Origin: an uncultured Alphaproteobacteria bacterium
GTDB taxonomy: Bacteria; Pseudomonadota; Alphaproteobacteria; HIMB59; GCA-002718135
Direction of reading: 5' to 3'
DNA length: 64,000 bases
Assembly: GCA_902515745.1 (NCBI GenBank)
Contig: CABXWB010000002.1
Span: forward strand, 70,515-134,514
Under the pieces are notes generated by a model. The model was not told where the DNA came from and made no database searches. It was given only the letters and a program-made list of their open reading frames with translations. The translations under genes and the position numbers were made by a program. Positions 1-64,000 of this stretch are shown one piece after another (position 1 is the stretch's first letter; every line of letters begins with the position of its first letter).

Positions 1-624
1 GTCGATCCTCATGACTATGAAGCAGACGGAAGTATTTTTTCTAAACACACCCTTTTCAGCTTTTTGATAAATTTTATTCCAGGTATTGGTTTCTTTACTA
101 TTCATAAATCACTTTATGTTGAAATTATTCAACATGCTTTTGGAATTAAAACTGATGTAATGAGGGATTGCATTCCTGAAGATAAAATTAGGGATTGTAT
201 TAATAGTTCAAGAATCTTTGTTTTACTTTGGATATTAATAATTGCTATTTCAATTTATTTTGCATCATTACTTCCTATATTATTATTTTTGATACCAAAA
301 TTCTTTGCTACTTTTAATGGTATTTGGGGTTTAACCCAACATATGGGATTGCAGGAAAACACAAAGGATCACCGTCTATCTACTAGATCAGTAAGATTAA
401 ACCCAATCTTTAGTTTTATATACTGGAAAATGGAATATCATATCGAACATCATATGTTTCCTATGGTACCTTCCTACAATCTTCCTAAATTATATGAAGT
501 AATAAAAGATCAAATGCCAGAACCACAAACATTGTACTCTGCATACAAAAAAATAATACCTGCAGTTATAAAAAAATCTAAAAATCCTGACTATTTTATT
601 CCTGTTCAACTGCCAAATAATTAA
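1..624 (+). CDS. Fatty acid desaturase-like membrane protein, 3' part (cut by window edge)
   Basis: The reading frame is open from base 1, so the start lies outside the window; the ATG at 64 is internal. The visible 207 residues carry the C-terminal histidine box EYHIEHHMF, followed by P-x-V-P-S-Y-N-L-P-K-L, and two hydrophobic stretches. This is the C-terminal half of a diiron membrane desaturase/hydroxylase. It is clearly a paralog of the complete gene at 7752-8750: both share DPHDYEA, RDCIP, a TQH-x-G-L motif, KDHR and the last His box. The family inserts double bonds or hydroxyl groups into lipids or small molecules; the substrate here cannot be told. The first two His boxes should lie upstream of base 1. 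Confidence 0.85.
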   Translation, partial: VDPHDYEADGSIFSKHTLFSFLINFIPGIGFFTIHKSLYVEIIQHAFGIKTDVMRDCIPEDKIRDCINSSRIFVLLWILIIAISIYFASLLPILLFLIPKFFATFNGIWGLTQHMGLQENTKDHRLSTRSVRLNPIFSFIYWKMEYHIEHHMFPMVPSYNLPKLYEVIKDQMPEPQTLYSAYKKIIPAVIKKSKNPDYFIPVQLPNN

Positions 625-631
625 ACTATAC

Positions 632-661
632 TTGACACATCCTTACCTTTAGTTTTATCTA
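632..661 (+). promoter_or_regulatory. Possible sigma-70 promoter of the aldehyde dehydrogenase gene
   Basis: A perfect TTGACA at 632-637 lies 17-18 bases before a weak TTATCT/TATCTA box at 655-661. A start site about 7 bases further on would fall only a few bases before the ATG at 671, giving an almost leaderless message. The -35 match is seen; the promoter function is inferred and the -10 box is poor. Confidence 0.35.
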
Positions 662-670
662 AATATTTAT

Positions 671-2107
671 ATGGAGTTAAGAAATTTTATTAATGGTAAA
701 TTCATTGATTCACTGTCTAAGAAAAATATTCCTGTTTTAAATCCTGCAAACCAAAAAATTGTCGGTAATATTGATGAAGCTTTAGATGAAGAAATAGATT
801 TAGCTTTTAAAGCTGCAAAAAAAGCATTCGATAAACGAATTTTAGTTGATATGGATGCAAAAGATAAATCAAATATGATGAGAGCAATTGCTCAAAAATT
901 ACGAGAGCGAAAAGAAGAAGGAGGAAAACTTCTTAGTCAAGAAAATGGTAAAACAATAAAACAATGCATAGATGAATTTAAAGGAGCTGCAGATACTTTT
1001 GATTTTTATGCTGGGTTAACTGATAAAATTGAAAATAAGCTTATACCTTCTGGACATGATACTTTAAATTATGTTGTTCTTGAACCTTTTGGTGTAGCTC
1101 TTCAAATCGTTCCTTGGAACTATCCTGTTTCTATTTTCTCAGGTATGGTTGCTCAAAACTGGATCGTTGGAAATACAATTGTAATAAAGCCTCCAGAATT
1201 ATGCCCTATATCTTCTAATTTCTATGGTCAAATTTTTGAAGATGTTGGTGTACCAGAAGGAATCATAAATATCGTACATGGGTATGGTGAAACAACAGGA
1301 CGTAAACTAGTTCAGCATCCTGGAAGTGACTACATTGTTTTTACTGGATCGCCTGAAGTAGCATCAGAAATTTTGAAAGAAACAGCAGATAGAATAATAC
1401 CTACACATTTTGAATTAGGAGGAAAGTCTGCAGCAATTATATACCCTGATGCTGATATTGATAAAGCTGTAGACAGTACAATTAGAGGAGTTTTTAAACC
1501 TAATGCCGGCCAAATCTGTGTGGCGATGTCTAGAGTATTGTTGCACCCAAAAATTAAAGATGAGTATATGACAAAACTAGTCGCAAAAACTCAAAAATTA
1601 AAAGTTGGTGCTGGTGATGAAAATGATACTCAAGTAACACCACTTATTTCAAAGGATCAAATGCAAAGAGTCTCTAATTATGTAAAATCTGGAATTCAAT
1701 CAGGAGCCACTATAGCTATAGGTGGAGAAAAAGCTGAAAGAGAAGATGGTAATTTTTATCAACCAACTATTTTTGATAATGTAAAAATTGATGCAACAAT
1801 TGCTCAGGAAGAAATATTTGGTCCTGTTACATCAATATTTGATTTTGAAGACGAAGAGGAGGCAATAAGTATAGCAAATTCAACGAAGTATGGATTAGCT
1901 TCTGGAGTATTTACTTCAGATGATCAAAAAGCGAAATGGACAGCTGATCGGATACAAGCAGGAATTATATGGCATAATGATTGGTCTGTTGATGGAACTA
2001 ATCTTCCTGGAGGTGGTTATAAAAGGTCAGGTTATGGAAGAGATGGTGGGGTTGATGGTGTCTATAGTCATGGACAAACAAAGCGTATAAGTAAAAGACT
2101 CTACTAG
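671..2107 (+). CDS. NAD(P)-dependent aldehyde dehydrogenase
   Basis: This 478-residue protein has the usual length and motifs of the ALDH superfamily: PWNYP and KPPE in the cofactor domain, FTGSPEVA, the general base Glu248 in FELGGKSA and the catalytic Cys283 in NAGQICVA. It oxidises an aldehyde to an acid in the cytoplasm. The sequence is closest in feel to betaine-aldehyde or hydroxy-aldehyde dehydrogenases, but the substrate cannot be assigned. It sits between a desaturase-like gene and a sugar importer. A separate promoter-like TTGACA immediately after its stop suggests the importer genes are transcribed independently. No Shine-Dalgarno sequence is visible before the ATG. Confidence 0.9.
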   Translation: MELRNFINGKFIDSLSKKNIPVLNPANQKIVGNIDEALDEEIDLAFKAAKKAFDKRILVDMDAKDKSNMMRAIAQKLRERKEEGGKLLSQENGKTIKQCIDEFKGAADTFDFYAGLTDKIENKLIPSGHDTLNYVVLEPFGVALQIVPWNYPVSIFSGMVAQNWIVGNTIVIKPPELCPISSNFYGQIFEDVGVPEGIINIVHGYGETTGRKLVQHPGSDYIVFTGSPEVASEILKETADRIIPTHFELGGKSAAIIYPDADIDKAVDSTIRGVFKPNAGQICVAMSRVLLHPKIKDEYMTKLVAKTQKLKVGAGDENDTQVTPLISKDQMQRVSNYVKSGIQSGATIAIGGEKAEREDGNFYQPTIFDNVKIDATIAQEEIFGPVTSIFDFEDEEEAISIANSTKYGLASGVFTSDDQKAKWTADRIQAGIIWHNDWSVDGTNLPGGGYKRSGYGRDGGVDGVYSHGQTKRISKRLY

Positions 2108-2137
2108 TTGACATTTACAAGTTATTTTTGTTAAACT
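2108..2137 (+). promoter_or_regulatory. Sigma-70-type promoter for the sugar-binding protein gene
   Basis: TTGACA at 2108-2113 begins at the first base after the aldehyde dehydrogenase stop codon. An 18-base spacer separates it from TAAACT at 2132-2137 (4 of 6 matches to TATAAT). It lies about 50 bases before the strong ribosome site of the binding-protein gene, as expected for a highly expressed importer. Confidence 0.5.
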
Positions 2138-2188
2138 TTATTATTATTATTTAATATTATAGTTAAAAATAAATCCGTGGGAGGAAAT

Positions 2189-3184
2189 ATGAAAATTATT
2201 AAATTACTTCTTATTACTTTATTTCTTTTTCCAGTTTCTATGCAAGCTTATGCTGCTCCAACTGGACAAGACCTAGGTGATAAATGGTGCTCAGATGTAA
2301 AAATGCATTTTTATGCTGGTGGTCCTGAAGCAGGAGGTTTTGCTGGTATAGTTGCAGCAGGGGCAATGAATGCAATAAGAGACACTGGTGCAGATGCAGA
2401 AATTATTTATTCAGAATGGGATTTTGAAAAAATGGTTCGTCAACTTAGAGAGTCCGTTGGTCTTGGTGTTGACGCTATTGCAATGATGGGGCATCCAGGA
2501 GATGAAGCACTTATGCCCTTAGCGAGACAAGCTGCTGATAATGGTATTTTGATGACATATCAAAACGTCGATCCATCAGGTGTAAGAGCAAAATATGGTG
2601 GTGGATACGTTGGTGCAAATTTAGCAACTCAAGGTAAAGCACTTGCAAGAGAGGCAATTAGGCAATTTGGTTTTGAAGCAGGAGATCACGCTATAGTAAT
2701 GGTTCCTCTTGGTGACTATGCTAGAGCTCAAAGAGAAGATGGTGCAAGAATCATATTTGAAGAGCATGGTATGACAGTTACTGTTCTTGATGGTGACCCT
2801 AAATATGCCTCAGACCCTAATATGACTATTCCAATTTTTTCAGCAGCACTTAATGCAAATCCTGAAACAAAAGTTATTGTTCACTCAGGAAGTGATATTA
2901 TGAATGTTGCAGAGGGTATTGCTAAAGCTGCAGGTTATGGGCCTGGTGAATTACTTCAAATTGGTTTTGATACGAGTCCACAAATAATGTCAGCTTTTGA
3001 AAAAGGATATGTTCATCTAACTTCAGATCAACAACCTTTCCTTCAAGGCTATCTTCCAGTTCTATCACTTTGCCAAACAGCTGTACTTGGTACTGGTGCA
3101 ATAAACCAAGATACTGGAGCAGGATTTGTTGATACAAATAATTATCAAGCTGTTAAAGCTTTGGCTGATGCAGGTTTAAGATAA
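2189..3184 (+). CDS. Periplasmic sugar-binding protein of a CUT2 (ribose-type) ABC importer
   Basis: A signal peptide (MKIIKLLLITLFLF, then an Ala-rich cleavage zone near residue 22-23) is followed by a type I periplasmic-binding fold of the RbsB/Peripla_BP_4 kind, with D-G-D-P and HSGSDIMN-type hinge segments. I start it at the ATG at 2189 because GGGAGGA sits just upstream at 2179-2185; an in-frame GTG at 2177 would overlap that ribosome site. The protein captures a sugar or sugar-like solute and hands it to the permease at 3982. The ATPase (3236) and permease (3982) follow in the same direction. A 14-bp hairpin directly after the stop probably gives this message a protected 3' end. The ligand is unknown; the ThuA-like and Gfo/Idh/MocA neighbours suggest a disaccharide or polyol. 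Confidence 0.88.
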   Translation: MKIIKLLLITLFLFPVSMQAYAAPTGQDLGDKWCSDVKMHFYAGGPEAGGFAGIVAAGAMNAIRDTGADAEIIYSEWDFEKMVRQLRESVGLGVDAIAMMGHPGDEALMPLARQAADNGILMTYQNVDPSGVRAKYGGGYVGANLATQGKALAREAIRQFGFEAGDHAIVMVPLGDYARAQREDGARIIFEEHGMTVTVLDGDPKYASDPNMTIPIFSAALNANPETKVIVHSGSDIMNVAEGIAKAAGYGPGELLQIGFDTSPQIMSAFEKGYVHLTSDQQPFLQGYLPVLSLCQTAVLGTGAINQDTGAGFVDTNNYQAVKALADAGLR

Positions 3185-3194
3185 TCTTCTTACT

Positions 3195-3225
3195 TTGCTA
3201 ACCCATTTAAAAAATGGGTTAGCAA
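3195..3225 (+). terminator. Strong hairpin after the sugar-binding protein gene
   Basis: A perfect 14-bp inverted repeat (3195-3208 with 3212-3225, loop AAA) lies between the binding-protein stop and the ATPase start. The T-run after it is poor, so it is more likely a partial terminator or an mRNA-stabilising stem than a full stop signal. Similar hairpins follow the other two importer-linked binding proteins in the window. Confidence 0.7.
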
Positions 3226-3235
3226 TAAATAATTT

Positions 3236-3982
3236 ATGGAAAATATCATTGAACTAAATAAAGTTACAAAAAGATTTGGAGGGATTACAGCTTTAAATAA
3301 AGCTTCTTTAAAGGTTACTCGAGGTGAAGTTGTCGGTTTAATTGGAGATAACGGAGCAGGTAAATCAACATTGATTAAAACATTAGTGGGTGTGTATAGC
3401 CCCGATGAAGGAGAAATTTTAATAAGAGGAAATAAAATTACTAATTGGAATGCATTAAAAGCACGAGAGTCAGGCATCGAAACAGTTTTCCAAGATAGAG
3501 CTTTAACACCACAACAATCAATAGTTAAAAATATTTTTATGGGTAAAGAACTAAGATACCCATTTGGATTTATAAAAGAAAAAGAACAAATTTATGAAGC
3601 AAATAGATTAATCAGAGAAATAGGTTTTACATCTAAATTAATAAATGCTGAATCTCCTGTTGGTAATTTGTCGGGAGGTGAAAGACAAGGTGTAGCGATA
3701 GCAAGAGCTATTTATAATAATGCAGAATTAATTGTACTTGATGAGCCAACAAACAATCTATCTTTGAATGAAACACAGAAGGTTTTTGATTTTGTTTTAA
3801 ATGTGAAAAAATCCAATAGATCAGTTCTATTTATTGGTCATAACATTTATCATGTTTACGATATTTCAGATAGATTTGTAGTTTTAGATAGAGGAGAAGT
3901 TGTGCATCAACTAAATAAAAATGATGTATCTACACCAGAAGAACTTATGAAAATAATGAGAGAAACAATTAAGATACACTAA
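3236..3982 (+). CDS. Sugar ABC transporter ATP-binding protein (CUT2 type, single domain)
   Basis: This 248-residue nucleotide-binding subunit has Walker A GDNGAGKST (about 37-45), the Q-loop Gln86, the signature LSGGERQ (145-151), Walker B LIVLDEP (165-171) and the switch histidine in FIGHN. It powers uptake through the permease encoded next, with which it overlaps by one base (TAATG), so translation is coupled. E. coli RbsA has two fused ATPase domains (about 500 residues); this one is a single domain that would work as a homodimer, as in the FrcA-type branch common in alphaproteobacteria. The substrate is not evident. Confidence 0.9.
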   Translation: MENIIELNKVTKRFGGITALNKASLKVTRGEVVGLIGDNGAGKSTLIKTLVGVYSPDEGEILIRGNKITNWNALKARESGIETVFQDRALTPQQSIVKNIFMGKELRYPFGFIKEKEQIYEANRLIREIGFTSKLINAESPVGNLSGGERQGVAIARAIYNNAELIVLDEPTNNLSLNETQKVFDFVLNVKKSNRSVLFIGHNIYHVYDISDRFVVLDRGEVVHQLNKNDVSTPEELMKIMRETIKIH

Positions 3983-4956
3983 TGAGTAATAAAAATTCAC
4001 ATTTGAGTAACTACTTTCATAGAAATGGAAGAGCGTTAGGAAGTATTGGATATTTTATATTATTAATGGTTATTTTTTTTATAGGCGCTCCTGAAGCATG
4101 GATTAGACCTAACCTTCATCAATCTGTATTTGTAATGATGCCTACTTTAATTTTTTTAACTATTCCTTTGGTTTTTTTAGTTGCATCAGGTGAAATAGAT
4201 CTTTCTTTTGCCTCTACATATGCAGTGGCAGCTTACGTTTTTGCATTACTTGTAAAAAATGGTGTAGATCCTGGAATTTGTTTTGTTTTAGGTATTTTAA
4301 CTGGAGCTGCTATAGGAGCATTAGTAGGCACTCTAATAGTTGTTTTTAGACTTTCATCGCTTGTGGCCTCTCTTGGAATGTTGTTTTTACTAAGAGGTGT
4401 AATACTTTTATTAACAAATAGTCGATCAATAACAATTATGGAAGTTGAAAATCATTGGATTTATCCTTTACTAGTAGGCAATTTTTACGGCTTCCCGATG
4501 CAAATATTTTGGGCTGCATTATTTGTAATTTTTTGTTACTATTTTTTTAATAAACATGTTTTTGGAATCCATATTCAACACGTTGGAGATAATACAGTAA
4601 GCGCTGAACAAATGGGAATTAATGTAAATGCTGTTAAAATAAAAGCTTTTATGTTTGTTGGTGTTGGTGCAGCAATAGGTGGAATATTTACTACTATGAT
4701 TACATATACTTTTTTTCCAACTCAGGGTTTTGGATATTTGTTATTAGCTCTTGCGGCAGTGTTTGTTGGCGGCACTCCTTATTGGGGAGGATTAGGTACT
4801 ATTATAGGGGCAGTTTTTGGTGTTGGAATTATTGCTTACATGGAAATAGGTATAATTGCTATAGGTTGGAGTGGAGAATGGAGACAATTCTTTAATGGTT
4901 TAATTATATTGTTAGCGTTATTAGGACATCGCCTTCACGGAGAGAGAGTTAGGTAA
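3982..4956 (+). CDS. Sugar ABC transporter permease (CUT2, RbsC-like)
   Basis: This 324-residue integral membrane protein has about eight to ten hydrophobic segments, the family motif ASGEIDLSFA near residue 68 and the cytoplasmic loop GDNTVSAEQMGINV that couples to the ATPase, both typical of BPD_transp_2 (RbsC/FrcC) permeases. It forms the inner-membrane channel for the binding protein at 2189. Its start overlaps the ATPase stop by one base, and its own stop overlaps the ThuA-like gene start by one base. The importer and the two downstream enzymes therefore form one tightly coupled operon. Confidence 0.9.
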   Translation: MSNKNSHLSNYFHRNGRALGSIGYFILLMVIFFIGAPEAWIRPNLHQSVFVMMPTLIFLTIPLVFLVASGEIDLSFASTYAVAAYVFALLVKNGVDPGICFVLGILTGAAIGALVGTLIVVFRLSSLVASLGMLFLLRGVILLLTNSRSITIMEVENHWIYPLLVGNFYGFPMQIFWAALFVIFCYYFFNKHVFGIHIQHVGDNTVSAEQMGINVNAVKIKAFMFVGVGAAIGGIFTTMITYTFFPTQGFGYLLLALAAVFVGGTPYWGGLGTIIGAVFGVGIIAYMEIGIIAIGWSGEWRQFFNGLIILLALLGHRLHGERVR

Positions 4957-5741
4957 TGATAAATTTAGTAATTTGGAATGAATTTCTACATGAAAAAGAA
5001 AACGATCAAGTTAAATCTATCTATCCAAAAGGCATACATGAGTGCATAAAAGAATTTTTATCAAAAGATGAAGAGCTTAGTATATCAACTGCAACGCTTG
5101 AAGAAAAAGATCATGGTTTATCTGAAGAATTATTAGAAAAAACTGATGTACTAATTTGGTGGGGTCATAAAGCACACAAATTGGTTGAAGATAAAATAGT
5201 AGATAGAATTCAGCAACGAGTATTAGAAGGAATGGGGCTTTTAGTTTTGCATTCTGGTCATCATTCTAAAATATTTAAAAGAATGATGGGAACTACTGCT
5301 AATCTTCGTTGGGCAGAAAGAGGAGAAAAAGAAAGAGTTTGGGTTTGTAATCCGGGGCATCCAATTGCGGATGGTCTAGATGAATTTTTTGAAATAGAGA
5401 TGACCGAAATGTATGGTGAGCCATTTCAAGTTCCAGCACCTGATGAAACAGTATTTGTAAGTTGGTTTGAAGGCGGTGAAGTATTTCGCTCTGGCTTATG
5501 CTACAAAAGAGGAAATGGGAAAATTTTTTATTTTAGACCTGGTCACGAAGCATATCCTGTTTATCATAATAAAGATGTACAAAGAGTAATTAAAAATGCA
5601 GTTCATTGGGTATGTCCTGAGAAAAACTCTGGTAAGTGGATTGATTACGTTGGAAGAGGAATTAATAATATGGAAAGAAAAGAACCAGTAGAACCCATTG
5701 AAATTAAAGGACCTCAAACTGATCATACTTATAAAAAATGA
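4956..5741 (+). CDS. thuA: ThuA-like protein (trehalose-utilisation family)
   Basis: This 261-residue protein belongs to the ThuA family, which has a class-I glutamine-amidotransferase-like fold. Supporting segments are VLIWWGH, GLLVLHSGHHSK, the GHPIADGL segment and the C-terminal FYFRPGHEAYPVYHN. ThuA and its partner ThuB are needed for catabolism of trehalose and related disaccharides in Sinorhizobium, acting on 3-keto-sugar intermediates. Here the gene is wedged between the CUT2 permease (one-base overlap) and a Gfo/Idh/MocA oxidoreductase (four-base overlap), the ThuB-like position. I infer a role in 3-keto-disaccharide metabolism, but the linked transporter is of the ribose class, not the usual ThuEFGK class. 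Confidence 0.75.
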   Translation: MINLVIWNEFLHEKENDQVKSIYPKGIHECIKEFLSKDEELSISTATLEEKDHGLSEELLEKTDVLIWWGHKAHKLVEDKIVDRIQQRVLEGMGLLVLHSGHHSKIFKRMMGTTANLRWAERGEKERVWVCNPGHPIADGLDEFFEIEMTEMYGEPFQVPAPDETVFVSWFEGGEVFRSGLCYKRGNGKIFYFRPGHEAYPVYHNKDVQRVIKNAVHWVCPEKNSGKWIDYVGRGINNMERKEPVEPIEIKGPQTDHTYKK

Positions 5742-6808
5742 TTAAAGTCGCTATAGTTGGAACAGGTGGTATTGCAGAATGGCATGCTACAGCTTTTAAA
5801 AATAACAAGAACTCAGATGTGATTGCAGCATGCGATGTTAATAATGATAGGCTGAATGAGTTTTGTAATAAATTTGGTATTAATAATAGATACAATAATG
5901 TTGATGAACTTCTAGACAATGAAGATATAGATGCTGTATCAAATACAACACCAGATGCGTTTCATAAAGAAATATCCATTAAGGCAATTAAAAAAAATAA
6001 GCATATTTTTTGTGAAAAACCACTAGCGGAAAATTTCAATGATGCAAAATTAATGTGTGAAGCACTTAAAGGAAAAAATCTGATTAATATGGTTAATTTT
6101 AGTTACCGTAATTCATCAGGATACCAAGAATTATGCAATATGGTCAAATCTGGAAAAATTGGAAATGTATTTCACATGGATGCCAATTATTACCAATCAT
6201 GGTTAACTTCAAATTACTGGGGCAGTTGGAAAGAAGAGGATAAATGGCTATGGCGATTATCCACAAAGCATGGCAGTAAGGGTACCCTTGGTGATATTGG
6301 TGTTCATATATTTGATTTTGCTTCATTTCCAATTGGTAAAATAAAAAAATTAAATGCTTATTTAAAAACATTTAAATCTAAGGGTAAAAAAATTAGAGAT
6401 TATGTATTAGATGCTAATGATACTTTTATTTCTATGGTTGAATTTGAAAATGGTGCCATAGGGACTGTTAATGCAACTAGATTTGCTACAGGTTATAAAA
6501 ATAGATTAGAGTTAAGAATATTTGGTGATAAAGGAGCAGTAAAAATTCAATTTGATGATCCTATAAATGAAGGTAATGAGTTTATGTTTACCGAAGATAC
6601 AAAAAGAGAGTTATCAGGTAAAGAAGATAAACTGAGATGGGAAATAATTAAATGCGAACCTTCTTTAACTAATTTTGAAAAATTTATAAAATCAATTCAA
6701 AATAATAAGAACCACGAACCTGATTTTAATCGAGGTGCTGAAATTCAAAATATACTTGATAAATGTTATGAAAGTAGTGAATTGGGTCATTGGGTTAATA
6801 TTAATTAA
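5738..6808 (+). CDS. Gfo/Idh/MocA-family oxidoreductase (ThuB-like position)
   Basis: This 356-residue protein has an N-terminal Rossmann domain with VGTGGIAEWH (residues about 6-15), the signature CEKPLAEN, and the C-terminal substrate domain with GDIGVHIFDF, whose His is the usual catalytic residue. It should oxidise or reduce a sugar or cyclitol hydroxyl with NAD(P). ATGA overlap with the ThuA-like gene argues that the two act on the same compound, as ThuA and ThuB do. It is the last gene of the operon that starts at 2189. The exact substrate is unknown. Confidence 0.82.
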   Translation: MIKVAIVGTGGIAEWHATAFKNNKNSDVIAACDVNNDRLNEFCNKFGINNRYNNVDELLDNEDIDAVSNTTPDAFHKEISIKAIKKNKHIFCEKPLAENFNDAKLMCEALKGKNLINMVNFSYRNSSGYQELCNMVKSGKIGNVFHMDANYYQSWLTSNYWGSWKEEDKWLWRLSTKHGSKGTLGDIGVHIFDFASFPIGKIKKLNAYLKTFKSKGKKIRDYVLDANDTFISMVEFENGAIGTVNATRFATGYKNRLELRIFGDKGAVKIQFDDPINEGNEFMFTEDTKRELSGKEDKLRWEIIKCEPSLTNFEKFIKSIQNNKNHEPDFNRGAEIQNILDKCYESSELGHWVNIN

Positions 6809-6876
6809 CTTTTTACAAATTTAAAAAACTAAATTTATAATTTCTATAAATAATAAATTTTCAAATTATAATAATA

Positions 6877-7596
6877 CTACATTAAATATGCTCTACCTCT
6901 TTGAACTCCATTAAAAGGATCTATGATTTGCTCAGATGAATATTGAGATAAATAGGCTTTGCGATTTTTTTTAGTAATATTTGCTCCAGAAGAATGAGGA
7001 GTTAGACTTGAAAAAATTACTAATGTTCCAGCACTTACACAAAGCTGGACAGCTTTTTTTTCATTAACTTTGATTCCTAAATCTTTTGATTTGTTTTGCC
7101 AAATATGTGTCTTCGCATTCTTAATTTTTTTTAAGTTTATTGGGATAATACTTAATGCTCCATTTTTTTCTGTGGTATCTGTCAGAGGAAGCCAAACAGA
7201 TATATATGGTTTATGTCTGAAATGAATATAACCTGAATCTTGATGCCAACTAAATGAACTAGGAGTATTAGGATTTTTATTTACTAACTGTTCATTAAAC
7301 AAATAAATTTTATTACCTAAAAGTTTTGAGGCAATTTTTTTCATAAATTTACCTTTAGCGTAAGCGTTTATATGAGAATAGTATTCACATTGATTAGCAA
7401 AAAAAATTTTTCCATTTTGACTAATATCGCCAAATTTTTTTCTATTATTATTTGATTGCTCTCTATTAATTCTTTTTTTAAAATCCTTTATCATTTGATC
7501 TGCATTTTTATTAAGTTTTATTAAAGTCGACTTAGGAACAATGTTTGGTAAAACGAGATATCCATTTAGTTCAAAATGTGTTTTATCTATTTTCAT
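6877..7596 (-). CDS. PhyH-family Fe(II)/2-oxoglutarate dioxygenase
   Basis: This 239-residue protein resembles phytanoyl-CoA dioxygenases. The iron triad is visible as His118-x-Asp120 in FSWHQDSG and the distal His201 in SLTPHSSG; Arg212 is placed to bind 2-oxoglutarate. It opens with HFELNGYLVLPN, the common family start. Bacterial members hydroxylate small molecules such as ectoine, organophosphonates or sterol-like lipids; nothing here tells which. It stands alone on the minus strand between the sugar operon and the desaturase gene at 7752. It is rich in Lys and Asn, like other low-GC genes in the window. Confidence 0.8.
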   Translation of the reverse strand: MKIDKTHFELNGYLVLPNIVPKSTLIKLNKNADQMIKDFKKRINREQSNNNRKKFGDISQNGKIFFANQCEYYSHINAYAKGKFMKKIASKLLGNKIYLFNEQLVNKNPNTPSSFSWHQDSGYIHFRHKPYISVWLPLTDTTEKNGALSIIPINLKKIKNAKTHIWQNKSKDLGIKVNEKKAVQLCVSAGTLVIFSSLTPHSSGANITKKNRKAYLSQYSSEQIIDPFNGVQRGRAYLM

Positions 7597-7751
7597 AATG
7601 ATTTTTAAATATCGTATCTAAAAAGACAAAAAAATCAATAAATTTGGAAAATTGATATTAGATTTAAATTTTTTTTATATAATTGCTTCATTGTGACAAA
7701 AAATAGCTAATTTTGTATTAAAATAATCGTATATTAATAGTATAAACAGGC

Positions 7752-8750
7752 ATGGTAGAAATGCTTGATAATGTAAATAATAAATGGTTTAGAGCTGAAA
7801 TAAGCAAAAAGGACTTAAAATTATTATCAAAAAAAAGTGATCTTAGGGGATTACAGCACGTTACTTTATATTTCATATTTCTATTTTTCTTAGGATACAT
7901 GTCTATAGCAACTTGGGGTACATGGTGGACGGTTCTATGGTTATGGTTGTATGGAGTTTTATTCTATGCAAGTAATCCAATCTGGCACGAATGTGGTCAT
8001 AGAACGGCTTTCAAATCAAAATATTTAAATGAAATTTTTTATCAAATAGGTTCTTTTATGACTGATTTTGAGCCTACAAGGTGGACATGGAGTCATTTTA
8101 GACATCATAGTAACACTGCGTCAGTAGGAGACCCTCATGATTACGAAGCTGCATTATTCCATCAATATCCAAACTTACAAAGTTTTCTCTTTAGTTTTGT
8201 GCCATTTGCTGAGTTAATAAAATTTAAAGACTCATGGAAATTTGAAACAATTAAACATGCTATGGGACTTACAACCCCAGTTATGAGAGATTGCATACCT
8301 CAAAATGAAATTTGGAAATGTAGACTTACATCAAGGATTCACGTTGCAATATGGATAGCATCTTTTGTAATGTCTTTATATTTAATGAATCCACTTCCTG
8401 CGTTATTAATTTTCTTTCCAAGATACTGGGGAAATATAATTGAACTTTTCAATCAAACACAACATATTGGTCTTCCAGAAGATGTAAAAGATCATAGGTA
8501 TACAACAAGATCAGTACGCTTTAATCCGATCTTTAGTTTTTTATATTGGCATATGGAATATCATGTGGAACATCACATGTTTCCCTCTGTACCATCATAT
8601 AACTTACCAAAATTAAGTAATTTGATTAAAGATCAATTACCTAAAGCTAATTCAAGTCTTTTTGATGCTTATAAAGAAATAATTCCTGCAATAATAAAAC
8701 AACATAAAGATAATAATTATTTTATTCAAAAAGAAGTACCAAATACATAA
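7752..8750 (+). CDS. Fatty acid desaturase-like diiron membrane enzyme
   Basis: This complete 332-residue member has three histidine boxes: HECGHR (near residue 79), HFRHHSNT (near 117) and EYHVEHHMF (near 274). Hydrophobic pairs lie around residues 37-75 and 195-225. It would use a diiron centre and O2 to desaturate or hydroxylate a substrate at the inner membrane. It is a paralog of the truncated gene at the left window edge; the last 130 residues align almost without gaps. A second possible start is the ATG at 7761; neither has a good ribosome site. Lipid desaturation is the default guess, but the sugar-catabolic context leaves a small-molecule hydroxylase possible. Confidence 0.85.
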   Translation: MVEMLDNVNNKWFRAEISKKDLKLLSKKSDLRGLQHVTLYFIFLFFLGYMSIATWGTWWTVLWLWLYGVLFYASNPIWHECGHRTAFKSKYLNEIFYQIGSFMTDFEPTRWTWSHFRHHSNTASVGDPHDYEAALFHQYPNLQSFLFSFVPFAELIKFKDSWKFETIKHAMGLTTPVMRDCIPQNEIWKCRLTSRIHVAIWIASFVMSLYLMNPLPALLIFFPRYWGNIIELFNQTQHIGLPEDVKDHRYTTRSVRFNPIFSFLYWHMEYHVEHHMFPSVPSYNLPKLSNLIKDQLPKANSSLFDAYKEIIPAIIKQHKDNNYFIQKEVPNT

Positions 8751-8799
8751 TCTTTTTTTACTTTTTTATTTATTCATTTTTTTTTTGAGTTTATAAAAA

Positions 8800-9999
8800 A
8801 TGATGTCATTGAAAATTGGTATAATTGGTGCTGGAGTAAGAGGCGCAAGCCTTTCTTTTCTTATTAATAAGTATTTCAAAAAGCAATTAAAGATAGTCGC
8901 TTTATGCGATTTAATTAAAGAAAAAAGCAACAAAGTAAAAAAAGAAATTAATGATAATAAAATAAATATTTATAAAAATGCAAAGAGTCTAGTTAATAAC
9001 GAAAAATTAGATGGTTTAATAATTACTTCTCATACAGACCAACATTACAAACACGCAAAGCTTGCAGCAGAAAAAAAAATTAAATCAATTTTAGATAAGC
9101 CAATATCTGTAAGTTTAAAACATGCTAAAGAAATAGTTGAGCTTGAAAAAAGAAATAAATTTCAATTTTTAATGTCGTTTACTAGAAGATATGAAGCTTC
9201 ATGGATTAAAGCTTGGGATTTAATATACAATAAAAAATTAATTGGAGACGTATATCTAATTAAACTTAATTCTATCGTTCCCTATACAAGATATTTTCAG
9301 ACTTGGCACAGATACAATAAATACTCAGGTGGTGGCATAAATGATAAATGCTCTCATCATGTTGATGTTTTAAGATGGTTTGCAAATTCAGAAGTTGAAT
9401 CTTTATCAAGTTTTGGAAGCAGACATTCACATTTTACCCCAAAAAAGAATAAAAATATAAGATGTAAAGATTGTTATGAAAAATGTAATTATCGAAGATA
9501 CGACTCATTAGGTGATTCCAGAGAAAACTTAAAAAAATTTAAAAATAATTATTCATCATTAAATGATGAAAGACAAATAGACGATCATTGTGTTTGGGCA
9601 GAAGGAAGTGATATTCTTTCTCATTTTTCTTGTAATATTAATTTTGAAAATGAGGTTATTGGTAATATAAATTTTTCCTGTTTTGGTCCAGCAGCTGAAG
9701 ATCAAGAAACACTAGAAGTGGTTGGTGTAAAAGGTAAATTAAAACTTATTAGATCAACAGGTATAATTGAAATAACATATGATAATGGAAAAAAATTTAA
9801 ACGAATTGATGCCAAAGATAATCATCATAAAACATCACATTACGGCGCTGATATAAGATTACTGAAAAGTTATATAAGTTATTTAAAAAAAGGTAACTCA
9901 GAAGTTTCAGCTGAAAATGGAATCAAATCTTTAAAAATAATAGATATGATAAATAAATCGATTGCAAAAAAAGGAAAACTAATTGAAAAAAAAATCTAA
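8800..9999 (+). CDS. Gfo/Idh/MocA-family oxidoreductase with a cysteine cluster
   Basis: This 399-residue protein has the Rossmann motif GIIGAGVRGA near the N terminus, LDKPIS (a variant of the usual EKP signature) and CSHHVDVLRW with the probable catalytic His. Between these and the C-terminal domain there is an insert with Cys in a C-x2-C-x3-C arrangement (CKDCYEKC, about residues 222-229). It resembles the cysteine motifs of a subset of this family and may bind zinc. The gene overlaps the next one by 17 bases and that one overlaps a sulfatase by four, so the three are probably co-translated and act on one sulfated sugar. It is much richer in Lys, Asn and Ile than the transporter genes. Confidence 0.82.
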   Translation: MMSLKIGIIGAGVRGASLSFLINKYFKKQLKIVALCDLIKEKSNKVKKEINDNKINIYKNAKSLVNNEKLDGLIITSHTDQHYKHAKLAAEKKIKSILDKPISVSLKHAKEIVELEKRNKFQFLMSFTRRYEASWIKAWDLIYNKKLIGDVYLIKLNSIVPYTRYFQTWHRYNKYSGGGINDKCSHHVDVLRWFANSEVESLSSFGSRHSHFTPKKNKNIRCKDCYEKCNYRRYDSLGDSRENLKKFKNNYSSLNDERQIDDHCVWAEGSDILSHFSCNINFENEVIGNINFSCFGPAAEDQETLEVVGVKGKLKLIRSTGIIEITYDNGKKFKRIDAKDNHHKTSHYGADIRLLKSYISYLKKGNSEVSAENGIKSLKIIDMINKSIAKKGKLIEKKI

Positions 10000-11482
10000 A
10001 AAGACTGAAGTAATTCTTTTTGGGGATTTACATAATCATTGTAATATCTCTTATGCTCATGGTAGTTTAAAAAGAGCAATTGCATTTTCAAAATTATCTT
10101 TAGATTTTGTATCTGTTACAGGTCACGCTGGTTGGCCTGATATGAATACTAAAGATATTTCAATAAAACATATTATCGATTTTCATAAAGTTGGTTTTCA
10201 AAAACTCAAAAAAAATTGGAAAAAAATTTTAGAAACATTAAAAAAAGAGAAAGGTATTATTGTCTATCCAGGATATGAAGTACATTCAAATAAATATGGC
10301 GATCAAACAATTGTATTTAAGGATATAAAAAAACATGAACTTTTAGTTGATCAAATTGATATTTTAAAAATGAAATTTAAAAAAAATAAAATAAAAAATT
10401 ATATTTTTATGCCACATCACTTATCCTATAAACAAGGAAGAAGAGGAGTTAACTGGGACATTTTTGAAGAAAATGTTTCACCAGTAGTTGAACTATATTC
10501 AATGCATGGCTGTTCTGAAAATGATCAAGCAGAATATCCTTTTTTACATTCAATGGGACCTAGAAATTATAAAAATACAGTTAAATATGCTCTAGAGAAG
10601 AAGATTAAACTAGGATTTATTGCAAATACTGATCATCATAGTGCTTCCCCAGGAAGTTATGGTCATGGACGATTTGGGGTATTAGTTAAATCTAAAAATA
10701 GAAACTCAATATTTAAATCAATAAATGAAAGAAGAACTTTTGCATTAACTGGAGATAAAATTATTCCAAATATATATTTAAATAAAAATGTTATGGGTTC
10801 AGACGTAAAGATTCAAAAAAATAATTTACTAGATATAAATGTAGAAGGTAGATTTGCTATTGAATATATAGATATAATTAAAAATACAAATTTATATAAA
10901 AGATTTAATTGTAGGGATCAAAAAAATATAAAAAATACAAAAAATATATCAATAATAAATATTGATTTTGGTTGGGGGGAAAGAAATAAAGAATTTCTAT
11001 GGAATGGAGAACTTCAATTTAAAAATATTGATATAATTGCAATTGAAAATAAATTCAGAGGGCCAGAAATTGTTTCCCCTTTAGATAAAAAGAGTAAGTA
11101 TTCTTTTTTAATTCCAGAAGTTAAGAAATTTAAAAATAAAATTAAATTTAAATTTTTAACATGTGGGAATAGTAATAATTATACTAATGAAACAAGCGGA
11201 TTTACGATTATGGCTAAATTGAAAAAAAATTCACAAATAATAACAATAACCAATAATAAAAAATTTGATATTTTAACAAAAGATTTATCCAAAGGTTCAG
11301 TTTCTTTTAATTTAGGAGAGATAGATACACCAGCAATTTTATTTAATAAAATTCCAAACTTTAAAGAATGGAATTTTCAAAAAAAAATTACACTTCCATT
11401 AAAAAAAGATGATAATGTTTATATAAAAATAAAGCAAAAAAATAATCAAATGTGTTGGACTTCACCCTTTTTTATTAGATGA
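9983..11482 (+). CDS. PHP-type metal-dependent hydrolase (DUF3604-like)
   Basis: I do not know this 499-residue protein by name. Its N-terminal half reads as a PHP-fold hydrolase: GDLHNHCNISY (about 14-24), VTGHAGWPD, YPGYEVHS, MPHHLSY and NTDHHSASPGSYGHGR supply the metal-binding His/Asp residues. The C-terminal part is Lys/Asn rich and looks like a beta domain. DUF3604 proteins have this layout. Translation probably starts at TTG 9983, with AAGGAA at 9971-9976 at proper distance, inside the end of the previous gene. There is no signal peptide. Sandwiched between an oxidoreductase and a sulfatase, it probably hydrolyses a sugar-derived ester, lactone or phosphate. That role is inference. Confidence 0.65.
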   Translation: MKKKSKKTEVILFGDLHNHCNISYAHGSLKRAIAFSKLSLDFVSVTGHAGWPDMNTKDISIKHIIDFHKVGFQKLKKNWKKILETLKKEKGIIVYPGYEVHSNKYGDQTIVFKDIKKHELLVDQIDILKMKFKKNKIKNYIFMPHHLSYKQGRRGVNWDIFEENVSPVVELYSMHGCSENDQAEYPFLHSMGPRNYKNTVKYALEKKIKLGFIANTDHHSASPGSYGHGRFGVLVKSKNRNSIFKSINERRTFALTGDKIIPNIYLNKNVMGSDVKIQKNNLLDINVEGRFAIEYIDIIKNTNLYKRFNCRDQKNIKNTKNISIINIDFGWGERNKEFLWNGELQFKNIDIIAIENKFRGPEIVSPLDKKSKYSFLIPEVKKFKNKIKFKFLTCGNSNNYTNETSGFTIMAKLKKNSQIITITNNKKFDILTKDLSKGSVSFNLGEIDTPAILFNKIPNFKEWNFQKKITLPLKKDDNVYIKIKQKNNQMCWTSPFFIR

Positions 11483-12783
11483 AAAACATAAATATAGTTT
11501 TAATACATACACATGATACTGGAAGGTATATTTCACCTTATGGATATGATGCTAAAACAAATAATATTCAAAGAATAGCAAATAAAGGTAGTGTATATAG
11601 AAATTTCTTTACTGCCGCACCGACTTGCTCACCCAGCAGAAGTGCATTAATGACAGGTTTATATCCTCATCAAAATGGGATGTATGGTTTGGCACATAGA
11701 GGTAGTAGATTACATGATTACAGTTTGCACTTGTCAAACTATTTAAAGAATAAAGATTTTGAAACGGCGTTGTTTGGTATTCAGCATGAAATAGATAAAA
11801 AAAAAGTTGATGAACTTGGATATAATAAAACATTTTGCACAACTACAAATGACTCCATCAAAATATCTTCAACTGCTTCAAATTGGATTAAAAAATATAA
11901 CTCTAAAAAGCCATTTTTTATTTCAGTAGGATTTTTTGACACTCATAGGGAATATGTAGAAAAAATATCAAAAAATTTTAATCCTAATTGGATTAGACCA
12001 CCTGAGCTTTTTTTAGATAATAAACAAATGAGAGAAGATATGGCAAAATTTTATTCTTCTTTGGAGAAAATAGACAAAGGTATAGGAACAATATTTGATA
12101 CTCTTAAAAAGAAGAACAAATTAAATAATACACTAATACTTTTAACAACAGATCATGGTATTGCGTGGCCAGGAATGAAATGTAATTTAAATGATCATGG
12201 AACTGGAATATTCCTAATAGCATATCTTAAAAATGTATTTGAAGGCGGTGTTGTGTATGATGATTTAACCTCAAATACAGATATTTTTCCAACAATATGT
12301 AAGATTTTAGATCTTAAAAAACCAAAATACTTAAACTCATATATTCTACCAAATAAAAAATATAAAACAAAAAAAAGAAAATATGTTTATTCTGAAGTTA
12401 ATATTCATACCTCAGTAGAGCCTTGTAGAAGTATAAGATCGAAAAGATTCAGATTATTAAAAAGATTAAATAATAGAACAAAACTGAATCTTTCAAATAT
12501 TGATGAAAGTTTCTCCAAAAGTTTTTTGTTAAAGTATGGTTTAAAAAAAATGAGAAAAAATAAAGAAGAATTTTATGATTTATTTTTAGATCCTCTGGAA
12601 AGAAATCCAATTAAAGATTTTAAAAAATTAAAAAGCTATAAAGAATTGAAGCAGGACCTAAAAAAATTTATGAAAAACACTAATGATCCACTATTAAAAA
12701 AAAATTTTAAATGGCCTAGAGAAATTCAATTAACACCAGAAAACGCAGAAAACCCAGAAATTGTTATAAACTGTCAAGATTAA
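11479..12783 (+). CDS. Type I sulfatase, predicted cytoplasmic
   Basis: This 434-residue arylsulfatase-superfamily protein has Cys50 in TCSPSRSALMTG, the C-x-P-S-R motif in which Cys is converted to formylglycine. Asp225-His226 in TTDHG, Lys234 and a following NDHG supply metal and sulfate ligands. The N-terminal metal site reads HTHDTGR, a variant of the common DD pair. It removes sulfate from a sulfated sugar or phenol. No signal peptide is visible, so it should work in the cytoplasm on imported substrate. It overlaps the PHP gene by four bases and is followed 101 bases later by a sugar importer that may bring in its substrate. No formylglycine-generating enzyme is in the window. Confidence 0.88.
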   Translation: MKNINIVLIHTHDTGRYISPYGYDAKTNNIQRIANKGSVYRNFFTAAPTCSPSRSALMTGLYPHQNGMYGLAHRGSRLHDYSLHLSNYLKNKDFETALFGIQHEIDKKKVDELGYNKTFCTTTNDSIKISSTASNWIKKYNSKKPFFISVGFFDTHREYVEKISKNFNPNWIRPPELFLDNKQMREDMAKFYSSLEKIDKGIGTIFDTLKKKNKLNNTLILLTTDHGIAWPGMKCNLNDHGTGIFLIAYLKNVFEGGVVYDDLTSNTDIFPTICKILDLKKPKYLNSYILPNKKYKTKKRKYVYSEVNIHTSVEPCRSIRSKRFRLLKRLNNRTKLNLSNIDESFSKSFLLKYGLKKMRKNKEEFYDLFLDPLERNPIKDFKKLKSYKELKQDLKKFMKNTNDPLLKKNFKWPREIQLTPENAENPEIVINCQD

Positions 12784-12884
12784 ATAGTAAAAATATATTA
12801 AATTTTAACAATTATTTCTTGATTATTTTTCATTTCAAATTACCGTTTTTTTATATTTGAAAAATCAAATTAGGAGGAAAACAT

Positions 12885-14141
12885 ATGAAAAAAATAGTAT
12901 TATCCTTATTTGCTTCTTTAACTTTTATTTTTTCACTTAATGCTGCTGCAATTGAATTAAACTTTGCTCAAGGTGGTGGTTCTCAAGGAAAAATGACAAT
13001 GGAGTTAACGGCCGAATGGGAAAAAAAGACAGGTCATAAAGTTAATTTTTTAGAAATGCCTGCGAGTACTTCTGACCAATACGTACAATATAAGACTTGG
13101 TTGTCAGCACAAAATAGTGATGTTGATATTTATAAAGTTGATAATGTATGGGCTGGTGAGTTTGGAACTCAGCTTATTGATTTAAAACCATTTCTAGATG
13201 AACAATTAGAAATTATGCCTAATGTTCTTTCAGCATATACTACAGCTAAAGGTGAAATAATTGGTTTACCTTATAGTGTGGGTATACCAATGTTATACTA
13301 CAGAACTGATCTATTAGAAAAATATAATAAAGATGTACCTGAAACTTGGGATGAAATGACTGAAACAGCTCAATTTATTCAAGATAAAGAAAGAGCTGCT
13401 GGTAATGACAAAATGTGGGGTTTTGTATGGCAAGGTAATGCATATGAAGGTCTAACATGTGATGCTTTAGAATGGGTTGCTAGTCATGGTGGCGGAATGA
13501 TTGTTGAAAAAGATGGAACGATTTCTATCAATAATGCAAATGCCGCTGCTGCTTTAGATATGGCAGCAAAATGGGTAGGAACAATTTCTCCGGAAGGTGT
13601 TATTGGTTATAAGGAAGAAGATGCTAGAGGTATCTGGGACCAAGGTAATGCTGTATTTATGAGAAATTGGCCTTATGCATGGAGCTTAAGCAATAAAGAT
13701 GAATCTTCAGTAAAAGGTAAATTTGATGTTGTTCAATTACCAAGAGGTCCAAATGGTAAATCAACTAGTACTATGGGTGGCTGGGGTTACGCAGTATCAA
13801 AATATTCTGAAAAGCAGGAAGTTGCTGTTGATCTAGTTAAATTCCTATCAAATAGAGACGCGCAACACGCAACTATTGCCGAATATTCAATGCCGCCAGT
13901 ATACATTGAGATATATGACAACAAGGAGCATGCAGAGACTTATACTCTGTTACCTCTTTTAAAAGGTCCATCTCAAGCACTATTACCTAGACCCTCGGCA
14001 CAAACTTCTGGAAAATGGCCTCAAGTGACTGTAGCATTTTATACTGCTGCTCATGAGGTAATTACTGGGAAAAAAGATGGGACTACCGCCGTAGCTGAGC
14101 TTGAAACTGCTCTTAAGAAAATTAAGGGTAAAGGCTGGTAA
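12885..14141 (+). CDS. Sugar-binding protein of a CUT1 ABC importer (ThuE-like)
   Basis: This 418-residue extracellular solute-binding protein (family 1) has a clear signal peptide, MKKIVLSLFASLTFIFSLNA, cleaved near residue 22. The ribosome site AGGAGG at 12873-12878 precedes the ATG. Segments such as SDVDIYKVDNVWAGEF, GLPYSVGIPMLYYR and GGWGYAVSKYS resemble the trehalose/maltose/sucrose-binding proteins of alphaproteobacteria. It delivers an oligosaccharide to the permease pair at 14201 and 15115. A terminator-like hairpin follows at once. The sulfatase trio lies directly upstream on the same strand, so a sulfated oligosaccharide is an alternative ligand. Confidence 0.87.
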   Translation: MKKIVLSLFASLTFIFSLNAAAIELNFAQGGGSQGKMTMELTAEWEKKTGHKVNFLEMPASTSDQYVQYKTWLSAQNSDVDIYKVDNVWAGEFGTQLIDLKPFLDEQLEIMPNVLSAYTTAKGEIIGLPYSVGIPMLYYRTDLLEKYNKDVPETWDEMTETAQFIQDKERAAGNDKMWGFVWQGNAYEGLTCDALEWVASHGGGMIVEKDGTISINNANAAAALDMAAKWVGTISPEGVIGYKEEDARGIWDQGNAVFMRNWPYAWSLSNKDESSVKGKFDVVQLPRGPNGKSTSTMGGWGYAVSKYSEKQEVAVDLVKFLSNRDAQHATIAEYSMPPVYIEIYDNKEHAETYTLLPLLKGPSQALLPRPSAQTSGKWPQVTVAFYTAAHEVITGKKDGTTAVAELETALKKIKGKGW

Positions 14142-14162
14142 CTTAGTAGTTCAAAATAAAAT

Positions 14163-14188
14163 AAAGGGGATATAATATCCCCTTTTTT
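14163..14188 (+). terminator. Intrinsic terminator or attenuator after the CUT1 binding-protein gene
   Basis: A perfect 10-bp stem (14163-14172 with 14176-14185, loop TAA) is followed by a run of T to 14188. It lies 21 bases after the binding-protein stop and 12 bases before the first permease. It should end or slow much of the transcription, so that binding protein is made in excess of membrane subunits. Confidence 0.8.
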
Positions 14189-14200
14189 AATTTTTAAAAT

Positions 14201-15115
14201 ATGAAATCGGTAAGTCAAATAAGAAAAAGAACAGCATTAATTTTTTTAATACCTGTTACAATTATATTATTATCTTCAGCTCTTTATCCACTGATTAGCA
14301 CACTTTATTTAAGTCTTACTGATGCGGAATTGGAAAATTTTTTAAATCCAAATTATGTAGGTTTTATTAATTACATAGAGAATTATGAAGGAATGTGGTA
14401 CGGAGTTCTTGCTGATAGTTTATTTTGGAATTCTGTCAGAAATACTCTAGTTTTCACAATTTTTTCAATAAGTTTAGAAGTTGTTCTTGGCATTAGTTTT
14501 GCGCTTATTATGCTTATTGAAAATAAACTAAAATGGTTTGTTAGAGCTGCAGTTTTAATTCCGTGGGCAATACCAACAATAGTTAGCGCAAGAATGTTTG
14601 AGTGGATGTTACAAGATCAATTTGGAATATTTAATTACATGCTGATTGGATTAGGGATATTAGAACAAGGAAAGGCATGGACAACTGACCCCCAAACTTC
14701 GATGATTGTAATCATTATTATCGATGCATGGAAAACATCGCCATTTGTAGCAATTTTAGTTTATGCAGGTCTGAAAGCACTTCCAAATGAAGTATTGGAA
14801 GCTGGTAAAGTTGACGGAACTAATGGAATAACTCAGTTTTATTACATCATTTTTCCTTTAATACTTCCAGCAATTGCAGTGGCTATAGTATTTAGAGGGT
14901 TAGATGCACTACGTGTTTTTGATTTAATCTACCTAATTAATGCCGGAAGCAAAGACATTATGTCTATGACAGTTTATGCAAGACGAGAAATGTTTGAATA
15001 TTCTCATTTTGGATTTGGTGCTGCTGCCTCTACAATGTTAACTTTAATAATTGGAGTTATTGCTGTTATATTTATTCAAAGAACAAGATTACATAAATTA
15101 GATGAAATGGAATAA
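14201..15115 (+). CDS. CUT1 sugar ABC transporter permease 1 (MalF/UgpA-like)
   Basis: This 304-residue protein has six predicted membrane segments, beginning with RTALIFLIPVTIILLSSALY. It carries the EAA coupling loop EAGKVDGTNGITQFYYIIFP, which docks on the ATPase. It pairs with the permease at 15115, whose ATG overlaps its stop (TAATG). No Shine-Dalgarno sequence is visible because the upstream space is taken by the terminator hairpin. Substrate follows from the binding protein: probably a di- or oligosaccharide. Confidence 0.9.
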   Translation: MKSVSQIRKRTALIFLIPVTIILLSSALYPLISTLYLSLTDAELENFLNPNYVGFINYIENYEGMWYGVLADSLFWNSVRNTLVFTIFSISLEVVLGISFALIMLIENKLKWFVRAAVLIPWAIPTIVSARMFEWMLQDQFGIFNYMLIGLGILEQGKAWTTDPQTSMIVIIIIDAWKTSPFVAILVYAGLKALPNEVLEAGKVDGTNGITQFYYIIFPLILPAIAVAIVFRGLDALRVFDLIYLINAGSKDIMSMTVYARREMFEYSHFGFGAAASTMLTLIIGVIAVIFIQRTRLHKLDEME

Positions 15116-15978
15116 TGACTAAATTATACGACAAAATATTTAAATATGGACTTCAAATCATAGTAATCATTTTTTGTGTTTTTCCATTTTACTATGCTGT
15201 GATGACTTCGTTAGAAGGTAGTGCTGCAGTTTTTGTTCCAAATTTTTTTCCAACTGAAATAAATCCTAAAAATTATATCTATCTTTTATTTGAACATAAT
15301 TTTCCTAATACAATTTTGAATTCTTTATTTGTTGCAATTGTTACAGTTTCAATATCTATAACTATTTCTTATTTTGCTGCTTGGTCTTTAAGCAGGGTAA
15401 ATTTTCAAGGTAGGAGTATGTTTTTATTTGTAATACTGGCTATTTCAATGTTTCCTCAAATTGCAGTATTAACAGGTATGTACCAATTATTTTTAAATTT
15501 TAAAGAATTCTATTTCAATATTTTTGATTTAAGAGTGAAAGGAATTACTTCTTTATTATGGTTATGTTTTACATATACAATGTTTAATATACCTTTTACA
15601 GTATGGGTATTAACAACTTTTATGAAGGGTGTACCTAAAGAAATTGAAGAAGCAGCAATTGTAGATGGTGCATCTTCTTTTTTAATTTTAAGGAAAATTT
15701 TTCTTCCTATTATGACTCCTGCAATATTTACTACTGCAATTATGGCAATGATTGCAGTTTGGAATGAATTTCTTTTTGCCCTCACTTTTACAGCTACAAA
15801 CAGTGATAGAACTATTACAGTTGGAATCGCACTAATTAATGGCACTGTTGAATATGAAGTTCCATGGGGAAGTATAATGGCTGCTTCTGTTATTGTTACA
15901 GTTCCTCTTGTTATAATAACACTACTCCTCCAAGGTAGGATTATGTCTGGATTAACAGCAGGAAGTATAAAAGGTTAA
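15115..15978 (+). CDS. CUT1 sugar ABC transporter permease 2 (MalG/UgpE-like)
   Basis: This 287-residue protein has six predicted membrane segments and the EAA loop EEAAIVDGASSFLILRKIF in the second half, characteristic of MalG-type permeases. It forms the heterodimeric channel with the protein encoded just upstream (one-base overlap). The ATPase gene follows after a 92-base gap that contains a palindrome, so the ATPase may be expressed partly on its own. Confidence 0.9.
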   Translation: MTKLYDKIFKYGLQIIVIIFCVFPFYYAVMTSLEGSAAVFVPNFFPTEINPKNYIYLLFEHNFPNTILNSLFVAIVTVSISITISYFAAWSLSRVNFQGRSMFLFVILAISMFPQIAVLTGMYQLFLNFKEFYFNIFDLRVKGITSLLWLCFTYTMFNIPFTVWVLTTFMKGVPKEIEEAAIVDGASSFLILRKIFLPIMTPAIFTTAIMAMIAVWNEFLFALTFTATNSDRTITVGIALINGTVEYEVPWGSIMAASVIVTVPLVIITLLLQGRIMSGLTAGSIKG

Positions 15979-16019
15979 TTTTTATATAGATTTAACCATC
16001 TTTTTATTTTAGAATATTT

Positions 16020-16040
16020 TTAAGATTATCGTAATCTTAA
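16020..16040. promoter_or_regulatory. Palindrome before the ATPase gene: operator or hairpin
   Basis: Two 9-base arms, TTAAGATTA and TAATCTTAA, flank a TCG centre. The element lies 31 bases before the GTG start of the ATPase. It could be an operator for a dimeric regulator or a small RNA hairpin; no T-run follows, so it is not a terminator on the plus strand. Confidence 0.4.
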
Positions 16041-16070
16041 CACTTGAAAAATCGCTCAAAGGAGGATGAA

Positions 16071-17150
16071 GTGGCAGATATAAATGTTAATACAGTTAAT
16101 AAATATTTTGGGGATGTTCACGTAATAAAAGACATATCTCTAGATATTAAAAGCCAGTCATTTACAGTTTTAGTTGGACCCAGTGGTTGTGGAAAATCAA
16201 CTATGCTTAGAATGATAGCTGGATTAGAAGATATTAATTCAGGTACAATTTCAATTGATGGTCAAGTCGTAAATGATTTACCACCAAAACAAAGAAATAT
16301 TGCAATGGTGTTTCAGTCTTATGCATTATACCCGCATATGACTGTATTTGATAATATGGCTTTTGGTTTAAAATTAGAAAAAAGATCAAAAGATGAGATT
16401 AATGAAAGAGTTAATGAGGCAGCAAGAATTCTTCAAATTGAAGACTACTTACTAAGAAAGCCAAAGCAATTATCTGGCGGTCAAAGACAGCGTGTTGCTA
16501 TTGGTCGAGCAATTACAAGAAAACCTAAAGTTTTTCTATTCGATGAACCACTTTCAAACCTTGATGCAGCATTAAGGGTGCAAATGAGAGTCGAGTTAGC
16601 TAAACTCCATAATGAATTAGATGCTACAATGATATATGTAACACATGACCAAACTGAAGCAATGACTCTTGCGGATGATATTGTTGTACTTGATACAGGT
16701 ATTGTATCTCAAAAAGGTTCTCCTTTAGAACTATATGATAAGCCAAATAATATGTTTGTTGGCGGATTTATTGGATCACCTAAAATGAACTTTATGCCTT
16801 CAAAAATATTAAGCAAAAGTGCTGACTCCACTGAAGTTGATATTATGGGAATGTCAAAAATATCAGTTTCAAAATTATCAGCTTCGTCTTCTGAAGGTGA
16901 TGCAGTAACTTTAGGTATTAGACCTGAACACTTAGTAGTCAATGGTGATGCAGATGGTTCTTGGGAAAGTAAAGTGTTTGTTGTCGAAAAACTTGGTGAC
17001 GTCTCTTATCTATACCTTGAAAAAGATGGAGAGCCATTAGTTGCTGAAACTGAAGGACATTCAGAAATCAAAGTTGGTGATACAGTAAAAGTTGGTTTTC
17101 CTGCTGGAAGATGCCAATTATTTGATAGTTCAGGACAAGCATTTAAATAA
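16071..17150 (+). CDS. CUT1 sugar ABC transporter ATPase (UgpC/MalK/ThuK-like)
   Basis: This protein of about 359 residues has Walker A GPSGCGKST (36-44), signature LSGGQRQRVAIGRA, Walker B VFLFDEPLSNLDA, the switch His in VTHDQTEAMTLAD, and a C-terminal regulatory TOBE/OB region with LGIRPEHL. I start it at GTG 16071 because AAAGGAGG lies at 16058-16065; a TTG at 16044 is in frame but has no such site. It energises the permease pair upstream and could be shared by other CUT1 systems in the genome. A strong terminator follows. Confidence 0.92.
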   Translation: MADINVNTVNKYFGDVHVIKDISLDIKSQSFTVLVGPSGCGKSTMLRMIAGLEDINSGTISIDGQVVNDLPPKQRNIAMVFQSYALYPHMTVFDNMAFGLKLEKRSKDEINERVNEAARILQIEDYLLRKPKQLSGGQRQRVAIGRAITRKPKVFLFDEPLSNLDAALRVQMRVELAKLHNELDATMIYVTHDQTEAMTLADDIVVLDTGIVSQKGSPLELYDKPNNMFVGGFIGSPKMNFMPSKILSKSADSTEVDIMGMSKISVSKLSASSSEGDAVTLGIRPEHLVVNGDADGSWESKVFVVEKLGDVSYLYLEKDGEPLVAETEGHSEIKVGDTVKVGFPAGRCQLFDSSGQAFK

Positions 17151-17166
17151 TAGAATCGTATTGATT

Positions 17167-17203
17167 ATTGCCCCTAATATAAGGGGCAATACATTCCTTT
17201 TTT
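17167..17203 (+). terminator. Intrinsic terminator of the CUT1 operon
   Basis: ATTGCCCCT (17167-17175) pairs perfectly with AGGGGCAAT (17182-17190) around a six-base AT loop, and a T-run reaches 17203. It begins 16 bases after the ATPase stop codon and ends the importer operon. Confidence 0.8.
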
Positions 17204-17229
17204 AAAAATTTTCAATAAATATCGTAAAT

Positions 17230-17262
17230 TTAAATTAAAATAAAGATGGGCAGAGGGTTCAT
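17230..17262 (-). CDS. Possible ten-residue leader-like peptide
   Basis: On the minus strand a perfect AGGAGG (17275-17270) stands seven bases before an ATG at 17262 that opens a ten-codon frame (MNPLPIFILI) ended by TAA. The ribosome site is as good as the best in the window, but nothing follows it, and it lies downstream of the shortened GlpD gene. It may be a real micropeptide, a leader within a structured RNA, or the relic of the start of a lost gene. The frame and ribosome site are seen; expression is unknown. Confidence 0.3.
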   Translation of the reverse strand: MNPLPIFILI

Positions 17263-17310
17263 ATTATTTCCTCCTATAAGAAGTATTCCTCTTATAAAAC
17301 TTTTCTGCCC
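17247..17310. other. Nested inverted repeats between convergent operons: candidate structured RNA
   Basis: An outer 7-bp stem (17247-17253 with 17304-17310, TGGGCAG/CTGCCCA) encloses an inner 7-bp stem (17275-17281 with 17290-17296, TATAAGA/TCTTATA). On the minus strand the AGGAGG and ATG of the tiny frame at 17262 fall between the inner stem and the closing arm. This could be a 3' structure of the glpD message or a small RNA. I do not recognise it as a known riboswitch. Confidence 0.4.
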
Positions 17311-17345
17311 ACCACATTTGAAAAGTTATTTAAGAGGGATACCAA

Positions 17346-18497
17346 TTATAGTCTTTGTTTAGCAGTCCAAGAATTTTCCTTATTTATTGGAATATGTTTA
17401 TTCAGAGTCAAAAGAACATTTTCAGCTAATTTTCTATACGTCGTTAGTTTTCCTCCATAGATGTTTAATAATGGTGCCTGTGAACCATCCTCATTTAAAT
17501 CGAATATATAGTCTCTAGTAACTTTTGATGCTTCTTTGAAATCTTCAATAAGCGGTCTAATTCCAGAGTAAGAACTTACCACATCATCTCTCGATATTTG
17601 TTTAATAAAATATTTATTTACAGAGTTTAATAAATAATCAATTTCACTTTCATCAATTTTTGGATTTTCTGGTGAAAAAACTTCTGTTTCGGTAGTGCCA
17701 ATAAGAGAATATTCATCTTTATACGGTATAACAAAAATTATTCTGTTATCTTCATTTTGTAAAGTGAAAGCTTTTTTCTGACTGTAAAGACTTTTAGTTA
17801 TTATGTGACTACCTTTAACAAGTCGGATTGATTTATTTGAATTTAATTTAATGACATTGCTTAAAACTTCATTTATCCAAGGCCCGGCAGCATTTATAAG
17901 AATTTTAGATTTAAGTATAGTATTATCATCTAAAGTTATATCCCAAATATTTTTATTTCGTTTTGCATCTATAACTTTTTTATTTTGAATAATCATAGCA
18001 CCTTTTTTCTTTGCATCTTCAACATTTAGCTGAACAAGTTTTTTATCATCAACTTGTAAATCATAATATTGGAAACCAATTTTAAATTGATCTTTTAAAA
18101 TATTAGGTATTTCCTTTTTAATATTTATAGTTGAAGATTTTGGTATAGTCATTTTACCACCAATATTATCGTATAAAAATAATCCTAATTTAATTAACCA
18201 TTTAGGTCTTAAAGATTTTTGATAAGGTATAATAAAAGGTAATGGTGTTGTTATATTACTGGCAATTTTTTTAATTACTTCTCTTTCCTTGAGAGATTCA
18301 CGTACAAGGCGAAATTCATAATTTTCAAGATACCTTAATCCACCATGTATTAATTTTGTAGACCAAGATGAAGTTGCTGAACCAACTGTGTTTTTTTCAA
18401 CTAAACAAACTTTTAAATTTCTACCTGATGCATCTCTAACAATTCCAGCACCATTAATACCTCCGCCAATAACTAAAATATCAAAAGTTTCATTCAT
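17346..18497 (-). CDS. glpD: Glycerol-3-phosphate dehydrogenase, C-terminally short
   Basis: The protein is a FAD-dependent GlpD-type enzyme that oxidises glycerol 3-phosphate to dihydroxyacetone phosphate at the membrane. It shows the FAD motif VIGGGINGAGIVRDA at the N terminus, TKLIHGGLRYLE, IGTTETEV, YSGIRPL and YGGKLTTYRKLAE. It has only 383 residues against about 500 in E. coli GlpD: it stops at SWTAKQRL, just where the C-terminal helical DAO_C domain should begin. I looked in the other two frames after the stop and saw no continuation of the family. It may be a natural short form or a recent truncation. It lies 7 bases from an HAD phosphatase gene. Confidence 0.8.
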   Translation of the reverse strand: MNETFDILVIGGGINGAGIVRDASGRNLKVCLVEKNTVGSATSSWSTKLIHGGLRYLENYEFRLVRESLKEREVIKKIASNITTPLPFIIPYQKSLRPKWLIKLGLFLYDNIGGKMTIPKSSTINIKKEIPNILKDQFKIGFQYYDLQVDDKKLVQLNVEDAKKKGAMIIQNKKVIDAKRNKNIWDITLDDNTILKSKILINAAGPWINEVLSNVIKLNSNKSIRLVKGSHIITKSLYSQKKAFTLQNEDNRIIFVIPYKDEYSLIGTTETEVFSPENPKIDESEIDYLLNSVNKYFIKQISRDDVVSSYSGIRPLIEDFKEASKVTRDYIFDLNEDGSQAPLLNIYGGKLTTYRKLAENVLLTLNKHIPINKENSWTAKQRL

Positions 18498-18504
18498 GCT
18501 TAAA

Positions 18505-19095
18505 TTAAATAAATCTATTAATTTCGTGAATTATTATTTCAGGGTCAGTTAAATGTATAGTTAAAAAACCAAGTTTCTTTGCAGCCTCAATATTCTCTTT
18601 TTTATCATCAATAAATACAGTTTCTTCTGGAATTAGATTAAAACGACTTATAGCTAACTTATATATTTCAGCATAAGGTTTAACTAATTTTTCTTTTCCA
18701 GATATTATTAGGCCATCAAATTTATTTAAGAATGGATATTTTTTATCCATATCTTGAAATGTTTCCCAAGACCAGTTTGACAAAACATAACACTCATATT
18801 TTTTATTTTTTAAATCATCTAAAACATCGACAGAATACTGAAAGATTTTTCTGAACATTTTATGATGATTTTTATAATATAATTTAATTTTATCTTCATT
18901 ATCAGGATAAGAATTTATTAGATCAGTTTCTGCATCTTTTATAAGTCTTCCAGCATCTTGTTGGATATTCCATTCATCATTGCAAATATTATTGAGGAAA
19001 TTGTCTCTTTCTTCTTTGTCTTTAATTACATCTTTATAAAAATAATGAGGATCCCAATCAAAAAAAACACCGCCTAAATCAAAAAGAAATTTCAT
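18505..19095 (-). CDS. HAD-superfamily phosphatase (YihX-like)
   Basis: This 196-residue HAD-IA hydrolase has FDLGGVFFDWDP at the N terminus (nucleophile Asp6), VLSNWS as the second motif, KPYAEIY with the motif III Lys, and FIDDKKENIEAA as motif IV. The DLGG form is typical of the YihX / haloacid-dehalogenase-like branch that dephosphorylates sugar phosphates. It is directly upstream of glpD on the same strand with a seven-base gap, so it might act on glycerol phosphate or a related small phosphate; that is inference. Confidence 0.8.
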   Translation of the reverse strand: MKFLFDLGGVFFDWDPHYFYKDVIKDKEERDNFLNNICNDEWNIQQDAGRLIKDAETDLINSYPDNEDKIKLYYKNHHKMFRKIFQYSVDVLDDLKNKKYECYVLSNWSWETFQDMDKKYPFLNKFDGLIISGKEKLVKPYAEIYKLAISRFNLIPEETVFIDDKKENIEAAKKLGFLTIHLTDPEIIIHEINRFI

Positions 19096-19127
19096 GTATA
19101 AGTATTTTGTTTATAAATAAATATTAA

Positions 19128-19988
19128 ATGAGTGCATTAATAGACTATATTCAAATAGAAATACACAAAACATATAATAAAAAATATTCCAAAAAGTATA
19201 TAGAAGATAAATTAATTCCAATCATAAATTATATTTGCTCTAGTAAATCAAAAAAATTCCTATTTGGAGGCTCTCAAGGTATTGGAAAATCATCATTTAT
19301 TAATATCATCTCTAAAACTATTGAAAAATTTTATAATAAGAAAATACTTTTGCTTAGTTTAGATAATTATTATTTATCAAAAAAACAACGCTTACTATTA
19401 TCAAAACAAATACATCAATTATTAATAACTAGAGGTGTTCCAGGAACACATGATATTGAAAAATTAGTTAAAAATATAAAACAATTCAATAAAGGTAAAT
19501 ACCCCATTACAATCCCACTATTCGATAAGTTGATTGATGACACATCAAAATCAACAAAAATAATTAAAACTAAATGTGATATTCTTTTCTTAGAGGGTTG
19601 GTGTTGTGGAAGTTCAAAGATTCCAAAAAATATTCTTTATAAAAATATAAATTATTTAGAAAAAATTCAAGATTCAGAATATCAATGGAGAAATTTTTAT
19701 AATAATCTATTAAGATTTGAATATAAAAAATTATTTAAACTATTTGATGAGCTTATTTTTTTGAAAACATCCTCTTTTGATAATGTTTTTAAATGGCGCT
19801 TAAAGCAGGAAAAAACTAATCAATCAAAAAATAAAAAATCAAAAAGAATGACTCCAAATGAAATTAAATATTTTATTCAACATTATGAGAAGATAACTAA
19901 ATGGATGATGAAGGATCTAGATAAAAAAGCTCAGATTGTTATTAAATTTGAAAAAAATCATAAAATTTCTACAATTAATTTTAACTAG
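19128..19988 (+). CDS. Glycerate kinase, PRK-like (GLYK-type)
   Basis: This 286-residue P-loop kinase has GGSQGIGKSS (about 47-56) as Walker A, followed by LSLDNYYLSKKQRLLL and TRGVPGTHD, a signature of the plant/yeast-type glycerate 3-kinases related to uridine kinase and phosphoribulokinase. LFLEGWCCGS and a WR-x-x-QE segment also fit. It phosphorylates D-glycerate to 3-phosphoglycerate, feeding glyoxylate- or sugar-acid-derived carbon into glycolysis. It is transcribed away from the HAD/glpD pair across a 32-base divergent gap. It is extremely Lys/Asn rich. Confidence 0.8.
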   Translation: MSALIDYIQIEIHKTYNKKYSKKYIEDKLIPIINYICSSKSKKFLFGGSQGIGKSSFINIISKTIEKFYNKKILLLSLDNYYLSKKQRLLLSKQIHQLLITRGVPGTHDIEKLVKNIKQFNKGKYPITIPLFDKLIDDTSKSTKIIKTKCDILFLEGWCCGSSKIPKNILYKNINYLEKIQDSEYQWRNFYNNLLRFEYKKLFKLFDELIFLKTSSFDNVFKWRLKQEKTNQSKNKKSKRMTPNEIKYFIQHYEKITKWMMKDLDKKAQIVIKFEKNHKISTINFN

Positions 19989-20443
19989 AAAAAAATCCAT
20001 CTTTTAACGGAATTACAATATCTTTCGAATTCATCACCAAATTTATCTTTTAAATATTTTTCCTCTTCATAAATTACAAAATTATTTAACCAAAAAAATA
20101 ATCCAATAGAACAAATAAAATACATAATGTTTTCAAAAGTAAGAAACATTCCAAAATGAAATAAAACAAAACATAGATAAATAGGATTTCTGGAATAAGC
20201 ATAAATTCCAGTTTTTATAATTCTATTTGTTTCAGTTTGAGGAGGTAATTTTTCTTCATGTGCATTAAATGCATTCCTTGAGGAAAAAAATACAATTGGC
20301 ATTAAAATTATAATTAATAATCCTAAAAGATTAAGGATATATAGCAGTGGATATTTAGGAAAAATAAATTCACCTAAAATGTAGGAAGCTATCAAAAGAT
20401 AGACTGAAATATAAAGTGGATTTCCTTTTACATCTGGTCCCAT
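19985..20443 (-). CDS. Isoprenylcysteine methyltransferase / PEMT-like membrane methyltransferase
   Basis: This 152-residue protein has about four membrane segments and the C-terminal signature of the ICMT/phospholipid methyltransferase family: TGIYAYSRNPIYLC, then an EEEKYLKDKFGDEFERYC stretch. The family transfers methyl groups from S-adenosylmethionine to lipid or small isoprenoid substrates at the membrane. It abuts the HAD gene at 20444 with no spacer, and its stop overlaps the convergent glycerate kinase stop by four bases. Substrate unknown. Confidence 0.78.
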   Translation of the reverse strand: MGPDVKGNPLYISVYLLIASYILGEFIFPKYPLLYILNLLGLLIIILMPIVFFSSRNAFNAHEEKLPPQTETNRIIKTGIYAYSRNPIYLCFVLFHFGMFLTFENIMYFICSIGLFFWLNNFVIYEEEKYLKDKFGDEFERYCNSVKRWIFF

Positions 20444-21103
20444 TTAAAGCTCCTCTATTGCCTTACCTAGACTTTCATAGTCACTAAATACATTCAAAGC
20501 ACCATTGTCAAATAATTCATTTTTATCTCTATTTGAAAGCCAATGTTTTCCTGCAGTAAGACCAAATACCTTTACTCCTGCTGCAGTTGCTGCTCTAACA
20601 CCTACTCCACTATCTTCAATAATGACTGACTCTTCTCTATTAAGTGAATTATCATTTAAAACCTTTAAGTATATATCTGGATTAGGTTTTGGTCTTTTAA
20701 CCATATCGAATGAGTAAACCTGATCACTTAAAAAAAATTTATCTAACCCTACAAGCTTCAATCCATCCAGAATTCTATCCTTATTACTATTAGATCCAAT
20801 GAAATGATTTCTTTCTGATTTACTAATATAATCTTTTGCTCCATCAACTAGTTTTAAATCCTTGGAATAAACTTCTGAAACAATATCAAATATTTCGATT
20901 GTAAATTTTTCTTTATTTTTAATATTATATTTAGAAGATAATAAATCTATTACTTCAACAGTTTTTTTTCCAGCATATTTATAAAATTGCTCCTCTTTAA
21001 TTGATTTATCAAATTTACTGAAATATTTAGAAAATGCTTTAGAGGCCAGCACTTCACTATCAACTACCACTCCATCAAAATCAAAAATTATATTTTTAAT
21101 CAT
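20444..21103 (-). CDS. HAD-superfamily sugar phosphatase / phosphoglucomutase-like
   Basis: This 219-residue HAD-IA protein has all four motifs: FDFDGVVVDSE (Asp8 nucleophile, Asp10 acid/base), IGSNSNKDR, the Lys in KRPKPNPDIY and VIEDSGVGVRAA. The helical cap sits between motifs I and II, as in beta-phosphoglucomutases and 2-deoxyglucose-6-phosphatases. It acts on a sugar phosphate in the cytoplasm. It is followed with a five-base gap by an enolase-superfamily dehydratase on the same strand, so a shared sugar-acid pathway is likely. Confidence 0.83.
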   Translation of the reverse strand: MIKNIIFDFDGVVVDSEVLASKAFSKYFSKFDKSIKEEQFYKYAGKKTVEVIDLLSSKYNIKNKEKFTIEIFDIVSEVYSKDLKLVDGAKDYISKSERNHFIGSNSNKDRILDGLKLVGLDKFFLSDQVYSFDMVKRPKPNPDIYLKVLNDNSLNREESVIIEDSGVGVRAATAAGVKVFGLTAGKHWLSNRDKNELFDNGALNVFSDYESLGKAIEEL

Positions 21104-21108
21104 TTTTT

Positions 21109-22209
21109 TTATATTTCTGTTTTTTTATATTCTGATTTCTCTAACCAATCAGGATTAATCTCGATACCCCAGCCAGGAGTATCTTCAATTTTAACCATTC
21201 CGTTAGATATTTTAAAAGGATCACCTAAAAATAAATTTTGTTGCCAAGGATAATAATCTTTGCCCTCAATCGAAAATTCAAGGTAGGGTCCTGAGTTGTT
21301 TATTGCTTTTAAAAAATGCATTGTACAAATTGTTACTAGGGATAAATTAGCTGTATGTGGAGTACATATAAAACCACCCTTTTCAATAATTTTAGAGACC
21401 TTCAAAGCTTTTGTTAATCCTCCCATATACATAACATCTGGCTGAAAAATATTTACAATTTTTCTGTTAACCATATCTCTCCAAATTCGAAGATCACAAT
21501 CTTGCTCCCCGCCAGTTACATCTATCTTCAAACTATCAGTAACTTTTTTGGTTTCTTCTGGTTTCCAGTAAGGACAAGGCTCTTCAAAATGAGTAACATC
21601 ATTATCTTCTAAAAGTTTCCCAATTTCTATTGCCTGAACAGAGCTATAACAACTGTTTGCATCAACCATTTTAATTACACTTTTATCTAAAGTCGAATTT
21701 ATTGTTTTTACTATACTAGGCGTTCTTCCTTCCCATTCATCAACTCCCCTTCCACATTCAGAACCAACTCTAAATTTAAATGCATCAACACCCTTTTCAT
21801 CAAAGAGTTTTTTAAATCTATTTGCTTCATCATTTGGTGTAATATCTCTTTTCATCGATGAACCATAAATTCTTAAATTTCCTGGAGATCCTCCTATCAA
21901 TGAAACTACAGGTTTACTTTCAATTTTACCTTTTAAATCCCACAAGGCTGTATCTAAACCAGCAATTGCACGTAAAAGATAAGATCCTGGAAATTTATGT
22001 TCTCTTTCAAAGATAAAATCCTCTAGATCATCAAAATCAAAATATTCTTTTCCCAAAACCCAGGGCGCTACTTGTTTATGAAAAATTTGAGCTGTAATAT
22101 CTGCATGATAAGTTGACATTTGACCATAACCAATTGAACCATCCTCAACTGTTATTTTTACAAAACTTACATATGGTTTTGTGAATGTTTCAAGTTTAAC
22201 AATTTCCAT
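21109..22209 (-). CDS. Enolase-superfamily sugar-acid dehydratase (mandelate racemase-like)
   Basis: This 366-residue protein has both domains of the mandelate racemase/muconate lactonising family. Metal ligands are Asp183 (MVDANS), Glu209 (HFEEP) and Glu235 (GGEQD); the catalytic pair looks like Lys145-x-Arg147 (KFR) and His285 (CTPHTAN). That set fits sugar-acid dehydratases, which remove water alpha to a carboxylate. It lies in a minus-strand run with a GMC oxidoreductase (three-base gap), NagA and a HAD phosphatase. A route sugar, then sugar acid, then 2-keto-3-deoxy acid would fit; the precise acid is unknown. Confidence 0.85.
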   Translation of the reverse strand: MEIVKLETFTKPYVSFVKITVEDGSIGYGQMSTYHADITAQIFHKQVAPWVLGKEYFDFDDLEDFIFEREHKFPGSYLLRAIAGLDTALWDLKGKIESKPVVSLIGGSPGNLRIYGSSMKRDITPNDEANRFKKLFDEKGVDAFKFRVGSECGRGVDEWEGRTPSIVKTINSTLDKSVIKMVDANSCYSSVQAIEIGKLLEDNDVTHFEEPCPYWKPEETKKVTDSLKIDVTGGEQDCDLRIWRDMVNRKIVNIFQPDVMYMGGLTKALKVSKIIEKGGFICTPHTANLSLVTICTMHFLKAINNSGPYLEFSIEGKDYYPWQQNLFLGDPFKISNGMVKIEDTPGWGIEINPDWLEKSEYKKTEI

Positions 22210-22212
22210 AAA

Positions 22213-23826
22213 TTAAATTTTATTTAAATCCTCAATAATAAATTGACTTCCAAGATTAGCAAGCATCATTACAGGGGCATTTATATTGCCAGAAGTAATA
22301 TTTGGAAATACAGATGCATCAGCAATCCAAAGATTTTCCATTCCATGAACTTTTAATCTTTCAGAAACAACTCCCTTTTTAGGATCTCCATCCATTTTAC
22401 AAGTACCACAAGGGTGATAGATAGAAACAGCATTAGATTTAAAGTGATCAATCATATCTTCTTCACTAGCATTTAAAAGATCATGTGTAACACTTTCATT
22501 TCTTATTTTTTTTATACTATTTGTATTTGCCAAAACTTTAGAAAAATTAATTGCACATTTAACATCATATATATCTTCTTCATGTGATAGAAAATTTGGA
22601 TCAATAACTGGAGCATCATTAAAATTAGGAGAATTCAATGCGACTCTTCCTAAACTTTTTGGTCTACAAGAATTATAACCAATAATAAAACCATTAAATT
22701 TGTCAGTTTTAAGCAGAGGTCTTTTATTTTTATGAGTGATAGAATAAGTTAACGGATTAAAATATATCTGTAAGTTAGGATAATGATGTCTTGAATTCCA
22801 ATTTACATATCCCCCAGACTGATTAATGCTTAATGATAATGGTCCTTTCCTATTATAAAGATATCTTAATACAGAAGTAATTCTGCCTGGCCAAGTTCCT
22901 AAAGATTTATTTAGTGAATGATGATGAGTTTTAAATAAATAATCTAACCCAAGATGATCCTGAAGATTTCTTCCAACATTATAATTATCAATTATTATTT
23001 TTTTATCAAATTTTTTTAAATGCTCTTTATCACCAATGCCAGAATGCATTAAGAGGTAAGGTGTCATTATAGATCCAGAGCATAAAATTGCTCCATGAGA
23101 TAGGTTTATTATTTGTTCTGTTGATTTATTTATAATTTTAATACCAGTAATTTTTTTATCTTTAATTATTAAATTTTTAACTTGGGTATTGTCTAATATA
23201 GTTAGTCTTGGATTTTTTAATACAGGCTTTAAAAAAACTTTTGATGATGAATGTCTAGTACCGTTGTAAGTATTAATATTATAATGACCTACTTGATTTT
23301 CGATTGATGTTATTAAATTAATATTTTTTTTAATACCAATTTCATTATTAGCATCAAAAAAATATTCTAAAATTGGATGATGATGCTTACTTACATTATT
23401 TACTGGAATTTTTTCTTTTGCAAGAAATTCTTTATCATCATTTATTTGTTGTTCCATAGAACTGTATACTTTATTTATATTTTCAAAACTCCATTTCTTG
23501 TTGTTACCCCAATTTTCATAATCTGTTTCTAATCCTCTAGCATAAACCATTGCGTTTATTGAGCCAGAGCCACCTAAAACTTTACCTCTCGGATAATATA
23601 TTTTCCTATTGAATAAATTATCTTGTTTTTCTGAGTAGAAGTTCCAATTAATTTTTTTATTATAAAATGTCATTCCATACCCAAGAGGAACATCAATAAT
23701 AAGATTATTATCTTTTGGTCCAGCCTCGATAAGAACAACTTTAAAATTAGTTTCGCTTAAAATTTTATTGGCTACAATGCAGCCAGCAGATCCTCCACCT
23801 ATAATTACTATATTAAAGTTATCCAA
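22213..23826 (-). CDS. GMC-family FAD oxidoreductase (choline dehydrogenase-like)
   Basis: This 537-residue protein has the FAD-binding IIGGGSAGCIVAN at the N terminus, the GMC signature PRGKVLGGSGSINAMVYARG, a second signature around GAILCSGSIMTPYLLMHSGIG and the C-terminal active-site region YHPCGTCKM with NITSGNINAP. Such enzymes oxidise alcohols or sugar hydroxyls to aldehydes or ketones. It overlaps nagA by eight bases and is three bases from the sugar-acid dehydratase, so a sugar or amino-sugar alcohol is more probable than choline. No signal peptide is seen. Confidence 0.88.
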   Translation of the reverse strand: MDNFNIVIIGGGSAGCIVANKILSETNFKVVLIEAGPKDNNLIIDVPLGYGMTFYNKKINWNFYSEKQDNLFNRKIYYPRGKVLGGSGSINAMVYARGLETDYENWGNNKKWSFENINKVYSSMEQQINDDKEFLAKEKIPVNNVSKHHHPILEYFFDANNEIGIKKNINLITSIENQVGHYNINTYNGTRHSSSKVFLKPVLKNPRLTILDNTQVKNLIIKDKKITGIKIINKSTEQIINLSHGAILCSGSIMTPYLLMHSGIGDKEHLKKFDKKIIIDNYNVGRNLQDHLGLDYLFKTHHHSLNKSLGTWPGRITSVLRYLYNRKGPLSLSINQSGGYVNWNSRHHYPNLQIYFNPLTYSITHKNKRPLLKTDKFNGFIIGYNSCRPKSLGRVALNSPNFNDAPVIDPNFLSHEEDIYDVKCAINFSKVLANTNSIKKIRNESVTHDLLNASEEDMIDHFKSNAVSIYHPCGTCKMDGDPKKGVVSERLKVHGMENLWIADASVFPNITSGNINAPVMMLANLGSQFIIEDLNKI

Positions 23827-24901
23827 TTATTTTTTTTCCTTTTAAAAAAATTTCTTTAAGATTTAAGTCTTTATCTAAAACAAGAAAATTGCTTAAAAAA
23901 TTTTTTTGAATAACTCCTATATTTTTTAGATTTAAATATCTAGATGCATTATAGCTAGTTAAACTTACAGCTTCTTCTAATGAAAAATTCATAGATATCA
24001 AATTTTTGAAAGTTTGATCCATTGTAATAATGCTACCTGCTAAAATTCCATTAGATTTAATTTTAACAGAATTATTTTCTTTTTTAATCCTATTATCAGC
24101 AAAAGTATATTCCCCATCATTAAGCCCGCTAGCACTTATAGAATCACTTATTGCGTATAGACCAGGTATACATTTTTTTGCAATTTTAATAGCTTGCTCA
24201 GTTACATGAATATTATCGCAAATTATCTCTGCAAACTTGCCGTTATAAAGTGCTGCCGATAAAACTCCTGGAGATCTATGGTTATTACCCGACATTGCAT
24301 TATAGAGGTGCGTAAAACCTATTTCATAATTATTCATAATTTTTTGACAGCATTCAAAATCTGCTAATGTGTGACCAAATTGAATTTTAATATTTAGATT
24401 GGCTAAATAATTAATAAATTCATTCATGCCGTCAATTTCAGGTGCCAAAGTTATAATATTTATATCTGTGACGTCTAGAATTTTTTTTATAAAATCTAAA
24501 GACGGTTTTTGAGTTAAATTTGGTTGAGCCCCTAGTTTTTCTGGATTAATAAAAGGACCTTCTAAATGAACGCCAAGTATATTTGAGTGATTATTTTTAA
24601 TCTCATTAAAACCCTCTAATGCTGAAATAATTTTCTCTAATTTATTTGTCCAGGTTGTTGGCATAATTGATGTCGTACCATGCTTTAAATGATATTTGCT
24701 CATTTCTATAATTGAATCGTACCCATCCATAACATCAAACCCATTCCCTCCATGGCAGTGTAAATCTATAAATCCAGGTATAATTATCTCTTCAAAATCG
24801 TTATCTTCAGAATAATCAATTTTTTTTATATATTTTTCAAAAAATATCGTTCCAACAAATGAGGAATCAAAATTAATTATTTTTCCTTTAATTTTTTTCA
24901 T
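23819..24901 (-). CDS. nagA: N-acetylglucosamine-6-phosphate deacetylase
   Basis: This 360-residue amidohydrolase has the metal motif GFIDLHCHGG (His48, His50), Glu114 in GVHLEGPFINP, QFGHTLAD, LYNAMSG and AISDSISASG with the catalytic Asp. All fit NagA, which removes acetate from GlcNAc-6-phosphate to give glucosamine-6-phosphate. Its neighbour upstream is glmS and further up is a GH20 hexosaminidase, consistent with amino-sugar salvage. No NagB deaminase is in the window, so the product might pass through GlmS-related chemistry or feed peptidoglycan synthesis. Confidence 0.9.
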   Translation of the reverse strand: MKKIKGKIINFDSSFVGTIFFEKYIKKIDYSEDNDFEEIIIPGFIDLHCHGGNGFDVMDGYDSIIEMSKYHLKHGTTSIMPTTWTNKLEKIISALEGFNEIKNNHSNILGVHLEGPFINPEKLGAQPNLTQKPSLDFIKKILDVTDINIITLAPEIDGMNEFINYLANLNIKIQFGHTLADFECCQKIMNNYEIGFTHLYNAMSGNNHRSPGVLSAALYNGKFAEIICDNIHVTEQAIKIAKKCIPGLYAISDSISASGLNDGEYTFADNRIKKENNSVKIKSNGILAGSIITMDQTFKNLISMNFSLEEAVSLTSYNASRYLNLKNIGVIQKNFLSNFLVLDKDLNLKEIFLKGKKIIG

Positions 24902-24938
24902 TTAGACACAGTAAAAAAACATTTTTTTTTTGAAAAAT

Positions 24939-26747
24939 TTATTCAACAGTAACTGCTTTAGCTAAATTTCTTGGCTGATCTACATCTGTACCTAAAAATA
25001 CAGCCAAATGATATGCAATTAGTTGCACTGGTATACTGTATATTATTGGCGCACTATATGATTTTGTATCTGGTAAAATTAATGTAGAATGTGAAAATTT
25101 TTTAATTTTTTTATAACCTAACTTATCTGTTAAAGTAATAATTTCACCACCTCTAGCTTTTATTTCTTGTATGTTAGAGAGAATTTTAAGAAAATTATTA
25201 TCATAAGGAGCTAAAGCAATTACCGGTATGTTATCTTCAATTAAAGCCAATGGGCCATGTTTGAGTTCTCCTGCCGCATATCCTTCGCAATGCTTATATG
25301 TTATTTCCTTAAGCTTTAAAGCACCTTCAAGAGCAATTGGGTACATTAACCCTCTACCAATATAAAAAATGCTTTTTTTATTCACTAGATGTTTTGCAAT
25401 ATTTTTAATTTCAGAGTCTTTATGTAAAATTTTTTTTATAGAGTTACCTGTATTTAACAAATCTGAATAATTTTTAGAGTTTATAGAATTATCTAATTTT
25501 TGAAAATTTAAAAGTAACATACATAATGCCATTAATTGTGAAGTAAAAGCTTTTGTTGAGGCAACACCTATTTCAGGACCAGCTAAAGTTGGTATAATTA
25601 AATCACTTAATCTCGCTATGGAACTATTAAAAACATTTACTACTGAAATAGTTTTTATATTATTTTTTTTTAAAAATTTTAAACATTGTAAAGTGTCCAT
25701 TGTTTCACCTGACTGAGAAACAAATATACCAATTGTTTCACTTTTATTAATATTTTTTTTATGTCTAAATTCAGAAGCTATATGCACATTTACATTAACG
25801 TTTGAGAACATTTCAAACCAATATTTTGCTATCATGCATGCGTGAAAAGCAGTGCCACAAGCTATAAAATCAATATTTTTAATCTGGGTAAAATTTATAT
25901 CAGATTTAGGTAAAAAAATTTTTTTTGTTTTTTTTTCTAAATAATTAAAAAAAGTATCCTTAATACTTGTTGGTTGATAAAAAATTTCTTTTTGCATAAA
26001 ATGTTTAAATTTACCTTTTATTAAGAAGTTTTTCTTAGGAGTAAATATATGTTTATTTCTTTTACTCGTATTATTTTTGAAATTAATAATTTTAAAATTT
26101 GTGTGATTGATTTCTACAATATCCTCATCTTCTAAAAAAATTACTTCATTTGTTGTATCTGGTAAGCCAAGAATATCTGAGCTTATGGCTTTAAAGTTAT
26201 CAGATATCCCTAATACTAAAGGACTTCCTTTTTTTACAGCATATATTTTTTTTGTTTCTTTTACTAAAAATGCAAAAGCATATGTGCCCTTAATTAACTT
26301 AACAATCTGTTTAATTATTTTAATAGGATCAATATTTTGCTTTAGTAATTTATCAAAAATTAAAGCTATTATTTCTGAGTCAGTATCTGATTTAATTAAA
26401 TTTTTTCTAATATTAAATTTTTTAGTAAGGTATTCAAAATTTTCAATGATACCATTATGAACTACTGCGCAATTATTTTTTATAAATGGATGTGTATTTA
26501 CTAACGAGGGTTTCCCATGTGTTGCCCACCTTGTATGAGCAATTGAGATTTTTGTATTTATTTTATTTTTTTTTATAATCTTTTCTAAATTATTTATTTT
26601 TGAAATGCTTTTAGCTTCAATAAATTTATTTTGTACTAATCCTACTATTCCACACGAATCATAACCTCTGTATTCTAGTGATTTTAAACCGTTAATTATA
26701 TCATTAGTGTTATTGTAATCTCCTACAATTCCAATTATTCCACACAT
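24939..26747 (-). CDS. glmS: Glutamine-fructose-6-phosphate aminotransferase (isomerising)
   Basis: This 602-residue protein has the full GlmS layout. The N-terminal glutaminase domain begins MCGIIGIVGDY, with Cys2 as nucleophile after Met removal, and has HTRWATHGKP. The first SIS domain has ACGTAFHA and SQSGETMDTLQCL; the second SIS domain has GRGLMYPIALEGALKLKE. The C terminus reads DVDQPRNLAKAVTVE, as in other GlmS. It makes glucosamine-6-phosphate for cell-wall and lipid A precursors. Being 37 bases upstream of nagA, it is placed in a salvage cluster rather than next to glmU. I see no glmS ribozyme-like structure in its 135-base upstream gap. Confidence 0.94.
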   Translation of the reverse strand: MCGIIGIVGDYNNTNDIINGLKSLEYRGYDSCGIVGLVQNKFIEAKSISKINNLEKIIKKNKINTKISIAHTRWATHGKPSLVNTHPFIKNNCAVVHNGIIENFEYLTKKFNIRKNLIKSDTDSEIIALIFDKLLKQNIDPIKIIKQIVKLIKGTYAFAFLVKETKKIYAVKKGSPLVLGISDNFKAISSDILGLPDTTNEVIFLEDEDIVEINHTNFKIINFKNNTSKRNKHIFTPKKNFLIKGKFKHFMQKEIFYQPTSIKDTFFNYLEKKTKKIFLPKSDINFTQIKNIDFIACGTAFHACMIAKYWFEMFSNVNVNVHIASEFRHKKNINKSETIGIFVSQSGETMDTLQCLKFLKKNNIKTISVVNVFNSSIARLSDLIIPTLAGPEIGVASTKAFTSQLMALCMLLLNFQKLDNSINSKNYSDLLNTGNSIKKILHKDSEIKNIAKHLVNKKSIFYIGRGLMYPIALEGALKLKEITYKHCEGYAAGELKHGPLALIEDNIPVIALAPYDNNFLKILSNIQEIKARGGEIITLTDKLGYKKIKKFSHSTLILPDTKSYSAPIIYSIPVQLIAYHLAVFLGTDVDQPRNLAKAVTVE

Positions 26748-26882
26748 AATATTTATATACTGTAATTAAATTATTAAATACATTACATTTTTAAAAAATA
26801 GTGTTTTTTTCAACCAAATTTTTCTAAAAGTTTAATCATATTAATTTATAAATTATTTAATTTAATATTTTCTTCATAATTT

Positions 26883-28028
26883 CTAATTTAATAAATAGTC
26901 AAATTCATCCCAAGTTCTTGTTAAATCAATTATTTTACCAGTATTTCTAGCTTCATCAATTTTAATTGCTACAATTCCAGCTTCCATACACTCTACAACT
27001 CCAACAGGTAAATTTTTAACATTTTTAAGTAAATAATTATTAATATCTTTTGCCATCAAACTATCTGCACCATAGTGACCTTTAATTCCTTTGCCAAAAG
27101 TGGCGCCATAATTTTCATCGATTAGGATATTATTATTTTCATCATGTGCTTTAATAAAGCCTCTTACAAAATCTCCTTCAATCATTCCTGATGACCCAAT
27201 AACTGCAAACCTTCTAAATTCGTCTGGAACTTTCATATTGGTATGAAAAGATAGTACTGCTTTATTTTCATATTCTATTATTGCTACTTGGTGATCTACA
27301 ATATCAGCATCACTATCAAAAACATTTGATTTCGACTCCCAGCCATTCAGTCTATCTTTGGTATATTGTTCGTGAGAACCTGCTGGCAGATTATCAGGAA
27401 TAAAAGATCTTCTTGAACCAAAACTAGCAACTTTAGTAGGTCTACTTGCTGTTATCATTGAATAGAAATCAATGTCATGACAGCATTTTTCAAGCATAAA
27501 ACCTCCTGAATATTTTTGTTTTCTTCTCCAATTTCTCATAAAAAAAGCACCATGGGATGGTACAATATGTTCTGAAGCTTCAATAGATATTATATTCCCT
27601 ATAGCATTTTGGTCTAATAATTTTCTTACAGATCTAGCTTGCTGAGAATATCTTAAAACTAAACCAACTAAAACTTTATCTTTACCATATTCTTTTATTA
27701 GTTTTGCTAATTCAAAAGTTTCTTGTTCATTTATTACTATAGGTTTTTCAGCAAATATTTGTAAACCAGCTCTTAATCCAATCTTAATATGATCTAAATG
27801 TAAATGATTTGGAGATCCAATCATTAATATATCTAATTTCTCTTTATCTAACATTTCACTTAAGCTTGAATAGGATTTTTTTGGAAAAAAATTATTTTTC
27901 TCAGCAAAATCTTTACCTATTGGCTGTGGATCTACATAAGCAACCATTTCAAAATTTGGATTAACTTTAGAAAATTCATTATAAACTGCTGCTGTTCTAC
28001 TCCCAAAACCTACTGCACCAATTTTCAT
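26883..28028 (-). CDS. Gfo/Idh/MocA-family oxidoreductase
   Basis: This 381-residue protein has GAVGFGSRTAAVYNEF in the Rossmann domain, AEKPIV as the EKP signature and LEKCCHDIDFYSM with the likely catalytic His. It lies 19 bases downstream of a GH20 hexosaminidase on the same strand. Some members of this family are glycosidases (GH109 N-acetylgalactosaminidases) that use NAD in an oxidation-elimination cycle. That is a possible alternative to a plain sugar dehydrogenase here, but I see no residue that decides it. Confidence 0.82.
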   Translation of the reverse strand: MKIGAVGFGSRTAAVYNEFSKVNPNFEMVAYVDPQPIGKDFAEKNNFFPKKSYSSLSEMLDKEKLDILMIGSPNHLHLDHIKIGLRAGLQIFAEKPIVINEQETFELAKLIKEYGKDKVLVGLVLRYSQQARSVRKLLDQNAIGNIISIEASEHIVPSHGAFFMRNWRRKQKYSGGFMLEKCCHDIDFYSMITASRPTKVASFGSRRSFIPDNLPAGSHEQYTKDRLNGWESKSNVFDSDADIVDHQVAIIEYENKAVLSFHTNMKVPDEFRRFAVIGSSGMIEGDFVRGFIKAHDENNNILIDENYGATFGKGIKGHYGADSLMAKDINNYLLKNVKNLPVGVVECMEAGIVAIKIDEARNTGKIIDLTRTWDEFDYLLN

Positions 28029-28047
28029 TTTTATATTTAGTTTATCA

Positions 28048-29910
28048 TTAAAAATTGTGATACCGCCAGCCTAATTTTTTTAAAAAATTCATTGAATTTA
28101 AAAGAGCTGAACGAAATTCTATCCATTTTCTCGAAATTTTTCCTCTCCAAGCAACTTCTGATAAAGTTGCTAATCTGGGATTAATCATTTGATCAAAAAA
28201 TTTTTTATCTGTAATTGTCTCTGACCATAGCTGACCTTGTAAACCTTTAATAAATTCTGTTTTTTTTATATCTTTTACTGGATCCCATTCATAAATATCT
28301 TTCACTTCTATAGTAGCAGCCCAACAAATACCTCTTTCTTCAGTAGAATTATTATAAGCCATATCAAAATATGTTTTTTGACCAGGACAAATTATTGTTT
28401 CAAATCCCCTATTTGTAGTTTCTTTTGCAACATCTGAATGCTCCCATGAAAAGATCAAACATGATTTATCAATTTTTCCAGCACTTCCACCTACGTCATG
28501 ATTAATATGAGGTGGCACTGCTGCCTCATTCCATGCAGCTGTTCTTTTATTTTTTGATTTTAGAAAATCTATTAAAAAATTCATATAGTAATCTTGATAT
28601 TCTCCCTGTGATTTAATATTATTTTTTTTCATAAACTTAATAATTGCTGTTGAGCCTTCCCAAGCATTACTTGGTCTTTCATCCACACCAACATGAATTA
28701 CATCATATGAGAAAATATGACTTACTTCATTCAGCATATCTTTTAAAAAAGTTACTGTTTTTTCTAAGGAAGGATTTATTGTATTATTCTTATACGAACC
28801 AACATCTTCACTAACTATATTTGAAGACTGTTCTTTGAGCTCTGGCATAATTTCTAGTAATGCCCAAGAATGTGCTGGTAAATCAATTTCAGGCATAATC
28901 TCAATATTTAATTTTTGTCCATATATAATTAAATCTTTGATATCTTCCTGTGAGTAATATCCGCCATATTTATCATATCCACTTCCATACAACGGTGGTA
29001 TTTTAAAATTATATCCTCTGTATCCTCCATTTAATGCTAAATCTGGATATTTTTTAATTTCAATTCTCCAAGCTTCGTTGTCTGTTAAATGCCAGTGGAA
29101 TCTGTTAAGTTTAAATAATGCCATGTAATCAAATAAACGTTTGATTTCATCAATAGTATAGAATTGTCTTGCACAATCGAGATGCATTCCTCTCCATTGA
29201 TATTTTGGATTATCGTGTATTATGCAAATTGGAAGTTTTGTTTGATAGAAATCAATTAAATGAACTAAAGATATAAGACCATAAAGCTTTCCGCCATAAT
29301 TATTATATTTAATCTCAATATTATCTTTTGTTATCTGAATAACATACTCATCGTTTAATAACTGATCATCTTTTTTAAATAAAATTGGAAATCCTTTTTC
29401 AGAAGTAAAATTAATATCCAATTTTGAAATAATATTTTGCAAATTAGAAATAATTTCAATTTCCACATTCAGCTTAAATGTTTTATTTTTAATTTTTATA
29501 AATTCATTTTGTAAATAAAATTTTTCTGGCTCAGGAATAATAGGTATAAAATTTTTTGTTTTTAAATTTTCATAAGTTTTCTTTTTAATTGGTTTTTCAA
29601 ATATCAAATCTGATACATTTATATTTAATTTACTATTGTTTAATTTATCAATAATGAAAATACCTTCTGGACCACACGAAAGATTGAAGTTACCAATTCT
29701 AGGAATTTGTAAATCTAATAAGATTGTATTGTTTTCTATAGATAACTCGTAATAACGTCCAATTTGCTTAGTTATTTCGGCTCCTGTTATAGATTTTATT
29801 GAATAAACTAATGAGAAACACAATTTTAAATTTGTATCAACTAATTTATCATCGAGAATAATTTTTAATTTATTTTCTTTTGTAAAAGATATGTTAATTT
29901 GATGAGTCAT
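28048..29910 (-). CDS. Beta-N-acetylhexosaminidase, GH20, predicted cytoplasmic
   Basis: This 620-residue protein has the GH20 (beta/alpha)8 domain from about residue 210 on: WRGMHLDCARQFY, NRFHWHLTDNEAWR, MPEIDLPAHSWA and the catalytic pair Asp410-Glu411 in HVGVDERP (GVDE where most have GGDE). An N-terminal beta domain precedes it. It cleaves terminal GlcNAc or GalNAc from oligosaccharides. Unlike most family members it has no signal peptide, so it should act on imported oligomers. Its start codon is only 13 bases from that of the divergent galactokinase-like gene. Confidence 0.88.
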   Translation of the reverse strand: MTHQINISFTKENKLKIILDDKLVDTNLKLCFSLVYSIKSITGAEITKQIGRYYELSIENNTILLDLQIPRIGNFNLSCGPEGIFIIDKLNNSKLNINVSDLIFEKPIKKKTYENLKTKNFIPIIPEPEKFYLQNEFIKIKNKTFKLNVEIEIISNLQNIISKLDINFTSEKGFPILFKKDDQLLNDEYVIQITKDNIEIKYNNYGGKLYGLISLVHLIDFYQTKLPICIIHDNPKYQWRGMHLDCARQFYTIDEIKRLFDYMALFKLNRFHWHLTDNEAWRIEIKKYPDLALNGGYRGYNFKIPPLYGSGYDKYGGYYSQEDIKDLIIYGQKLNIEIMPEIDLPAHSWALLEIMPELKEQSSNIVSEDVGSYKNNTINPSLEKTVTFLKDMLNEVSHIFSYDVIHVGVDERPSNAWEGSTAIIKFMKKNNIKSQGEYQDYYMNFLIDFLKSKNKRTAAWNEAAVPPHINHDVGGSAGKIDKSCLIFSWEHSDVAKETTNRGFETIICPGQKTYFDMAYNNSTEERGICWAATIEVKDIYEWDPVKDIKKTEFIKGLQGQLWSETITDKKFFDQMINPRLATLSEVAWRGKISRKWIEFRSALLNSMNFLKKLGWRYHNF

Positions 29911-29923
29911 AACTAATAATTAT

Positions 29924-30991
29924 ATGAGTTTTAAAGATATATTTAATATAGACGCAGAAGTAAAGGAAAGTGCTCATGCAAGAGTAAATTTGATTGGTGA
30001 ACATACCGATTATACTGGTGGATATGTAATGCCTACGCTTTTGTCTTTTAAAAATACAATTGAGATAACTGAAAATATCACTAATGAATTCATAGTTTAT
30101 TCTCAACATTTTAAAGAAAAAAAAACATTCAATGATTTCAAAAAATCAAGCGACAATGAGTGGGTTGATTATATAAAAGGTTGTTTGCATATTTTTTTTG
30201 AAGAAAATAAGATTTCATCCAAATATTTAAACATTTATATTTCATCTGATATACCTTTAGAAAGAGGTATTTCATCATCTTCAGCATTGTGTGTTGCTAC
30301 ACTAAAAGCACTTAATACTTTTTTTGAAACAAAAATCACAGATTCAGAAATTGCAAAATTAGCAAAGAAAGTAGAATTTAACTATATAGGTGTTTCTGGT
30401 GGAATAATGGATCAAATGGTTTCTTCTATTGGTATTCATGGCAAAGCATTTTTTATGAATTGTAAGAATTTAGAATACGAACTTATTAATTTTCCAGAAA
30501 ATTGGAAATTTTGTTTGATTGACTCTGAAGTACAACGAAATTTAAGAGATAGTTCTTATAATGAAAGATTTGCTGAACTTCAAGAGGCTGAAAAAAAACT
30601 TGGCGTAGAATATTTAGGTGGAGTTAAAAAAGAAAATTTTCAAACAGATAAATTTGATAATAATACTATTGCAAAAAGAGCAAAGCATGTAGTTTTTGAA
30701 AATGATAGAGTGATTAATGCGAAAAAAAATTTAATAGAAAATAATATTCAAGAGTTTGGAAAATTAATGAATGAAAGTCACGTTTCATATTCTAAAGATT
30801 TTGAAGCATCTACTTTAGATGTTGATTTAATTATTAAAAGATCTGTTGAATGCGGTGCTTTAGGTGCTAGATTAACTGGTGGAGGATTTGGTGGATTTAC
30901 AGTTTCATTAATTGAAAGAAATAATTTTAGTAATTGGTATAGTAAAATATTAAATTTTTATCCTGCTGAAAAAATCTTCGAAGTCAATTAG
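29924..30991 (+). CDS. galK: Galactokinase or N-acetylgalactosamine kinase (GHMP family)
   Basis: This 355-residue GHMP kinase has the galactokinase signature ARVNLIGEHTDYTGGYVMP (about 20-38), the ATP loop LERGISSSSALCVA and the C-terminal ARLTGGGFGGFT. GIMDQMVSSIG contains the catalytic Asp. It phosphorylates C1 of galactose, or of N-acetylgalactosamine in closely related enzymes. Its divergent partner, 13 bases away, is a hexosaminidase, and nagA and glmS lie beyond, which raises the chance that the natural substrate is GalNAc. No galT or galE is in the window. Its stop overlaps the next convergent gene by four bases. Confidence 0.85.
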   Translation: MSFKDIFNIDAEVKESAHARVNLIGEHTDYTGGYVMPTLLSFKNTIEITENITNEFIVYSQHFKEKKTFNDFKKSSDNEWVDYIKGCLHIFFEENKISSKYLNIYISSDIPLERGISSSSALCVATLKALNTFFETKITDSEIAKLAKKVEFNYIGVSGGIMDQMVSSIGIHGKAFFMNCKNLEYELINFPENWKFCLIDSEVQRNLRDSSYNERFAELQEAEKKLGVEYLGGVKKENFQTDKFDNNTIAKRAKHVVFENDRVINAKKNLIENNIQEFGKLMNESHVSYSKDFEASTLDVDLIIKRSVECGALGARLTGGGFGGFTVSLIERNNFSNWYSKILNFYPAEKIFEVN

Positions 30992-32064
30992 GGTTTTAAT
31001 AACCTTCTAAGCTTACCCTCAGTTACATCATGATCAATATAACATCCTTGTAGATGTCTAAAACCAGTATTTGGATCAAATTTAGTTCTTCCATGTAATA
31101 ATCTCAAGTTATCAAACATTGCAATCATTCCTTTAGATAATCTAAATTTAATTTTGAAATCATCAGAATTACAAAGTTTAAACATATATTTTCTAGCCTT
31201 ATAAAAAAGATCAAGATTATTTTCGTCTAATAATGGAGCATAATCAAGTCTTCCACTAAATCGTATTTGTCTAAAGTTATTATTATCATCAAGTTCAATT
31301 AATTTTGCTTCATCAACTAAAATAGTATCAATATCAGTAAATTTAAAAGTAACATTAGTTTTAGTTAATACTTCATAAAATTCAGGTTGGTTATGTTTTA
31401 AAAAATTTGTAATGCTAAAACCATCAACTAAACTTGAATCTCCTCCTGTAGATTCATTAGCAATACAATGAAGTAATTGAATTCCAGGAACAGGCTTTCT
31501 ATATGGATTATCTGAATGCGATGTTAACTCTAATGCAGTATAAGCAAGATCATTTGGATTTGGCTTTGAGACAACGTTAAATAATTTTCCAAAATTTGTT
31601 GCTCGTACTGGGCCTAACTTTTCAGTAAAATTTATAACTTCGTTTTCTTCTGCTTTTGTATTTTCGATTATTACATAACCATATTGATAAAATACTTTAA
31701 GCATTTTGATAAGTTCTTTTTTATTCTCAAAGATTTTATTATTATCAAAAATTTCTAAATTTTGTTCACCAACATTCCATATTTTTTTTTCAGGTATGAC
31801 ATCAATATTGTTGATTTCATTATAAAGATCATCGATATTAAATGATCCTTTTGCTCCATCACTAAATTCAACATTTAATATATTTTCATTAACACTATGA
31901 CTATTTATAAATAGATTATCATCTAATAGACTTGGTTCGTATAAACGTTGTAGATTTTGTTGATCTACAAATTCACTCCCATTTAATCTTTCACGAAGCC
32001 AAATACTATGAAGTTTAAACTCTGATAATTTTCCTTCATTAATAGAAATTATTTTTTTTCCCAT
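30988..32064 (-). CDS. Gamma-butyrobetaine hydroxylase-like dioxygenase (TauD/TfdA superfamily)
   Basis: This 358-residue protein has two parts. An N-terminal DUF971-like zinc-module region (about 1-90) contains HSIWLRERL. The catalytic Fe(II)/2-oxoglutarate domain has the iron ligands His183-x-Asp185 (TSHSDNPYR) and the distal His324 (LRLLHGRTKFD). This layout is that of gamma-butyrobetaine and trimethyllysine hydroxylases, which make carnitine precursors in eukaryotes; bacterial relatives have varied substrates. A quaternary amine or betaine is the likely class of substrate. It is followed on the same strand by SDR and Gfo/Idh/MocA genes. Confidence 0.82.
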   Translation of the reverse strand: MGKKIISINEGKLSEFKLHSIWLRERLNGSEFVDQQNLQRLYEPSLLDDNLFINSHSVNENILNVEFSDGAKGSFNIDDLYNEINNIDVIPEKKIWNVGEQNLEIFDNNKIFENKKELIKMLKVFYQYGYVIIENTKAEENEVINFTEKLGPVRATNFGKLFNVVSKPNPNDLAYTALELTSHSDNPYRKPVPGIQLLHCIANESTGGDSSLVDGFSITNFLKHNQPEFYEVLTKTNVTFKFTDIDTILVDEAKLIELDDNNNFRQIRFSGRLDYAPLLDENNLDLFYKARKYMFKLCNSDDFKIKFRLSKGMIAMFDNLRLLHGRTKFDPNTGFRHLQGCYIDHDVTEGKLRRLLKP

Positions 32065-32149
32065 TTTTAGTTTATTAATTAATATTTAAATTTGTGTAAA
32101 TTATAAATTATAGTTAAAATTAAAAAATGGTTGAGAAATAAATGATTAA

Positions 32150-32980
32150 TTATTCTCCTAATAGAGAATCATCCAAAACTCTAGTTTCATATGCTGAATA
32201 AGAATGCCAGCCATGTACTGTTTGATCAAAATCAATTACACTACCCGTCATTAATCCAGATTCTTCTGAGCACATAAAAGCTAATCCTTTTGCTACATCG
32301 ATAGGTTTAATCAATCTATTAAAAGGCACTTTTTTTTCTTCATCTTGCAACCAATTAGGATTTTTTTTGTGAACTCTTGTTTGAATATCATGTTCAGCTG
32401 GAGTATCTGTCCATCCAATATTTAAGGCATTTACTCTTATTTGATAACTAGCGACAGAATTTGCAATATTTTTTGTCATTGTAGCTAATGCAGCTTTTGA
32501 ACCACTATAAGCAACAATAAATGGCATTCCACTATACATTGCCATAGATAATACATTTGCAATTGTTCCTTTGTTCTTATCTCTAATCATTATTTTAATT
32601 GTCTCTTGCATTAATATGAAAGGTGCACGGGTATTAATATTATAATTATTTTCATAATTTTCTAGAGTAGCACTTAGAATTGTTCCTCTTTCTGTATATC
32701 CGGCAACATTAATTAAAGAATTTATCGTTCCAAATTTTTTATCAGTTTCCGAAACAATTTTTTTGCAATCATCAACATTTTTAAGGTCAGCTTTTATATA
32801 CAAACACTCAGTGCCTAATTTTTCAATCTGATTTTTAACTTCAAGACCTTTATTTTCTTGTCTCCCACATATTGTGATTGCTTTAGCACCTCTACTAGCT
32901 AATAATCTCGCTGTTTCAGCACCACTACCTTGTGTACTTCCTGTAACTATAATGACCTTATCTTTAAATTGTTCATTCAT
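32150..32980 (-). CDS. Short-chain dehydrogenase/reductase
   Basis: This 276-residue SDR has the cofactor motif TGSTQGSG, NVAGYTERG in place of NNAG, and the catalytic Tyr and Lys in VAYSGSKAAL; the C-terminal region includes a segment like CSEESGLMTGSVIDFDQ. It oxidises or reduces a hydroxyl/keto group with NAD(P). It begins a minus-strand run of four cofactor-dependent oxidoreductases (32150-35956) with gaps of 15, 1 and -1 bases. Substrate unknown; a polyol or inositol derivative fits the neighbours. Confidence 0.86.
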   Translation of the reverse strand: MNEQFKDKVIIVTGSTQGSGAETARLLASRGAKAITICGRQENKGLEVKNQIEKLGTECLYIKADLKNVDDCKKIVSETDKKFGTINSLINVAGYTERGTILSATLENYENNYNINTRAPFILMQETIKIMIRDKNKGTIANVLSMAMYSGMPFIVAYSGSKAALATMTKNIANSVASYQIRVNALNIGWTDTPAEHDIQTRVHKKNPNWLQDEEKKVPFNRLIKPIDVAKGLAFMCSEESGLMTGSVIDFDQTVHGWHSYSAYETRVLDDSLLGE

Positions 32981-32995
32981 ATAATTTATTTATAA

Positions 32996-33997
32996 CTAAA
33001 ATTTTGGTTTTACAACTTTATTTAATTTTACTGATTTACTAGCTGAATTAGCAAGAATTAAAGCATTCTTTCCATCCTCAAAAGTGACTGATGTATTTTT
33101 TTTATTTTTTATTGATTTAATAAATTGATCTAATTGTATTTGATAAGCATCTTTGTATCTTTCGATAAAAAAATTTTTAATAGGTTTTTTTGCGAAGGAT
33201 AAATTTTGATTATAATAATTAATATCATTCTCAGGAACATTATCAGAAATTAACATACCATTACTTCCAAATACTTCGAGTCTTTGATCATAACCATATA
33301 CTGCTCTTCTTGAATTATTTATATGAATTAAAACCCCTTTTTTAGATTTCATAAAACACATCGTTGTATCATAATCATTCGTGACCTTAAAATCATTTGA
33401 GACATTTACAGAACCTTGTGCAAAAACTTCTATAATTGGATCATTATTAAGAATAAATCGTGCTAAATCAAAATCATGAATTGAACAATCTCTAAAAATT
33501 CCACCCGATTGTTTTAAATAATCAATACCAGGTGGAGAAGGATCCCTACTTGTGATTACAATCATTTCAATTTTCCCAATCTTTCCTGATAGAATCTCAC
33601 TTTGAACCTTATTATGATTAGGATCAAATCTACGATTAAAACCAATTTGAATAGTTGGTTTATATTTTTTAATTTTTTGCCAACATTTATTTACTTTATT
33701 TATATCTAAATCAATTGGCTTTTCACATAATATAGCTTTATTGCATTCTGCTCCTAGAGAAATATAATCTGTATGAGTCGGGGTGGCAGAAGCAATTAAA
33801 ATAGCATTTATTTGATCTGAAGAAATTGCTTCTTTTGCAGTCTTTGCAACTTCACAACTATATTTTTTTGCAATTTTTTTAGCAGAGCTTGTATCAATAT
33901 CATAAACGTATTTGAGGCTCGATTCTGGATGAGCACTAATGATTGACGCATGTAATTTCCCAATTCTTCCTGTTCCCAATAAAGCAAAATTAATCAT
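32996..33997 (-). CDS. Inositol 2-dehydrogenase-like oxidoreductase (Gfo/Idh/MocA)
   Basis: This 333-residue protein has GTGRIGKLHA, CEKPIDLD, GFNRRFDPN and GGIFRDCSIHDFDLARF, a string of motifs typical of IolG, which oxidises myo-inositol to scyllo-inosose. Asp and His in the last motif are the catalytic residues. Its neighbours are a second Gfo/Idh/MocA gene (one-base gap) and two SDRs. Other iol genes (iolE, iolD, iolB) are absent from the window, so either the rest of the pathway is elsewhere or the substrate is another cyclitol or sugar. Confidence 0.82.
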   Translation of the reverse strand: MINFALLGTGRIGKLHASIISAHPESSLKYVYDIDTSSAKKIAKKYSCEVAKTAKEAISSDQINAILIASATPTHTDYISLGAECNKAILCEKPIDLDINKVNKCWQKIKKYKPTIQIGFNRRFDPNHNKVQSEILSGKIGKIEMIVITSRDPSPPGIDYLKQSGGIFRDCSIHDFDLARFILNNDPIIEVFAQGSVNVSNDFKVTNDYDTTMCFMKSKKGVLIHINNSRRAVYGYDQRLEVFGSNGMLISDNVPENDINYYNQNLSFAKKPIKNFFIERYKDAYQIQLDQFIKSIKNKKNTSVTFEDGKNALILANSASKSVKLNKVVKPKF

Positions 33998-33998
33998 T

Positions 33999-35186
33999 TT
34001 AGATTTTTATCCACTTTGAATTTAAATTAGATGATTTTTTTGCTGCATAAATAAATTTAATACCGGCTACACCATCATCAATTGTTGGAAATGAATATTT
34101 TTTATTTTTATTATGAATCTGATCAGCAAATTCTGAATAAATATTTGCAAAAGCTTCAAAAAAACCTTCCGGGTGACCAGCAGCAATTCTTGAAGATGAT
34201 AGTGAAAATTTAGATACTAATTTACTTGCCCTTGTTATAACTTTCATTGGTTTATCTAGTTCTGTAAACTTTAGATTATTTGGATCATCCTGCAACCACT
34301 CTATTGAACCTTTTGTTCCATATACTCTAATTTTTAGACCATTTTCTCCACCAGTAGCAGCAGACGATACCCAGATTATACCTCTTGCCTTATTTCGCAT
34401 TCTTAATAATACAAAAGCATTATCATCAACTGAAATTTCTGAGGATAATGAATTTACTTCTGCAGATATTTCGTTTGCTTCTAATCCAGTCACATATCTC
34501 AACAAATGATACGCGTGAGTTCCAATTTCAGATAATATCATTGAGGGCCCAGATTGTTTTTTATCTAGTCTCCATTTTAATGTTCTTTTTTCATCTTTCT
34601 TTTTTACCCCGACTGTATAACCTTGGGGATACTCAACATTTATTAAATTGATTTTTCCTAATTTATGATTTGAAATAATATTTTTTGCCTCTCTTAGCAT
34701 TGGATAGCTTGAGTAATTGTGTGTTAATGCAAATACAATTTTATTTTTTAAAATTACTTTTTTTAATTTAACAGCATCCTTAACTGTTGCAGTTAAAGGC
34801 TTATCGCAAATAATATGTATACCTTTTTCAATAAATGCTTTTGCTATCTTATAATGATCACCCGATGGAGTCATTATTCCAAGCGCTTGAATACCATCAT
34901 TTCTTTTTGACTCAGAGGATGCCATAGACTTATAATCGCTGTAACAACGATCATTAGCTAATCCCAGTGAAGATCCAAAAGATTTAGATTTTTTTTTATC
35001 TTTTGAAAATATTCCAGCAACAAATTCAAATTTATTATCAAATCTTGCTGATAACCTATGTGTGTATCCAATAAATGAATTAAGACCTCCACCAATAAAA
35101 CCAATTCTAATTTTATTTTTATTATTTAATGTATCATTTCTAAGTAAGTCTAATCTACCAAAAGCAATTTTGGATTTTTTTTTCAT
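33999..35186 (-). CDS. Gfo/Idh/MocA-family oxidoreductase, long N-terminal form
   Basis: This 395-residue protein starts with a tail of about 23 residues before the Rossmann motif GFIGGGLNSFIGYTHR, then CDKPLTATVKDAV (a DKP variant), and SEIGTHAYHLLRYVTG with the probable catalytic His. The pattern is that of a sugar or inosose dehydrogenase often found next to IolG. It overlaps the following SDR start by one base and precedes the IolG-like gene by one base, so the set is a tight operon. Exact substrate unknown. Confidence 0.82.
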   Translation of the reverse strand: MKKKSKIAFGRLDLLRNDTLNNKNKIRIGFIGGGLNSFIGYTHRLSARFDNKFEFVAGIFSKDKKKSKSFGSSLGLANDRCYSDYKSMASSESKRNDGIQALGIMTPSGDHYKIAKAFIEKGIHIICDKPLTATVKDAVKLKKVILKNKIVFALTHNYSSYPMLREAKNIISNHKLGKINLINVEYPQGYTVGVKKKDEKRTLKWRLDKKQSGPSMILSEIGTHAYHLLRYVTGLEANEISAEVNSLSSEISVDDNAFVLLRMRNKARGIIWVSSAATGGENGLKIRVYGTKGSIEWLQDDPNNLKFTELDKPMKVITRASKLVSKFSLSSSRIAAGHPEGFFEAFANIYSEFADQIHNKNKKYSFPTIDDGVAGIKFIYAAKKSSNLNSKWIKI

Positions 35187-35956
35187 TAATTAACTATGCC
35201 ACCATCAATGACATAATTTTGTGCGGTACAACCAGAACTTTGATCAGATGCAAAAAACAAAACTGGCTTTGATATATCTTCAGGCATAAGCATTCTCTTA
35301 ATACATTGTCTCTCAAGTTGAGTTTTTTTAATTTCTGGAGTAAGCCACAATTTTTTTTGTCTCTCCGTAATGATCCAGCCAGGAACAATACAATTTACTC
35401 TGATGTTATAGACACCTAAATCTCTTGCTAAAGTTCTTGTTAAACCCATAATAGCAGATTTTGCAGTGGTATATCCAGGCATACCACCTTGAGAAATCAT
35501 CCATGAAAAACTTCCAATATTTACAACAGAACCTTTACCTAAATCTTTCATGTCTTTATAGACAGCTTGAGTTGCAAAAAAATAATGTCTCAAATTAATA
35601 TTCATTCTATCATCCCAATATTCAGGGGTAACACTATCTAGGTCATGTCTCTCATCATTTGCTGCATTATTTACTAGAATAGAAATTGGACCAATCTCTT
35701 TTTTTACTTTTTCTAATGAGCTTTTAAGTTTTTCTATATTTTTTAAATCACATTTTACAAATAGAGTATCAACATCATATTTGTTTTTGATCTTTTTTGA
35801 TAATTCATTTCCTAACTCATCATTTATATCTAAAAATGCAACTTTTGATTTCTGAGAAACAAATTGTTCGACGATACTTTCTCCAATTCCTGAGGCACCC
35901 CCCGTAATAAGAACTACTCTATCTTTTAGTGATGGATAAGTTGCGATTTCGTTCAT
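35186..35956 (-). CDS. Short-chain dehydrogenase/reductase (sugar dehydrogenase-like)
   Basis: This 256-residue classic SDR has TGGASGIGESI near the N terminus, LVNNAANDERHD, the catalytic Ser in GSFSWM, Tyr and Lys in PGYTTAKSAIMG, and the C-terminal YVIDGG. It is the first gene of the minus-strand oxidoreductase run. Its start is 30 bases from the divergent altronate-dehydratase-like gene, suggesting a shared control region. A sugar or sugar-acid hydroxyl is the likely target. Confidence 0.86.
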   Translation of the reverse strand: MNEIATYPSLKDRVVLITGGASGIGESIVEQFVSQKSKVAFLDINDELGNELSKKIKNKYDVDTLFVKCDLKNIEKLKSSLEKVKKEIGPISILVNNAANDERHDLDSVTPEYWDDRMNINLRHYFFATQAVYKDMKDLGKGSVVNIGSFSWMISQGGMPGYTTAKSAIMGLTRTLARDLGVYNIRVNCIVPGWIITERQKKLWLTPEIKKTQLERQCIKRMLMPEDISKPVLFFASDQSSGCTAQNYVIDGGIVN

Positions 35957-35986
35957 GATTATTTATAGTATATATTTATCAGGAAT

Positions 35987-37489
35987 ATGTTTAACATAAT
36001 CAAATTAAATGAAAAAGATAATATTGGAATTGCTCCAATGAATATTCCTCAGAATATTAATATAAATTATGGAATTAGATCAATTGATAATATTCCCTAT
36101 GGTCATAAAATTTCTTTAAAAAAAATTAAAAGTGGTGATTTTGTTTTTAAGTATGGTCAGATAATTGGAATATCTAATAAAAATATAGAACCTGGTGAAC
36201 ATGTGCATTCCCATAATATGGAATATAGTGATTTCAAAAGAGAATATACTCGTAATAATTTTAAAAATGAAATCATAAAAAATGAAAATATAGAATACTT
36301 TAAGGGTTTCAAAAGAAATAATGGGTCATCAGGTACTAGGAATTATATAGGTTTAATAAGCACAGTTAATTGTTCTGCAACAGTTGTTAAAAAAATATCT
36401 GAAAAAATAAATAATTATTTAAAAGATAATAATTTTGATAATGTTGATGGTGCGGTATGTTTAAAACATTCATCAGGCTGTGGGATGAATACTTCTGGAT
36501 ACGCCATGAATGTATTTAATAGAACTATTGAAGGTTTTAAAATTCATCCAAATTTTGGAAAAGTTTTTGTTATCGGACTAGGATGCGAATGTGCCCAAAT
36601 AAGTTTGTATAATAATGATCAGGAAAAAAGAAATATTGAATATTTAAATATTCAAGATGAAGGTGGAACAAATGAAATAATAACAAAAGTAACTTCAAAA
36701 ATTATTAATCAACTAAATGAAATTAATAGTATTACTAGGACAAATATTCCTGTTTCAGAACTAACAGTTGCTTTGCAATGTGGTGGTTCAGATTCGTATT
36801 CTGGGATAACTGCAAATCCTGCACTAGGCTTTGCTTCAGATATGATTATTGATCATGGTGGAACAACATTACTATCAGAGACTCCAGAAATATATGGAGC
36901 AGAACATTTATTATTTGAAAAATCATCAAACGAAAAAAATATAGAAAAACTAAACAAACAAATTGAATGGTGGAAAAAATATGTTGCTAGGAACGATAGC
37001 ACATTAGATAATAATCCAAGTCCTGGTAATAAAAAAGGAGGTTTAACTACAATTCTGGAAAAATCATTAGGTGCAGTATCAAAAGCTGGTAATAGAAATA
37101 TGGTTGATGTCCTCGATTATGCTGAACAGGTAAAAACCAAAGGTTTTAACTTTATGAATTCTCCAGGTTATGATCCTGTATCTGTAACTGGTCAAGTTGC
37201 TTCTGGCGCTAATGTTATTTGTTTTACTACTGGTCGAGGTTCGTGCTTTGGATTTAAACCCACTCCAAGTATTAAAATAGCAACAAATACAAATATGTAT
37301 AATAAACTTAGTGAAGATATGGACATCAATGCTGGTACTATTATGGATAACGTTGCAAGCGTTAATGAAGTTGGCAAAGAAATATTTGATAAAATAATTT
37401 CAGTTGCATCAGGTGAAAAATCAAAGAGTGAAATAAATGATTATGGTGATGATGAATTTAATCCTTGGATAATTGGAGCAACGCTATAA
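35987..37489 (+). CDS. Altronate/galactarate dehydratase-like protein (UxaA family)
   Basis: This 500-residue protein has an N-terminal SAF domain (about 1-85, with GHKISLKKIKSGD) and the large UxaA/GarD catalytic domain with SSGTRNYIGLISTVNC, LKHSSGCGMN, LQCGGSDSYSGITANPALG and a C-terminal FTTGRGSCFGFKPTP. These enzymes dehydrate altronate or galactarate with iron or manganese, giving 2-keto-3-deoxy acids. It is divergently placed from the SDR/Gfo/Idh/MocA operon, which could supply its sugar acid. Whether altronate, galactarate or another aldonate is used is not decided. Confidence 0.85.
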   Translation: MFNIIKLNEKDNIGIAPMNIPQNININYGIRSIDNIPYGHKISLKKIKSGDFVFKYGQIIGISNKNIEPGEHVHSHNMEYSDFKREYTRNNFKNEIIKNENIEYFKGFKRNNGSSGTRNYIGLISTVNCSATVVKKISEKINNYLKDNNFDNVDGAVCLKHSSGCGMNTSGYAMNVFNRTIEGFKIHPNFGKVFVIGLGCECAQISLYNNDQEKRNIEYLNIQDEGGTNEIITKVTSKIINQLNEINSITRTNIPVSELTVALQCGGSDSYSGITANPALGFASDMIIDHGGTTLLSETPEIYGAEHLLFEKSSNEKNIEKLNKQIEWWKKYVARNDSTLDNNPSPGNKKGGLTTILEKSLGAVSKAGNRNMVDVLDYAEQVKTKGFNFMNSPGYDPVSVTGQVASGANVICFTTGRGSCFGFKPTPSIKIATNTNMYNKLSEDMDINAGTIMDNVASVNEVGKEIFDKIISVASGEKSKSEINDYGDDEFNPWIIGATL

Positions 37490-37491
37490 AT

Positions 37492-38640
37492 TTATAAATC
37501 ACCTTTAAAGGTGTTAATATATATTTTTAAAAAATCTTCTGCGTTAACTGGTATAGGATTTGTATTTGTTGATGGATCATTAAAAGCCATTAAACTCATT
37601 TTTTCTAAATTTTTGTCATCATCAATTATTTCACTTAAAGTATGTGGAATATTTAAATTAGATCTAAGCTCTAAAATCCAATCCAAAAAATTATTAAATG
37701 TTGCTGATTTTAAATTTATATATCTTGAAATATCAATAATTTTTTCTTCAATTCCTTTTTTATTATATTGTAAAACATATGGCATAAATACTGCATTGGT
37801 TAATCCATGATGTGTATTATAAATTGCACCAACAGGATGACTTAAAGAATGGATAGCACCTAAACCCTTTTGGAAAGCTATTGAGCCCATAGATGAAGAT
37901 GCTAGCATATGCGATCTAGCTTCTAGATTTGATCCATCATTAAAAGCAAGAACGAGATTATTTTTTACTAATCTAATACCCTCTAATGCAATACCTTGCG
38001 AATAAGGATGAAAAATATTCGACAAATATGCTTCTAAGCAATGAGCTAGCGCATCCATTCCTGTAAAGGCTGTTAGATTTGCAGGAAGTGGAATTGTCAA
38101 ATTTGGATCAAGGATAACAATTGATGGAAGCATTTTTGGATGGAAAATTATTTTTTTTTCTTGTGTTTGTTCGTTAGTAAAGACTGACGCTCTTCCAGTT
38201 TCAGAACCTGTTCCAGCTGTAGTAGGTAGAGCAATTATAGGAAAAATTGTATCTGCATTAGCTCTAGTCCACCAGTCACCAATATCTTCAAAATCCCAGA
38301 TTGATCTTTCTTGCTTGGCCATGAATGCAATTGCCTTTCCTGTATCCATACCCGAGCCTCCACCGACGGCTATTACTCCATCATGTTTATTTTCATTAAA
38401 AACTTTAACACCATCTTCAACATTCTTACCTGTAGGATTTGATTTAACATCACTAAAAACAGATGCGTGTTTATCTAAACAATCATTTAACTTATTAATA
38501 ATGTTAGTTTTTAAAATTCCATTATCAGTAACTATTAATGGTTTTTGAATATTTAATTCTTCACAGGCTTTTTGTATTTCTACTATTCTATCAACACCAA
38601 ACCAGATTGTAGTTGGATAATTCCAATTTATATTTTCCAT
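37492..38640 (-). CDS. Iron-containing alcohol dehydrogenase
   Basis: This 382-residue protein has the NAD motif DGVIAVGGGSGMDTGKA and the metal-site residues in FTGMDALAHCLEAYLS and LGAIHSLSHPVGA with HHGLTNAV, the standard Fe-ADH pattern (group III). It oxidises an alcohol to an aldehyde. It lies four bases after an aldehyde dehydrogenase and nine more from a glutamine-synthetase-like gene on the same strand. In that setting I infer oxidation of a gamma-glutamylated amino alcohol to an aldehyde for the next enzyme. Confidence 0.9.
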   Translation of the reverse strand: MENINWNYPTTIWFGVDRIVEIQKACEELNIQKPLIVTDNGILKTNIINKLNDCLDKHASVFSDVKSNPTGKNVEDGVKVFNENKHDGVIAVGGGSGMDTGKAIAFMAKQERSIWDFEDIGDWWTRANADTIFPIIALPTTAGTGSETGRASVFTNEQTQEKKIIFHPKMLPSIVILDPNLTIPLPANLTAFTGMDALAHCLEAYLSNIFHPYSQGIALEGIRLVKNNLVLAFNDGSNLEARSHMLASSSMGSIAFQKGLGAIHSLSHPVGAIYNTHHGLTNAVFMPYVLQYNKKGIEEKIIDISRYINLKSATFNNFLDWILELRSNLNIPHTLSEIIDDDKNLEKMSLMAFNDPSTNTNPIPVNAEDFLKIYINTFKGDL

Positions 38641-38644
38641 AAAT

Positions 38645-40021
38645 TTATATATTTCTTATATGATAACTTTTTGCTCTTGTTAAATGATCAAATCCTAGAA
38701 CAGATAAAGTAACACCAATTCCAGTATCTTTTACGCCAGTCCATGCTAAGCCAGGATCTAAGTAATCACATCTATTCATAAAAAAAGTTCCTGTCTCAAC
38801 ATTTTTTCCAAAATTTTTTGCAAAAGACTTATCATTTGTCCAAATACTTGCTGTTAATCCATATGAACTATCATTCATCAAAGATAAAGCTTCATTTTCA
38901 TTTTCTACTTTCATTATTCCCACTGAAGGACCAAATATTTCTTCCATCATATATTTCATCGAATGATCGACATTGATAAGTGCACTTGGACTTACATAAC
39001 AATTATTACCATCATCTAAATTAAATTTTTTGTTATCTATAATGTTCTTTCCACCTTGACTAATTGCGTTTTTAACTTCAGACCTAATATTATTTGCAGC
39101 GGATTGCTTTACTACTGGACCTAAATTTGTCTCCATCTCTAATGGATTTCCTAAAATATATTTCTCAGTTACATCTTTAAATTTTTCTACAAATGTATTG
39201 TATATTTTTTTATCAACATAAATTCTTTCAATACCACAACAAGATTGACCAGAATTGAAGTATGATCCATCGACTAAATTTTCAACAGCATGATCTAAAT
39301 CACAATCAGCCCTGACATAAGCAGGATCTTTTCCCCCTAACTCTAAACCAGCTCCAATAAATCTGGTACCTATAGATTTTTTTATTTGTTTTCCTCCACT
39401 TACAGAACCTGTAAATAAAACATGATTAATTCTTGAGTCTGAAATTATTCTTGATGTTTGATTATGATCTAAATGTAAATACTGAAAAATATTTTTTGGT
39501 AATGAAGATTGTTTAGCTGCCTCATATAATTCTTCAGCACAAAGTGGAGTTTGAGAAGAATGTTTCAATATAACTGCATTACCTGCAAGTAAACTTGGCA
39601 CAATTGAATTGACAGAAGTGTTGAAAGGGTAATTCCAGGGTGCAATTACAAATATAGTCCCTAATGGTTCTTTTTTTATATAATTATCAAATTCATCATT
39701 TTTAATTGAAACAACTCTTGATAGTGCTCTATCAGCATTATCAATCATATAACGTGCTCTTTCTTCAAAACCTCGCATCTCTCCCGGGCACTGTGCTATG
39801 GGTCTGCCTATTTGCTTACATAAATTACTAGAAATATTCTTATTCTTTAAAAAAATTTCTACAAAATTTAAAACTGATTTTTTTCTTTCTTCTAGAGATA
39901 TATTTTTCCAATACTCTCTTACAGAATAGGAATTGCTGAGAATTGTTTCAATATCTTCTTCTGTTGCATATTCTCTTTTAAGTAAGACGGAGTTGTCTAT
40001 TGGAGTAATAGTCTCAAACAT
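38645..40021 (-). CDS. Aldehyde dehydrogenase linked to a glutamine synthetase-like enzyme
   Basis: This 458-residue ALDH has APWNYPFN, the base Glu227 in GLELGGKDPA and catalytic Cys261 in NSGQSCCGIER, followed by EEIFGPSVGIMKV. It is slightly short and lacks some of the N-terminal region common in the family. The operon order glutamine-synthetase-like gene (40031), this gene, then iron alcohol dehydrogenase suggests it oxidises a gamma-glutamyl aldehyde to the acid, as PuuC or IpuH-type enzymes do. That link is inference from context. Confidence 0.88.
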   Translation of the reverse strand: MFETITPIDNSVLLKREYATEEDIETILSNSYSVREYWKNISLEERKKSVLNFVEIFLKNKNISSNLCKQIGRPIAQCPGEMRGFEERARYMIDNADRALSRVVSIKNDEFDNYIKKEPLGTIFVIAPWNYPFNTSVNSIVPSLLAGNAVILKHSSQTPLCAEELYEAAKQSSLPKNIFQYLHLDHNQTSRIISDSRINHVLFTGSVSGGKQIKKSIGTRFIGAGLELGGKDPAYVRADCDLDHAVENLVDGSYFNSGQSCCGIERIYVDKKIYNTFVEKFKDVTEKYILGNPLEMETNLGPVVKQSAANNIRSEVKNAISQGGKNIIDNKKFNLDDGNNCYVSPSALINVDHSMKYMMEEIFGPSVGIMKVENENEALSLMNDSSYGLTASIWTNDKSFAKNFGKNVETGTFFMNRCDYLDPGLAWTGVKDTGIGVTLSVLGFDHLTRAKSYHIRNI

Positions 40022-40030
40022 CTAGTATAA

Positions 40031-41389
40031 TTAGCCTCGTTCGAAGTATCTTCGTAATTGCCAATCATTAACTGAACCATCATAATCTTTTTGTTCCCAT
40101 TTAGCAGCATGGATATAATGATCTAGTACATCTTGTGGAAATATCTCTTTTAAAAATTTAGATTTTTCAGCAAGTTGAATTGCTTCGTTAAGTGTTTTAG
40201 GAACCTCATTTACTTTTTTCTCATAAATATTCCCAGAATACGGCTTGTCTAATTTAAGTTTATTTTTAATACCATATAATCCAGCACCAACTAGAGCAGC
40301 AAAAGAAAGATAAGGATTAACATCTGCTCCTGGGACTCGACATTCAATTCTTATGGATGATCCATGACCAGCTAATCTAAACCCAGCAGTACGATTATCA
40401 ATTCCCCAGACAGATTTTGTAGGAGCAAATGACCCATCTTGAAATCTTTTATAAGAATTAATATTTGGTGCTAAAAAAATTGATATTTCGGGCAATAATT
40501 TGATTTGTCCAGCGAGATAACTTTTAAAAATATCAGACATTCCATATTTATCTTTAGGGTTATAAAAAATATTTTTCTTTGTTTTCTTATCAAATAAAGA
40601 GTTATGAATATGACATGAACTTCCACAAACTTCTTTTTTATATTTGGCCATAAAGGTTACGGCTTTGTTATGTTTGTAAGCAATTTCTTTTGTCGCATTT
40701 TTAATTAAAATGTGATTGTCAGCCATGTTTAATGCATCTGAAAAAACAACATTGATTTCTTCTTGTCCTGGAGCAGCTTCACCCTTTGAACATTCTACAT
40801 AAATTCCACTATCTAATAGAGAATTTCTTAATTCCTGCATTACATCCTCTTCTTTCGTAGTTTGGAAAATCATATAATCTTCAATATACCAAGAAGACTC
40901 TTTGAGTTTTGTATAATTATGATTATGAATTTCCTCGTAAGTTTGATTGAAAAGAAAAAATTCTAATTCTGAACCAATCATGGATTGAAATCCCATTTTG
41001 TCTGCTTTAGTTAAGACGTCTTTAAGTATTTGTCTTGTTGAATGAATTAGTGGTTTTTTCCCTGAGTGATCTAAACAATCACATATTACTAATGCAGTTT
41101 TATTTAACCATTTAGCAATTTTTATTGTTTTGAGATCTGGGATTACAGTCATATCTCCATATCCAGTTTCCCATGAGGAAGACTTATAACCTGGCACAGT
41201 AAACATATCCATATCTACAGTATAAAGATAATCGCACATATGAGTTTCTTTATGAACATAATCAATGAATGCCTTACCGGTAACTCTTTTGCCATTCAAA
41301 CGTCCTTGCATATCAGATACACAGACTAAGACTGTATCTATTTCGTTATTTTTAATTAACGTTTTTAATTTACTAAAACTTATGCTCAT
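40031..41389 (-). CDS. Glutamine synthetase-like gamma-glutamylamide synthetase (PuuA/GlnT-like)
   Basis: This 452-residue protein has the glutamine synthetase active-site elements: IGSELEFFLF, EAAPGQEEINV, SCHIHNSL with the ammonium-side His, NSYKRFQDGSFAPTK, and RIECRVPGADVNPY. The SCHIHNSL and APGQEE forms are those of the PuuA/IpuC branch, which ligates glutamate to putrescine, ethanolamine or other amines rather than to ammonia. It heads a minus-strand operon with an ALDH and an Fe-ADH, and a polyamine-type binding-protein gene lies upstream. I expect ATP-dependent gamma-glutamylation of an imported amine. Confidence 0.85.
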   Translation of the reverse strand: MSISFSKLKTLIKNNEIDTVLVCVSDMQGRLNGKRVTGKAFIDYVHKETHMCDYLYTVDMDMFTVPGYKSSSWETGYGDMTVIPDLKTIKIAKWLNKTALVICDCLDHSGKKPLIHSTRQILKDVLTKADKMGFQSMIGSELEFFLFNQTYEEIHNHNYTKLKESSWYIEDYMIFQTTKEEDVMQELRNSLLDSGIYVECSKGEAAPGQEEINVVFSDALNMADNHILIKNATKEIAYKHNKAVTFMAKYKKEVCGSSCHIHNSLFDKKTKKNIFYNPKDKYGMSDIFKSYLAGQIKLLPEISIFLAPNINSYKRFQDGSFAPTKSVWGIDNRTAGFRLAGHGSSIRIECRVPGADVNPYLSFAALVGAGLYGIKNKLKLDKPYSGNIYEKKVNEVPKTLNEAIQLAEKSKFLKEIFPQDVLDHYIHAAKWEQKDYDGSVNDWQLRRYFERG

Positions 41390-41489
41390 CTTAAATTAAT
41401 CTTTAAATATCCATACCAAATAAACTAAATTAATCAGCAATTATATCGATAATCTATAAATAAGATTAATTATTTAACAATAAAATTTG

Positions 41490-42623
41490 TTATTTATAAA
41501 TTTCTTTTTTCCATTTTTTATTAATATTAAAGAAATTCTGTTCCCAATATTTGTGATTTATAAATAATTGAAACTTATAATTACTTTTATTTATAGGGAA
41601 AAATTCGTAAACTTTACTTTTTTCTGAATTTAAAGATTTAAAGTGTTCATCAAAGTATATAATATTTGATTTCTTCCAAGAACTATAAGGTATTTGTTTT
41701 AAAAAATTTAATTCAATTTCAGGAGAAGAAATAAATTTTAAAAATTCTAATGCTTCGTCAATTTTTTGTGAATTATTATTTATTGCATAAAATTCATAAT
41801 CTATTATTTGATTATTCCAAACTTGTTGTAAATTATAACTATTACTAATTTTATTTTCATAAAATCTATTGCTCCAACCTGTCGACATTACAACTTTGCC
41901 CGATTTTAAAAGTTCTGAAGGCTCATTTCCACTTTTCCAAAAAACACATCCTCCCTTTGGATGATTACATAAATCAGTAATTTTTTTGAATGCTCTATTA
42001 ATAGCACCGGTTTGATTTTGTAAAACTTGATAAACACCTTTTTCATTAATTCCGTCTGCCATTAAAGCAAATTCAATGTTTGTTTTTGGTAAATAATAAA
42101 GTCCTCTTTTTCCTGGAAATTTTTCAACATCAAAAAAATCTTCAGCAGAGCTAGGTTTAGAATTTATAAAACTTGGTGAATCAAATGCAAAGTTCCATGA
42201 AAATAATATGTTTCCAACTAAACAATCGCTCAAAACTGGAGCGAGATAATCTTTATTTAAAGGTACAAAGTTAGATTTTGATTTTAAATCCTTGTTTAAA
42301 TCAAATTTATATAAATCTCCATTTTCACAATTAGTTTCTATTTCATTAAGAGAAAATCTGTTTCCTATTAATAAATCTAGAATATCTATAGATAAATTTT
42401 TAGTATCTTTTTTTATTATATCTTGAATTTTTAATCTTGGATTATCTGACCAGCTGATCCAATTAATTTCAGTTCCACCTTGTTGTGTAAATGAATTTCC
42501 GAAAGTAGATTTTTGAACACTTTGATATTTTCCACCCCAAGACATAACGGTGACTTCACTTCTCAAATTAAATGAATAAAAAATTATAAATAAAGAAGAA
42601 ATAAATATTACAATTTTATACAT
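41490..42623 (-). CDS. Polyamine-type periplasmic binding protein, orphan paralog
   Basis: This 377-residue secreted protein starts with a signal peptide (MYKIVIFISSLFIIFYSFNL, cleavage near 22). It is clearly paralogous to the PotD/PotF-like protein at 47456-48565: both have VMSWGG/VVSWGG, a GKRGLYY/GKRSIYT motif, LQNQTGA/LENQTGA, VVMSTGW and a similar C terminus. It has no permease or ATPase of its own nearby and is far richer in Lys, Asn and Ile. It may share the PotABC machinery at 45299-49779 with altered specificity, or serve the glutamine-synthetase-like operon directly downstream (100-base gap). Confidence 0.82.
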   Translation of the reverse strand: MYKIVIFISSLFIIFYSFNLRSEVTVMSWGGKYQSVQKSTFGNSFTQQGGTEINWISWSDNPRLKIQDIIKKDTKNLSIDILDLLIGNRFSLNEIETNCENGDLYKFDLNKDLKSKSNFVPLNKDYLAPVLSDCLVGNILFSWNFAFDSPSFINSKPSSAEDFFDVEKFPGKRGLYYLPKTNIEFALMADGINEKGVYQVLQNQTGAINRAFKKITDLCNHPKGGCVFWKSGNEPSELLKSGKVVMSTGWSNRFYENKISNSYNLQQVWNNQIIDYEFYAINNNSQKIDEALEFLKFISSPEIELNFLKQIPYSSWKKSNIIYFDEHFKSLNSEKSKVYEFFPINKSNYKFQLFINHKYWEQNFFNINKKWKKEIYK

Positions 42624-42665
42624 AGTTTAGTAAATTATCTTATACATCTAATTAATTTAAATTGT

Positions 42666-43424
42666 ATGAAATTTAATATAATTTTACTATTTATTATAAT
42701 TGTTATTTCCAATTATTCTATTGCTGATAATATTTTTGAACCAAATCAATTACCTAATATTGAAATAATTGAAAATAAAAATATTGAAATTAATCAGAAA
42801 TATAAAAATAAATTATCTATACTTCAAAAAAATAGATTTTTTGTAATGTATAGTTATCAAAGTTTATTACAAAATAATATCAAATGTCAAAGTATTGAAA
42901 TAAATGAGTACATTGAAAATTTCAAAATATTAATAAAAGAATTAGATAGATATAAATTAGAATTTTTTAAACAAATTGATTTAAACTATTTAGTGCTATG
43001 CAGTAATCTAAAGCTGGAAAATTATTATACTGCCGGAATTCCAAATAATAAAGTATCAACACTAATTTTTGATATTGCTCTTGATAAGAACATGATTGCT
43101 CGTTCTATTCATCATGAAATATTTCATATGATTAAACAAAATAAAAAAAATGAAAAAATTGATAATTTATATGCGAATATAAATACTAAAGGATTCAATT
43201 ATGAAGATTGTTCTGTTTGTTCAAATAATTTAGATATTACATTTACGAATCAACTAAATGGATTTGTTAGTTCCTATGCTAGTAATACTTTAGAAGAAGA
43301 TCAAGCTGAATTATATGCTGCAATTATGACAATAGATAATTTTGATAATTTTTATATTAACGATGACAGGATAATTAAAAAGAAAAAATTAATTGAAAAT
43401 TATTATCTTAAATTTTTAAAATGA
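42666..43424 (+). CDS. Secreted putative zinc metallopeptidase (gluzincin-like)
   Basis: I know of no named family for this 252-residue protein. It has a signal peptide (about 1-20) and a zinc-site motif HEIFH (His150, Glu151, His154) followed at about 57 residues by SSYASNTLEEDQAELYA, where Glu211 or Glu212 would be the third ligand. The same spacing and the phrase serine-x-Tyr-Ala ... Glu-Asp-x-Ala-Glu occur in a group of putative bacterial zinc metallopeptidases. A Cys pair, DCSVC, lies between them. Its stop overlaps the next gene, a membrane-anchored cyclophilin, by four bases, which suggests both work in the cell envelope. Confidence 0.65.
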   Translation: MKFNIILLFIIIVISNYSIADNIFEPNQLPNIEIIENKNIEINQKYKNKLSILQKNRFFVMYSYQSLLQNNIKCQSIEINEYIENFKILIKELDRYKLEFFKQIDLNYLVLCSNLKLENYYTAGIPNNKVSTLIFDIALDKNMIARSIHHEIFHMIKQNKKNEKIDNLYANINTKGFNYEDCSVCSNNLDITFTNQLNGFVSSYASNTLEEDQAELYAAIMTIDNFDNFYINDDRIIKKKKLIENYYLKFLK

Positions 43425-44059
43425 GTAAAAAAAAATACTTACCAAATTTATCTGAGATTATTTTGTATACTTTTTTTTTATTATTTCTTGGACTATGCCT
43501 AATATTTTATTTTAATATTAGTAATAAATGTAGGAATACAAAAGATTTTGATTTTAGTTCAATAAATAAAAATAAGACCTACGCTGTATTAATGATAGAT
43601 TGTGGTGAAATTGTAATTGAAATAAATAATAATGTTTCTCCTAATAATTCTAAACGTTTTTTAAAATTAATTACAAATAAAGAATACGTAGATAGCTATT
43701 TTTATAAAGTTAAAGAAAATAAATTAGTTGAAGCAGGTGATTTAAAATATGGGAAAATTGAAAATTTAGATTATTTAAAAATTGGAACAGGAGGATCTGA
43801 GTATAATAATCTAAATTCAGAATTAAGTGAAAACTTTGATTTCACAAAAGGATCTGTGGGTATGGTAAGAAGAGGTAAATTTGATACCGAGAACTCACAA
43901 TTTTTTATTTTAATAGAAAATCAAAAATCATTTAATTTGCAATATACTCCTATTGGAAAAGTAATAAGTGATTTAGAAATTATAAAAACTATTAAAAGCG
44001 GTGACACAACGTTTGTTCTAAGACCAGATAAAATATTAGATAGCTATCGAATTAATTAA
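43421..44059 (+). CDS. Membrane-anchored cyclophilin-type peptidyl-prolyl isomerase
   Basis: This 212-residue protein has one N-terminal membrane segment (about 10-32) and a short cyclophilin domain. Segments that fit are MIDCGEIVIEINNNVSPNNSKRF, GTGGSEYNNLNSEL, GSVGMVRRGKFDTENSQFFI and YTPIGKVISDLEII. The active site is not canonical: the residues after SQFFI are well kept, but the first strand catalytic Arg/Phe pattern is weak. It would help fold proteins on the outer face of the inner membrane. It is translationally coupled to the metallopeptidase-like gene before it and ends with an eight-base overlap with the convergent DadA-like gene. Confidence 0.78.
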   Translation: MSKKKYLPNLSEIILYTFFLLFLGLCLIFYFNISNKCRNTKDFDFSSINKNKTYAVLMIDCGEIVIEINNNVSPNNSKRFLKLITNKEYVDSYFYKVKENKLVEAGDLKYGKIENLDYLKIGTGGSEYNNLNSELSENFDFTKGSVGMVRRGKFDTENSQFFILIENQKSFNLQYTPIGKVISDLEIIKTIKSGDTTFVLRPDKILDSYRIN

Positions 44060-45299
44060 AACGATTTGGGCTTAAAGTTTCAAAATCTTTATTTTTTTTA
44101 TCTTCAATTATGTTCAAAATAATTTCAGCAGAAATAGTTGCCAGGGTTAATCCTAAATGTTGATGGCCAAAATTGTAGATAATATTTTCATTATTTTTTG
44201 ACTTACCAATTACAGGTAATGAATCTGGTAAAGTTGGTCTATAACCTAACCAAACCTTATTTGGGTCATTATTTATATTGAAATTTGAAATTGTATTTTT
44301 ATGCATCCAATTGGTTCTTTTTGTATTTATACTCTTATCATTAATGCCAATTTCTACTGTTCCAGCAGCTCTTAAACCTTCCTCCATAGGGATATAATAC
44401 ATACCTTGGTTGACTACACTAATAGGTCTTGAAATAATATTTTTGCAATCATTATACATTAGATGATAACCCCTTTCTGTAATCATAGGAAAAGTTTCAC
44501 CTAACATATTTGCTAAGTTGTTAGAAAATGAACCAGTACAAATAATTAATTTATCAAATTTATAGCTATCATTTAAATTATCTTGAATTATAATTTTATT
44601 TTCTTCATTTTTAATTTTGATAATTTTCTTATAAAAAAATTTACCATTATTTTTTAAAAATTCTTCATATATTTTATTTACAAATCTTAGAGGATTGGTA
44701 GTAAATTTAGAACCTTTAAATAATGTTCCTCGATAAAAATTTTTATTTAAATTAGGTTCAATTTCTTTTATTTCTCTTGAAGAAATTTCTGTTAAATCAA
44801 TATTTTTAGATTTTCTCAAATCATTATCTTTCTTATCTCTTAAAAAATCTTTTTCAGTTTCATATAAATACAAAGTTTCATTATTATTAATCAAACTGCC
44901 AAAGTTAATTTCATTGAAAAGGTTATTATTTGCAATAGATGCCTTTTGTAAAATAATTGATAGCTGAGTAATAATATTATTAACTTTTTCTTTGGAACAA
45001 TTTTGTAAAAATTTAATTAACCATGGATAGATTGAAAATAAATTTTTCCATTGTATTGATAAAGGTGAACTATCTGAAAAAAGTAAGAATGGTAATTTCT
45101 TAAAAATATCTTCACTATTTATGGGTATGCAAGCATAATGTGCGAATGTTCCAGCATTTCCCATTGAAGTTTGGGTACCAGGAAGATTATCATCAAAAAG
45201 ACTTACAGAATAATTTTTTTTTTTTAAAGTGTAGGCTGTTAATGTTCCTATTACACCTGATCCAATCACTCCTATTGTTAGGGGCGTATTTTTATTCAT
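44052..45299 (-). CDS. FAD-dependent D-amino-acid dehydrogenase-like oxidoreductase
   Basis: This 415-residue DAO-family protein has the FAD motif IGVIGSGVIGTLTAYTL, a DadA-like SMGNAGTFAHYACIP segment and the C-terminal WLGYRPTLPDSLPVIG and NFGHQHLGLTLA. DadA-type enzymes oxidise amino acids or secondary amines such as opines. It is the last gene of the PotABCD-type importer operon (one-base overlap with the permease), so it should act on the imported amine. A role like PuuB, oxidising a gamma-glutamylated amine, is another possibility. Confidence 0.82.
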   Translation of the reverse strand: MNKNTPLTIGVIGSGVIGTLTAYTLKKKNYSVSLFDDNLPGTQTSMGNAGTFAHYACIPINSEDIFKKLPFLLFSDSSPLSIQWKNLFSIYPWLIKFLQNCSKEKVNNIITQLSIILQKASIANNNLFNEINFGSLINNNETLYLYETEKDFLRDKKDNDLRKSKNIDLTEISSREIKEIEPNLNKNFYRGTLFKGSKFTTNPLRFVNKIYEEFLKNNGKFFYKKIIKIKNEENKIIIQDNLNDSYKFDKLIICTGSFSNNLANMLGETFPMITERGYHLMYNDCKNIISRPISVVNQGMYYIPMEEGLRAAGTVEIGINDKSINTKRTNWMHKNTISNFNINNDPNKVWLGYRPTLPDSLPVIGKSKNNENIIYNFGHQHLGLTLATISAEIILNIIEDKKNKDFETLSPNRFN

Positions 45300-46156
45300 T
45301 ATCTCAGCTGTATACCTCTTAATCTTTCAGATCTTCTTCTAAGTATCTCCATCAAAACTAAAATTATAACTGAACCAGCAATTAAACATGTTGCAACAGA
45401 GAGTATTGTTGGGCTTAATTGCTCTCTCAGACCTGTCCACATTTGTATAGGTACAGTGGTTTGATCTGGACCAGCTAAAAATAATACAACAACAACTTCA
45501 TCAAAAGAAGTAACAAATGCAAATAATGCTCCTGACACTACACCTGGTGTTATTAATGGTAATATAACTTTAAAGAAAGTATTCATTGGTGAACTGCCTA
45601 AACTAGAAGCTGCTCTTGTCAAACTATGATCAAAACTACTTAAAGTAGCTGTAACTGTAATGACAACAAAAGGTGTGCCTAAAATAATATGAGCAATAAT
45701 TATACCGAGCATTGAGGAAGACAAACCTATTTTTGCCAAAAAGAAAAAAAGTGCTGAACCAGATATTATTAATGGTACAACCATTGGCGAAATTAATATG
45801 CTCATTATCAGTGCTTTGTAAGGCATAAACTTTGAGCTTAAACCTAAGGCAGCTAAAGTTCCTAGAGTTGTAGCTCCTATTGTAGCGAAAATACCTATTA
45901 CAAGACTATTTCTAAATGCTAATCCCCACGGATTTTTAGTGCCATAAACCATATCTTCATACCAACGTAGAGAAAATGCCTCAGGTTTTAAGGCTAACAT
46001 ATCATCTGAAAAATGAATGTATTGTTCAGCATTAAAAGATAAAGGAATTATAACAAAAAGTGGTGCTATCAAAAAAAAGAATACCAATCCGCATATGGTG
46101 AGATAAGTGTAGTGCCAAACTTTATATCTAAATTCTGTATGTTTATTTATAGCCAT
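45299..46156 (-). CDS. Polyamine-type ABC transporter permease (PotC/PotI-like)
   Basis: This 285-residue inner-membrane protein has six predicted membrane segments and the EAA loop (TRAASSLGSSPMNTFFKVILP) that couples to the ATPase. The C terminus reads SFDEVVVVLFLAGPDQTTVP, which is typical of PotC/PotI permeases for spermidine, putrescine and other cationic solutes. It pairs with the permease at 46159 (two-base gap). Its stop codon overlaps the start of the DadA-like gene. Confidence 0.9.
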   Translation of the reverse strand: MAINKHTEFRYKVWHYTYLTICGLVFFFLIAPLFVIIPLSFNAEQYIHFSDDMLALKPEAFSLRWYEDMVYGTKNPWGLAFRNSLVIGIFATIGATTLGTLAALGLSSKFMPYKALIMSILISPMVVPLIISGSALFFFLAKIGLSSSMLGIIIAHIILGTPFVVITVTATLSSFDHSLTRAASSLGSSPMNTFFKVILPLITPGVVSGALFAFVTSFDEVVVVLFLAGPDQTTVPIQMWTGLREQLSPTILSVATCLIAGSVIILVLMEILRRRSERLRGIQLR

Positions 46157-46158
46157 AT

Positions 46159-47400
46159 TTATCCCAGCTTAATATTATCTATTCCTAAAATTTTATTATA
46201 AAGCCAATAAAGAACTAAAACAGAAACTAAAAGCATAGCACCCATTGCAGATGCCATTGACCAATCTAATGATTCTTTCATATGATAAGCAATACGATTA
46301 CTAATAAGGGTTCCGCTAGCTCCTCCGACAAGAGCTGGTGTAATATAATAACCTATTGCAAGTATAAAAACTAATAATGAACCAGCACCTATTCCTGGGT
46401 ACGTCAAAGGAAAATATATTTTTCTGAATGAATGAAAGGGTGTTCCTCCAAGTGAACTTCCTGCTCGCATTAACGATGGTGGAATTGTCTTCATTACACT
46501 GTAAAGAGGTAATACCATGAACGGCAATAAAATTTGTGTCATTGCAACAAATGTACCTGTCATATTGTACATTAACTCGAGACGAGATTTATCTCCCACT
46601 ATTTTAAAATAAACCAGTATATCATTTAGCACTCCCTGCTGTTGTAATAAAATCATCCAACTTGAAGTTCTTACTAGTAATGATGTCCAAAACGGTAAAA
46701 GTACACAGATCAAAAGTAAATTTGAGTACCTAAGAGGTAAAGTAGATAATAAATGAGCAATTGGATAGGCCAATAACAAACAACAAATTGTTACACCTAA
46801 TGCTACATAAAATGTTCTATACCATAGAGTGCGATGTATTCTCCTTTTTTCAGGTTTCTGAATGATTTCTCCACTGTAATTTTTCTCAAGATCGACAGAT
46901 CCTAAATATTTATCAATAGTGTATTTTGGCATAGCTACTTTCATAGCTTGCCAATATTCGATATCTCCCCATTTTTTATTTAAATCAATAAATTGATCCT
47001 TATAATTTTCATCTTCAAAGTTTTTTAATTTTCTTCTAGTTTTGTTTATTAAACTTTTAAAACCATTTTTTGCATAATTTAGTCTTGTTGATACTTTACC
47101 TGAAAGTTTTTGTTTATGTGCTTCATTTAAATCAAGATAAAATGTTTTGTAAATATCTTCAGAAGGCATTTCGTTACCTTCCCAATTTGAAAGAGCTATT
47201 GCAGTTTGAGGTAATAGATCTGAAATTAATCTGTTATCAACACTTCTAGTTAATAAATTTAGTATAGGCCAAACATAAGCAACAATCAAAAATAAAAGTA
47301 AGGGTAATACTAATAAAAAAGCTCTGAATTTATTTTTTTGTTCAACTCTTTTTAGGCTTTTTTCAAGAGGTAAGCCTTCCGTTGTTAAAATTTTTGACAT
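46159..47400 (-). CDS. Polyamine-type ABC transporter permease (PotB/PotH-like) with a large first loop
   Basis: This 413-residue protein has six membrane segments with the EAA-like loop MRAGSSLGGTPFHSFRKIYFP. Compared with E. coli PotB (about 275-285 residues) it carries roughly 120 extra residues between membrane segments 1 and 2, charged and probably periplasmic. Similar long PotB forms are common in alphaproteobacteria. It forms the channel with the PotC-like protein. The hairpin at 47415-47440 lies just upstream, between it and the binding-protein gene. Confidence 0.9.
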   Translation of the reverse strand: MSKILTTEGLPLEKSLKRVEQKNKFRAFLLVLPLLLFLIVAYVWPILNLLTRSVDNRLISDLLPQTAIALSNWEGNEMPSEDIYKTFYLDLNEAHKQKLSGKVSTRLNYAKNGFKSLINKTRRKLKNFEDENYKDQFIDLNKKWGDIEYWQAMKVAMPKYTIDKYLGSVDLEKNYSGEIIQKPEKRRIHRTLWYRTFYVALGVTICCLLLAYPIAHLLSTLPLRYSNLLLICVLLPFWTSLLVRTSSWMILLQQQGVLNDILVYFKIVGDKSRLELMYNMTGTFVAMTQILLPFMVLPLYSVMKTIPPSLMRAGSSLGGTPFHSFRKIYFPLTYPGIGAGSLLVFILAIGYYITPALVGGASGTLISNRIAYHMKESLDWSMASAMGAMLLVSVLVLYWLYNKILGIDNIKLG

Positions 47401-47414
47401 TTAATTATAAAATC

Positions 47415-47440
47415 AAGGGCAAGTATAACAACTTGCCCTT
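47415..47440 (-). terminator. Hairpin between the PotD-like binding protein and the permease genes
   Basis: A perfect 10-bp stem (47415-47424 with 47431-47440, six-base loop) begins 15 bases after the binding-protein stop. On the minus strand it is followed by GATTTTAT, a short T-run. It should partly terminate transcription or protect the upstream message, raising binding-protein yield over the permeases. Confidence 0.7.
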
Positions 47441-47455
47441 AAAAAATATATGATA

Positions 47456-48565
47456 TTATAGTGAAGATTTGAAAGCTTCCCAAGCTTCTCCAAGCTCGAC
47501 TTCATTATCAGCCCAATACTCAGCATTCATTAAAATATAGTTCTTAGTATTGTCTGGAGCTGTAGGCATTTGCGGTAACATTTCTGTAGTACCATCTTTA
47601 TACCAAGGCTCATTAGCTGCAATAATATCTAATGAAGAAATTCTGAATGGTGCGTAAGCAATATACTTTGCACTTCCAGCTAGACCTTCAGTACTTGTGA
47701 AATAAGCCAATGCTTCCATTGCTTCTTCAGGGTTAGGACCGTTAGCAACTAGACCAAAATATTCATAATCTAATACCTGACCATCCCAAACTTGTTCAAT
47801 AGTAGTACCTTCGCCTACAATTGCATTAAAGAAACGTCCATTCCAACCAGTAGACATTACAACTTCACCTGAAGCTAAAAATTCTGGTGGCTGAGCACCA
47901 GCACTCCAGAAAATACATCCACCACTTGGGTCATTACATAGAGCTTCAAATTTTCCAATTGCTCTGTCTAAAGCACCAGTTTGGTTTTCTAAAACATCAT
48001 AAACAGCTCCAGCGCTAACACCATCAGCAACTAAAGCTATTTCTAAGTTTGACATAGCTCCAGTGTAAATTGATCTTTTGCCAGGGAATTTTTCAGTGTC
48101 AAAGAAATCACCAATTGTGCTTGGCATTGAATCAGCACCTGGAAATGCATTTGGATTGTAAGCATAGTTCCAAGAGTAAAGAATATTTCCTACCGCACAA
48201 TCACTTGGCATAGGAGCAAAGAAATCTTTACTTGCAGGTGTTCCATCAGGAGCTGCAGGGAAATCTTTGTCAAAATCGAATTCAACAAGTAATCCTTCAT
48301 CACATCCTATAATAGTATCTTTCGCAAATAAATCTACGATATCATAAGTGATATTTCCAGCGTCAGCTTGAGCTTTAACTTCACTTAGGCCTCCAGAATA
48401 ATCAATCCAATTTAGTTTGATACCCGTTTTAGCTGTAAAAGGATCACCATAACCTAATTTTTGACTTTCAGTATAAGCTCCACCCCAAGATACAACGTTC
48501 ACTTCCGCTGTTGCAAAAGGAGCAAAGAATACAGAAACCAATGCCGTTATAAGCATTTTTTTCAT
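47456..48565 (-). CDS. Polyamine-type periplasmic binding protein (PotD/PotF-like)
   Basis: This protein of about 369 residues begins MKKMLITALVSVFFAPFATAE, a clear signal peptide cleaved near residue 20. I choose the ATG at 48565 because GGAGG (48574-48570) stands before it; a longer frame from 48631 would bury the signal. WGGAYTES, YDIVDLFAKD, GNILYSWNY and VVMSTGWNGRF are PotD/PotF-family features. It captures a cationic amine for the PotBC permease. Codon use is less AT-biased than in its orphan paralog at 41490, suggesting high expression. The gene order ATPase, binding protein, permeases is that of polyamine operons. Confidence 0.9.
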   Translation of the reverse strand: MKKMLITALVSVFFAPFATAEVNVVSWGGAYTESQKLGYGDPFTAKTGIKLNWIDYSGGLSEVKAQADAGNITYDIVDLFAKDTIIGCDEGLLVEFDFDKDFPAAPDGTPASKDFFAPMPSDCAVGNILYSWNYAYNPNAFPGADSMPSTIGDFFDTEKFPGKRSIYTGAMSNLEIALVADGVSAGAVYDVLENQTGALDRAIGKFEALCNDPSGGCIFWSAGAQPPEFLASGEVVMSTGWNGRFFNAIVGEGTTIEQVWDGQVLDYEYFGLVANGPNPEEAMEALAYFTSTEGLAGSAKYIAYAPFRISSLDIIAANEPWYKDGTTEMLPQMPTAPDNTKNYILMNAEYWADNEVELGEAWEAFKSSL

Positions 48566-48669
48566 AAGTCCTCCATATTGTTTATTAATTAATAAATATT
48601 CTCCAAATAACATGATGAGGTCTCTATGCAAATTAAAAAAAGAAAAATATGATGAAAAAACCGTTATTT

Positions 48670-49779
48670 TCAGGAGTTTTTTTTATTACCTATAAAATCA
48701 AGAGCTCTACAATCCTGAGAATCCCATCCGAGAAGCACTTCTGATCCATTTTCAAAAGAAAATATATTTGAGGCATTTGGCACTTTTAATATGAAATCAT
48801 TTTGATCCAACAAGTTAACCCTAAGTCTGGTATGATCACCATGATAAATAACTTCTTCAATTTTTGCTTTAAATTTGTTTGGTATTTCAGCTGAAGGATT
48901 TATTAATATTCTCTCTGGTCTAAGAGACATACTAGTGGTATCACCAACATTATTTGAAATTACTGGATTTGCATGAATAATCTCATCATTATCAGTTTTT
49001 ACTTTGCATTGTTTTGAATCACTTTCAACAATTATCCCATTAATAATATTATTTTCACCAATAAATCTTGCTACAAAAGAATTTGTAGGCCTTTCATAAA
49101 GTTCATTAGGACTTGATAATTGCTGAATAAATCCATCATTAAATACTGCTATCCTATTAGACATTGTTAATGCTTCACCTTGATCATGAGTTACATATAC
49201 AACAGTAACACCTAGTGTTTCGTGTATATGTTTTAATTCATACTGCATACTTTCTCTTAGATTTTTATCAAGAGCACCTAACGGCTCATCCATTAAAACT
49301 AATTTTGGTTCAAAAACTAAAGCTCTAGCAACAGCTACTCTTTGCTGTTGACCTCCAGAAAGTTGACTTGGCATCCTATTTTCAAAACCTGTAAGTGAAA
49401 CCATACTAATTGCTTTATTAATTTTATTTTCAATTTCATCATTTGAAATTTTTCTAACTTTTAATGGAAATGCAAGATTTTCGTAGACTGTCATATGTGG
49501 GAATAATGCGTAGTTTTGAAAGACCATGCCGATTCCTCTTTTATGTGGGGTGATACTACTTATAGGTTTTTTATCTAAATATATTTCTCCACTTGTAGGA
49601 TTTTCAAAACCTGCCAACATCATTAAAGTAGTTGTTTTTCCTGAGCCTGAAGGTCCTAGTAAAGTTAAAAATTCACCTTCGGCAATATCTAGATTTAAAT
49701 TTTTAACAACAAGCTCTCTACCATCATAGCTCTTATCAATTTTTTCAAATCGGACAAATATATTTGAAGATTGTTTCAT
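48670..49779 (-). CDS. potA: Polyamine-type ABC transporter ATPase (PotA/PotG-like)
   Basis: This 369-residue protein has Walker A GPSGSGKTT (42-50), VFQNYALFPHMTVYEN, signature LSGGQQQRVAVARA, Walker B LVLMDEPLGALD and switch His in VTHDQGEALTMS. The C-terminal TOBE domain begins near SLRPERILI. These features fit PotA/PotG. It drives uptake through the PotBC-like permeases. No Shine-Dalgarno sequence is visible before the ATG; instead a nested inverted repeat lies 24-92 bases upstream and may control translation. Confidence 0.9.
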   Translation of the reverse strand: MKQSSNIFVRFEKIDKSYDGRELVVKNLNLDIAEGEFLTLLGPSGSGKTTTLMMLAGFENPTSGEIYLDKKPISSITPHKRGIGMVFQNYALFPHMTVYENLAFPLKVRKISNDEIENKINKAISMVSLTGFENRMPSQLSGGQQQRVAVARALVFEPKLVLMDEPLGALDKNLRESMQYELKHIHETLGVTVVYVTHDQGEALTMSNRIAVFNDGFIQQLSSPNELYERPTNSFVARFIGENNIINGIIVESDSKQCKVKTDNDEIIHANPVISNNVGDTTSMSLRPERILINPSAEIPNKFKAKIEEVIYHGDHTRLRVNLLDQNDFILKVPNASNIFSFENGSEVLLGWDSQDCRALDFIGNKKNS

Positions 49780-49802
49780 AGAATATTATATAAATTTGAA
49801 TT

Positions 49803-49871
49803 AAAGGTGGTTAAAGCAATAGTCAAAAACTTATTTTATAAATTGTATAATTTTGACGTATTACCACCTTT
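49803..49871 (-). promoter_or_regulatory. Nested inverted repeats before potA: candidate structured leader
   Basis: Outer arms of 9 bases (49803-49811 AAAGGTGGT, 49863-49871 ACCACCTTT) enclose arms of 7 bases (49822-49828 GTCAAAA, 49851-49857 TTTTGAC), which enclose a 5-bp stem (49836-49840 with 49846-49850). The element ends 24 bases before the potA start on the minus strand. I do not recognise it as a known riboswitch class. It may be a structured leader RNA or paired operator sites. Confidence 0.5.
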
Positions 49872-49930
49872 TACAAAGCTATTTTTTAATAATTTTATAA
49901 AATTTTAAATAATAAGGCTTATAATTAATT

Positions 49931-51085
49931 TTATATTAATTGTTGTTCTACTAACTCAGACCAATAAGATGAGCCAATTACTAACAATTCATCATTAAAA
50001 TCATAATTGTCAGCATGTAAAGGTCTTGAATGTTGTTCTGATATACCATTACCCATTAAAATAAAACATCCTGGTTTTTCACTTGTCATCATTGAAAAAT
50101 CTTCAGAAAAAAGACGTGGTTCAATATCTCCGTTACATTTATCATTGCCAAGTAATGAAATCGCAGCTTTGGTTGCTGCATCAGCTTGAATTTTTGAATT
50201 GAAAGTTACTGGACAGACTGTTTCATATTTAACACTTCCATTAACTCCGTGTGCATTACAGACTCCTTCAACAATTTGTAATATCTTAGAGGCAATTTTC
50301 TCATTTGTTTCTTTTGATAAAGCTCTAGCATCACCCTTCATTATAACATTACCTGGCAAAACATTTTTTTTACCATCAGTTATAAATTCAGTGATAGAAA
50401 CTATACCATTGTCTGCTGGATTTAATTTCCTAGAGACTATCGATTGAAGTGCTACAGCTATTTGGGAACCAACAGTTATTGCATCAACGCCCATATGAGG
50501 TAATGCAGCGTGCCCACCTTTGGCCTTTATTTCAATTTCAAATAAATTTTCACTTGCTGTAATAGGTCCTTTTCTTGTACCAAATGTTCCAATCTCCATA
50601 TTAGGAATATTGTGCATAGCGTAAACTTCATCAATTTTAAATTTATCAAACAAACCTTCATCTATCATTGTTCTTGCGCCAAAAGTATTTTCTTCATCAG
50701 GTTGAAAAATAAAATATACTGTTCCATTAAAGTTACCTTTTTCAGATAAATATTTTGCTGCACCTAATAACATTGTAGTGTGACCGTCATGTCCACATGC
50801 ATGCATTCTGTTATCAAACTTTGACTTATAACTAAAATTATTAGTTTCATGTATAGGAAGAGCATCCATGTCAGCTCTTATACCTATTGATTTTGAGCTA
50901 TTTCCTTTTTTTAAAATTCCAACTACTCCAGTTCTGGCAATACCAGAATGAACTTCTATGCCAAACTCTTTTAGAAGTGTTGACACTTTTACTGCAGCAT
51001 ACTCTTCTTCAAAACCTAATTGTGGGTGCATATGAAGATCATGACGCCATTCTACTAATTGGTTATGTAATGACTGAGTTTTCAT
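49931..51085 (-). CDS. M20-family amidohydrolase (hippurate hydrolase / N-acyl-amino-acid deacylase type)
   Basis: This 384-residue metallopeptidase-fold enzyme has GIRADMDALPI and HACGHDGHTTML (Cys97, His99, His102), the metal-binding core of the M20D amidohydrolases, then PDEENTFGA with the catalytic Glu and a dimerisation domain. It removes an acyl group from an amino acid. M20 proteins are known in some ectoine-degradation clusters as N-acetyl-diaminobutyrate deacetylases, and the upstream EutABC genes make that a possibility. It follows the PLP enzyme by three bases, at the end of the AGAT-eutABC run. Confidence 0.87.
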   Translation of the reverse strand: MKTQSLHNQLVEWRHDLHMHPQLGFEEEYAAVKVSTLLKEFGIEVHSGIARTGVVGILKKGNSSKSIGIRADMDALPIHETNNFSYKSKFDNRMHACGHDGHTTMLLGAAKYLSEKGNFNGTVYFIFQPDEENTFGARTMIDEGLFDKFKIDEVYAMHNIPNMEIGTFGTRKGPITASENLFEIEIKAKGGHAALPHMGVDAITVGSQIAVALQSIVSRKLNPADNGIVSITEFITDGKKNVLPGNVIMKGDARALSKETNEKIASKILQIVEGVCNAHGVNGSVKYETVCPVTFNSKIQADAATKAAISLLGNDKCNGDIEPRLFSEDFSMMTSEKPGCFILMGNGISEQHSRPLHADNYDFNDELLVIGSSYWSELVEQQLI

Positions 51086-51088
51086 AGC

Positions 51089-52531
51089 TTACATATTATT
51101 AAATTCTTTAATCTTATTATCTAGAGAAAGGATATAACTATAATGCGAATTCCAAAATTTTTGATCTTTTCTTTTTTCAAATTCTTCAAGACTTACACCT
51201 TGTTGCTCTACCCAAGTAAAGTAACCTAAATCAAATATTCTTTTCTTGTCCATGTAAGAAAGTTCAAGCATATTATCAGTGGATATTCCTAATAAATATT
51301 GTCCAAATAATTCAGCACAAACTATTTCATCATAATTATTTTTAAAATCAGCAATGGTCTTGTTTAACTCTGACATATATAAATCTGCACCATCGGTAGC
51401 AACCGTTATAATTGCGTCATCACTATTTAAATCCATATATTTAGCTAGTTTTATTGATGCCAATATATTTGCTATTGCTGAAAAGCCAAATTCAGGAAGA
51501 CGAGAAACAAAATCAGGGTCAAAATTTTTTTTTTCAATTAAAAATTTTTTTCCTATTTCAGTATTAAAAATCATATTTAGATTACTGGTAGCTTGATCAG
51601 AAATATCGACAACAAAGTCTGTATTCATTACATTATGAATAAGGGGAACATGTTTATCGCCAATTCCTTGTATATTATGTTCACCATAACCTCCATGAAG
51701 CAATGTTGGGCATTCCAAAGCTTCAACAACTGCAATCTTAATCTGTAATTTATCTTTAAGATAATCTCCTGCTGCTAGAGTACCACTTGATCCTGAAGCA
51801 CTTACGTAAAATCTAGGAACTAAATTACTATTACCTTTAACTTTAAGAAATGATTTTTCAAACGATGGACCAGTTACAGAACGATGAATACCGTAATTAT
51901 AATACTCATCAAATTGATTTATTATATCATTTTTATTATCTTTTTTTAATTCATTGCAAGCATCATAGATTTCTTTAACATTACTTTCTGTACCTTTTGT
52001 TTTTATGATATTTTTTTTATCTTCAACCCAATTATTCAGCCACTCAAATCTCTCATTACTCATCCCTTCAGGAAGTATTGCAATACTATTAAGTCCCATT
52101 ATACGAGATATTGCCACTCCGCCCCTGCAATAATTTCCAGTTGAAGGCCAGACTGCTTTATGTTCTTCATAATCAAAAGTACCATTCAGTATTCTTGGAA
52201 GTAAACAACCATAAGCTGCCAAAACTTTATGAGCTGTTATTAAGGGAAAATATCTTCCCATATTTACAATAATCTTTGCCTTAACGCCTGTAAATTCTGT
52301 TGGAAGAACAATATATTCAGGCTCATTTCCAAAACCTGATTGATCTCTTTTATTAAACCAATGAACTCTAAAGAGGTTAAGCGGATTGATGTCATTATTA
52401 TTTATATTTTTTAGAGAATTTTTTATGTCATCATTAATAATTTGAGGATCTTGAAGTTCACTTATACTTGGCAAAACAACTCCTTTTGATTTGAAGTAAT
52501 CAGACGTTTTTTTTATTATTGTTTGACTCAT
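51089..52531 (-). CDS. Fold-type II PLP-dependent enzyme of unassigned function
   Basis: This 480-residue protein resembles the tryptophan-synthase-beta/cysteine-synthase fold. Lys102 in ITAHKVLAAYG is the probable PLP-binding lysine, STGNYCRGGVA (130-140) fits the phosphate and asparagine loop, and YVSASGSSGTLAAGDYL and GFSAIANIL are further family segments. It is longer than cysteine synthase (about 310-330 residues) and has an N-terminal extension of about 75 residues. It would catalyse a beta- or gamma-elimination or replacement on an amino acid. It sits three bases from EutC and three bases from the M20 gene; I do not recognise its reaction. Confidence 0.72.
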   Translation of the reverse strand: MSQTIIKKTSDYFKSKGVVLPSISELQDPQIINDDIKNSLKNINNNDINPLNLFRVHWFNKRDQSGFGNEPEYIVLPTEFTGVKAKIIVNMGRYFPLITAHKVLAAYGCLLPRILNGTFDYEEHKAVWPSTGNYCRGGVAISRIMGLNSIAILPEGMSNERFEWLNNWVEDKKNIIKTKGTESNVKEIYDACNELKKDNKNDIINQFDEYYNYGIHRSVTGPSFEKSFLKVKGNSNLVPRFYVSASGSSGTLAAGDYLKDKLQIKIAVVEALECPTLLHGGYGEHNIQGIGDKHVPLIHNVMNTDFVVDISDQATSNLNMIFNTEIGKKFLIEKKNFDPDFVSRLPEFGFSAIANILASIKLAKYMDLNSDDAIITVATDGADLYMSELNKTIADFKNNYDEIVCAELFGQYLLGISTDNMLELSYMDKKRIFDLGYFTWVEQQGVSLEEFEKRKDQKFWNSHYSYILSLDNKIKEFNNM

Positions 52532-52534
52532 AAA

Positions 52535-53509
52535 TTAAATTTTGATGCCTAAATTATTTGTTTTACAAAGATTATAAGCAAATCGTGCTATTGCAGTATC
52601 TTGTACACCAGTTCCTGTCAAATCACATATCGTTATATCTTTTTTATTTTTTCTTCCTAAGCTTGGATTGTTAATAATATCGCCAAGTTCATTAAATTTT
52701 TCTTTGGAAGGAATTATATTTTGTTTTATAGCATGATGTAATTCTCCCAAAGCACTTGTCTGTAATTGATTGTCAGGTACATATTGATCGCAATTTTTTA
52801 ACATATGAGGATCTAATTCATTTTTTTGTTCAGCATCTGATCCCATTGCTGTTATGTGTGTTCCTTTTTTTATCCAATCAAATTCCAAAAGAGGTTTTTT
52901 ACTAGGAGTCGTTGTAACGATTATTTCTGATAAGCTTGCCAATTCCTTGCAAGAAGAAGCTATATGCAATTCTAAATCTAAATTTTTGAAACTTTCTATA
53001 AATTGGTTTGCTTTTGTCTCATCTCTTGTCCAGACTATTATTTTATTTATTTTTCTTACTAACATTATTGCTTGAAGTTGTAATTTGGCTTGAATTCCAG
53101 CACCAATAATACCAACAGAATTAGCACTTTGATTTGATAAATATTTTGTAGCTATTGCTCCTGCTATAGCTGTTCTAGTATCTGTAAGATAACCTTCATC
53201 TAATAAAACAGATTTTACAACTCCAGTCTTTGAATCTAATAAAACCATGAGTCCATTACTAGATGGCAAACCCAGTTTTGGATTATCGAAAAAACCTGAG
53301 GCGATTTTTATTGCAAAACTATCAAGACCCTCAACGTATGCAGCTTTAACATCTGATTCACCATGATATTTTTCAATATCTATTCTCATTATAGGTGGCA
53401 TCATTACCAAACCTTTTGATAAACTTTTAAATGCTTCCTCTATTATTGGTATGAGATTTTTATTCAAATCTACATGTTGAATAATATCATTTTTATTAAG
53501 GATGAGCAT
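52535..53509 (-). CDS. eutC: Ornithine cyclodeaminase family protein, EutC-like
   Basis: This 324-residue member of the ornithine cyclodeaminase/mu-crystallin family has the Rossmann motif GIIGAGIQAKLQLQA, DEGYLTDTRTAIAGAIATKYL and the C-terminal DLTGTGVQDTAIA that is typical of EutC from ectoine-utilisation clusters. True ornithine cyclodeaminases convert ornithine to proline and ammonia with bound NAD. It overlaps the EutB-like gene by 14 bases. With an amidinotransferase (an ornithine-releasing enzyme) at the head of the operon, either an ornithine-to-proline step or a hydroxyectoine step could be its job. Confidence 0.82.
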   Translation of the reverse strand: MLILNKNDIIQHVDLNKNLIPIIEEAFKSLSKGLVMMPPIMRIDIEKYHGESDVKAAYVEGLDSFAIKIASGFFDNPKLGLPSSNGLMVLLDSKTGVVKSVLLDEGYLTDTRTAIAGAIATKYLSNQSANSVGIIGAGIQAKLQLQAIMLVRKINKIIVWTRDETKANQFIESFKNLDLELHIASSCKELASLSEIIVTTTPSKKPLLEFDWIKKGTHITAMGSDAEQKNELDPHMLKNCDQYVPDNQLQTSALGELHHAIKQNIIPSKEKFNELGDIINNPSLGRKNKKDITICDLTGTGVQDTAIARFAYNLCKTNNLGIKI

Positions 53510-54458
53510 GACTTAAAACTTTGTTAAACAATTCCGAGTCAATATTTCCACCACAAATTAAACAGATTATATTCTTTCCTAAGTGTGATGTTAATTTTTC
53601 TTTAACAACCATTACACTTGTTGCTGCAGCGCCTTCAGATACAATTTTATGTTCTAAAAAGTTTATTCTAATTCCCTCAGCTATTTTTTCTTCACTTACT
53701 AAAACAAAGTCATCAACGTATTGTTGTACAATATTAAATGTAAATTTATTATCTAATCCAATACTACCTCCTAAACAATCAGCTAAAGTTTCAGTTTCCT
53801 CTACATCAACAGGTCTACCTTTTTTTAAACTTTCATACATTGAAGGGCCTCTTTCCATAGATACAGCAATAATTTTTGTGTCAGGTTTTTGAAGTTTTAT
53901 AGCTTGTGCTATTCCAGATATAAGACCGCCACCAGATGTTGGTATAATTACTGTATCAACTTCAGGAAATTCAGTAAGCATTTCAAGTCCAACTGTACCC
54001 TGACCTATAATAATGTCTTCATCATCAAAGGGATGAATTAATGGGATATTTTTTTCTTTCGCCATTTGTTTAGCATACAAATCAGCTTCATCACTATTCT
54101 TTCCAATAATTTCTACTTTTGCTCCTAATTTTTCAATAGCCTCTTTTCTATATTCTGGAACCATTGAAGACATGTATATTGTTGATTGAATGCCCAATAC
54201 CTTTGAAGCATAAGCAACTCCTTTGCCATGATTGCCTGTAGAAACTGCGATGACTCCTTTGCTTTTGTCATCTTGACTTAAAGAAAGAAGCTTATTAACC
54301 GCACCTCTTAACTTAAATGAACCAGTGATTTGAAAATTTTCTAACTTTAGTTTAACTTTATTACTTTTTGATAAGAAATTAGAATTAATTAATGGTGTAT
54401 AGTTAACATAAGGTAAAATTTTCTTATGTGCATCTTGTATTTGTTTAAGTGTAATCAA
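53496..54458 (-). CDS. eutB: Threonine dehydratase-like PLP enzyme, EutB-like
   Basis: This 320-residue fold-II PLP enzyme has Lys49 in TGSFKLRGAVN as Schiff-base lysine, VSTGNHGKGVAYA, PTSGGGLISGIA and the C-terminal CGGNID. Length and motifs match EutB (hydroxyectoine utilisation dehydratase) and the catabolic threonine/serine dehydratases; there is no regulatory ACT domain. It lies between the EutA-like and EutC-like genes in the order eutA-eutB-eutC. Its reaction on hydroxyectoine-type substrates is known from that pathway; here the substrate is uncertain. Confidence 0.85.
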   Translation of the reverse strand: MITLKQIQDAHKKILPYVNYTPLINSNFLSKSNKVKLKLENFQITGSFKLRGAVNKLLSLSQDDKSKGVIAVSTGNHGKGVAYASKVLGIQSTIYMSSMVPEYRKEAIEKLGAKVEIIGKNSDEADLYAKQMAKEKNIPLIHPFDDEDIIIGQGTVGLEMLTEFPEVDTVIIPTSGGGLISGIAQAIKLQKPDTKIIAVSMERGPSMYESLKKGRPVDVEETETLADCLGGSIGLDNKFTFNIVQQYVDDFVLVSEEKIAEGIRINFLEHKIVSEGAAATSVMVVKEKLTSHLGKNIICLICGGNIDSELFNKVLSHAHP

Positions 54459-54470
54459 TTTAAACCCTAT

Positions 54471-55226
54471 TTAATTTAATTTAAATAGGTTACCAAAACC
54501 ATCAATTTTTTTATTAATATTAGATAATCTTAATGAATCCCAAATAATAGCTTGATTACTTGAAATAATATCTGTGCCTAATTTTGACTCTAATTTTTCG
54601 ATAATATCAATTACTTTTAATGCAGTACAAGAAACAAAAATACTATCAACATCTGTTAAATCAATTGAGGAAATTGTTTGCATTAAACTATCATGAGTAA
54701 CTTTAGCAATTTCCGAGTCATAATTTAAATTAAACGAACTAAATGATTTAATTTCAAATCCACTATCAATTAAATATTCGTAAACTTTAACATTAACATC
54801 CTTCGGATAAGGGGTAAGAACAGCAATTTTTTTATGGTTAAGCAATTTAAGTGCTTTAACAGCTGCTGTAATTGGGGTCGTAATTAAAGCATCAGGTTTA
54901 GCTTTGAAAATTTCAGATCTTATTCTTTTTTCACCAATTTCAATAGTACCTGAAGTACATCCATACGCTACAACTTGTATTTTTTCATTTGGTAATATTT
55001 GTTTTGTTGTTTCTGTAAGATGATCAGCCATCCTCATATAATTTTCATGAGTTAGAGGATTTAAAAAAGGTATTCTATTAAAAAATAGATCAACTGGTAA
55101 ATTATGGCAAATTTTTCTAAAATCCTGTTCAATAGTAAAATCAGTTGATAAAGTAATTATACCAATTCTAGAAAAGTTTGTATCATGTAAATTGGCTTTT
55201 ACATTATTTTGATTAAAACTATCCAT
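54471..55226 (-). CDS. eutA: Asp/Glu racemase-superfamily protein, EutA/maleate isomerase-like
   Basis: This 251-residue protein has the two active-site cysteines of the aspartate/glutamate racemase superfamily: Cys90 in AYGCTSGT and Cys200 in FVSCTALK. RIGIITLSTDFTIEQD and the TTPITAAV segment match the maleate isomerase/EutA branch. EutA takes part with EutB and EutC in turning hydroxyectoine to ectoine. It starts within the stop codon of the amidinotransferase gene (one-base overlap) and precedes eutB by 12 bases, so it belongs to the same transcript. Confidence 0.82.
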   Translation of the reverse strand: MDSFNQNNVKANLHDTNFSRIGIITLSTDFTIEQDFRKICHNLPVDLFFNRIPFLNPLTHENYMRMADHLTETTKQILPNEKIQVVAYGCTSGTIEIGEKRIRSEIFKAKPDALITTPITAAVKALKLLNHKKIAVLTPYPKDVNVKVYEYLIDSGFEIKSFSSFNLNYDSEIAKVTHDSLMQTISSIDLTDVDSIFVSCTALKVIDIIEKLESKLGTDIISSNQAIIWDSLRLSNINKKIDGFGNLFKLN

Positions 55227-56329
55227 TATTGATTTGGAAAATAATCCTCACATCCACCTTCTCTATAAACATCAGTAGTGGCACAATGTAAACTACCACC
55301 AAACGCATAAACTTCTCTAAAAGGAACTGGAATAACCTCCAATCCAAAACTTTCCATTTGTCTAATCATTTTTTCTTCTGTTGCCTCGACGCATATAGTT
55401 TTAGGATCAATTATCAAAACGTTCATTGATAACCAGATTGATGAATAACACATAGGTGGTGGACTATTATGAATAGAAGGTGCTGCCTCATGAATTTCCC
55501 ATTTATTATCATCGAAAATTTTTCTTTGCTCTGAGGATATTTTTCTATTTGGATTAATAATTATAACTCCAGGTTTAATAGGAGTAAAACATGCATCAAT
55601 GTGAGTTGGAATTAAATCACCTGGTAAATTAATTTGATGAATGCGATGATCTGGATAATGTCTTCTTAACCAATCTAAACCACTTAAATTTGATGTAAAA
55701 TTGTTATGATAAAATAGATCTTTTCCAAAGCGTAAAATTTCTGCTGCATCAAAAAGTGGTTCTTTTTCTGTCAATATCATGTCTCTATTTTCGATTTTTT
55801 TATATCGTTCTTCTTCCGTTATGCCTTCAGGAAGATAATTAGACTTATAAGATTGATTTGTTAATCTTGGTTTAGGTGCCGACTCCCATCTCATATTTTT
55901 ATCTTCTGAATAATATTTTTCAAGTAGTGGTCTATAAGCAAGGTACTCAAACCATCTACATCTATAAGACATGGGCGCCTCTAGCATTTCATTTCCTACA
56001 GTGAGAATAACATCTCTAGGAGGCATACAACCAAACATACCATCATTAGACCAATCAGGTGTCTCGATACTCTGAGAAAAGTCAATAGGTGTTGGTCTAT
56101 CAACTTTTATATTTAGAGAATTTAATATTTTAACAAAGTTTTCTAATTGTATATTTGCTTTATCAATTGACTCCTTTGAACGTGGTCCGTAAGATCCTCC
56201 CATACCACTATCTTTACTAATTTTTGGTTCAAGCGCCGGTTCCATTGGAGGTATGTTGGCATTTTCAACTGCTCCAACTATAACATGTTTTAATGAATCC
56301 CATTCATTCCAAGAATTAACTATTGTCAT
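55226..56329 (-). CDS. Amidinotransferase (arginine:glycine amidinotransferase-like)
   Basis: This 367-residue enzyme resembles glycine/inosamine amidinotransferases: an N-terminal NSWNEWDSLKHVIVG, HIDACFTPIKPG with Asp/His of the catalytic site, and the nucleophilic Cys349 in GGSLHCATTDVYR near the C terminus. It would move the amidino group of arginine to an amine, releasing ornithine. It is the first gene of the minus-strand array that continues with EutA, EutB, EutC, a PLP enzyme and an M20 hydrolase, and shares a 42-base divergent region with gabD. In animals AGAT makes creatine precursor; the bacterial acceptor here is unknown. Confidence 0.88.
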   Translation of the reverse strand: MTIVNSWNEWDSLKHVIVGAVENANIPPMEPALEPKISKDSGMGGSYGPRSKESIDKANIQLENFVKILNSLNIKVDRPTPIDFSQSIETPDWSNDGMFGCMPPRDVILTVGNEMLEAPMSYRCRWFEYLAYRPLLEKYYSEDKNMRWESAPKPRLTNQSYKSNYLPEGITEEERYKKIENRDMILTEKEPLFDAAEILRFGKDLFYHNNFTSNLSGLDWLRRHYPDHRIHQINLPGDLIPTHIDACFTPIKPGVIIINPNRKISSEQRKIFDDNKWEIHEAAPSIHNSPPPMCYSSIWLSMNVLIIDPKTICVEATEEKMIRQMESFGLEVIPVPFREVYAFGGSLHCATTDVYREGGCEDYFPNQ

Positions 56330-56371
56330 TATATTTTCCTTAATTTAAACTATGCATTATAATTAAAATAT

Positions 56372-57823
56372 ATGGAATTAAATAACAAATCACTCTTTAA
56401 ACAAAAATGTTTTATAAATGGGGAATGGGTTGACAGTTCTTCAGGTCAAACTCTTGAGGTAAATAATCCAGCCTCTCTTGAAATTATTGGCAACGTCCCA
56501 AAATGCTCAGTTTCAGAAACTAAAAAAGCTGTAGATGATGCTAATACTGCTTTCCAAACTTGGAAAGAAACTACTGCGAAAGATAGATCAGTTATTCTTA
56601 AAAAATGGGGTGAGCTAATTACAGAAAATGCAGATGATTTAGCTAAAATCATGACTATTGAACAGGGTAAACCTCTAGCTGAATCAAAGGGTGAAATACT
56701 AATGGGTGCTTCATATATTGAATTCTATGCTGAAGAAGCAAAAAGAGTGTATGGTGATATAGTTCCTGATCCAAGACCTGGAAAAAGAATTGTAATAATT
56801 AAACAACCTGTCGGTGTTGTTGGAGCAATAACTCCATGGAATTTTCCAAACTCAATGATCACAAGAAAATGCGCAGCTGCTCTAGCAGTTGGTTGTACTA
56901 CTGTTGTTAAACCAGCTAGCCAAACACCCTATTCAGCACTAGCCGTTGCAGTACTTGCTAAAGAAGCGGGTTTTCCAGATGGTGTATTTAATGTAATCAC
57001 TGGATCGGCAAGTGAGATTGGTAAAGAGCTAACAAGTAATCCAATTGTAAGAAAAATTTCTTTTACAGGATCTACGGAAGTTGGAAAAATACTTTTAGAG
57101 CAAAGTGCCTCAACAGTAAAAAAAGTCTCTATGGAACTTGGTGGTCATGCACCCTTTATTGTTTTCGATGATGCAGATATGGATGAAGCTGTTGCAGGCG
57201 CACTTCAAAGTAAGTTTAGAAATAGTGGTCAAACATGTATTTGTTCAAATAGAATATTTGTCCATGAAAATGTTTATAATGAATTCCTAGAAAAATTTAC
57301 GAATGAAGTCAGTAAAATAACAGTGGGAAATGGACTTGAAGACGGAATTGTATCTGGCCCTTTAATTGATCAATCCTCTTTAGAAAAAGTAATTGATCAT
57401 GTACAAGACGCAGTGAATACAGGAGCAAAAATAGCAATTGGTGGAGATGTACATTCGCTTGGTGGTAATTTCTATCAACCAACTGTTCTCTCAAATGTAT
57501 CTTCAAAGGCAAAAATTACTTTTGAAGAAACATTCGGACCCGTTGCTCCTCTTTACAAATTTGCTAGTGATGATGAGGTGATTAAAATGGCTAATGATAC
57601 ACCATATGGATTAGCTTCATATTTTTATTCAAGAGACATAGGAAGAATATGGAGAGTTGCTGAAGCACTTGAATATGGAATTGTATCTATCAACAATGGA
57701 CTACCAACAATTGCGGAAGTTCCTTTTGGAGGTGTAAAAGAATCAGGAATGGGTAGAGAAGGTTCTCGTTATGGCCTTGATGACTATTTAACTATAAAAT
57801 ATATTTCAATGGGTGGTATTTAA
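56372..57823 (+). CDS. gabD: Succinate-semialdehyde dehydrogenase
   Basis: This 483-residue ALDH has ITPWNFPNSMITRK, KPASQTP, the base Glu255 in SMELGGHAPFI and Cys289 in SGQTCICSNR, the GabD pattern (the second Cys two residues on is a known feature). It oxidises succinate semialdehyde to succinate, the last step from GABA, putrescine and arginine-derived 4-aminobutyrate. It is divergent from the amidinotransferase array and so could drain a four-carbon product of that pathway. TATAAT at 56358-56363 lies only nine bases before the ATG, so the message may be almost leaderless. Confidence 0.9.
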   Translation: MELNNKSLFKQKCFINGEWVDSSSGQTLEVNNPASLEIIGNVPKCSVSETKKAVDDANTAFQTWKETTAKDRSVILKKWGELITENADDLAKIMTIEQGKPLAESKGEILMGASYIEFYAEEAKRVYGDIVPDPRPGKRIVIIKQPVGVVGAITPWNFPNSMITRKCAAALAVGCTTVVKPASQTPYSALAVAVLAKEAGFPDGVFNVITGSASEIGKELTSNPIVRKISFTGSTEVGKILLEQSASTVKKVSMELGGHAPFIVFDDADMDEAVAGALQSKFRNSGQTCICSNRIFVHENVYNEFLEKFTNEVSKITVGNGLEDGIVSGPLIDQSSLEKVIDHVQDAVNTGAKIAIGGDVHSLGGNFYQPTVLSNVSSKAKITFEETFGPVAPLYKFASDDEVIKMANDTPYGLASYFYSRDIGRIWRVAEALEYGIVSINNGLPTIAEVPFGGVKESGMGREGSRYGLDDYLTIKYISMGGI

Positions 57824-58710
57824 GAAAGCCAAGCAGCCCCTCTTACGCCACTAGAGTCACCATGAATATTTTTTATAACTTTAGTGTGAAGCGTATCTGT
57901 AAAAACATATTTTTTTAGAGCATCATTTATATTTTCGTAAATAAAATCGATGTTTGACATACCTCCACCCAAAACAATCACATCTGGATCAAGAATATTA
58001 CAAACTAGAGATAAGCCTCTTGCTAAATGATCGACATATTGATTTAGTGCAAAGATACTATCTTTTTCTTTATTATTAAAACCATCTAATATTTGATGTG
58101 AATTATAATTTTTATTGCAACGTAAATTATAGACAGATGAAAATCCTGGTCCAGATATATAGGTCTCTAAGCACCCATCTTTTCCACAATAACATTTTTT
58201 AACATATTTTTTTTCATCTTCTGTTCTACTGGGCAAAACTATGTGTCCCCACTCTCCGCTTATGCTATTACGACCTCTTATTACTTTTTGATTGATGCTG
58301 ATACCACCGCCTACACCAGTTCCTATTATGACTCCAAAAACAACTTCAAACCCTTTACCAGCTCCATCTACTGCTTCAGAAAGAGTAAAACAATTAGCAT
58401 CATTTTCCAAATTCACATTTCTACTTAAAATTTTATCTAAATCTTGCTTAAAAGGTTTGCCATTTAACCATATAGAATTAGCATTTTTGATTAAAGCTGT
58501 ATCATTTGATATAGCTCCTGGCATTCCCATACCAACAGATTCTGCTTTGCCGTGTTTATCTTCAAAATGATTTATAATGGATAGTATTCCCTTAATTGTT
58601 CCATCATAACTTTTTTCAGTATTAATTCTTTTTCTATCTATTTCAGTTCCATTTGGATCTAGAAGAATACCCTCAGTTTTGGTACCGCCTACATCAATAC
58701 CGATTTTCAT
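57820..58710 (-). CDS. ROK-family sugar kinase (N-acetylglucosamine kinase-like)
   Basis: This 296-residue protein has GIDVGGTKTEG (ATP phosphate loop) at the N terminus, GMGMPGA, LENDANCF with the catalytic Asp, GVIIGTGVGGGI, GEWGH and the ROK zinc motif CYCGKDGCLETYISGPG. This is close to NagK/fructokinase-type ROK kinases and suits GlcNAc phosphorylation for NagA. It is, however, 33 kb from nagA. It overlaps gabD at the 3' end by four bases (convergent) and is followed upstream by bioY (six-base gap). GlcNAc, ManNAc, glucose or fructose are all possible substrates. Confidence 0.83.
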   Translation of the reverse strand: MKIGIDVGGTKTEGILLDPNGTEIDRKRINTEKSYDGTIKGILSIINHFEDKHGKAESVGMGMPGAISNDTALIKNANSIWLNGKPFKQDLDKILSRNVNLENDANCFTLSEAVDGAGKGFEVVFGVIIGTGVGGGISINQKVIRGRNSISGEWGHIVLPSRTEDEKKYVKKCYCGKDGCLETYISGPGFSSVYNLRCNKNYNSHQILDGFNNKEKDSIFALNQYVDHLARGLSLVCNILDPDVIVLGGGMSNIDFIYENINDALKKYVFTDTLHTKVIKNIHGDSSGVRGAAWLS

Positions 58711-58716
58711 TAATTA

Positions 58717-59283
58717 TTATTTTGTAATAATTTTGTGTAAAGTTGGGATCAAAGCAACTGCTAATGCAATTTTAAACAATTCACTTGGAATAAATGGTAA
58801 AAGACCAGCGGCTACTGCTTTTTCGAAACCAATAATATAACCAAGATAGATGATGCCAAATGAAAAAATAATAGTAGAACCAATTAATAGAGATACCGTA
58901 GCTTTAAAATATGTTTTACTAAAACCTAAATTTGCTAAATAACTTATAACGATAGATGCAAATAACATGCCATAAAGATATCCTGCTGTTGGTCCAACTA
59001 AATAAGCAACTCCTCCACCGGCTGCAAAAACAGGAAGCCCTATGGCTCCTTGAAAAAGATAAAATGCAACTGTGGCAAAAGATAATCTTACACTATATGT
59101 CATTCCTATTAAGAATATAACAAAAGTCTGCATTGTCATTGGCACTGGCCAAAATGGTACTTGAACTTTAGCAGAAATCGCTAGTAAAATTGAACCAAAT
59201 AACATCAAAGTTATTATAAGAAAATTTGAATTTATATTTTCAAAATTTTTTAGTTTGTGTATTAAAATTCTATTTTCGTGCAT
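58717..59283 (-). CDS. bioY: Biotin transporter substrate-binding membrane protein
   Basis: This 188-residue membrane protein has the BioY core: AKVQVPFWPVPMTMQT, YLFQGAIGLPVFAAGGG and VGPTAGYLYGM in about six membrane segments. BioY is the S-component that binds biotin, working alone or with an energy-coupling (ECF) module. No bio synthesis gene is in the window; a streamlined organism living on external biotin is plausible. It is on the same strand as the ROK kinase, gshB and gshA with gaps of 6 and 23 bases. Confidence 0.93.
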   Translation of the reverse strand: MHENRILIHKLKNFENINSNFLIITLMLFGSILLAISAKVQVPFWPVPMTMQTFVIFLIGMTYSVRLSFATVAFYLFQGAIGLPVFAAGGGVAYLVGPTAGYLYGMLFASIVISYLANLGFSKTYFKATVSLLIGSTIIFSFGIIYLGYIIGFEKAVAAGLLPFIPSELFKIALAVALIPTLHKIITK

Positions 59284-59306
59284 ATGTTTTCCTTTAAATA
59301 CTATAA

Positions 59307-60245
59307 TTAAACTAATTTATATTTTGCTTCAAGCTTATCCCAAAAATCTTTCTCTAATTTTACGTTGTTTAATGCATTAATTTGCTTCAATCCTGTAGGT
59401 GAAGTTACATTAATTTCTGTTAAATAATTTCCAATTATATCAATTCCAACAAAAAACAGATTGTGCTCTTTTAATTTCGGTCCTAAATTTTCGATGATTT
59501 CTTTGTCTCTATAAACTAAGTCAGTTTTACTTGCCTTACCACCAGCATGAAAATTTGCCTTTAAATTACCTTCTTGGGGTATTCTAGCAACTGAACCAAA
59601 ATATTCTCCATCGAAAAAAATGATTCTCCTGTCTCCATACTCTATCTCATTGATAAATTTTTGGACCATTATAGGCAGGTGTAAATATTCCTCTAATATT
59701 TCAGAATTGAAATTACTTTTATCAAATCTATGTATGCCCTCTCCTCCATTGCCATAAAGTGGTTTGGTTATAATATCTACTTCTTTATCTAAAAATTCTT
59801 CAATAACTTTTAAATCTTTTGTTACTAATGTAGGTGGCATAAATTCTTTAAAATTAAATGTAAATAATTTTTCAGTAGAATTTCTAACTGCTGTTGGATC
59901 ATTCACAACAATTGTTGAAGATGGAAGTAAGTCCAAAATATAAGTCGATGTGATATAATTCATATCAAAAGGAGGATCTTGTCTTAAAAAAACAAATTGA
60001 AAATCTTCTAAATTGGCAATTATTTTATTAGATTTAAAATTGAAATAATTTTTTTCATCTAGCAATAACTCTAAATAATATCCAGATGCTTGAACAGAAT
60101 TCTCTTTAATGAATAAATCTTTTGGATTGTAATAAAAAATATCATAATCTCTTTCTTGTCCCTCATAGCCTATTAAAAAAGATGTATCGAATTCGTAATC
60201 AATTGTTTCAATACTATCCATTTGTATTGCAATACTTTTTTTCAT
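59307..60245 (-). CDS. gshB: Glutathione synthetase
   Basis: This 312-residue ATP-grasp enzyme has VFLRQDPPFDMNYI, VVNDPTAVRNSTEKLF, KPLYGNGGEGI and YGDRRIIFFDGEYFGSVARIP, all conserved in bacterial GshB. It adds glycine to gamma-glutamylcysteine to make glutathione. Its start overlaps the gshA stop by one base, so the two glutathione enzymes are translated together. Confidence 0.95.
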   Translation of the reverse strand: MKKSIAIQMDSIETIDYEFDTSFLIGYEGQERDYDIFYYNPKDLFIKENSVQASGYYLELLLDEKNYFNFKSNKIIANLEDFQFVFLRQDPPFDMNYITSTYILDLLPSSTIVVNDPTAVRNSTEKLFTFNFKEFMPPTLVTKDLKVIEEFLDKEVDIITKPLYGNGGEGIHRFDKSNFNSEILEEYLHLPIMVQKFINEIEYGDRRIIFFDGEYFGSVARIPQEGNLKANFHAGGKASKTDLVYRDKEIIENLGPKLKEHNLFFVGIDIIGNYLTEINVTSPTGLKQINALNNVKLEKDFWDKLEAKYKLV

Positions 60246-61585
60246 TAGAAAATTTGTTCCTCGTATAATTTATTAATATTTTTTCTCCATTCATTATTAT
60301 ATTTATTGATTAATAAATCAGCCGGTGAATGACCATTTGATAAATTTTGTTCTAAATCTTTTAGATAAAATGTTTCATTATATTTTTCATTTTTAACTAG
60401 AATATTTCTTTTTTCTAAACCTGATTTTGAAATTTCAAATAATGTTTGTGCAATATCTAACAGAATGCCATTTTTGAATTTGGTTTGCAGACCTTCTGTT
60501 GGTACTAAACTATTTATCAAATTTCTATCATTTTGAGTCCAGCCCTCAACTATTTGATTTGTTTTATCAATAGATTCTTCGTTATATAAAATACCAATCC
60601 AAAAAGCAGGTTGAGAACATATTAAATCCCATGAACATGCATCCATGGAACGAATTTCTAAGAATTGCTTTAATCTAACTTGAGGAAATAAAGTTGATAA
60701 ATGGTTTATCCAATCTTCAATAGTGGTTTCAACGTGCAAATCTTTAGAGATTTTATTATTCATAAAATCTCTAAAAGTATAATTGGTCATATCTATATAT
60801 TTATGATTTCTAACTACAAAATACATTGGCACATCAAGAGCATACTCAGCATATTTTTCAAAATTAAAATCTTTATCAAAAACAAATGGTAATAAACCTG
60901 TTCTATCTTTATCTGTGTGATGCCAAAAATGAGATCTTAAACTCTTATATTTAGAAACTTTTTTTTGATCAAAGGGTGAGTTAGCAAATATTGCAGTTGC
61001 AATTCCTTCAAGATTTAACATCAATCGAAACTTAGAAATCATATCTTCTTCAGAATGATAATCCAAATTTACTTGGTTTGTGCAAGTACGTTTCATCATA
61101 TGATGTCCTAAAGTACCTACTTTGGGCATATATTTTTTCATTATGGAGTATCTTTGTTTTGGCATCCAGGGTAATTCATCTATGGATAAGCTAGGTTCCA
61201 CGCCTAAGCCCAATAATATAAAATTAAATTCTTCACCAATTTCTTTTAACTCTTTTAAATGTCTATTTGTTTCTATGCAGGTTTGATGAATATTTTTTAA
61301 TTGAGCTCCAGATAATTCAATCTGACCACCTGGTTCTAAAGTTATACTTTCACCAAATCTTTCTAGAGCAATTATAGTAGTATTTTTATCATCATACTTT
61401 GGTTTCCATCCTTTATTTACAAATTTTAAAAGAATATCCTTTATACCATTTGACTCTTCATAAGATAATTGGTGTAAACTGTTTTTTTTTAGAACAAATT
61501 TCTCATGTTCTACTCCTATTCGTAAATCATTCTTATCTTTAATCCCTTTATAAAAGTAGTCTATTAGATCGTTTTTTTTTAGCAT
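60245..61585 (-). CDS. gshA: Glutamate-cysteine ligase, plant/alphaproteobacterial type
   Basis: This 446-residue enzyme belongs to the GCS2 branch shared by alphaproteobacteria and plants: RIGVEHEKFVL, LEPGGQIELSGA, HHMMKRTCTNQVNLDY and RSHFWHHTDKDRTG. It joins glutamate and cysteine, the first step of glutathione synthesis. The type of GshA is one of the better taxonomic hints in the window. It is coupled to gshB by a one-base overlap and lies 23 bases after mgtE on the same strand. Confidence 0.94.
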   Translation of the reverse strand: MLKKNDLIDYFYKGIKDKNDLRIGVEHEKFVLKKNSLHQLSYEESNGIKDILLKFVNKGWKPKYDDKNTTIIALERFGESITLEPGGQIELSGAQLKNIHQTCIETNRHLKELKEIGEEFNFILLGLGVEPSLSIDELPWMPKQRYSIMKKYMPKVGTLGHHMMKRTCTNQVNLDYHSEEDMISKFRLMLNLEGIATAIFANSPFDQKKVSKYKSLRSHFWHHTDKDRTGLLPFVFDKDFNFEKYAEYALDVPMYFVVRNHKYIDMTNYTFRDFMNNKISKDLHVETTIEDWINHLSTLFPQVRLKQFLEIRSMDACSWDLICSQPAFWIGILYNEESIDKTNQIVEGWTQNDRNLINSLVPTEGLQTKFKNGILLDIAQTLFEISKSGLEKRNILVKNEKYNETFYLKDLEQNLSNGHSPADLLINKYNNEWRKNINKLYEEQIF

Positions 61586-61608
61586 TGCTTTGTCATAAAT
61601 AGGCCAGA

Positions 61609-62976
61609 TTATATTAAAAATAAAGTCGCTAATCCAAGAAAAGATAGAAAACCAAAAACATCTGTTATTGTACTTAAAATAACTGCAGATGCTAAAGCGG
61701 GATCAATTTTCATCTTATCTAAAAGTAACGGAATTACAATTCCAGAAAAACCAGCGATTAGTAAATTTAGTATCATGGCAAGACCTATTATTAAACCTAA
61801 AAGCAAATTATCAAACCAATAAATAGAAATCAAAGATATTATAATAGCGAATATGATGCCATTTATACCGCCAATAAGAGTCTCTTTAGTTATAATTTTT
61901 AGAGCATTGCTAGCTGTTAATTCTTTCACAGCAATAGCTCTCACTGCAACTGTTAAAGTTTGAGTGCCAGCATTAGCACCCATTGAAGCTACTATTGGCA
62001 TTAAAATAGCTAACGCTATTACTTTTTCTATAGCAGCTTCAAACAAACCTATAACTATTGAAGCTACTACTGCTGTCATTAAATTTACAATTAACCACGA
62101 AATTCTTGATTTTGTTGTAGAAATAATTGACTCATATAAATCTGTATGATCAACACCTCCAAGTTTTAAAATATCTTCCTCTCTTTCTTCTTCTATAACC
62201 TCAACAACATCATCAACTGTGATAGATCCAATAATTTTTTTTCGATTATTGATAACAGGAGCACTGACCAAACCGTATTTATTAAATAATAAGGCTACAT
62301 CTTCCTGATCTGCATTTACATCAATTAATCTTAATTCTTTATTTGTTATTGAGTTAAGTTCTACTTCTCTTTTTGAACCCATTAACCTTCCTAATGGAAC
62401 AACACCTTTTGCTTCTTGGTTATTATTAATTAAATAAATATCATAGAAATCTTCAGGTAGTTTCGCTTTATTGTTTCTCAAATAATCAATTGCTTGACCA
62501 ACATTCCATGATTGATTAACGGCAACAAATTGTCTTTGCATTAATCTTCCAGCAGAATCTTCAGGATATTTTAATCCTTCTTCAACCAATGTTCGTTCTT
62601 CCTTATCTAAATTTTCTAAGAATATAGTCTGATCTTTTTCTTCTAAATCTTCTGCTAAGTCGACAACATCATCAGTATCTAGACTTTTAGCATTATTAGC
62701 TAATTGTTTTATATCCAAAGTTTCTATTATTTCTTCTCTAACACTATCATTTAAATAAGTTAATATTTCAGGATCAAAATCTCTATCAATTATATTTAAA
62801 AGACTTAGTCGTAAAACTGGATCTAAGTTTTGAAGAATATCTGCAATATCAGCATTATGAATATCTTTTAAATAAGATAAAACATTATCATATTTATAAT
62901 TTTCTAAATAATCAGATACTAGTTCAACAGGTTTGGATAAAGAATCCTGATTTTTTTTAATAATAATTTCTTCCAT
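61609..62976 (-). CDS. mgtE: Magnesium transporter MgtE
   Basis: This 455-residue protein has the MgtE layout: a helical N domain (about 20-125), a CBS pair (about 130-260, including APVINNRKKIIGSITVDDV), then five membrane segments with the pore motif GANAGTQTLTVAVRAIA. It is a Mg2+-gated Mg2+ channel. I place its start at the ATG 62976, only six bases after the end of the tRNA-Leu gene, because a longer frame from 63012 would lie inside the tRNA. No Shine-Dalgarno fits in that space, so the 5' end of the message may be made by tRNA processing. Confidence 0.92.
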   Translation of the reverse strand: MEEIIIKKNQDSLSKPVELVSDYLENYKYDNVLSYLKDIHNADIADILQNLDPVLRLSLLNIIDRDFDPEILTYLNDSVREEIIETLDIKQLANNAKSLDTDDVVDLAEDLEEKDQTIFLENLDKEERTLVEEGLKYPEDSAGRLMQRQFVAVNQSWNVGQAIDYLRNNKAKLPEDFYDIYLINNNQEAKGVVPLGRLMGSKREVELNSITNKELRLIDVNADQEDVALLFNKYGLVSAPVINNRKKIIGSITVDDVVEVIEEEREEDILKLGGVDHTDLYESIISTTKSRISWLIVNLMTAVVASIVIGLFEAAIEKVIALAILMPIVASMGANAGTQTLTVAVRAIAVKELTASNALKIITKETLIGGINGIIFAIIISLISIYWFDNLLLGLIIGLAMILNLLIAGFSGIVIPLLLDKMKIDPALASAVILSTITDVFGFLSFLGLATLFLI

Positions 62977-62982
62977 ATAAGT

Positions 62983-63069
62983 TGGTGCGGCTGAGAAGAC
63001 TTGAACTTCCACAGGATAAATCCCACAGCGACCTCAACGCTGCGCGTATACCAATTCCGCCACAGCCGC
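62983..63069 (-). tRNA. tRNA-Leu (anticodon GAG), CCA encoded
   Basis: Read on the minus strand the 87 bases fold as a type II (long variable arm) tRNA. The acceptor arm is GCGGCTG with CAGCCGC; the anticodon loop is TTGAGGT on an AGCG/CGCT stem, so the anticodon is GAG (Leu, codons CUC/CUU). A long variable arm follows, then a T-arm with GTTCAAGTC. Discriminator A and an encoded CCA (62985-62983) end the gene. The mgtE start follows six bases later on the same strand. Confidence 0.95.
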
Positions 63070-63128
63070 ATATATACTAGTATTAAATATCAGATAGGAT
63101 ATTAACTATCAATAAAGTTAAATATAAG

Positions 63129-63776
63129 ATGGTACAGATTGAAATTAAAATATCTAATAATGAAATAAATTATCAAGAAGCAGTGATGTATATGGAGTCT
63201 CGAGTTCATGATATAAGTAAAAATCAATCTCAGGAATTATTATGGTTTTTAAATCATAATCATATTTTTACACAAGGAACAAGTGCCTCAAAAGAAGAGA
63301 TATTAAATTCAAATATTATTGATGTTGTAAAATCAAATCGTGGAGGAAAAACAACATATCACGGTCCAGGCCAAAGAATTGTTTATTTTATGTTAAATCT
63401 AAATAATAAAAATAAAGATATTAGAAAGTTTATTACTATAATTGAAAATTCTCTTATATCTTTTTTAGCTGACTATAATATTGAAGCACAAGCCTTTAAA
63501 GATAGGGTTGGTATTTGGGTAACAAAAAGTAATAATATTACATTTGATAAAGAAAAAAAAATTGGCGCAATAGGATTAAGGATTAAGAAATGGATTACAT
63601 ACCATGGTTTAAGTTTTAATATTAATCCCGATCTTAAATATTACAACTTTATTCACTCATGTGGCTTAAAAGAATATCAAAATACTTCAATGAAAGAATT
63701 AGGGATAGAATTAGACCAGAGTGAATTTGATATAAAATTTAAAAAGATTTTTATAGAAAAATTAAAAAATATTTAA
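63129..63776 (+). CDS. lipB: Lipoyl(octanoyl) transferase
   Basis: This 215-residue enzyme has the LipB signature RGGKTTYHGPGQ (71-82), KKIGAIGLRIKKWITYHG with the catalytic Lys144 and the nucleophile Cys178 in FIHSCGL. It transfers octanoyl from acyl carrier protein to the lipoyl domains of dehydrogenase complexes, and LipA then inserts sulfur. It is divergent from the tRNA-Leu gene by about 60 bases and ends with a 15-base convergent overlap with the pseudouridine synthase gene. Ribosome site is weak. Confidence 0.93.
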   Translation: MVQIEIKISNNEINYQEAVMYMESRVHDISKNQSQELLWFLNHNHIFTQGTSASKEEILNSNIIDVVKSNRGGKTTYHGPGQRIVYFMLNLNNKNKDIRKFITIIENSLISFLADYNIEAQAFKDRVGIWVTKSNNITFDKEKKIGAIGLRIKKWITYHGLSFNINPDLKYYNFIHSCGLKEYQNTSMKELGIELDQSEFDIKFKKIFIEKLKNI

Positions 63777-64000
63777 ATAATTTTTTAGATCGTTATCAAA
63801 TTTTAAATTATTTTTTTTTAGAAATTTAAGGTAATAATCTGGAAAGTTGGAATAAAATTCGAATTTTTTTTTATTAATTATAAATTTTAAAGCAAACGCA
63901 TGTAACATTAAGTTTTCTTTGGTATGCTTAGAGTAAGTATTATATTTATTATCTCCAACTATTGGACATCCTAGATTTTTAGATACTATTCTAAGTTGAT
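63762..64000 (-). CDS. RluC/RluD-family 23S rRNA pseudouridine synthase, C-terminal part (cut by window edge)
   Basis: A minus-strand frame enters from the right edge and runs 78 residues to a stop at 63764-63762. It reads QLRIVSKNLGCPIVGDNKY, then LMLHAFALKF, the conserved C-terminal core of RluA/RluC/RluD-type pseudouridine synthases. The catalytic Asp region lies outside the window. These enzymes isomerise uridines in 23S rRNA. The last 15 bases overlap the end of lipB, which runs the opposite way. Confidence 0.85.
   Translation of the reverse strand, partial: QLRIVSKNLGCPIVGDNKYNTYSKHTKENLMLHAFALKFIINKKKFEFYSNFPDYYLKFLKKNNLKFDNDLKNYLNIF

What the first reader, a model, noticed from the sequence alone, without database searches (positions are those of the whole stretch)
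44052..57823. Amidinotransferase-EutABC-PLP-M20-PotABCD-DadA array: candidate undescribed pathway for a cationic nitrogen compound
Seen: 11 minus-strand genes, most overlapping or spaced by under 15 bases, join an arginine:amine amidinotransferase to EutA, EutB and EutC-like enzymes, an unassigned fold-II PLP enzyme, an M20 deacylase, a polyamine-type importer and a DadA-like oxidase; gabD is divergent. Known: EutABC convert hydroxyectoine to ectoine, but the ectoine hydrolase (DoeA/EutD) and its usual partners are absent here, and AGAT is not part of that pathway. Inference: the importer brings in an amine or guanidino compound, AGAT moves an amidino group and releases ornithine, EutC (an ornithine cyclodeaminase relative) or EutA/EutB process the product, and GabD drains a C4 semialdehyde.
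Basis: partly seen in the sequence, partly recalled or inferred. Interest (0 to 1): 0.72.

Follow-up and report, generated by a model that had tools for sequence, protein, structure and literature searches.

The report
Amidinotransferase joined to hydroxyectoine-type enzymes
A small marine bacterium and its relatives carry a conserved six-gene operon that joins an arginine-using amidino-group transfer enzyme to enzymes known from the breakdown of the salt-protectant hydroxyectoine, which suggests an undescribed route for a basic nitrogen compound whose identity is not known.

Summary
The genes are real and named correctly, but the eleven-gene array is two units. The conserved one is AGAT-EutA-EutB-EutC-PLP480-M20 (junctions -14 to +12 bases) with gabD divergent. 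PotABCD-DadA starts after a 151-base gap; in congeners a 50-55% paralogous Pot set lies 12-25 kb beyond M20.

AGAT is in 51 of 61 genus genomes, many of them incomplete. An ectoine-hydrolase (EutD/DoeA) homologue over 300 bits is in 25 of 61; 32 of the 51 AGAT-bearing genomes, the window's own included, lack one. The six genes stay under strong purifying selection (dN/dS 0.05-0.14) between the window and G442, whose islands lack M24 and EutD. So the operon does not depend on ectoine hydrolase.

AGAT keeps its catalytic and arginine-site residues, but its acceptor flap is [DE]L[IT]PT in 29 of 29 eut-linked loci against DPYPI or DPFPT in 57 of 60 others.

Ectoine-type importer genes sit inside the operon in a sister lineage. 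Best reading: a derivative of hydroxyectoine-type chemistry in which an amidino carbon is exchanged with ornithine/arginine. Substrate, direction and each step are inferred. New variant of a known kind.

The parts
55226..56329 (-). AGAT-family amidinotransferase, first gene of the operon
   Evidence: human AGAT 262 bits; catalytic D194, H243, C349 and donor-site D106, D245, R262, S297 kept; acceptor flap 238-242 DLIPT
54471..55226 (-). EutA-like racemase/epimerase; two invariant cysteines C90 and C200 (their catalytic role is recalled)
   Evidence: TIGR02990 216 bits (cut-off 318); alignment A3 of 12 sequences
53496..54458 (-). EutB-like PLP dehydratase
   Evidence: PRK07476 378 bits (cut-off 413)
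52535..53509 (-). EutC-like imine reductase/cyclodeaminase
   Evidence: PRK08291 453 bits (cut-off 408), TIGR02992 411 (cut-off 472)
51089..52531 (-). PLP480, uncharacterised fold-II PLP enzyme with the fold of the OASS/CBS beta-elimination/replacement group
49931..51085 (-). M20 amidohydrolase/deacylase, last gene of the conserved six-gene operon
   Evidence: TIGR01891 316 bits over cut-off; DoeB2 model 311 (cut-off 550)
56372..57823 (+). divergent succinate-semialdehyde dehydrogenase-type gene, conserved beside AGAT
   Evidence: TIGR01780 721 bits; 29 of 29 close loci
48670..49779 (-). PotA-type ATPase, start of a second unit after a 151-base gap
47456..48631 (-). polyamine-type solute-binding protein (TTG start; an ATG lies 22 codons further in)
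46159..47400 (-). PotB-type permease; 98-99% identical copies in G008 and G442, 50-55% paralogues in 44 other genus genomes, none at E 1e-60 in 14 of 61
45299..46156 (-). PotC-type permease
44052..45299 (-). DadA-like FAD oxidase of the second unit
38645..42623 (-). neighbouring GlnA-like ligase, aldehyde dehydrogenase and second solute-binding protein; in G027 and G022 the GlnA-like gene lies one gene away from the PotABCD-DadA paralogues

Best explanation
The functional unit is the six-gene operon AGAT-EutA-EutB-EutC-PLP480-M20 with the divergent semialdehyde dehydrogenase, a lineage-specific derivative of hydroxyectoine-type catabolism. Proposed working: (1) M20 removes an acyl group from an imported short basic amino acid; (2) AGAT moves an amidino group between arginine/ornithine and the terminal amine of that compound, most likely stripping it onto ornithine so that the carbon and two nitrogens are recovered as arginine; (3) EutA sets the stereochemistry of a beta-hydroxyl, EutB removes it as water, EutC reduces the resulting imine, giving a 2,4-diaminobutyrate-class amino acid; (4) PLP480 carries out a beta-elimination or replacement; (5) the dehydrogenase oxidises a C4 semialdehyde. 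In relatives the M24 hydrolase without metal ligands, or EutD, would open or cut the amidine carbon by water instead of transfer, which would explain why they can be missing. Shown: gene content, conservation, selection, retained catalytic residues, distinct acceptor flap. Inferred: the substrate, the direction and every single step.
For: EutA, EutB and EutC behind AGAT in 26 of 29 close loci; AGAT in 51 of 61 genus genomes. dN/dS 0.047-0.139 for the six genes between the window and G442, whose islands both lack M24 and EutD. Eut-linked AGATs form one clade, 28 of 28 rows, support 1.0, with flap [DE]L[IT]PT in 29 of 29 against DPYPI/DPFPT in 57 of 60 others and catalytic residues kept; in AmtA and CyrA the flap residues bear on activity or substrate choice (PMC4887976, passages). 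EhuB 290 and EhuC 236 bits, both over cut-off, in L032 between EutC and PLP480, with EhuB/EhuC at 95-100% identity in L033, L035 and L036. EutC branches with EutCs of doeA clusters. AGAT relatives lie beside creatinase in Pelagibacter-type loci and L145, 5 kb from an M24 37% identical to the island's in L144, and beside PotABCD and an agmatinase-type gene (my reading) in L059. The island M24 of congeners matches none of the five metal ligands of prolidase 1pv9 (ligand positions recalled); creatinase and DoeA are likewise metal-free (recalled).
Against: EutA and EutB score under their curated cut-offs and EutB falls outside the EutBs of doeA clusters, so the eut label may not carry the substrate. 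PLP480 is not tied to AGAT elsewhere (2 of 25 genomes, chosen among the 51 non-genus loci) and its 50% relatives sit in mixed contexts. M24 or Pot neighbours are seen in only a few of about a dozen AGAT lineages. In 6 of 61 genomes EutD occurs without AGAT. L027 keeps AGAT without the rest; G459 and L028 have broken EutA, EutB or M20 frames. No substrate, expression or assay data exist here.
Confidence: 0.42

Rival explanations
1. An ordinary hydroxyectoine degradation operon: EutABC convert hydroxyectoine or its ring-opened form, M20 replaces the deacetylase EutE, gabD is Ssd, and AGAT and PLP480 are side genes; genomes without eutD take up ring-opened intermediates or use another hydrolase.
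For: EutD homologue on the island in G027, G020, G022, G016 and G004 and above 300 bits in 25 of 61 genomes; EhuBC over cut-off inside the operon in a sister lineage; in G465 AGAT-EutA is followed directly by another EutD homologue, and in both G465 and G004 Ehu-like importer genes lie next to AGAT-EutA, though their EhuB is only 25-27% like that of L032; the divergent gabD is 49-50% identical to the Ssd-type genes of doeA clusters L150/L151.
Against: No EutD over 300 bits in 32 of 51 AGAT-bearing genus genomes, cleanly missing with both flanks intact in G028, G029, G019 and G458, and selection persists without it; DoeD/Atf query at most 38% identity in 12 genomes; AGAT and PLP480 are the constant partners.
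Confidence: 0.3
2. A creatine/guanidinoacetate pathway: M24 is a creatinase, SoxBDAG oxidises sarcosine, AGAT moves amidino from guanidinoacetate to ornithine giving glycine and arginine; EutABC belong to something else.
For: True creatinase (544 bits) beside AGAT and a threonine-aldolase-type gene in L143 and similar loci; SoxB follows M24 and the hydroxyproline-dehydratase-like gene in congeners; a survey proposes creatine use by one AEGEAN169 clade (PMC11366302, passages; the word creatinase does not occur in its main text).
Against: The island M24 matches creatinase at only 56 bits, below Xaa-Pro dipeptidase at 70, and the window has neither M24 nor Sox genes between M20 and PotA; the acceptor flap differs from that of the creatinase-linked AGATs.
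Confidence: 0.12
3. Biosynthesis: AGAT amidinates a diamino acid with arginine to make a guanidino compatible solute or signal, EutABC/PLP480 building the carbon skeleton (SbnA/SbnB-like logic).
For: PLP480 has the OASS fold and EutC is of the OCD family, like the SbnA/SbnB pair (pairing recalled).
Against: M20 hydrolase, importers and SSADH around it point to breakdown; no ligase, NRPS or exporter among the six genes.
Confidence: 0.08

Closest known systems
ehuABCD-eutABC-doeAB hydroxyectoine catabolic cluster (Sinorhizobium meliloti pSymB, locus L158; Ruegeria pomeroyi)
   Same: EutA-EutB-EutC in the same order; a semialdehyde dehydrogenase nearby; in some relatives also Ehu importer genes and a EutD homologue
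   Different: no eutD, no eutE-type deacetylase and no aminotransferase in the window cluster; AGAT first gene; PLP480 and M20 instead; EutA/EutB below curated cut-offs; EutABC's own role in hydroxyectoine use was a proposal not tested biochemically in 2018 (PMC5924519, passages)
L-arginine:glycine amidinotransferase family (human AGAT, SxtG, HsvA, StrB, CyrA, AmtA)
   Same: nearly full-length homology, catalytic triad and donor-site residues kept
   Different: acceptor flap DLIPT, unlike human DPNPM, AmtA DMHPM and CyrA DIFPS (flaps from PMC4887976, passages) and unlike the DPYPI of most 60%-identical alphaproteobacterial relatives
Creatinase / ectoine hydrolase branch of the M24 fold
   Same: the island M24 of congeners has lost the metal ligands of prolidase
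   Different: 56 bits to creatinase and 33 to DoeA only; the own genome holds only a 24% identical M24 elsewhere, while the other 13 of 14 genomes searched have a close copy
BhcB/BhcD of the beta-hydroxyaspartate cycle (logic of the pair recalled)
   Same: dehydratase plus imine reductase pair that removes a beta-hydroxyl from an amino acid
   Different: scores 211 and 186 bits, far under cut-offs 550 and 500

Membership tests
Hydroxyectoine catabolic cluster | EutABC present as a set | tested here: met
   EutC over the PRK08291 cut-off but under TIGR02992, EutA and EutB below theirs
Hydroxyectoine catabolic cluster | ectoine hydrolase EutD/DoeA in the genome | tested here: not met
   own assembly best 48.6 bits against cut-off 613, assembly 89.7% complete; homologues above 300 bits in 25 of 61 genus genomes, 0 of 61 over the cut-off
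Hydroxyectoine catabolic cluster | DABA aminotransferase Atf/DoeD | tested here: inconclusive
   none in the cluster; own genome best 35% identity to the B. multivorans protein; class III aminotransferases, generic by identity, in 12 of 12 genomes, so the activity is not excluded
Hydroxyectoine catabolic cluster | ectoine importer (Ehu, Ueh or Tea) in the cluster | tested here: inconclusive
   none in the window cluster; EhuB and EhuC over cut-off in sister locus L032
Hydroxyectoine catabolic cluster | growth on or induction by hydroxyectoine | not testable with these tools
   -
AGAT amidinotransferase family | Asp-His-Cys catalytic residues and arginine-site residues | tested here: met
   window D194, H243, C349, D106, D245, R262, S296/S297; the full set is kept in 26 of 29 eut-linked loci (two have Thr for the second Ser, L038 is partial) and 58 of 60 others
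AGAT amidinotransferase family | glycine as acceptor | not testable with these tools
   flap sequence differs from those of human AGAT, AmtA and CyrA
Creatinase (for the congener M24) | sequence match to solved creatinase better than to peptidases | tested here: not met
   56 bits against 70 for Xaa-Pro dipeptidase
OASS/CBS-type fold-II PLP enzymes (PLP480) | fold | tested here: met
OASS/CBS-type fold-II PLP enzymes (PLP480) | O-acetylserine sulfhydrylase activity | not testable with these tools
   cysK model 74 bits against cut-off 351

The most novel reading that the evidence does not exclude
A new catabolic pathway in a marine alphaproteobacterial lineage for a beta-hydroxylated guanidino or cyclic-guanidine amino acid (a guanidino counterpart of hydroxyectoine): AGAT, with a remodelled acceptor flap, transfers the amidino carbon to ornithine so that it is kept as arginine, and EutABC plus an uncharacterised OASS-like enzyme dismantle the rest.
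Probability: 0.25. Interest if true: 0.75.

Novelty: new variant of a known kind. Interest (0 to 1): 0.5.

Why it matters
If the operon works as proposed, it adds amidino-group exchange to amino-acid osmolyte catabolism in streamlined ocean bacteria, gives EutABC a substrate beyond hydroxyectoine, and warns that eutABC alone should not be read as ectoine use in surveys.

Tried and rejected
Considered one eleven-gene operon: rejected because of the 151-base gap and because in G027, G020, G022, G016, G004, G028, G029, G019 and G458 a paralogous Pot set lies elsewhere on the island. Considered that the absence of EutD is an assembly gap: rejected for the genus as a whole, since four other genomes show the place with intact flanks and no EutD; for the own genome it cannot be wholly excluded away from the island. 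Considered a general AGAT-PLP480 link: 2 of 25 genomes; two MarineAlpha5_Bin9 proteins (P0080, P0240) list the same longest contig length, but that contig could not be read. Pfam ADI family in the own genome: no match. The AGAT model was too poor to use (pLDDT 60). Promoter-like hits in 41000-58000 equal the shuffles (104 against 100, sd 10), so the promoter-like site in the M20-PotA gap counts for nothing. Literature, by search listings (titles and starts of abstracts): 'amidinotransferase' with 'SAR11' 0 papers; amidinotransferase/ectoine/creatinase, two of three terms, 15 papers, none on such a pathway; searches listed none on this operon either (one search showed 12 of 556, 10 of 27, 10 of 27). 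The library lacks most subscription papers. AEGEAN-169 papers were seen by passages only (PMC11366302, PMC10308909: 0 occurrences of ectoine in the main text of either); also by passages, PMC10030771 reports an ectoine permease in most SAR11 subclades and PMC3686209 lists a SAR11 creatinase cluster. That the window genome is AEGEAN-169/HIMB59-like is a guess from the 1.4 Mb single-contig genome G037 in its order. Names given from my own reading of sequences, without a family search: agmatinase-, EamA-, M19-, threonine-aldolase-, SoxD/A/G- and ArgE-type genes.
Full report
What is there. The amidinotransferase has no NCBIfam match but aligns over nearly its whole length with human AGAT (262 bits), SxtG, HsvA and StrB. 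Seven of ten junctions overlap or are 12 bases or less; M20-PotA is 151, PotA-SBP 38, SBP-PotB 55.

Two units, not one. In 61 genus genomes the window's PotB has near-identical copies only in G008 and G442; 44 others have a 50-55% paralogue and 14 none at E 1e-60. In G027 the order is gabD | AGAT-EutA-EutB-EutC-PLP480-M20-M24-trans-3-hydroxyproline dehydratase-like gene-SoxBDAG-EutD homologue-two unassigned genes-M19-type gene-EamA-type gene-PotA-SBP-PotB-PotC-DadA-ALDH-GlnA-ALDH2-ADH (SoxB and the dehydratase, the M19, EamA and SoxDAG names from my reading). In G027, G004, G028, G029, G019 and G020 the Pot set begins about 12 to 25 kb beyond M20. Of the 29 close loci, 18 read on past M20: 16 go to M24 and 2 (L015, L023) to PotA. 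In the window, G442 and G008 M20 is followed directly by PotA-SBP-PotB-PotC-DadA, then a cyclophilin, a peptidase, a second SBP and GlnA. The importer and DadA are therefore better read with the GlnA/ALDH module than with AGAT.

Conservation. AGAT is in 51 of 61 genus genomes and 0 of 24 other genomes of the order. Of 29 close loci, 26 carry EutA, EutB and EutC behind AGAT, 25 also PLP480, all 29 the divergent gabD; L013, and L035 for PLP480, end at contig edges, L038 has a partial AGAT near an edge, L027 lacks the rest. In a class-wide sample AGAT occurs in 11 of 385 genomes (own, one congener, six at 59-62%, three at 36-39%), PLP480 in 12 of 385 (two of the genus), EutB at E 1e-75 or better in 23 of 385 (two of the genus).

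Is it hydroxyectoine? For: in L032 a BisC-type gene and an importer lie between EutC and PLP480, and its EhuB (290 bits, cut-off 191) and EhuC (236, cut-off 197) pass their ectoine-specific models; L033, L035 and L036 hold copies 95-100% identical in the same place. A homologue of ectoine hydrolase (367 bits to solved DoeA) is on the island in G027, G020, G022, G016 and G004. G465 has another one directly behind AGAT-EutA with Ehu-like genes, and G004 has Ehu-like genes, a BisC-type gene and two further M24s between EutA and EutB; the EhuB of these two is only 25-27% like that of L032. Against: TIGR02993 passes its cut-off in 0 of 61 genomes; matches above 300 bits occur in 25 of 61, one of them partial. 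Crossing: both genes 19, AGAT only 32, EutD only 6, neither 4; many genomes are incomplete (53-92%). In G028, G029, G019 and G458 the island is intact except for EutD. Between the window and G442 dN/dS is 0.094 (AGAT), 0.099 (EutA), 0.068 (EutB), 0.139 (EutC), 0.076 (PLP480), 0.047 (M20); against L011 0.07-0.20, EutC the highest. So the six genes are kept without EutD and M24. A DoeD/Atf query found class III aminotransferases at 35% in the own genome and at most 38% in twelve genomes, which does not exclude the activity. EutABC's role in hydroxyectoine use was itself described as not biochemically evaluated (PMC5924519, passages), and later work is cited as proposing that it acts on ring-opened hydroxy compounds (PMC13188858, passages).

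What the amidinotransferase adds. The residues matching human D170, D254, H303, D305, R322, S355 and C407 are kept (my reading; counted; the human triad from PMC3684758, passages, the other human positions recalled). The 300-flap, which is DPNPM in human AGAT, DMHPM in AmtA and DIFPS in CyrA and bears on activity or substrate choice (PMC4887976, passages; there one flap swap in AmtA changed nothing and another abolished transfer), is DLIPT in 21, ELIPT in 7 and DLTPT in 1 of 29 eut-linked loci, against DPYPI 51, DPFPT 6 and three others in 60 further loci (one genome, L044/L140, is counted twice there). The eut-linked proteins form one clade (28 of 28 rows after dropping L038, support 1.0, stem 0.37). 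So the donor side looks unchanged and the acceptor side was remodelled when, or after, AGAT joined this operon.

Relatives of AGAT. Elsewhere the 60%-identical AGATs sit in other settings: EamA-type gene, creatinase and threonine-aldolase-type gene in Pelagibacter-type loci (creatinase in 7 of 51 loci L040-L090; also L141 and L143; 544 bits to solved creatinase), a 57% creatinase in L145, an M24 37% identical to the island's 5 kb away in L144, and an agmatinase-type gene plus PotABCD divergent from AGAT in L059. Several lineages show none of these. The island M24 has C, G, R, D and G opposite the five metal ligands of prolidase 1pv9 (my reading; ligands recalled). This makes amidine or guanidine carbon chemistry a reasonable common theme, not a proof.

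PLP480. Its family is large (8000 scored, the cap) and often labelled cysteine synthase. The model (pLDDT 87.7) has an OASS/CBS fold. At about 50% identity it lies beside agmatinase-type genes in L111, L114 and L117, but also beside CoA-transferase, TRAP or betaine-type transporter genes, and is in only 2 of 25 genomes with the sister AGAT. Its role here is the weakest link.

Reading. I favour breakdown of a short, beta-hydroxylated basic amino acid carrying an amidine or guanidine carbon, with AGAT exchanging that carbon with ornithine and EutABC removing the hydroxyl; plain hydroxyectoine use with AGAT as a side gene comes next. Every chemical step is inference. The finding is a conserved, selected, lineage-specific gene combination without a described pathway in the searches made, hence a new variant of a known kind rather than a new kind.

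Noticed in passing
L143:6895-11200, L141, L083, L085, L086, L088, L090: In Pelagibacter-type genomes an EamA-type transporter, a true creatinase, AGAT and often a threonine-aldolase-type gene form a cluster; together they could supply glycine and arginine from creatine and guanidinoacetate in organisms known to need glycine (need recalled).
   Followed up: partly
L164:7607-13730 (G465) and L131:995-17254 (G004): Between EutA and EutB these lineages carry Ehu-like importer genes, an ArgE-type gene and further M24 genes (in G465 a EutD homologue directly behind EutA, with EutB-M20 on another contig; in G004 also a BisC-type gene).
   Followed up: partly
L137:6829-15398 (Photobacterium sp. TY1-4 plasmid): Diaminopropionate ammonia-lyase, EutA-like racemase, M20, TRAP importer and Xaa-Pro peptidase-type gene in one stretch: perhaps a shorter-chain analogue of ectoine catabolism.
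   Followed up: no
L138:5788-17529 (Rhizobium anhuiense plasmid): EutA-like gene annotated arylmalonate decarboxylase near ATP-grasp, ectoine-synthase and aminotransferase genes, looking biosynthetic.
   Followed up: no
window 47442-47413 (minus strand): Twelve-pair hairpin with T tail between the solute-binding protein and PotB, a usual place for an attenuator that keeps binding-protein expression high.
   Followed up: no
L165:1573-3143 (G459); L028:3472-8760: EutB split and EutA shortened in G459, EutA and M20 in pieces in L028, while AGAT is intact; decay or assembly error.
   Followed up: no
window 55226-56329: Close database copies of the amidinotransferase are named serine/threonine protein kinase, a wrong label that spreads.
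   Followed up: no
window 42666-44059: Peptidase_Mx1 and cyclophilin genes sit between the Pot-DadA unit and the second SBP/GlnA module in the window, G442 and G008, where G027 has an aldehyde dehydrogenase instead.
   Followed up: no
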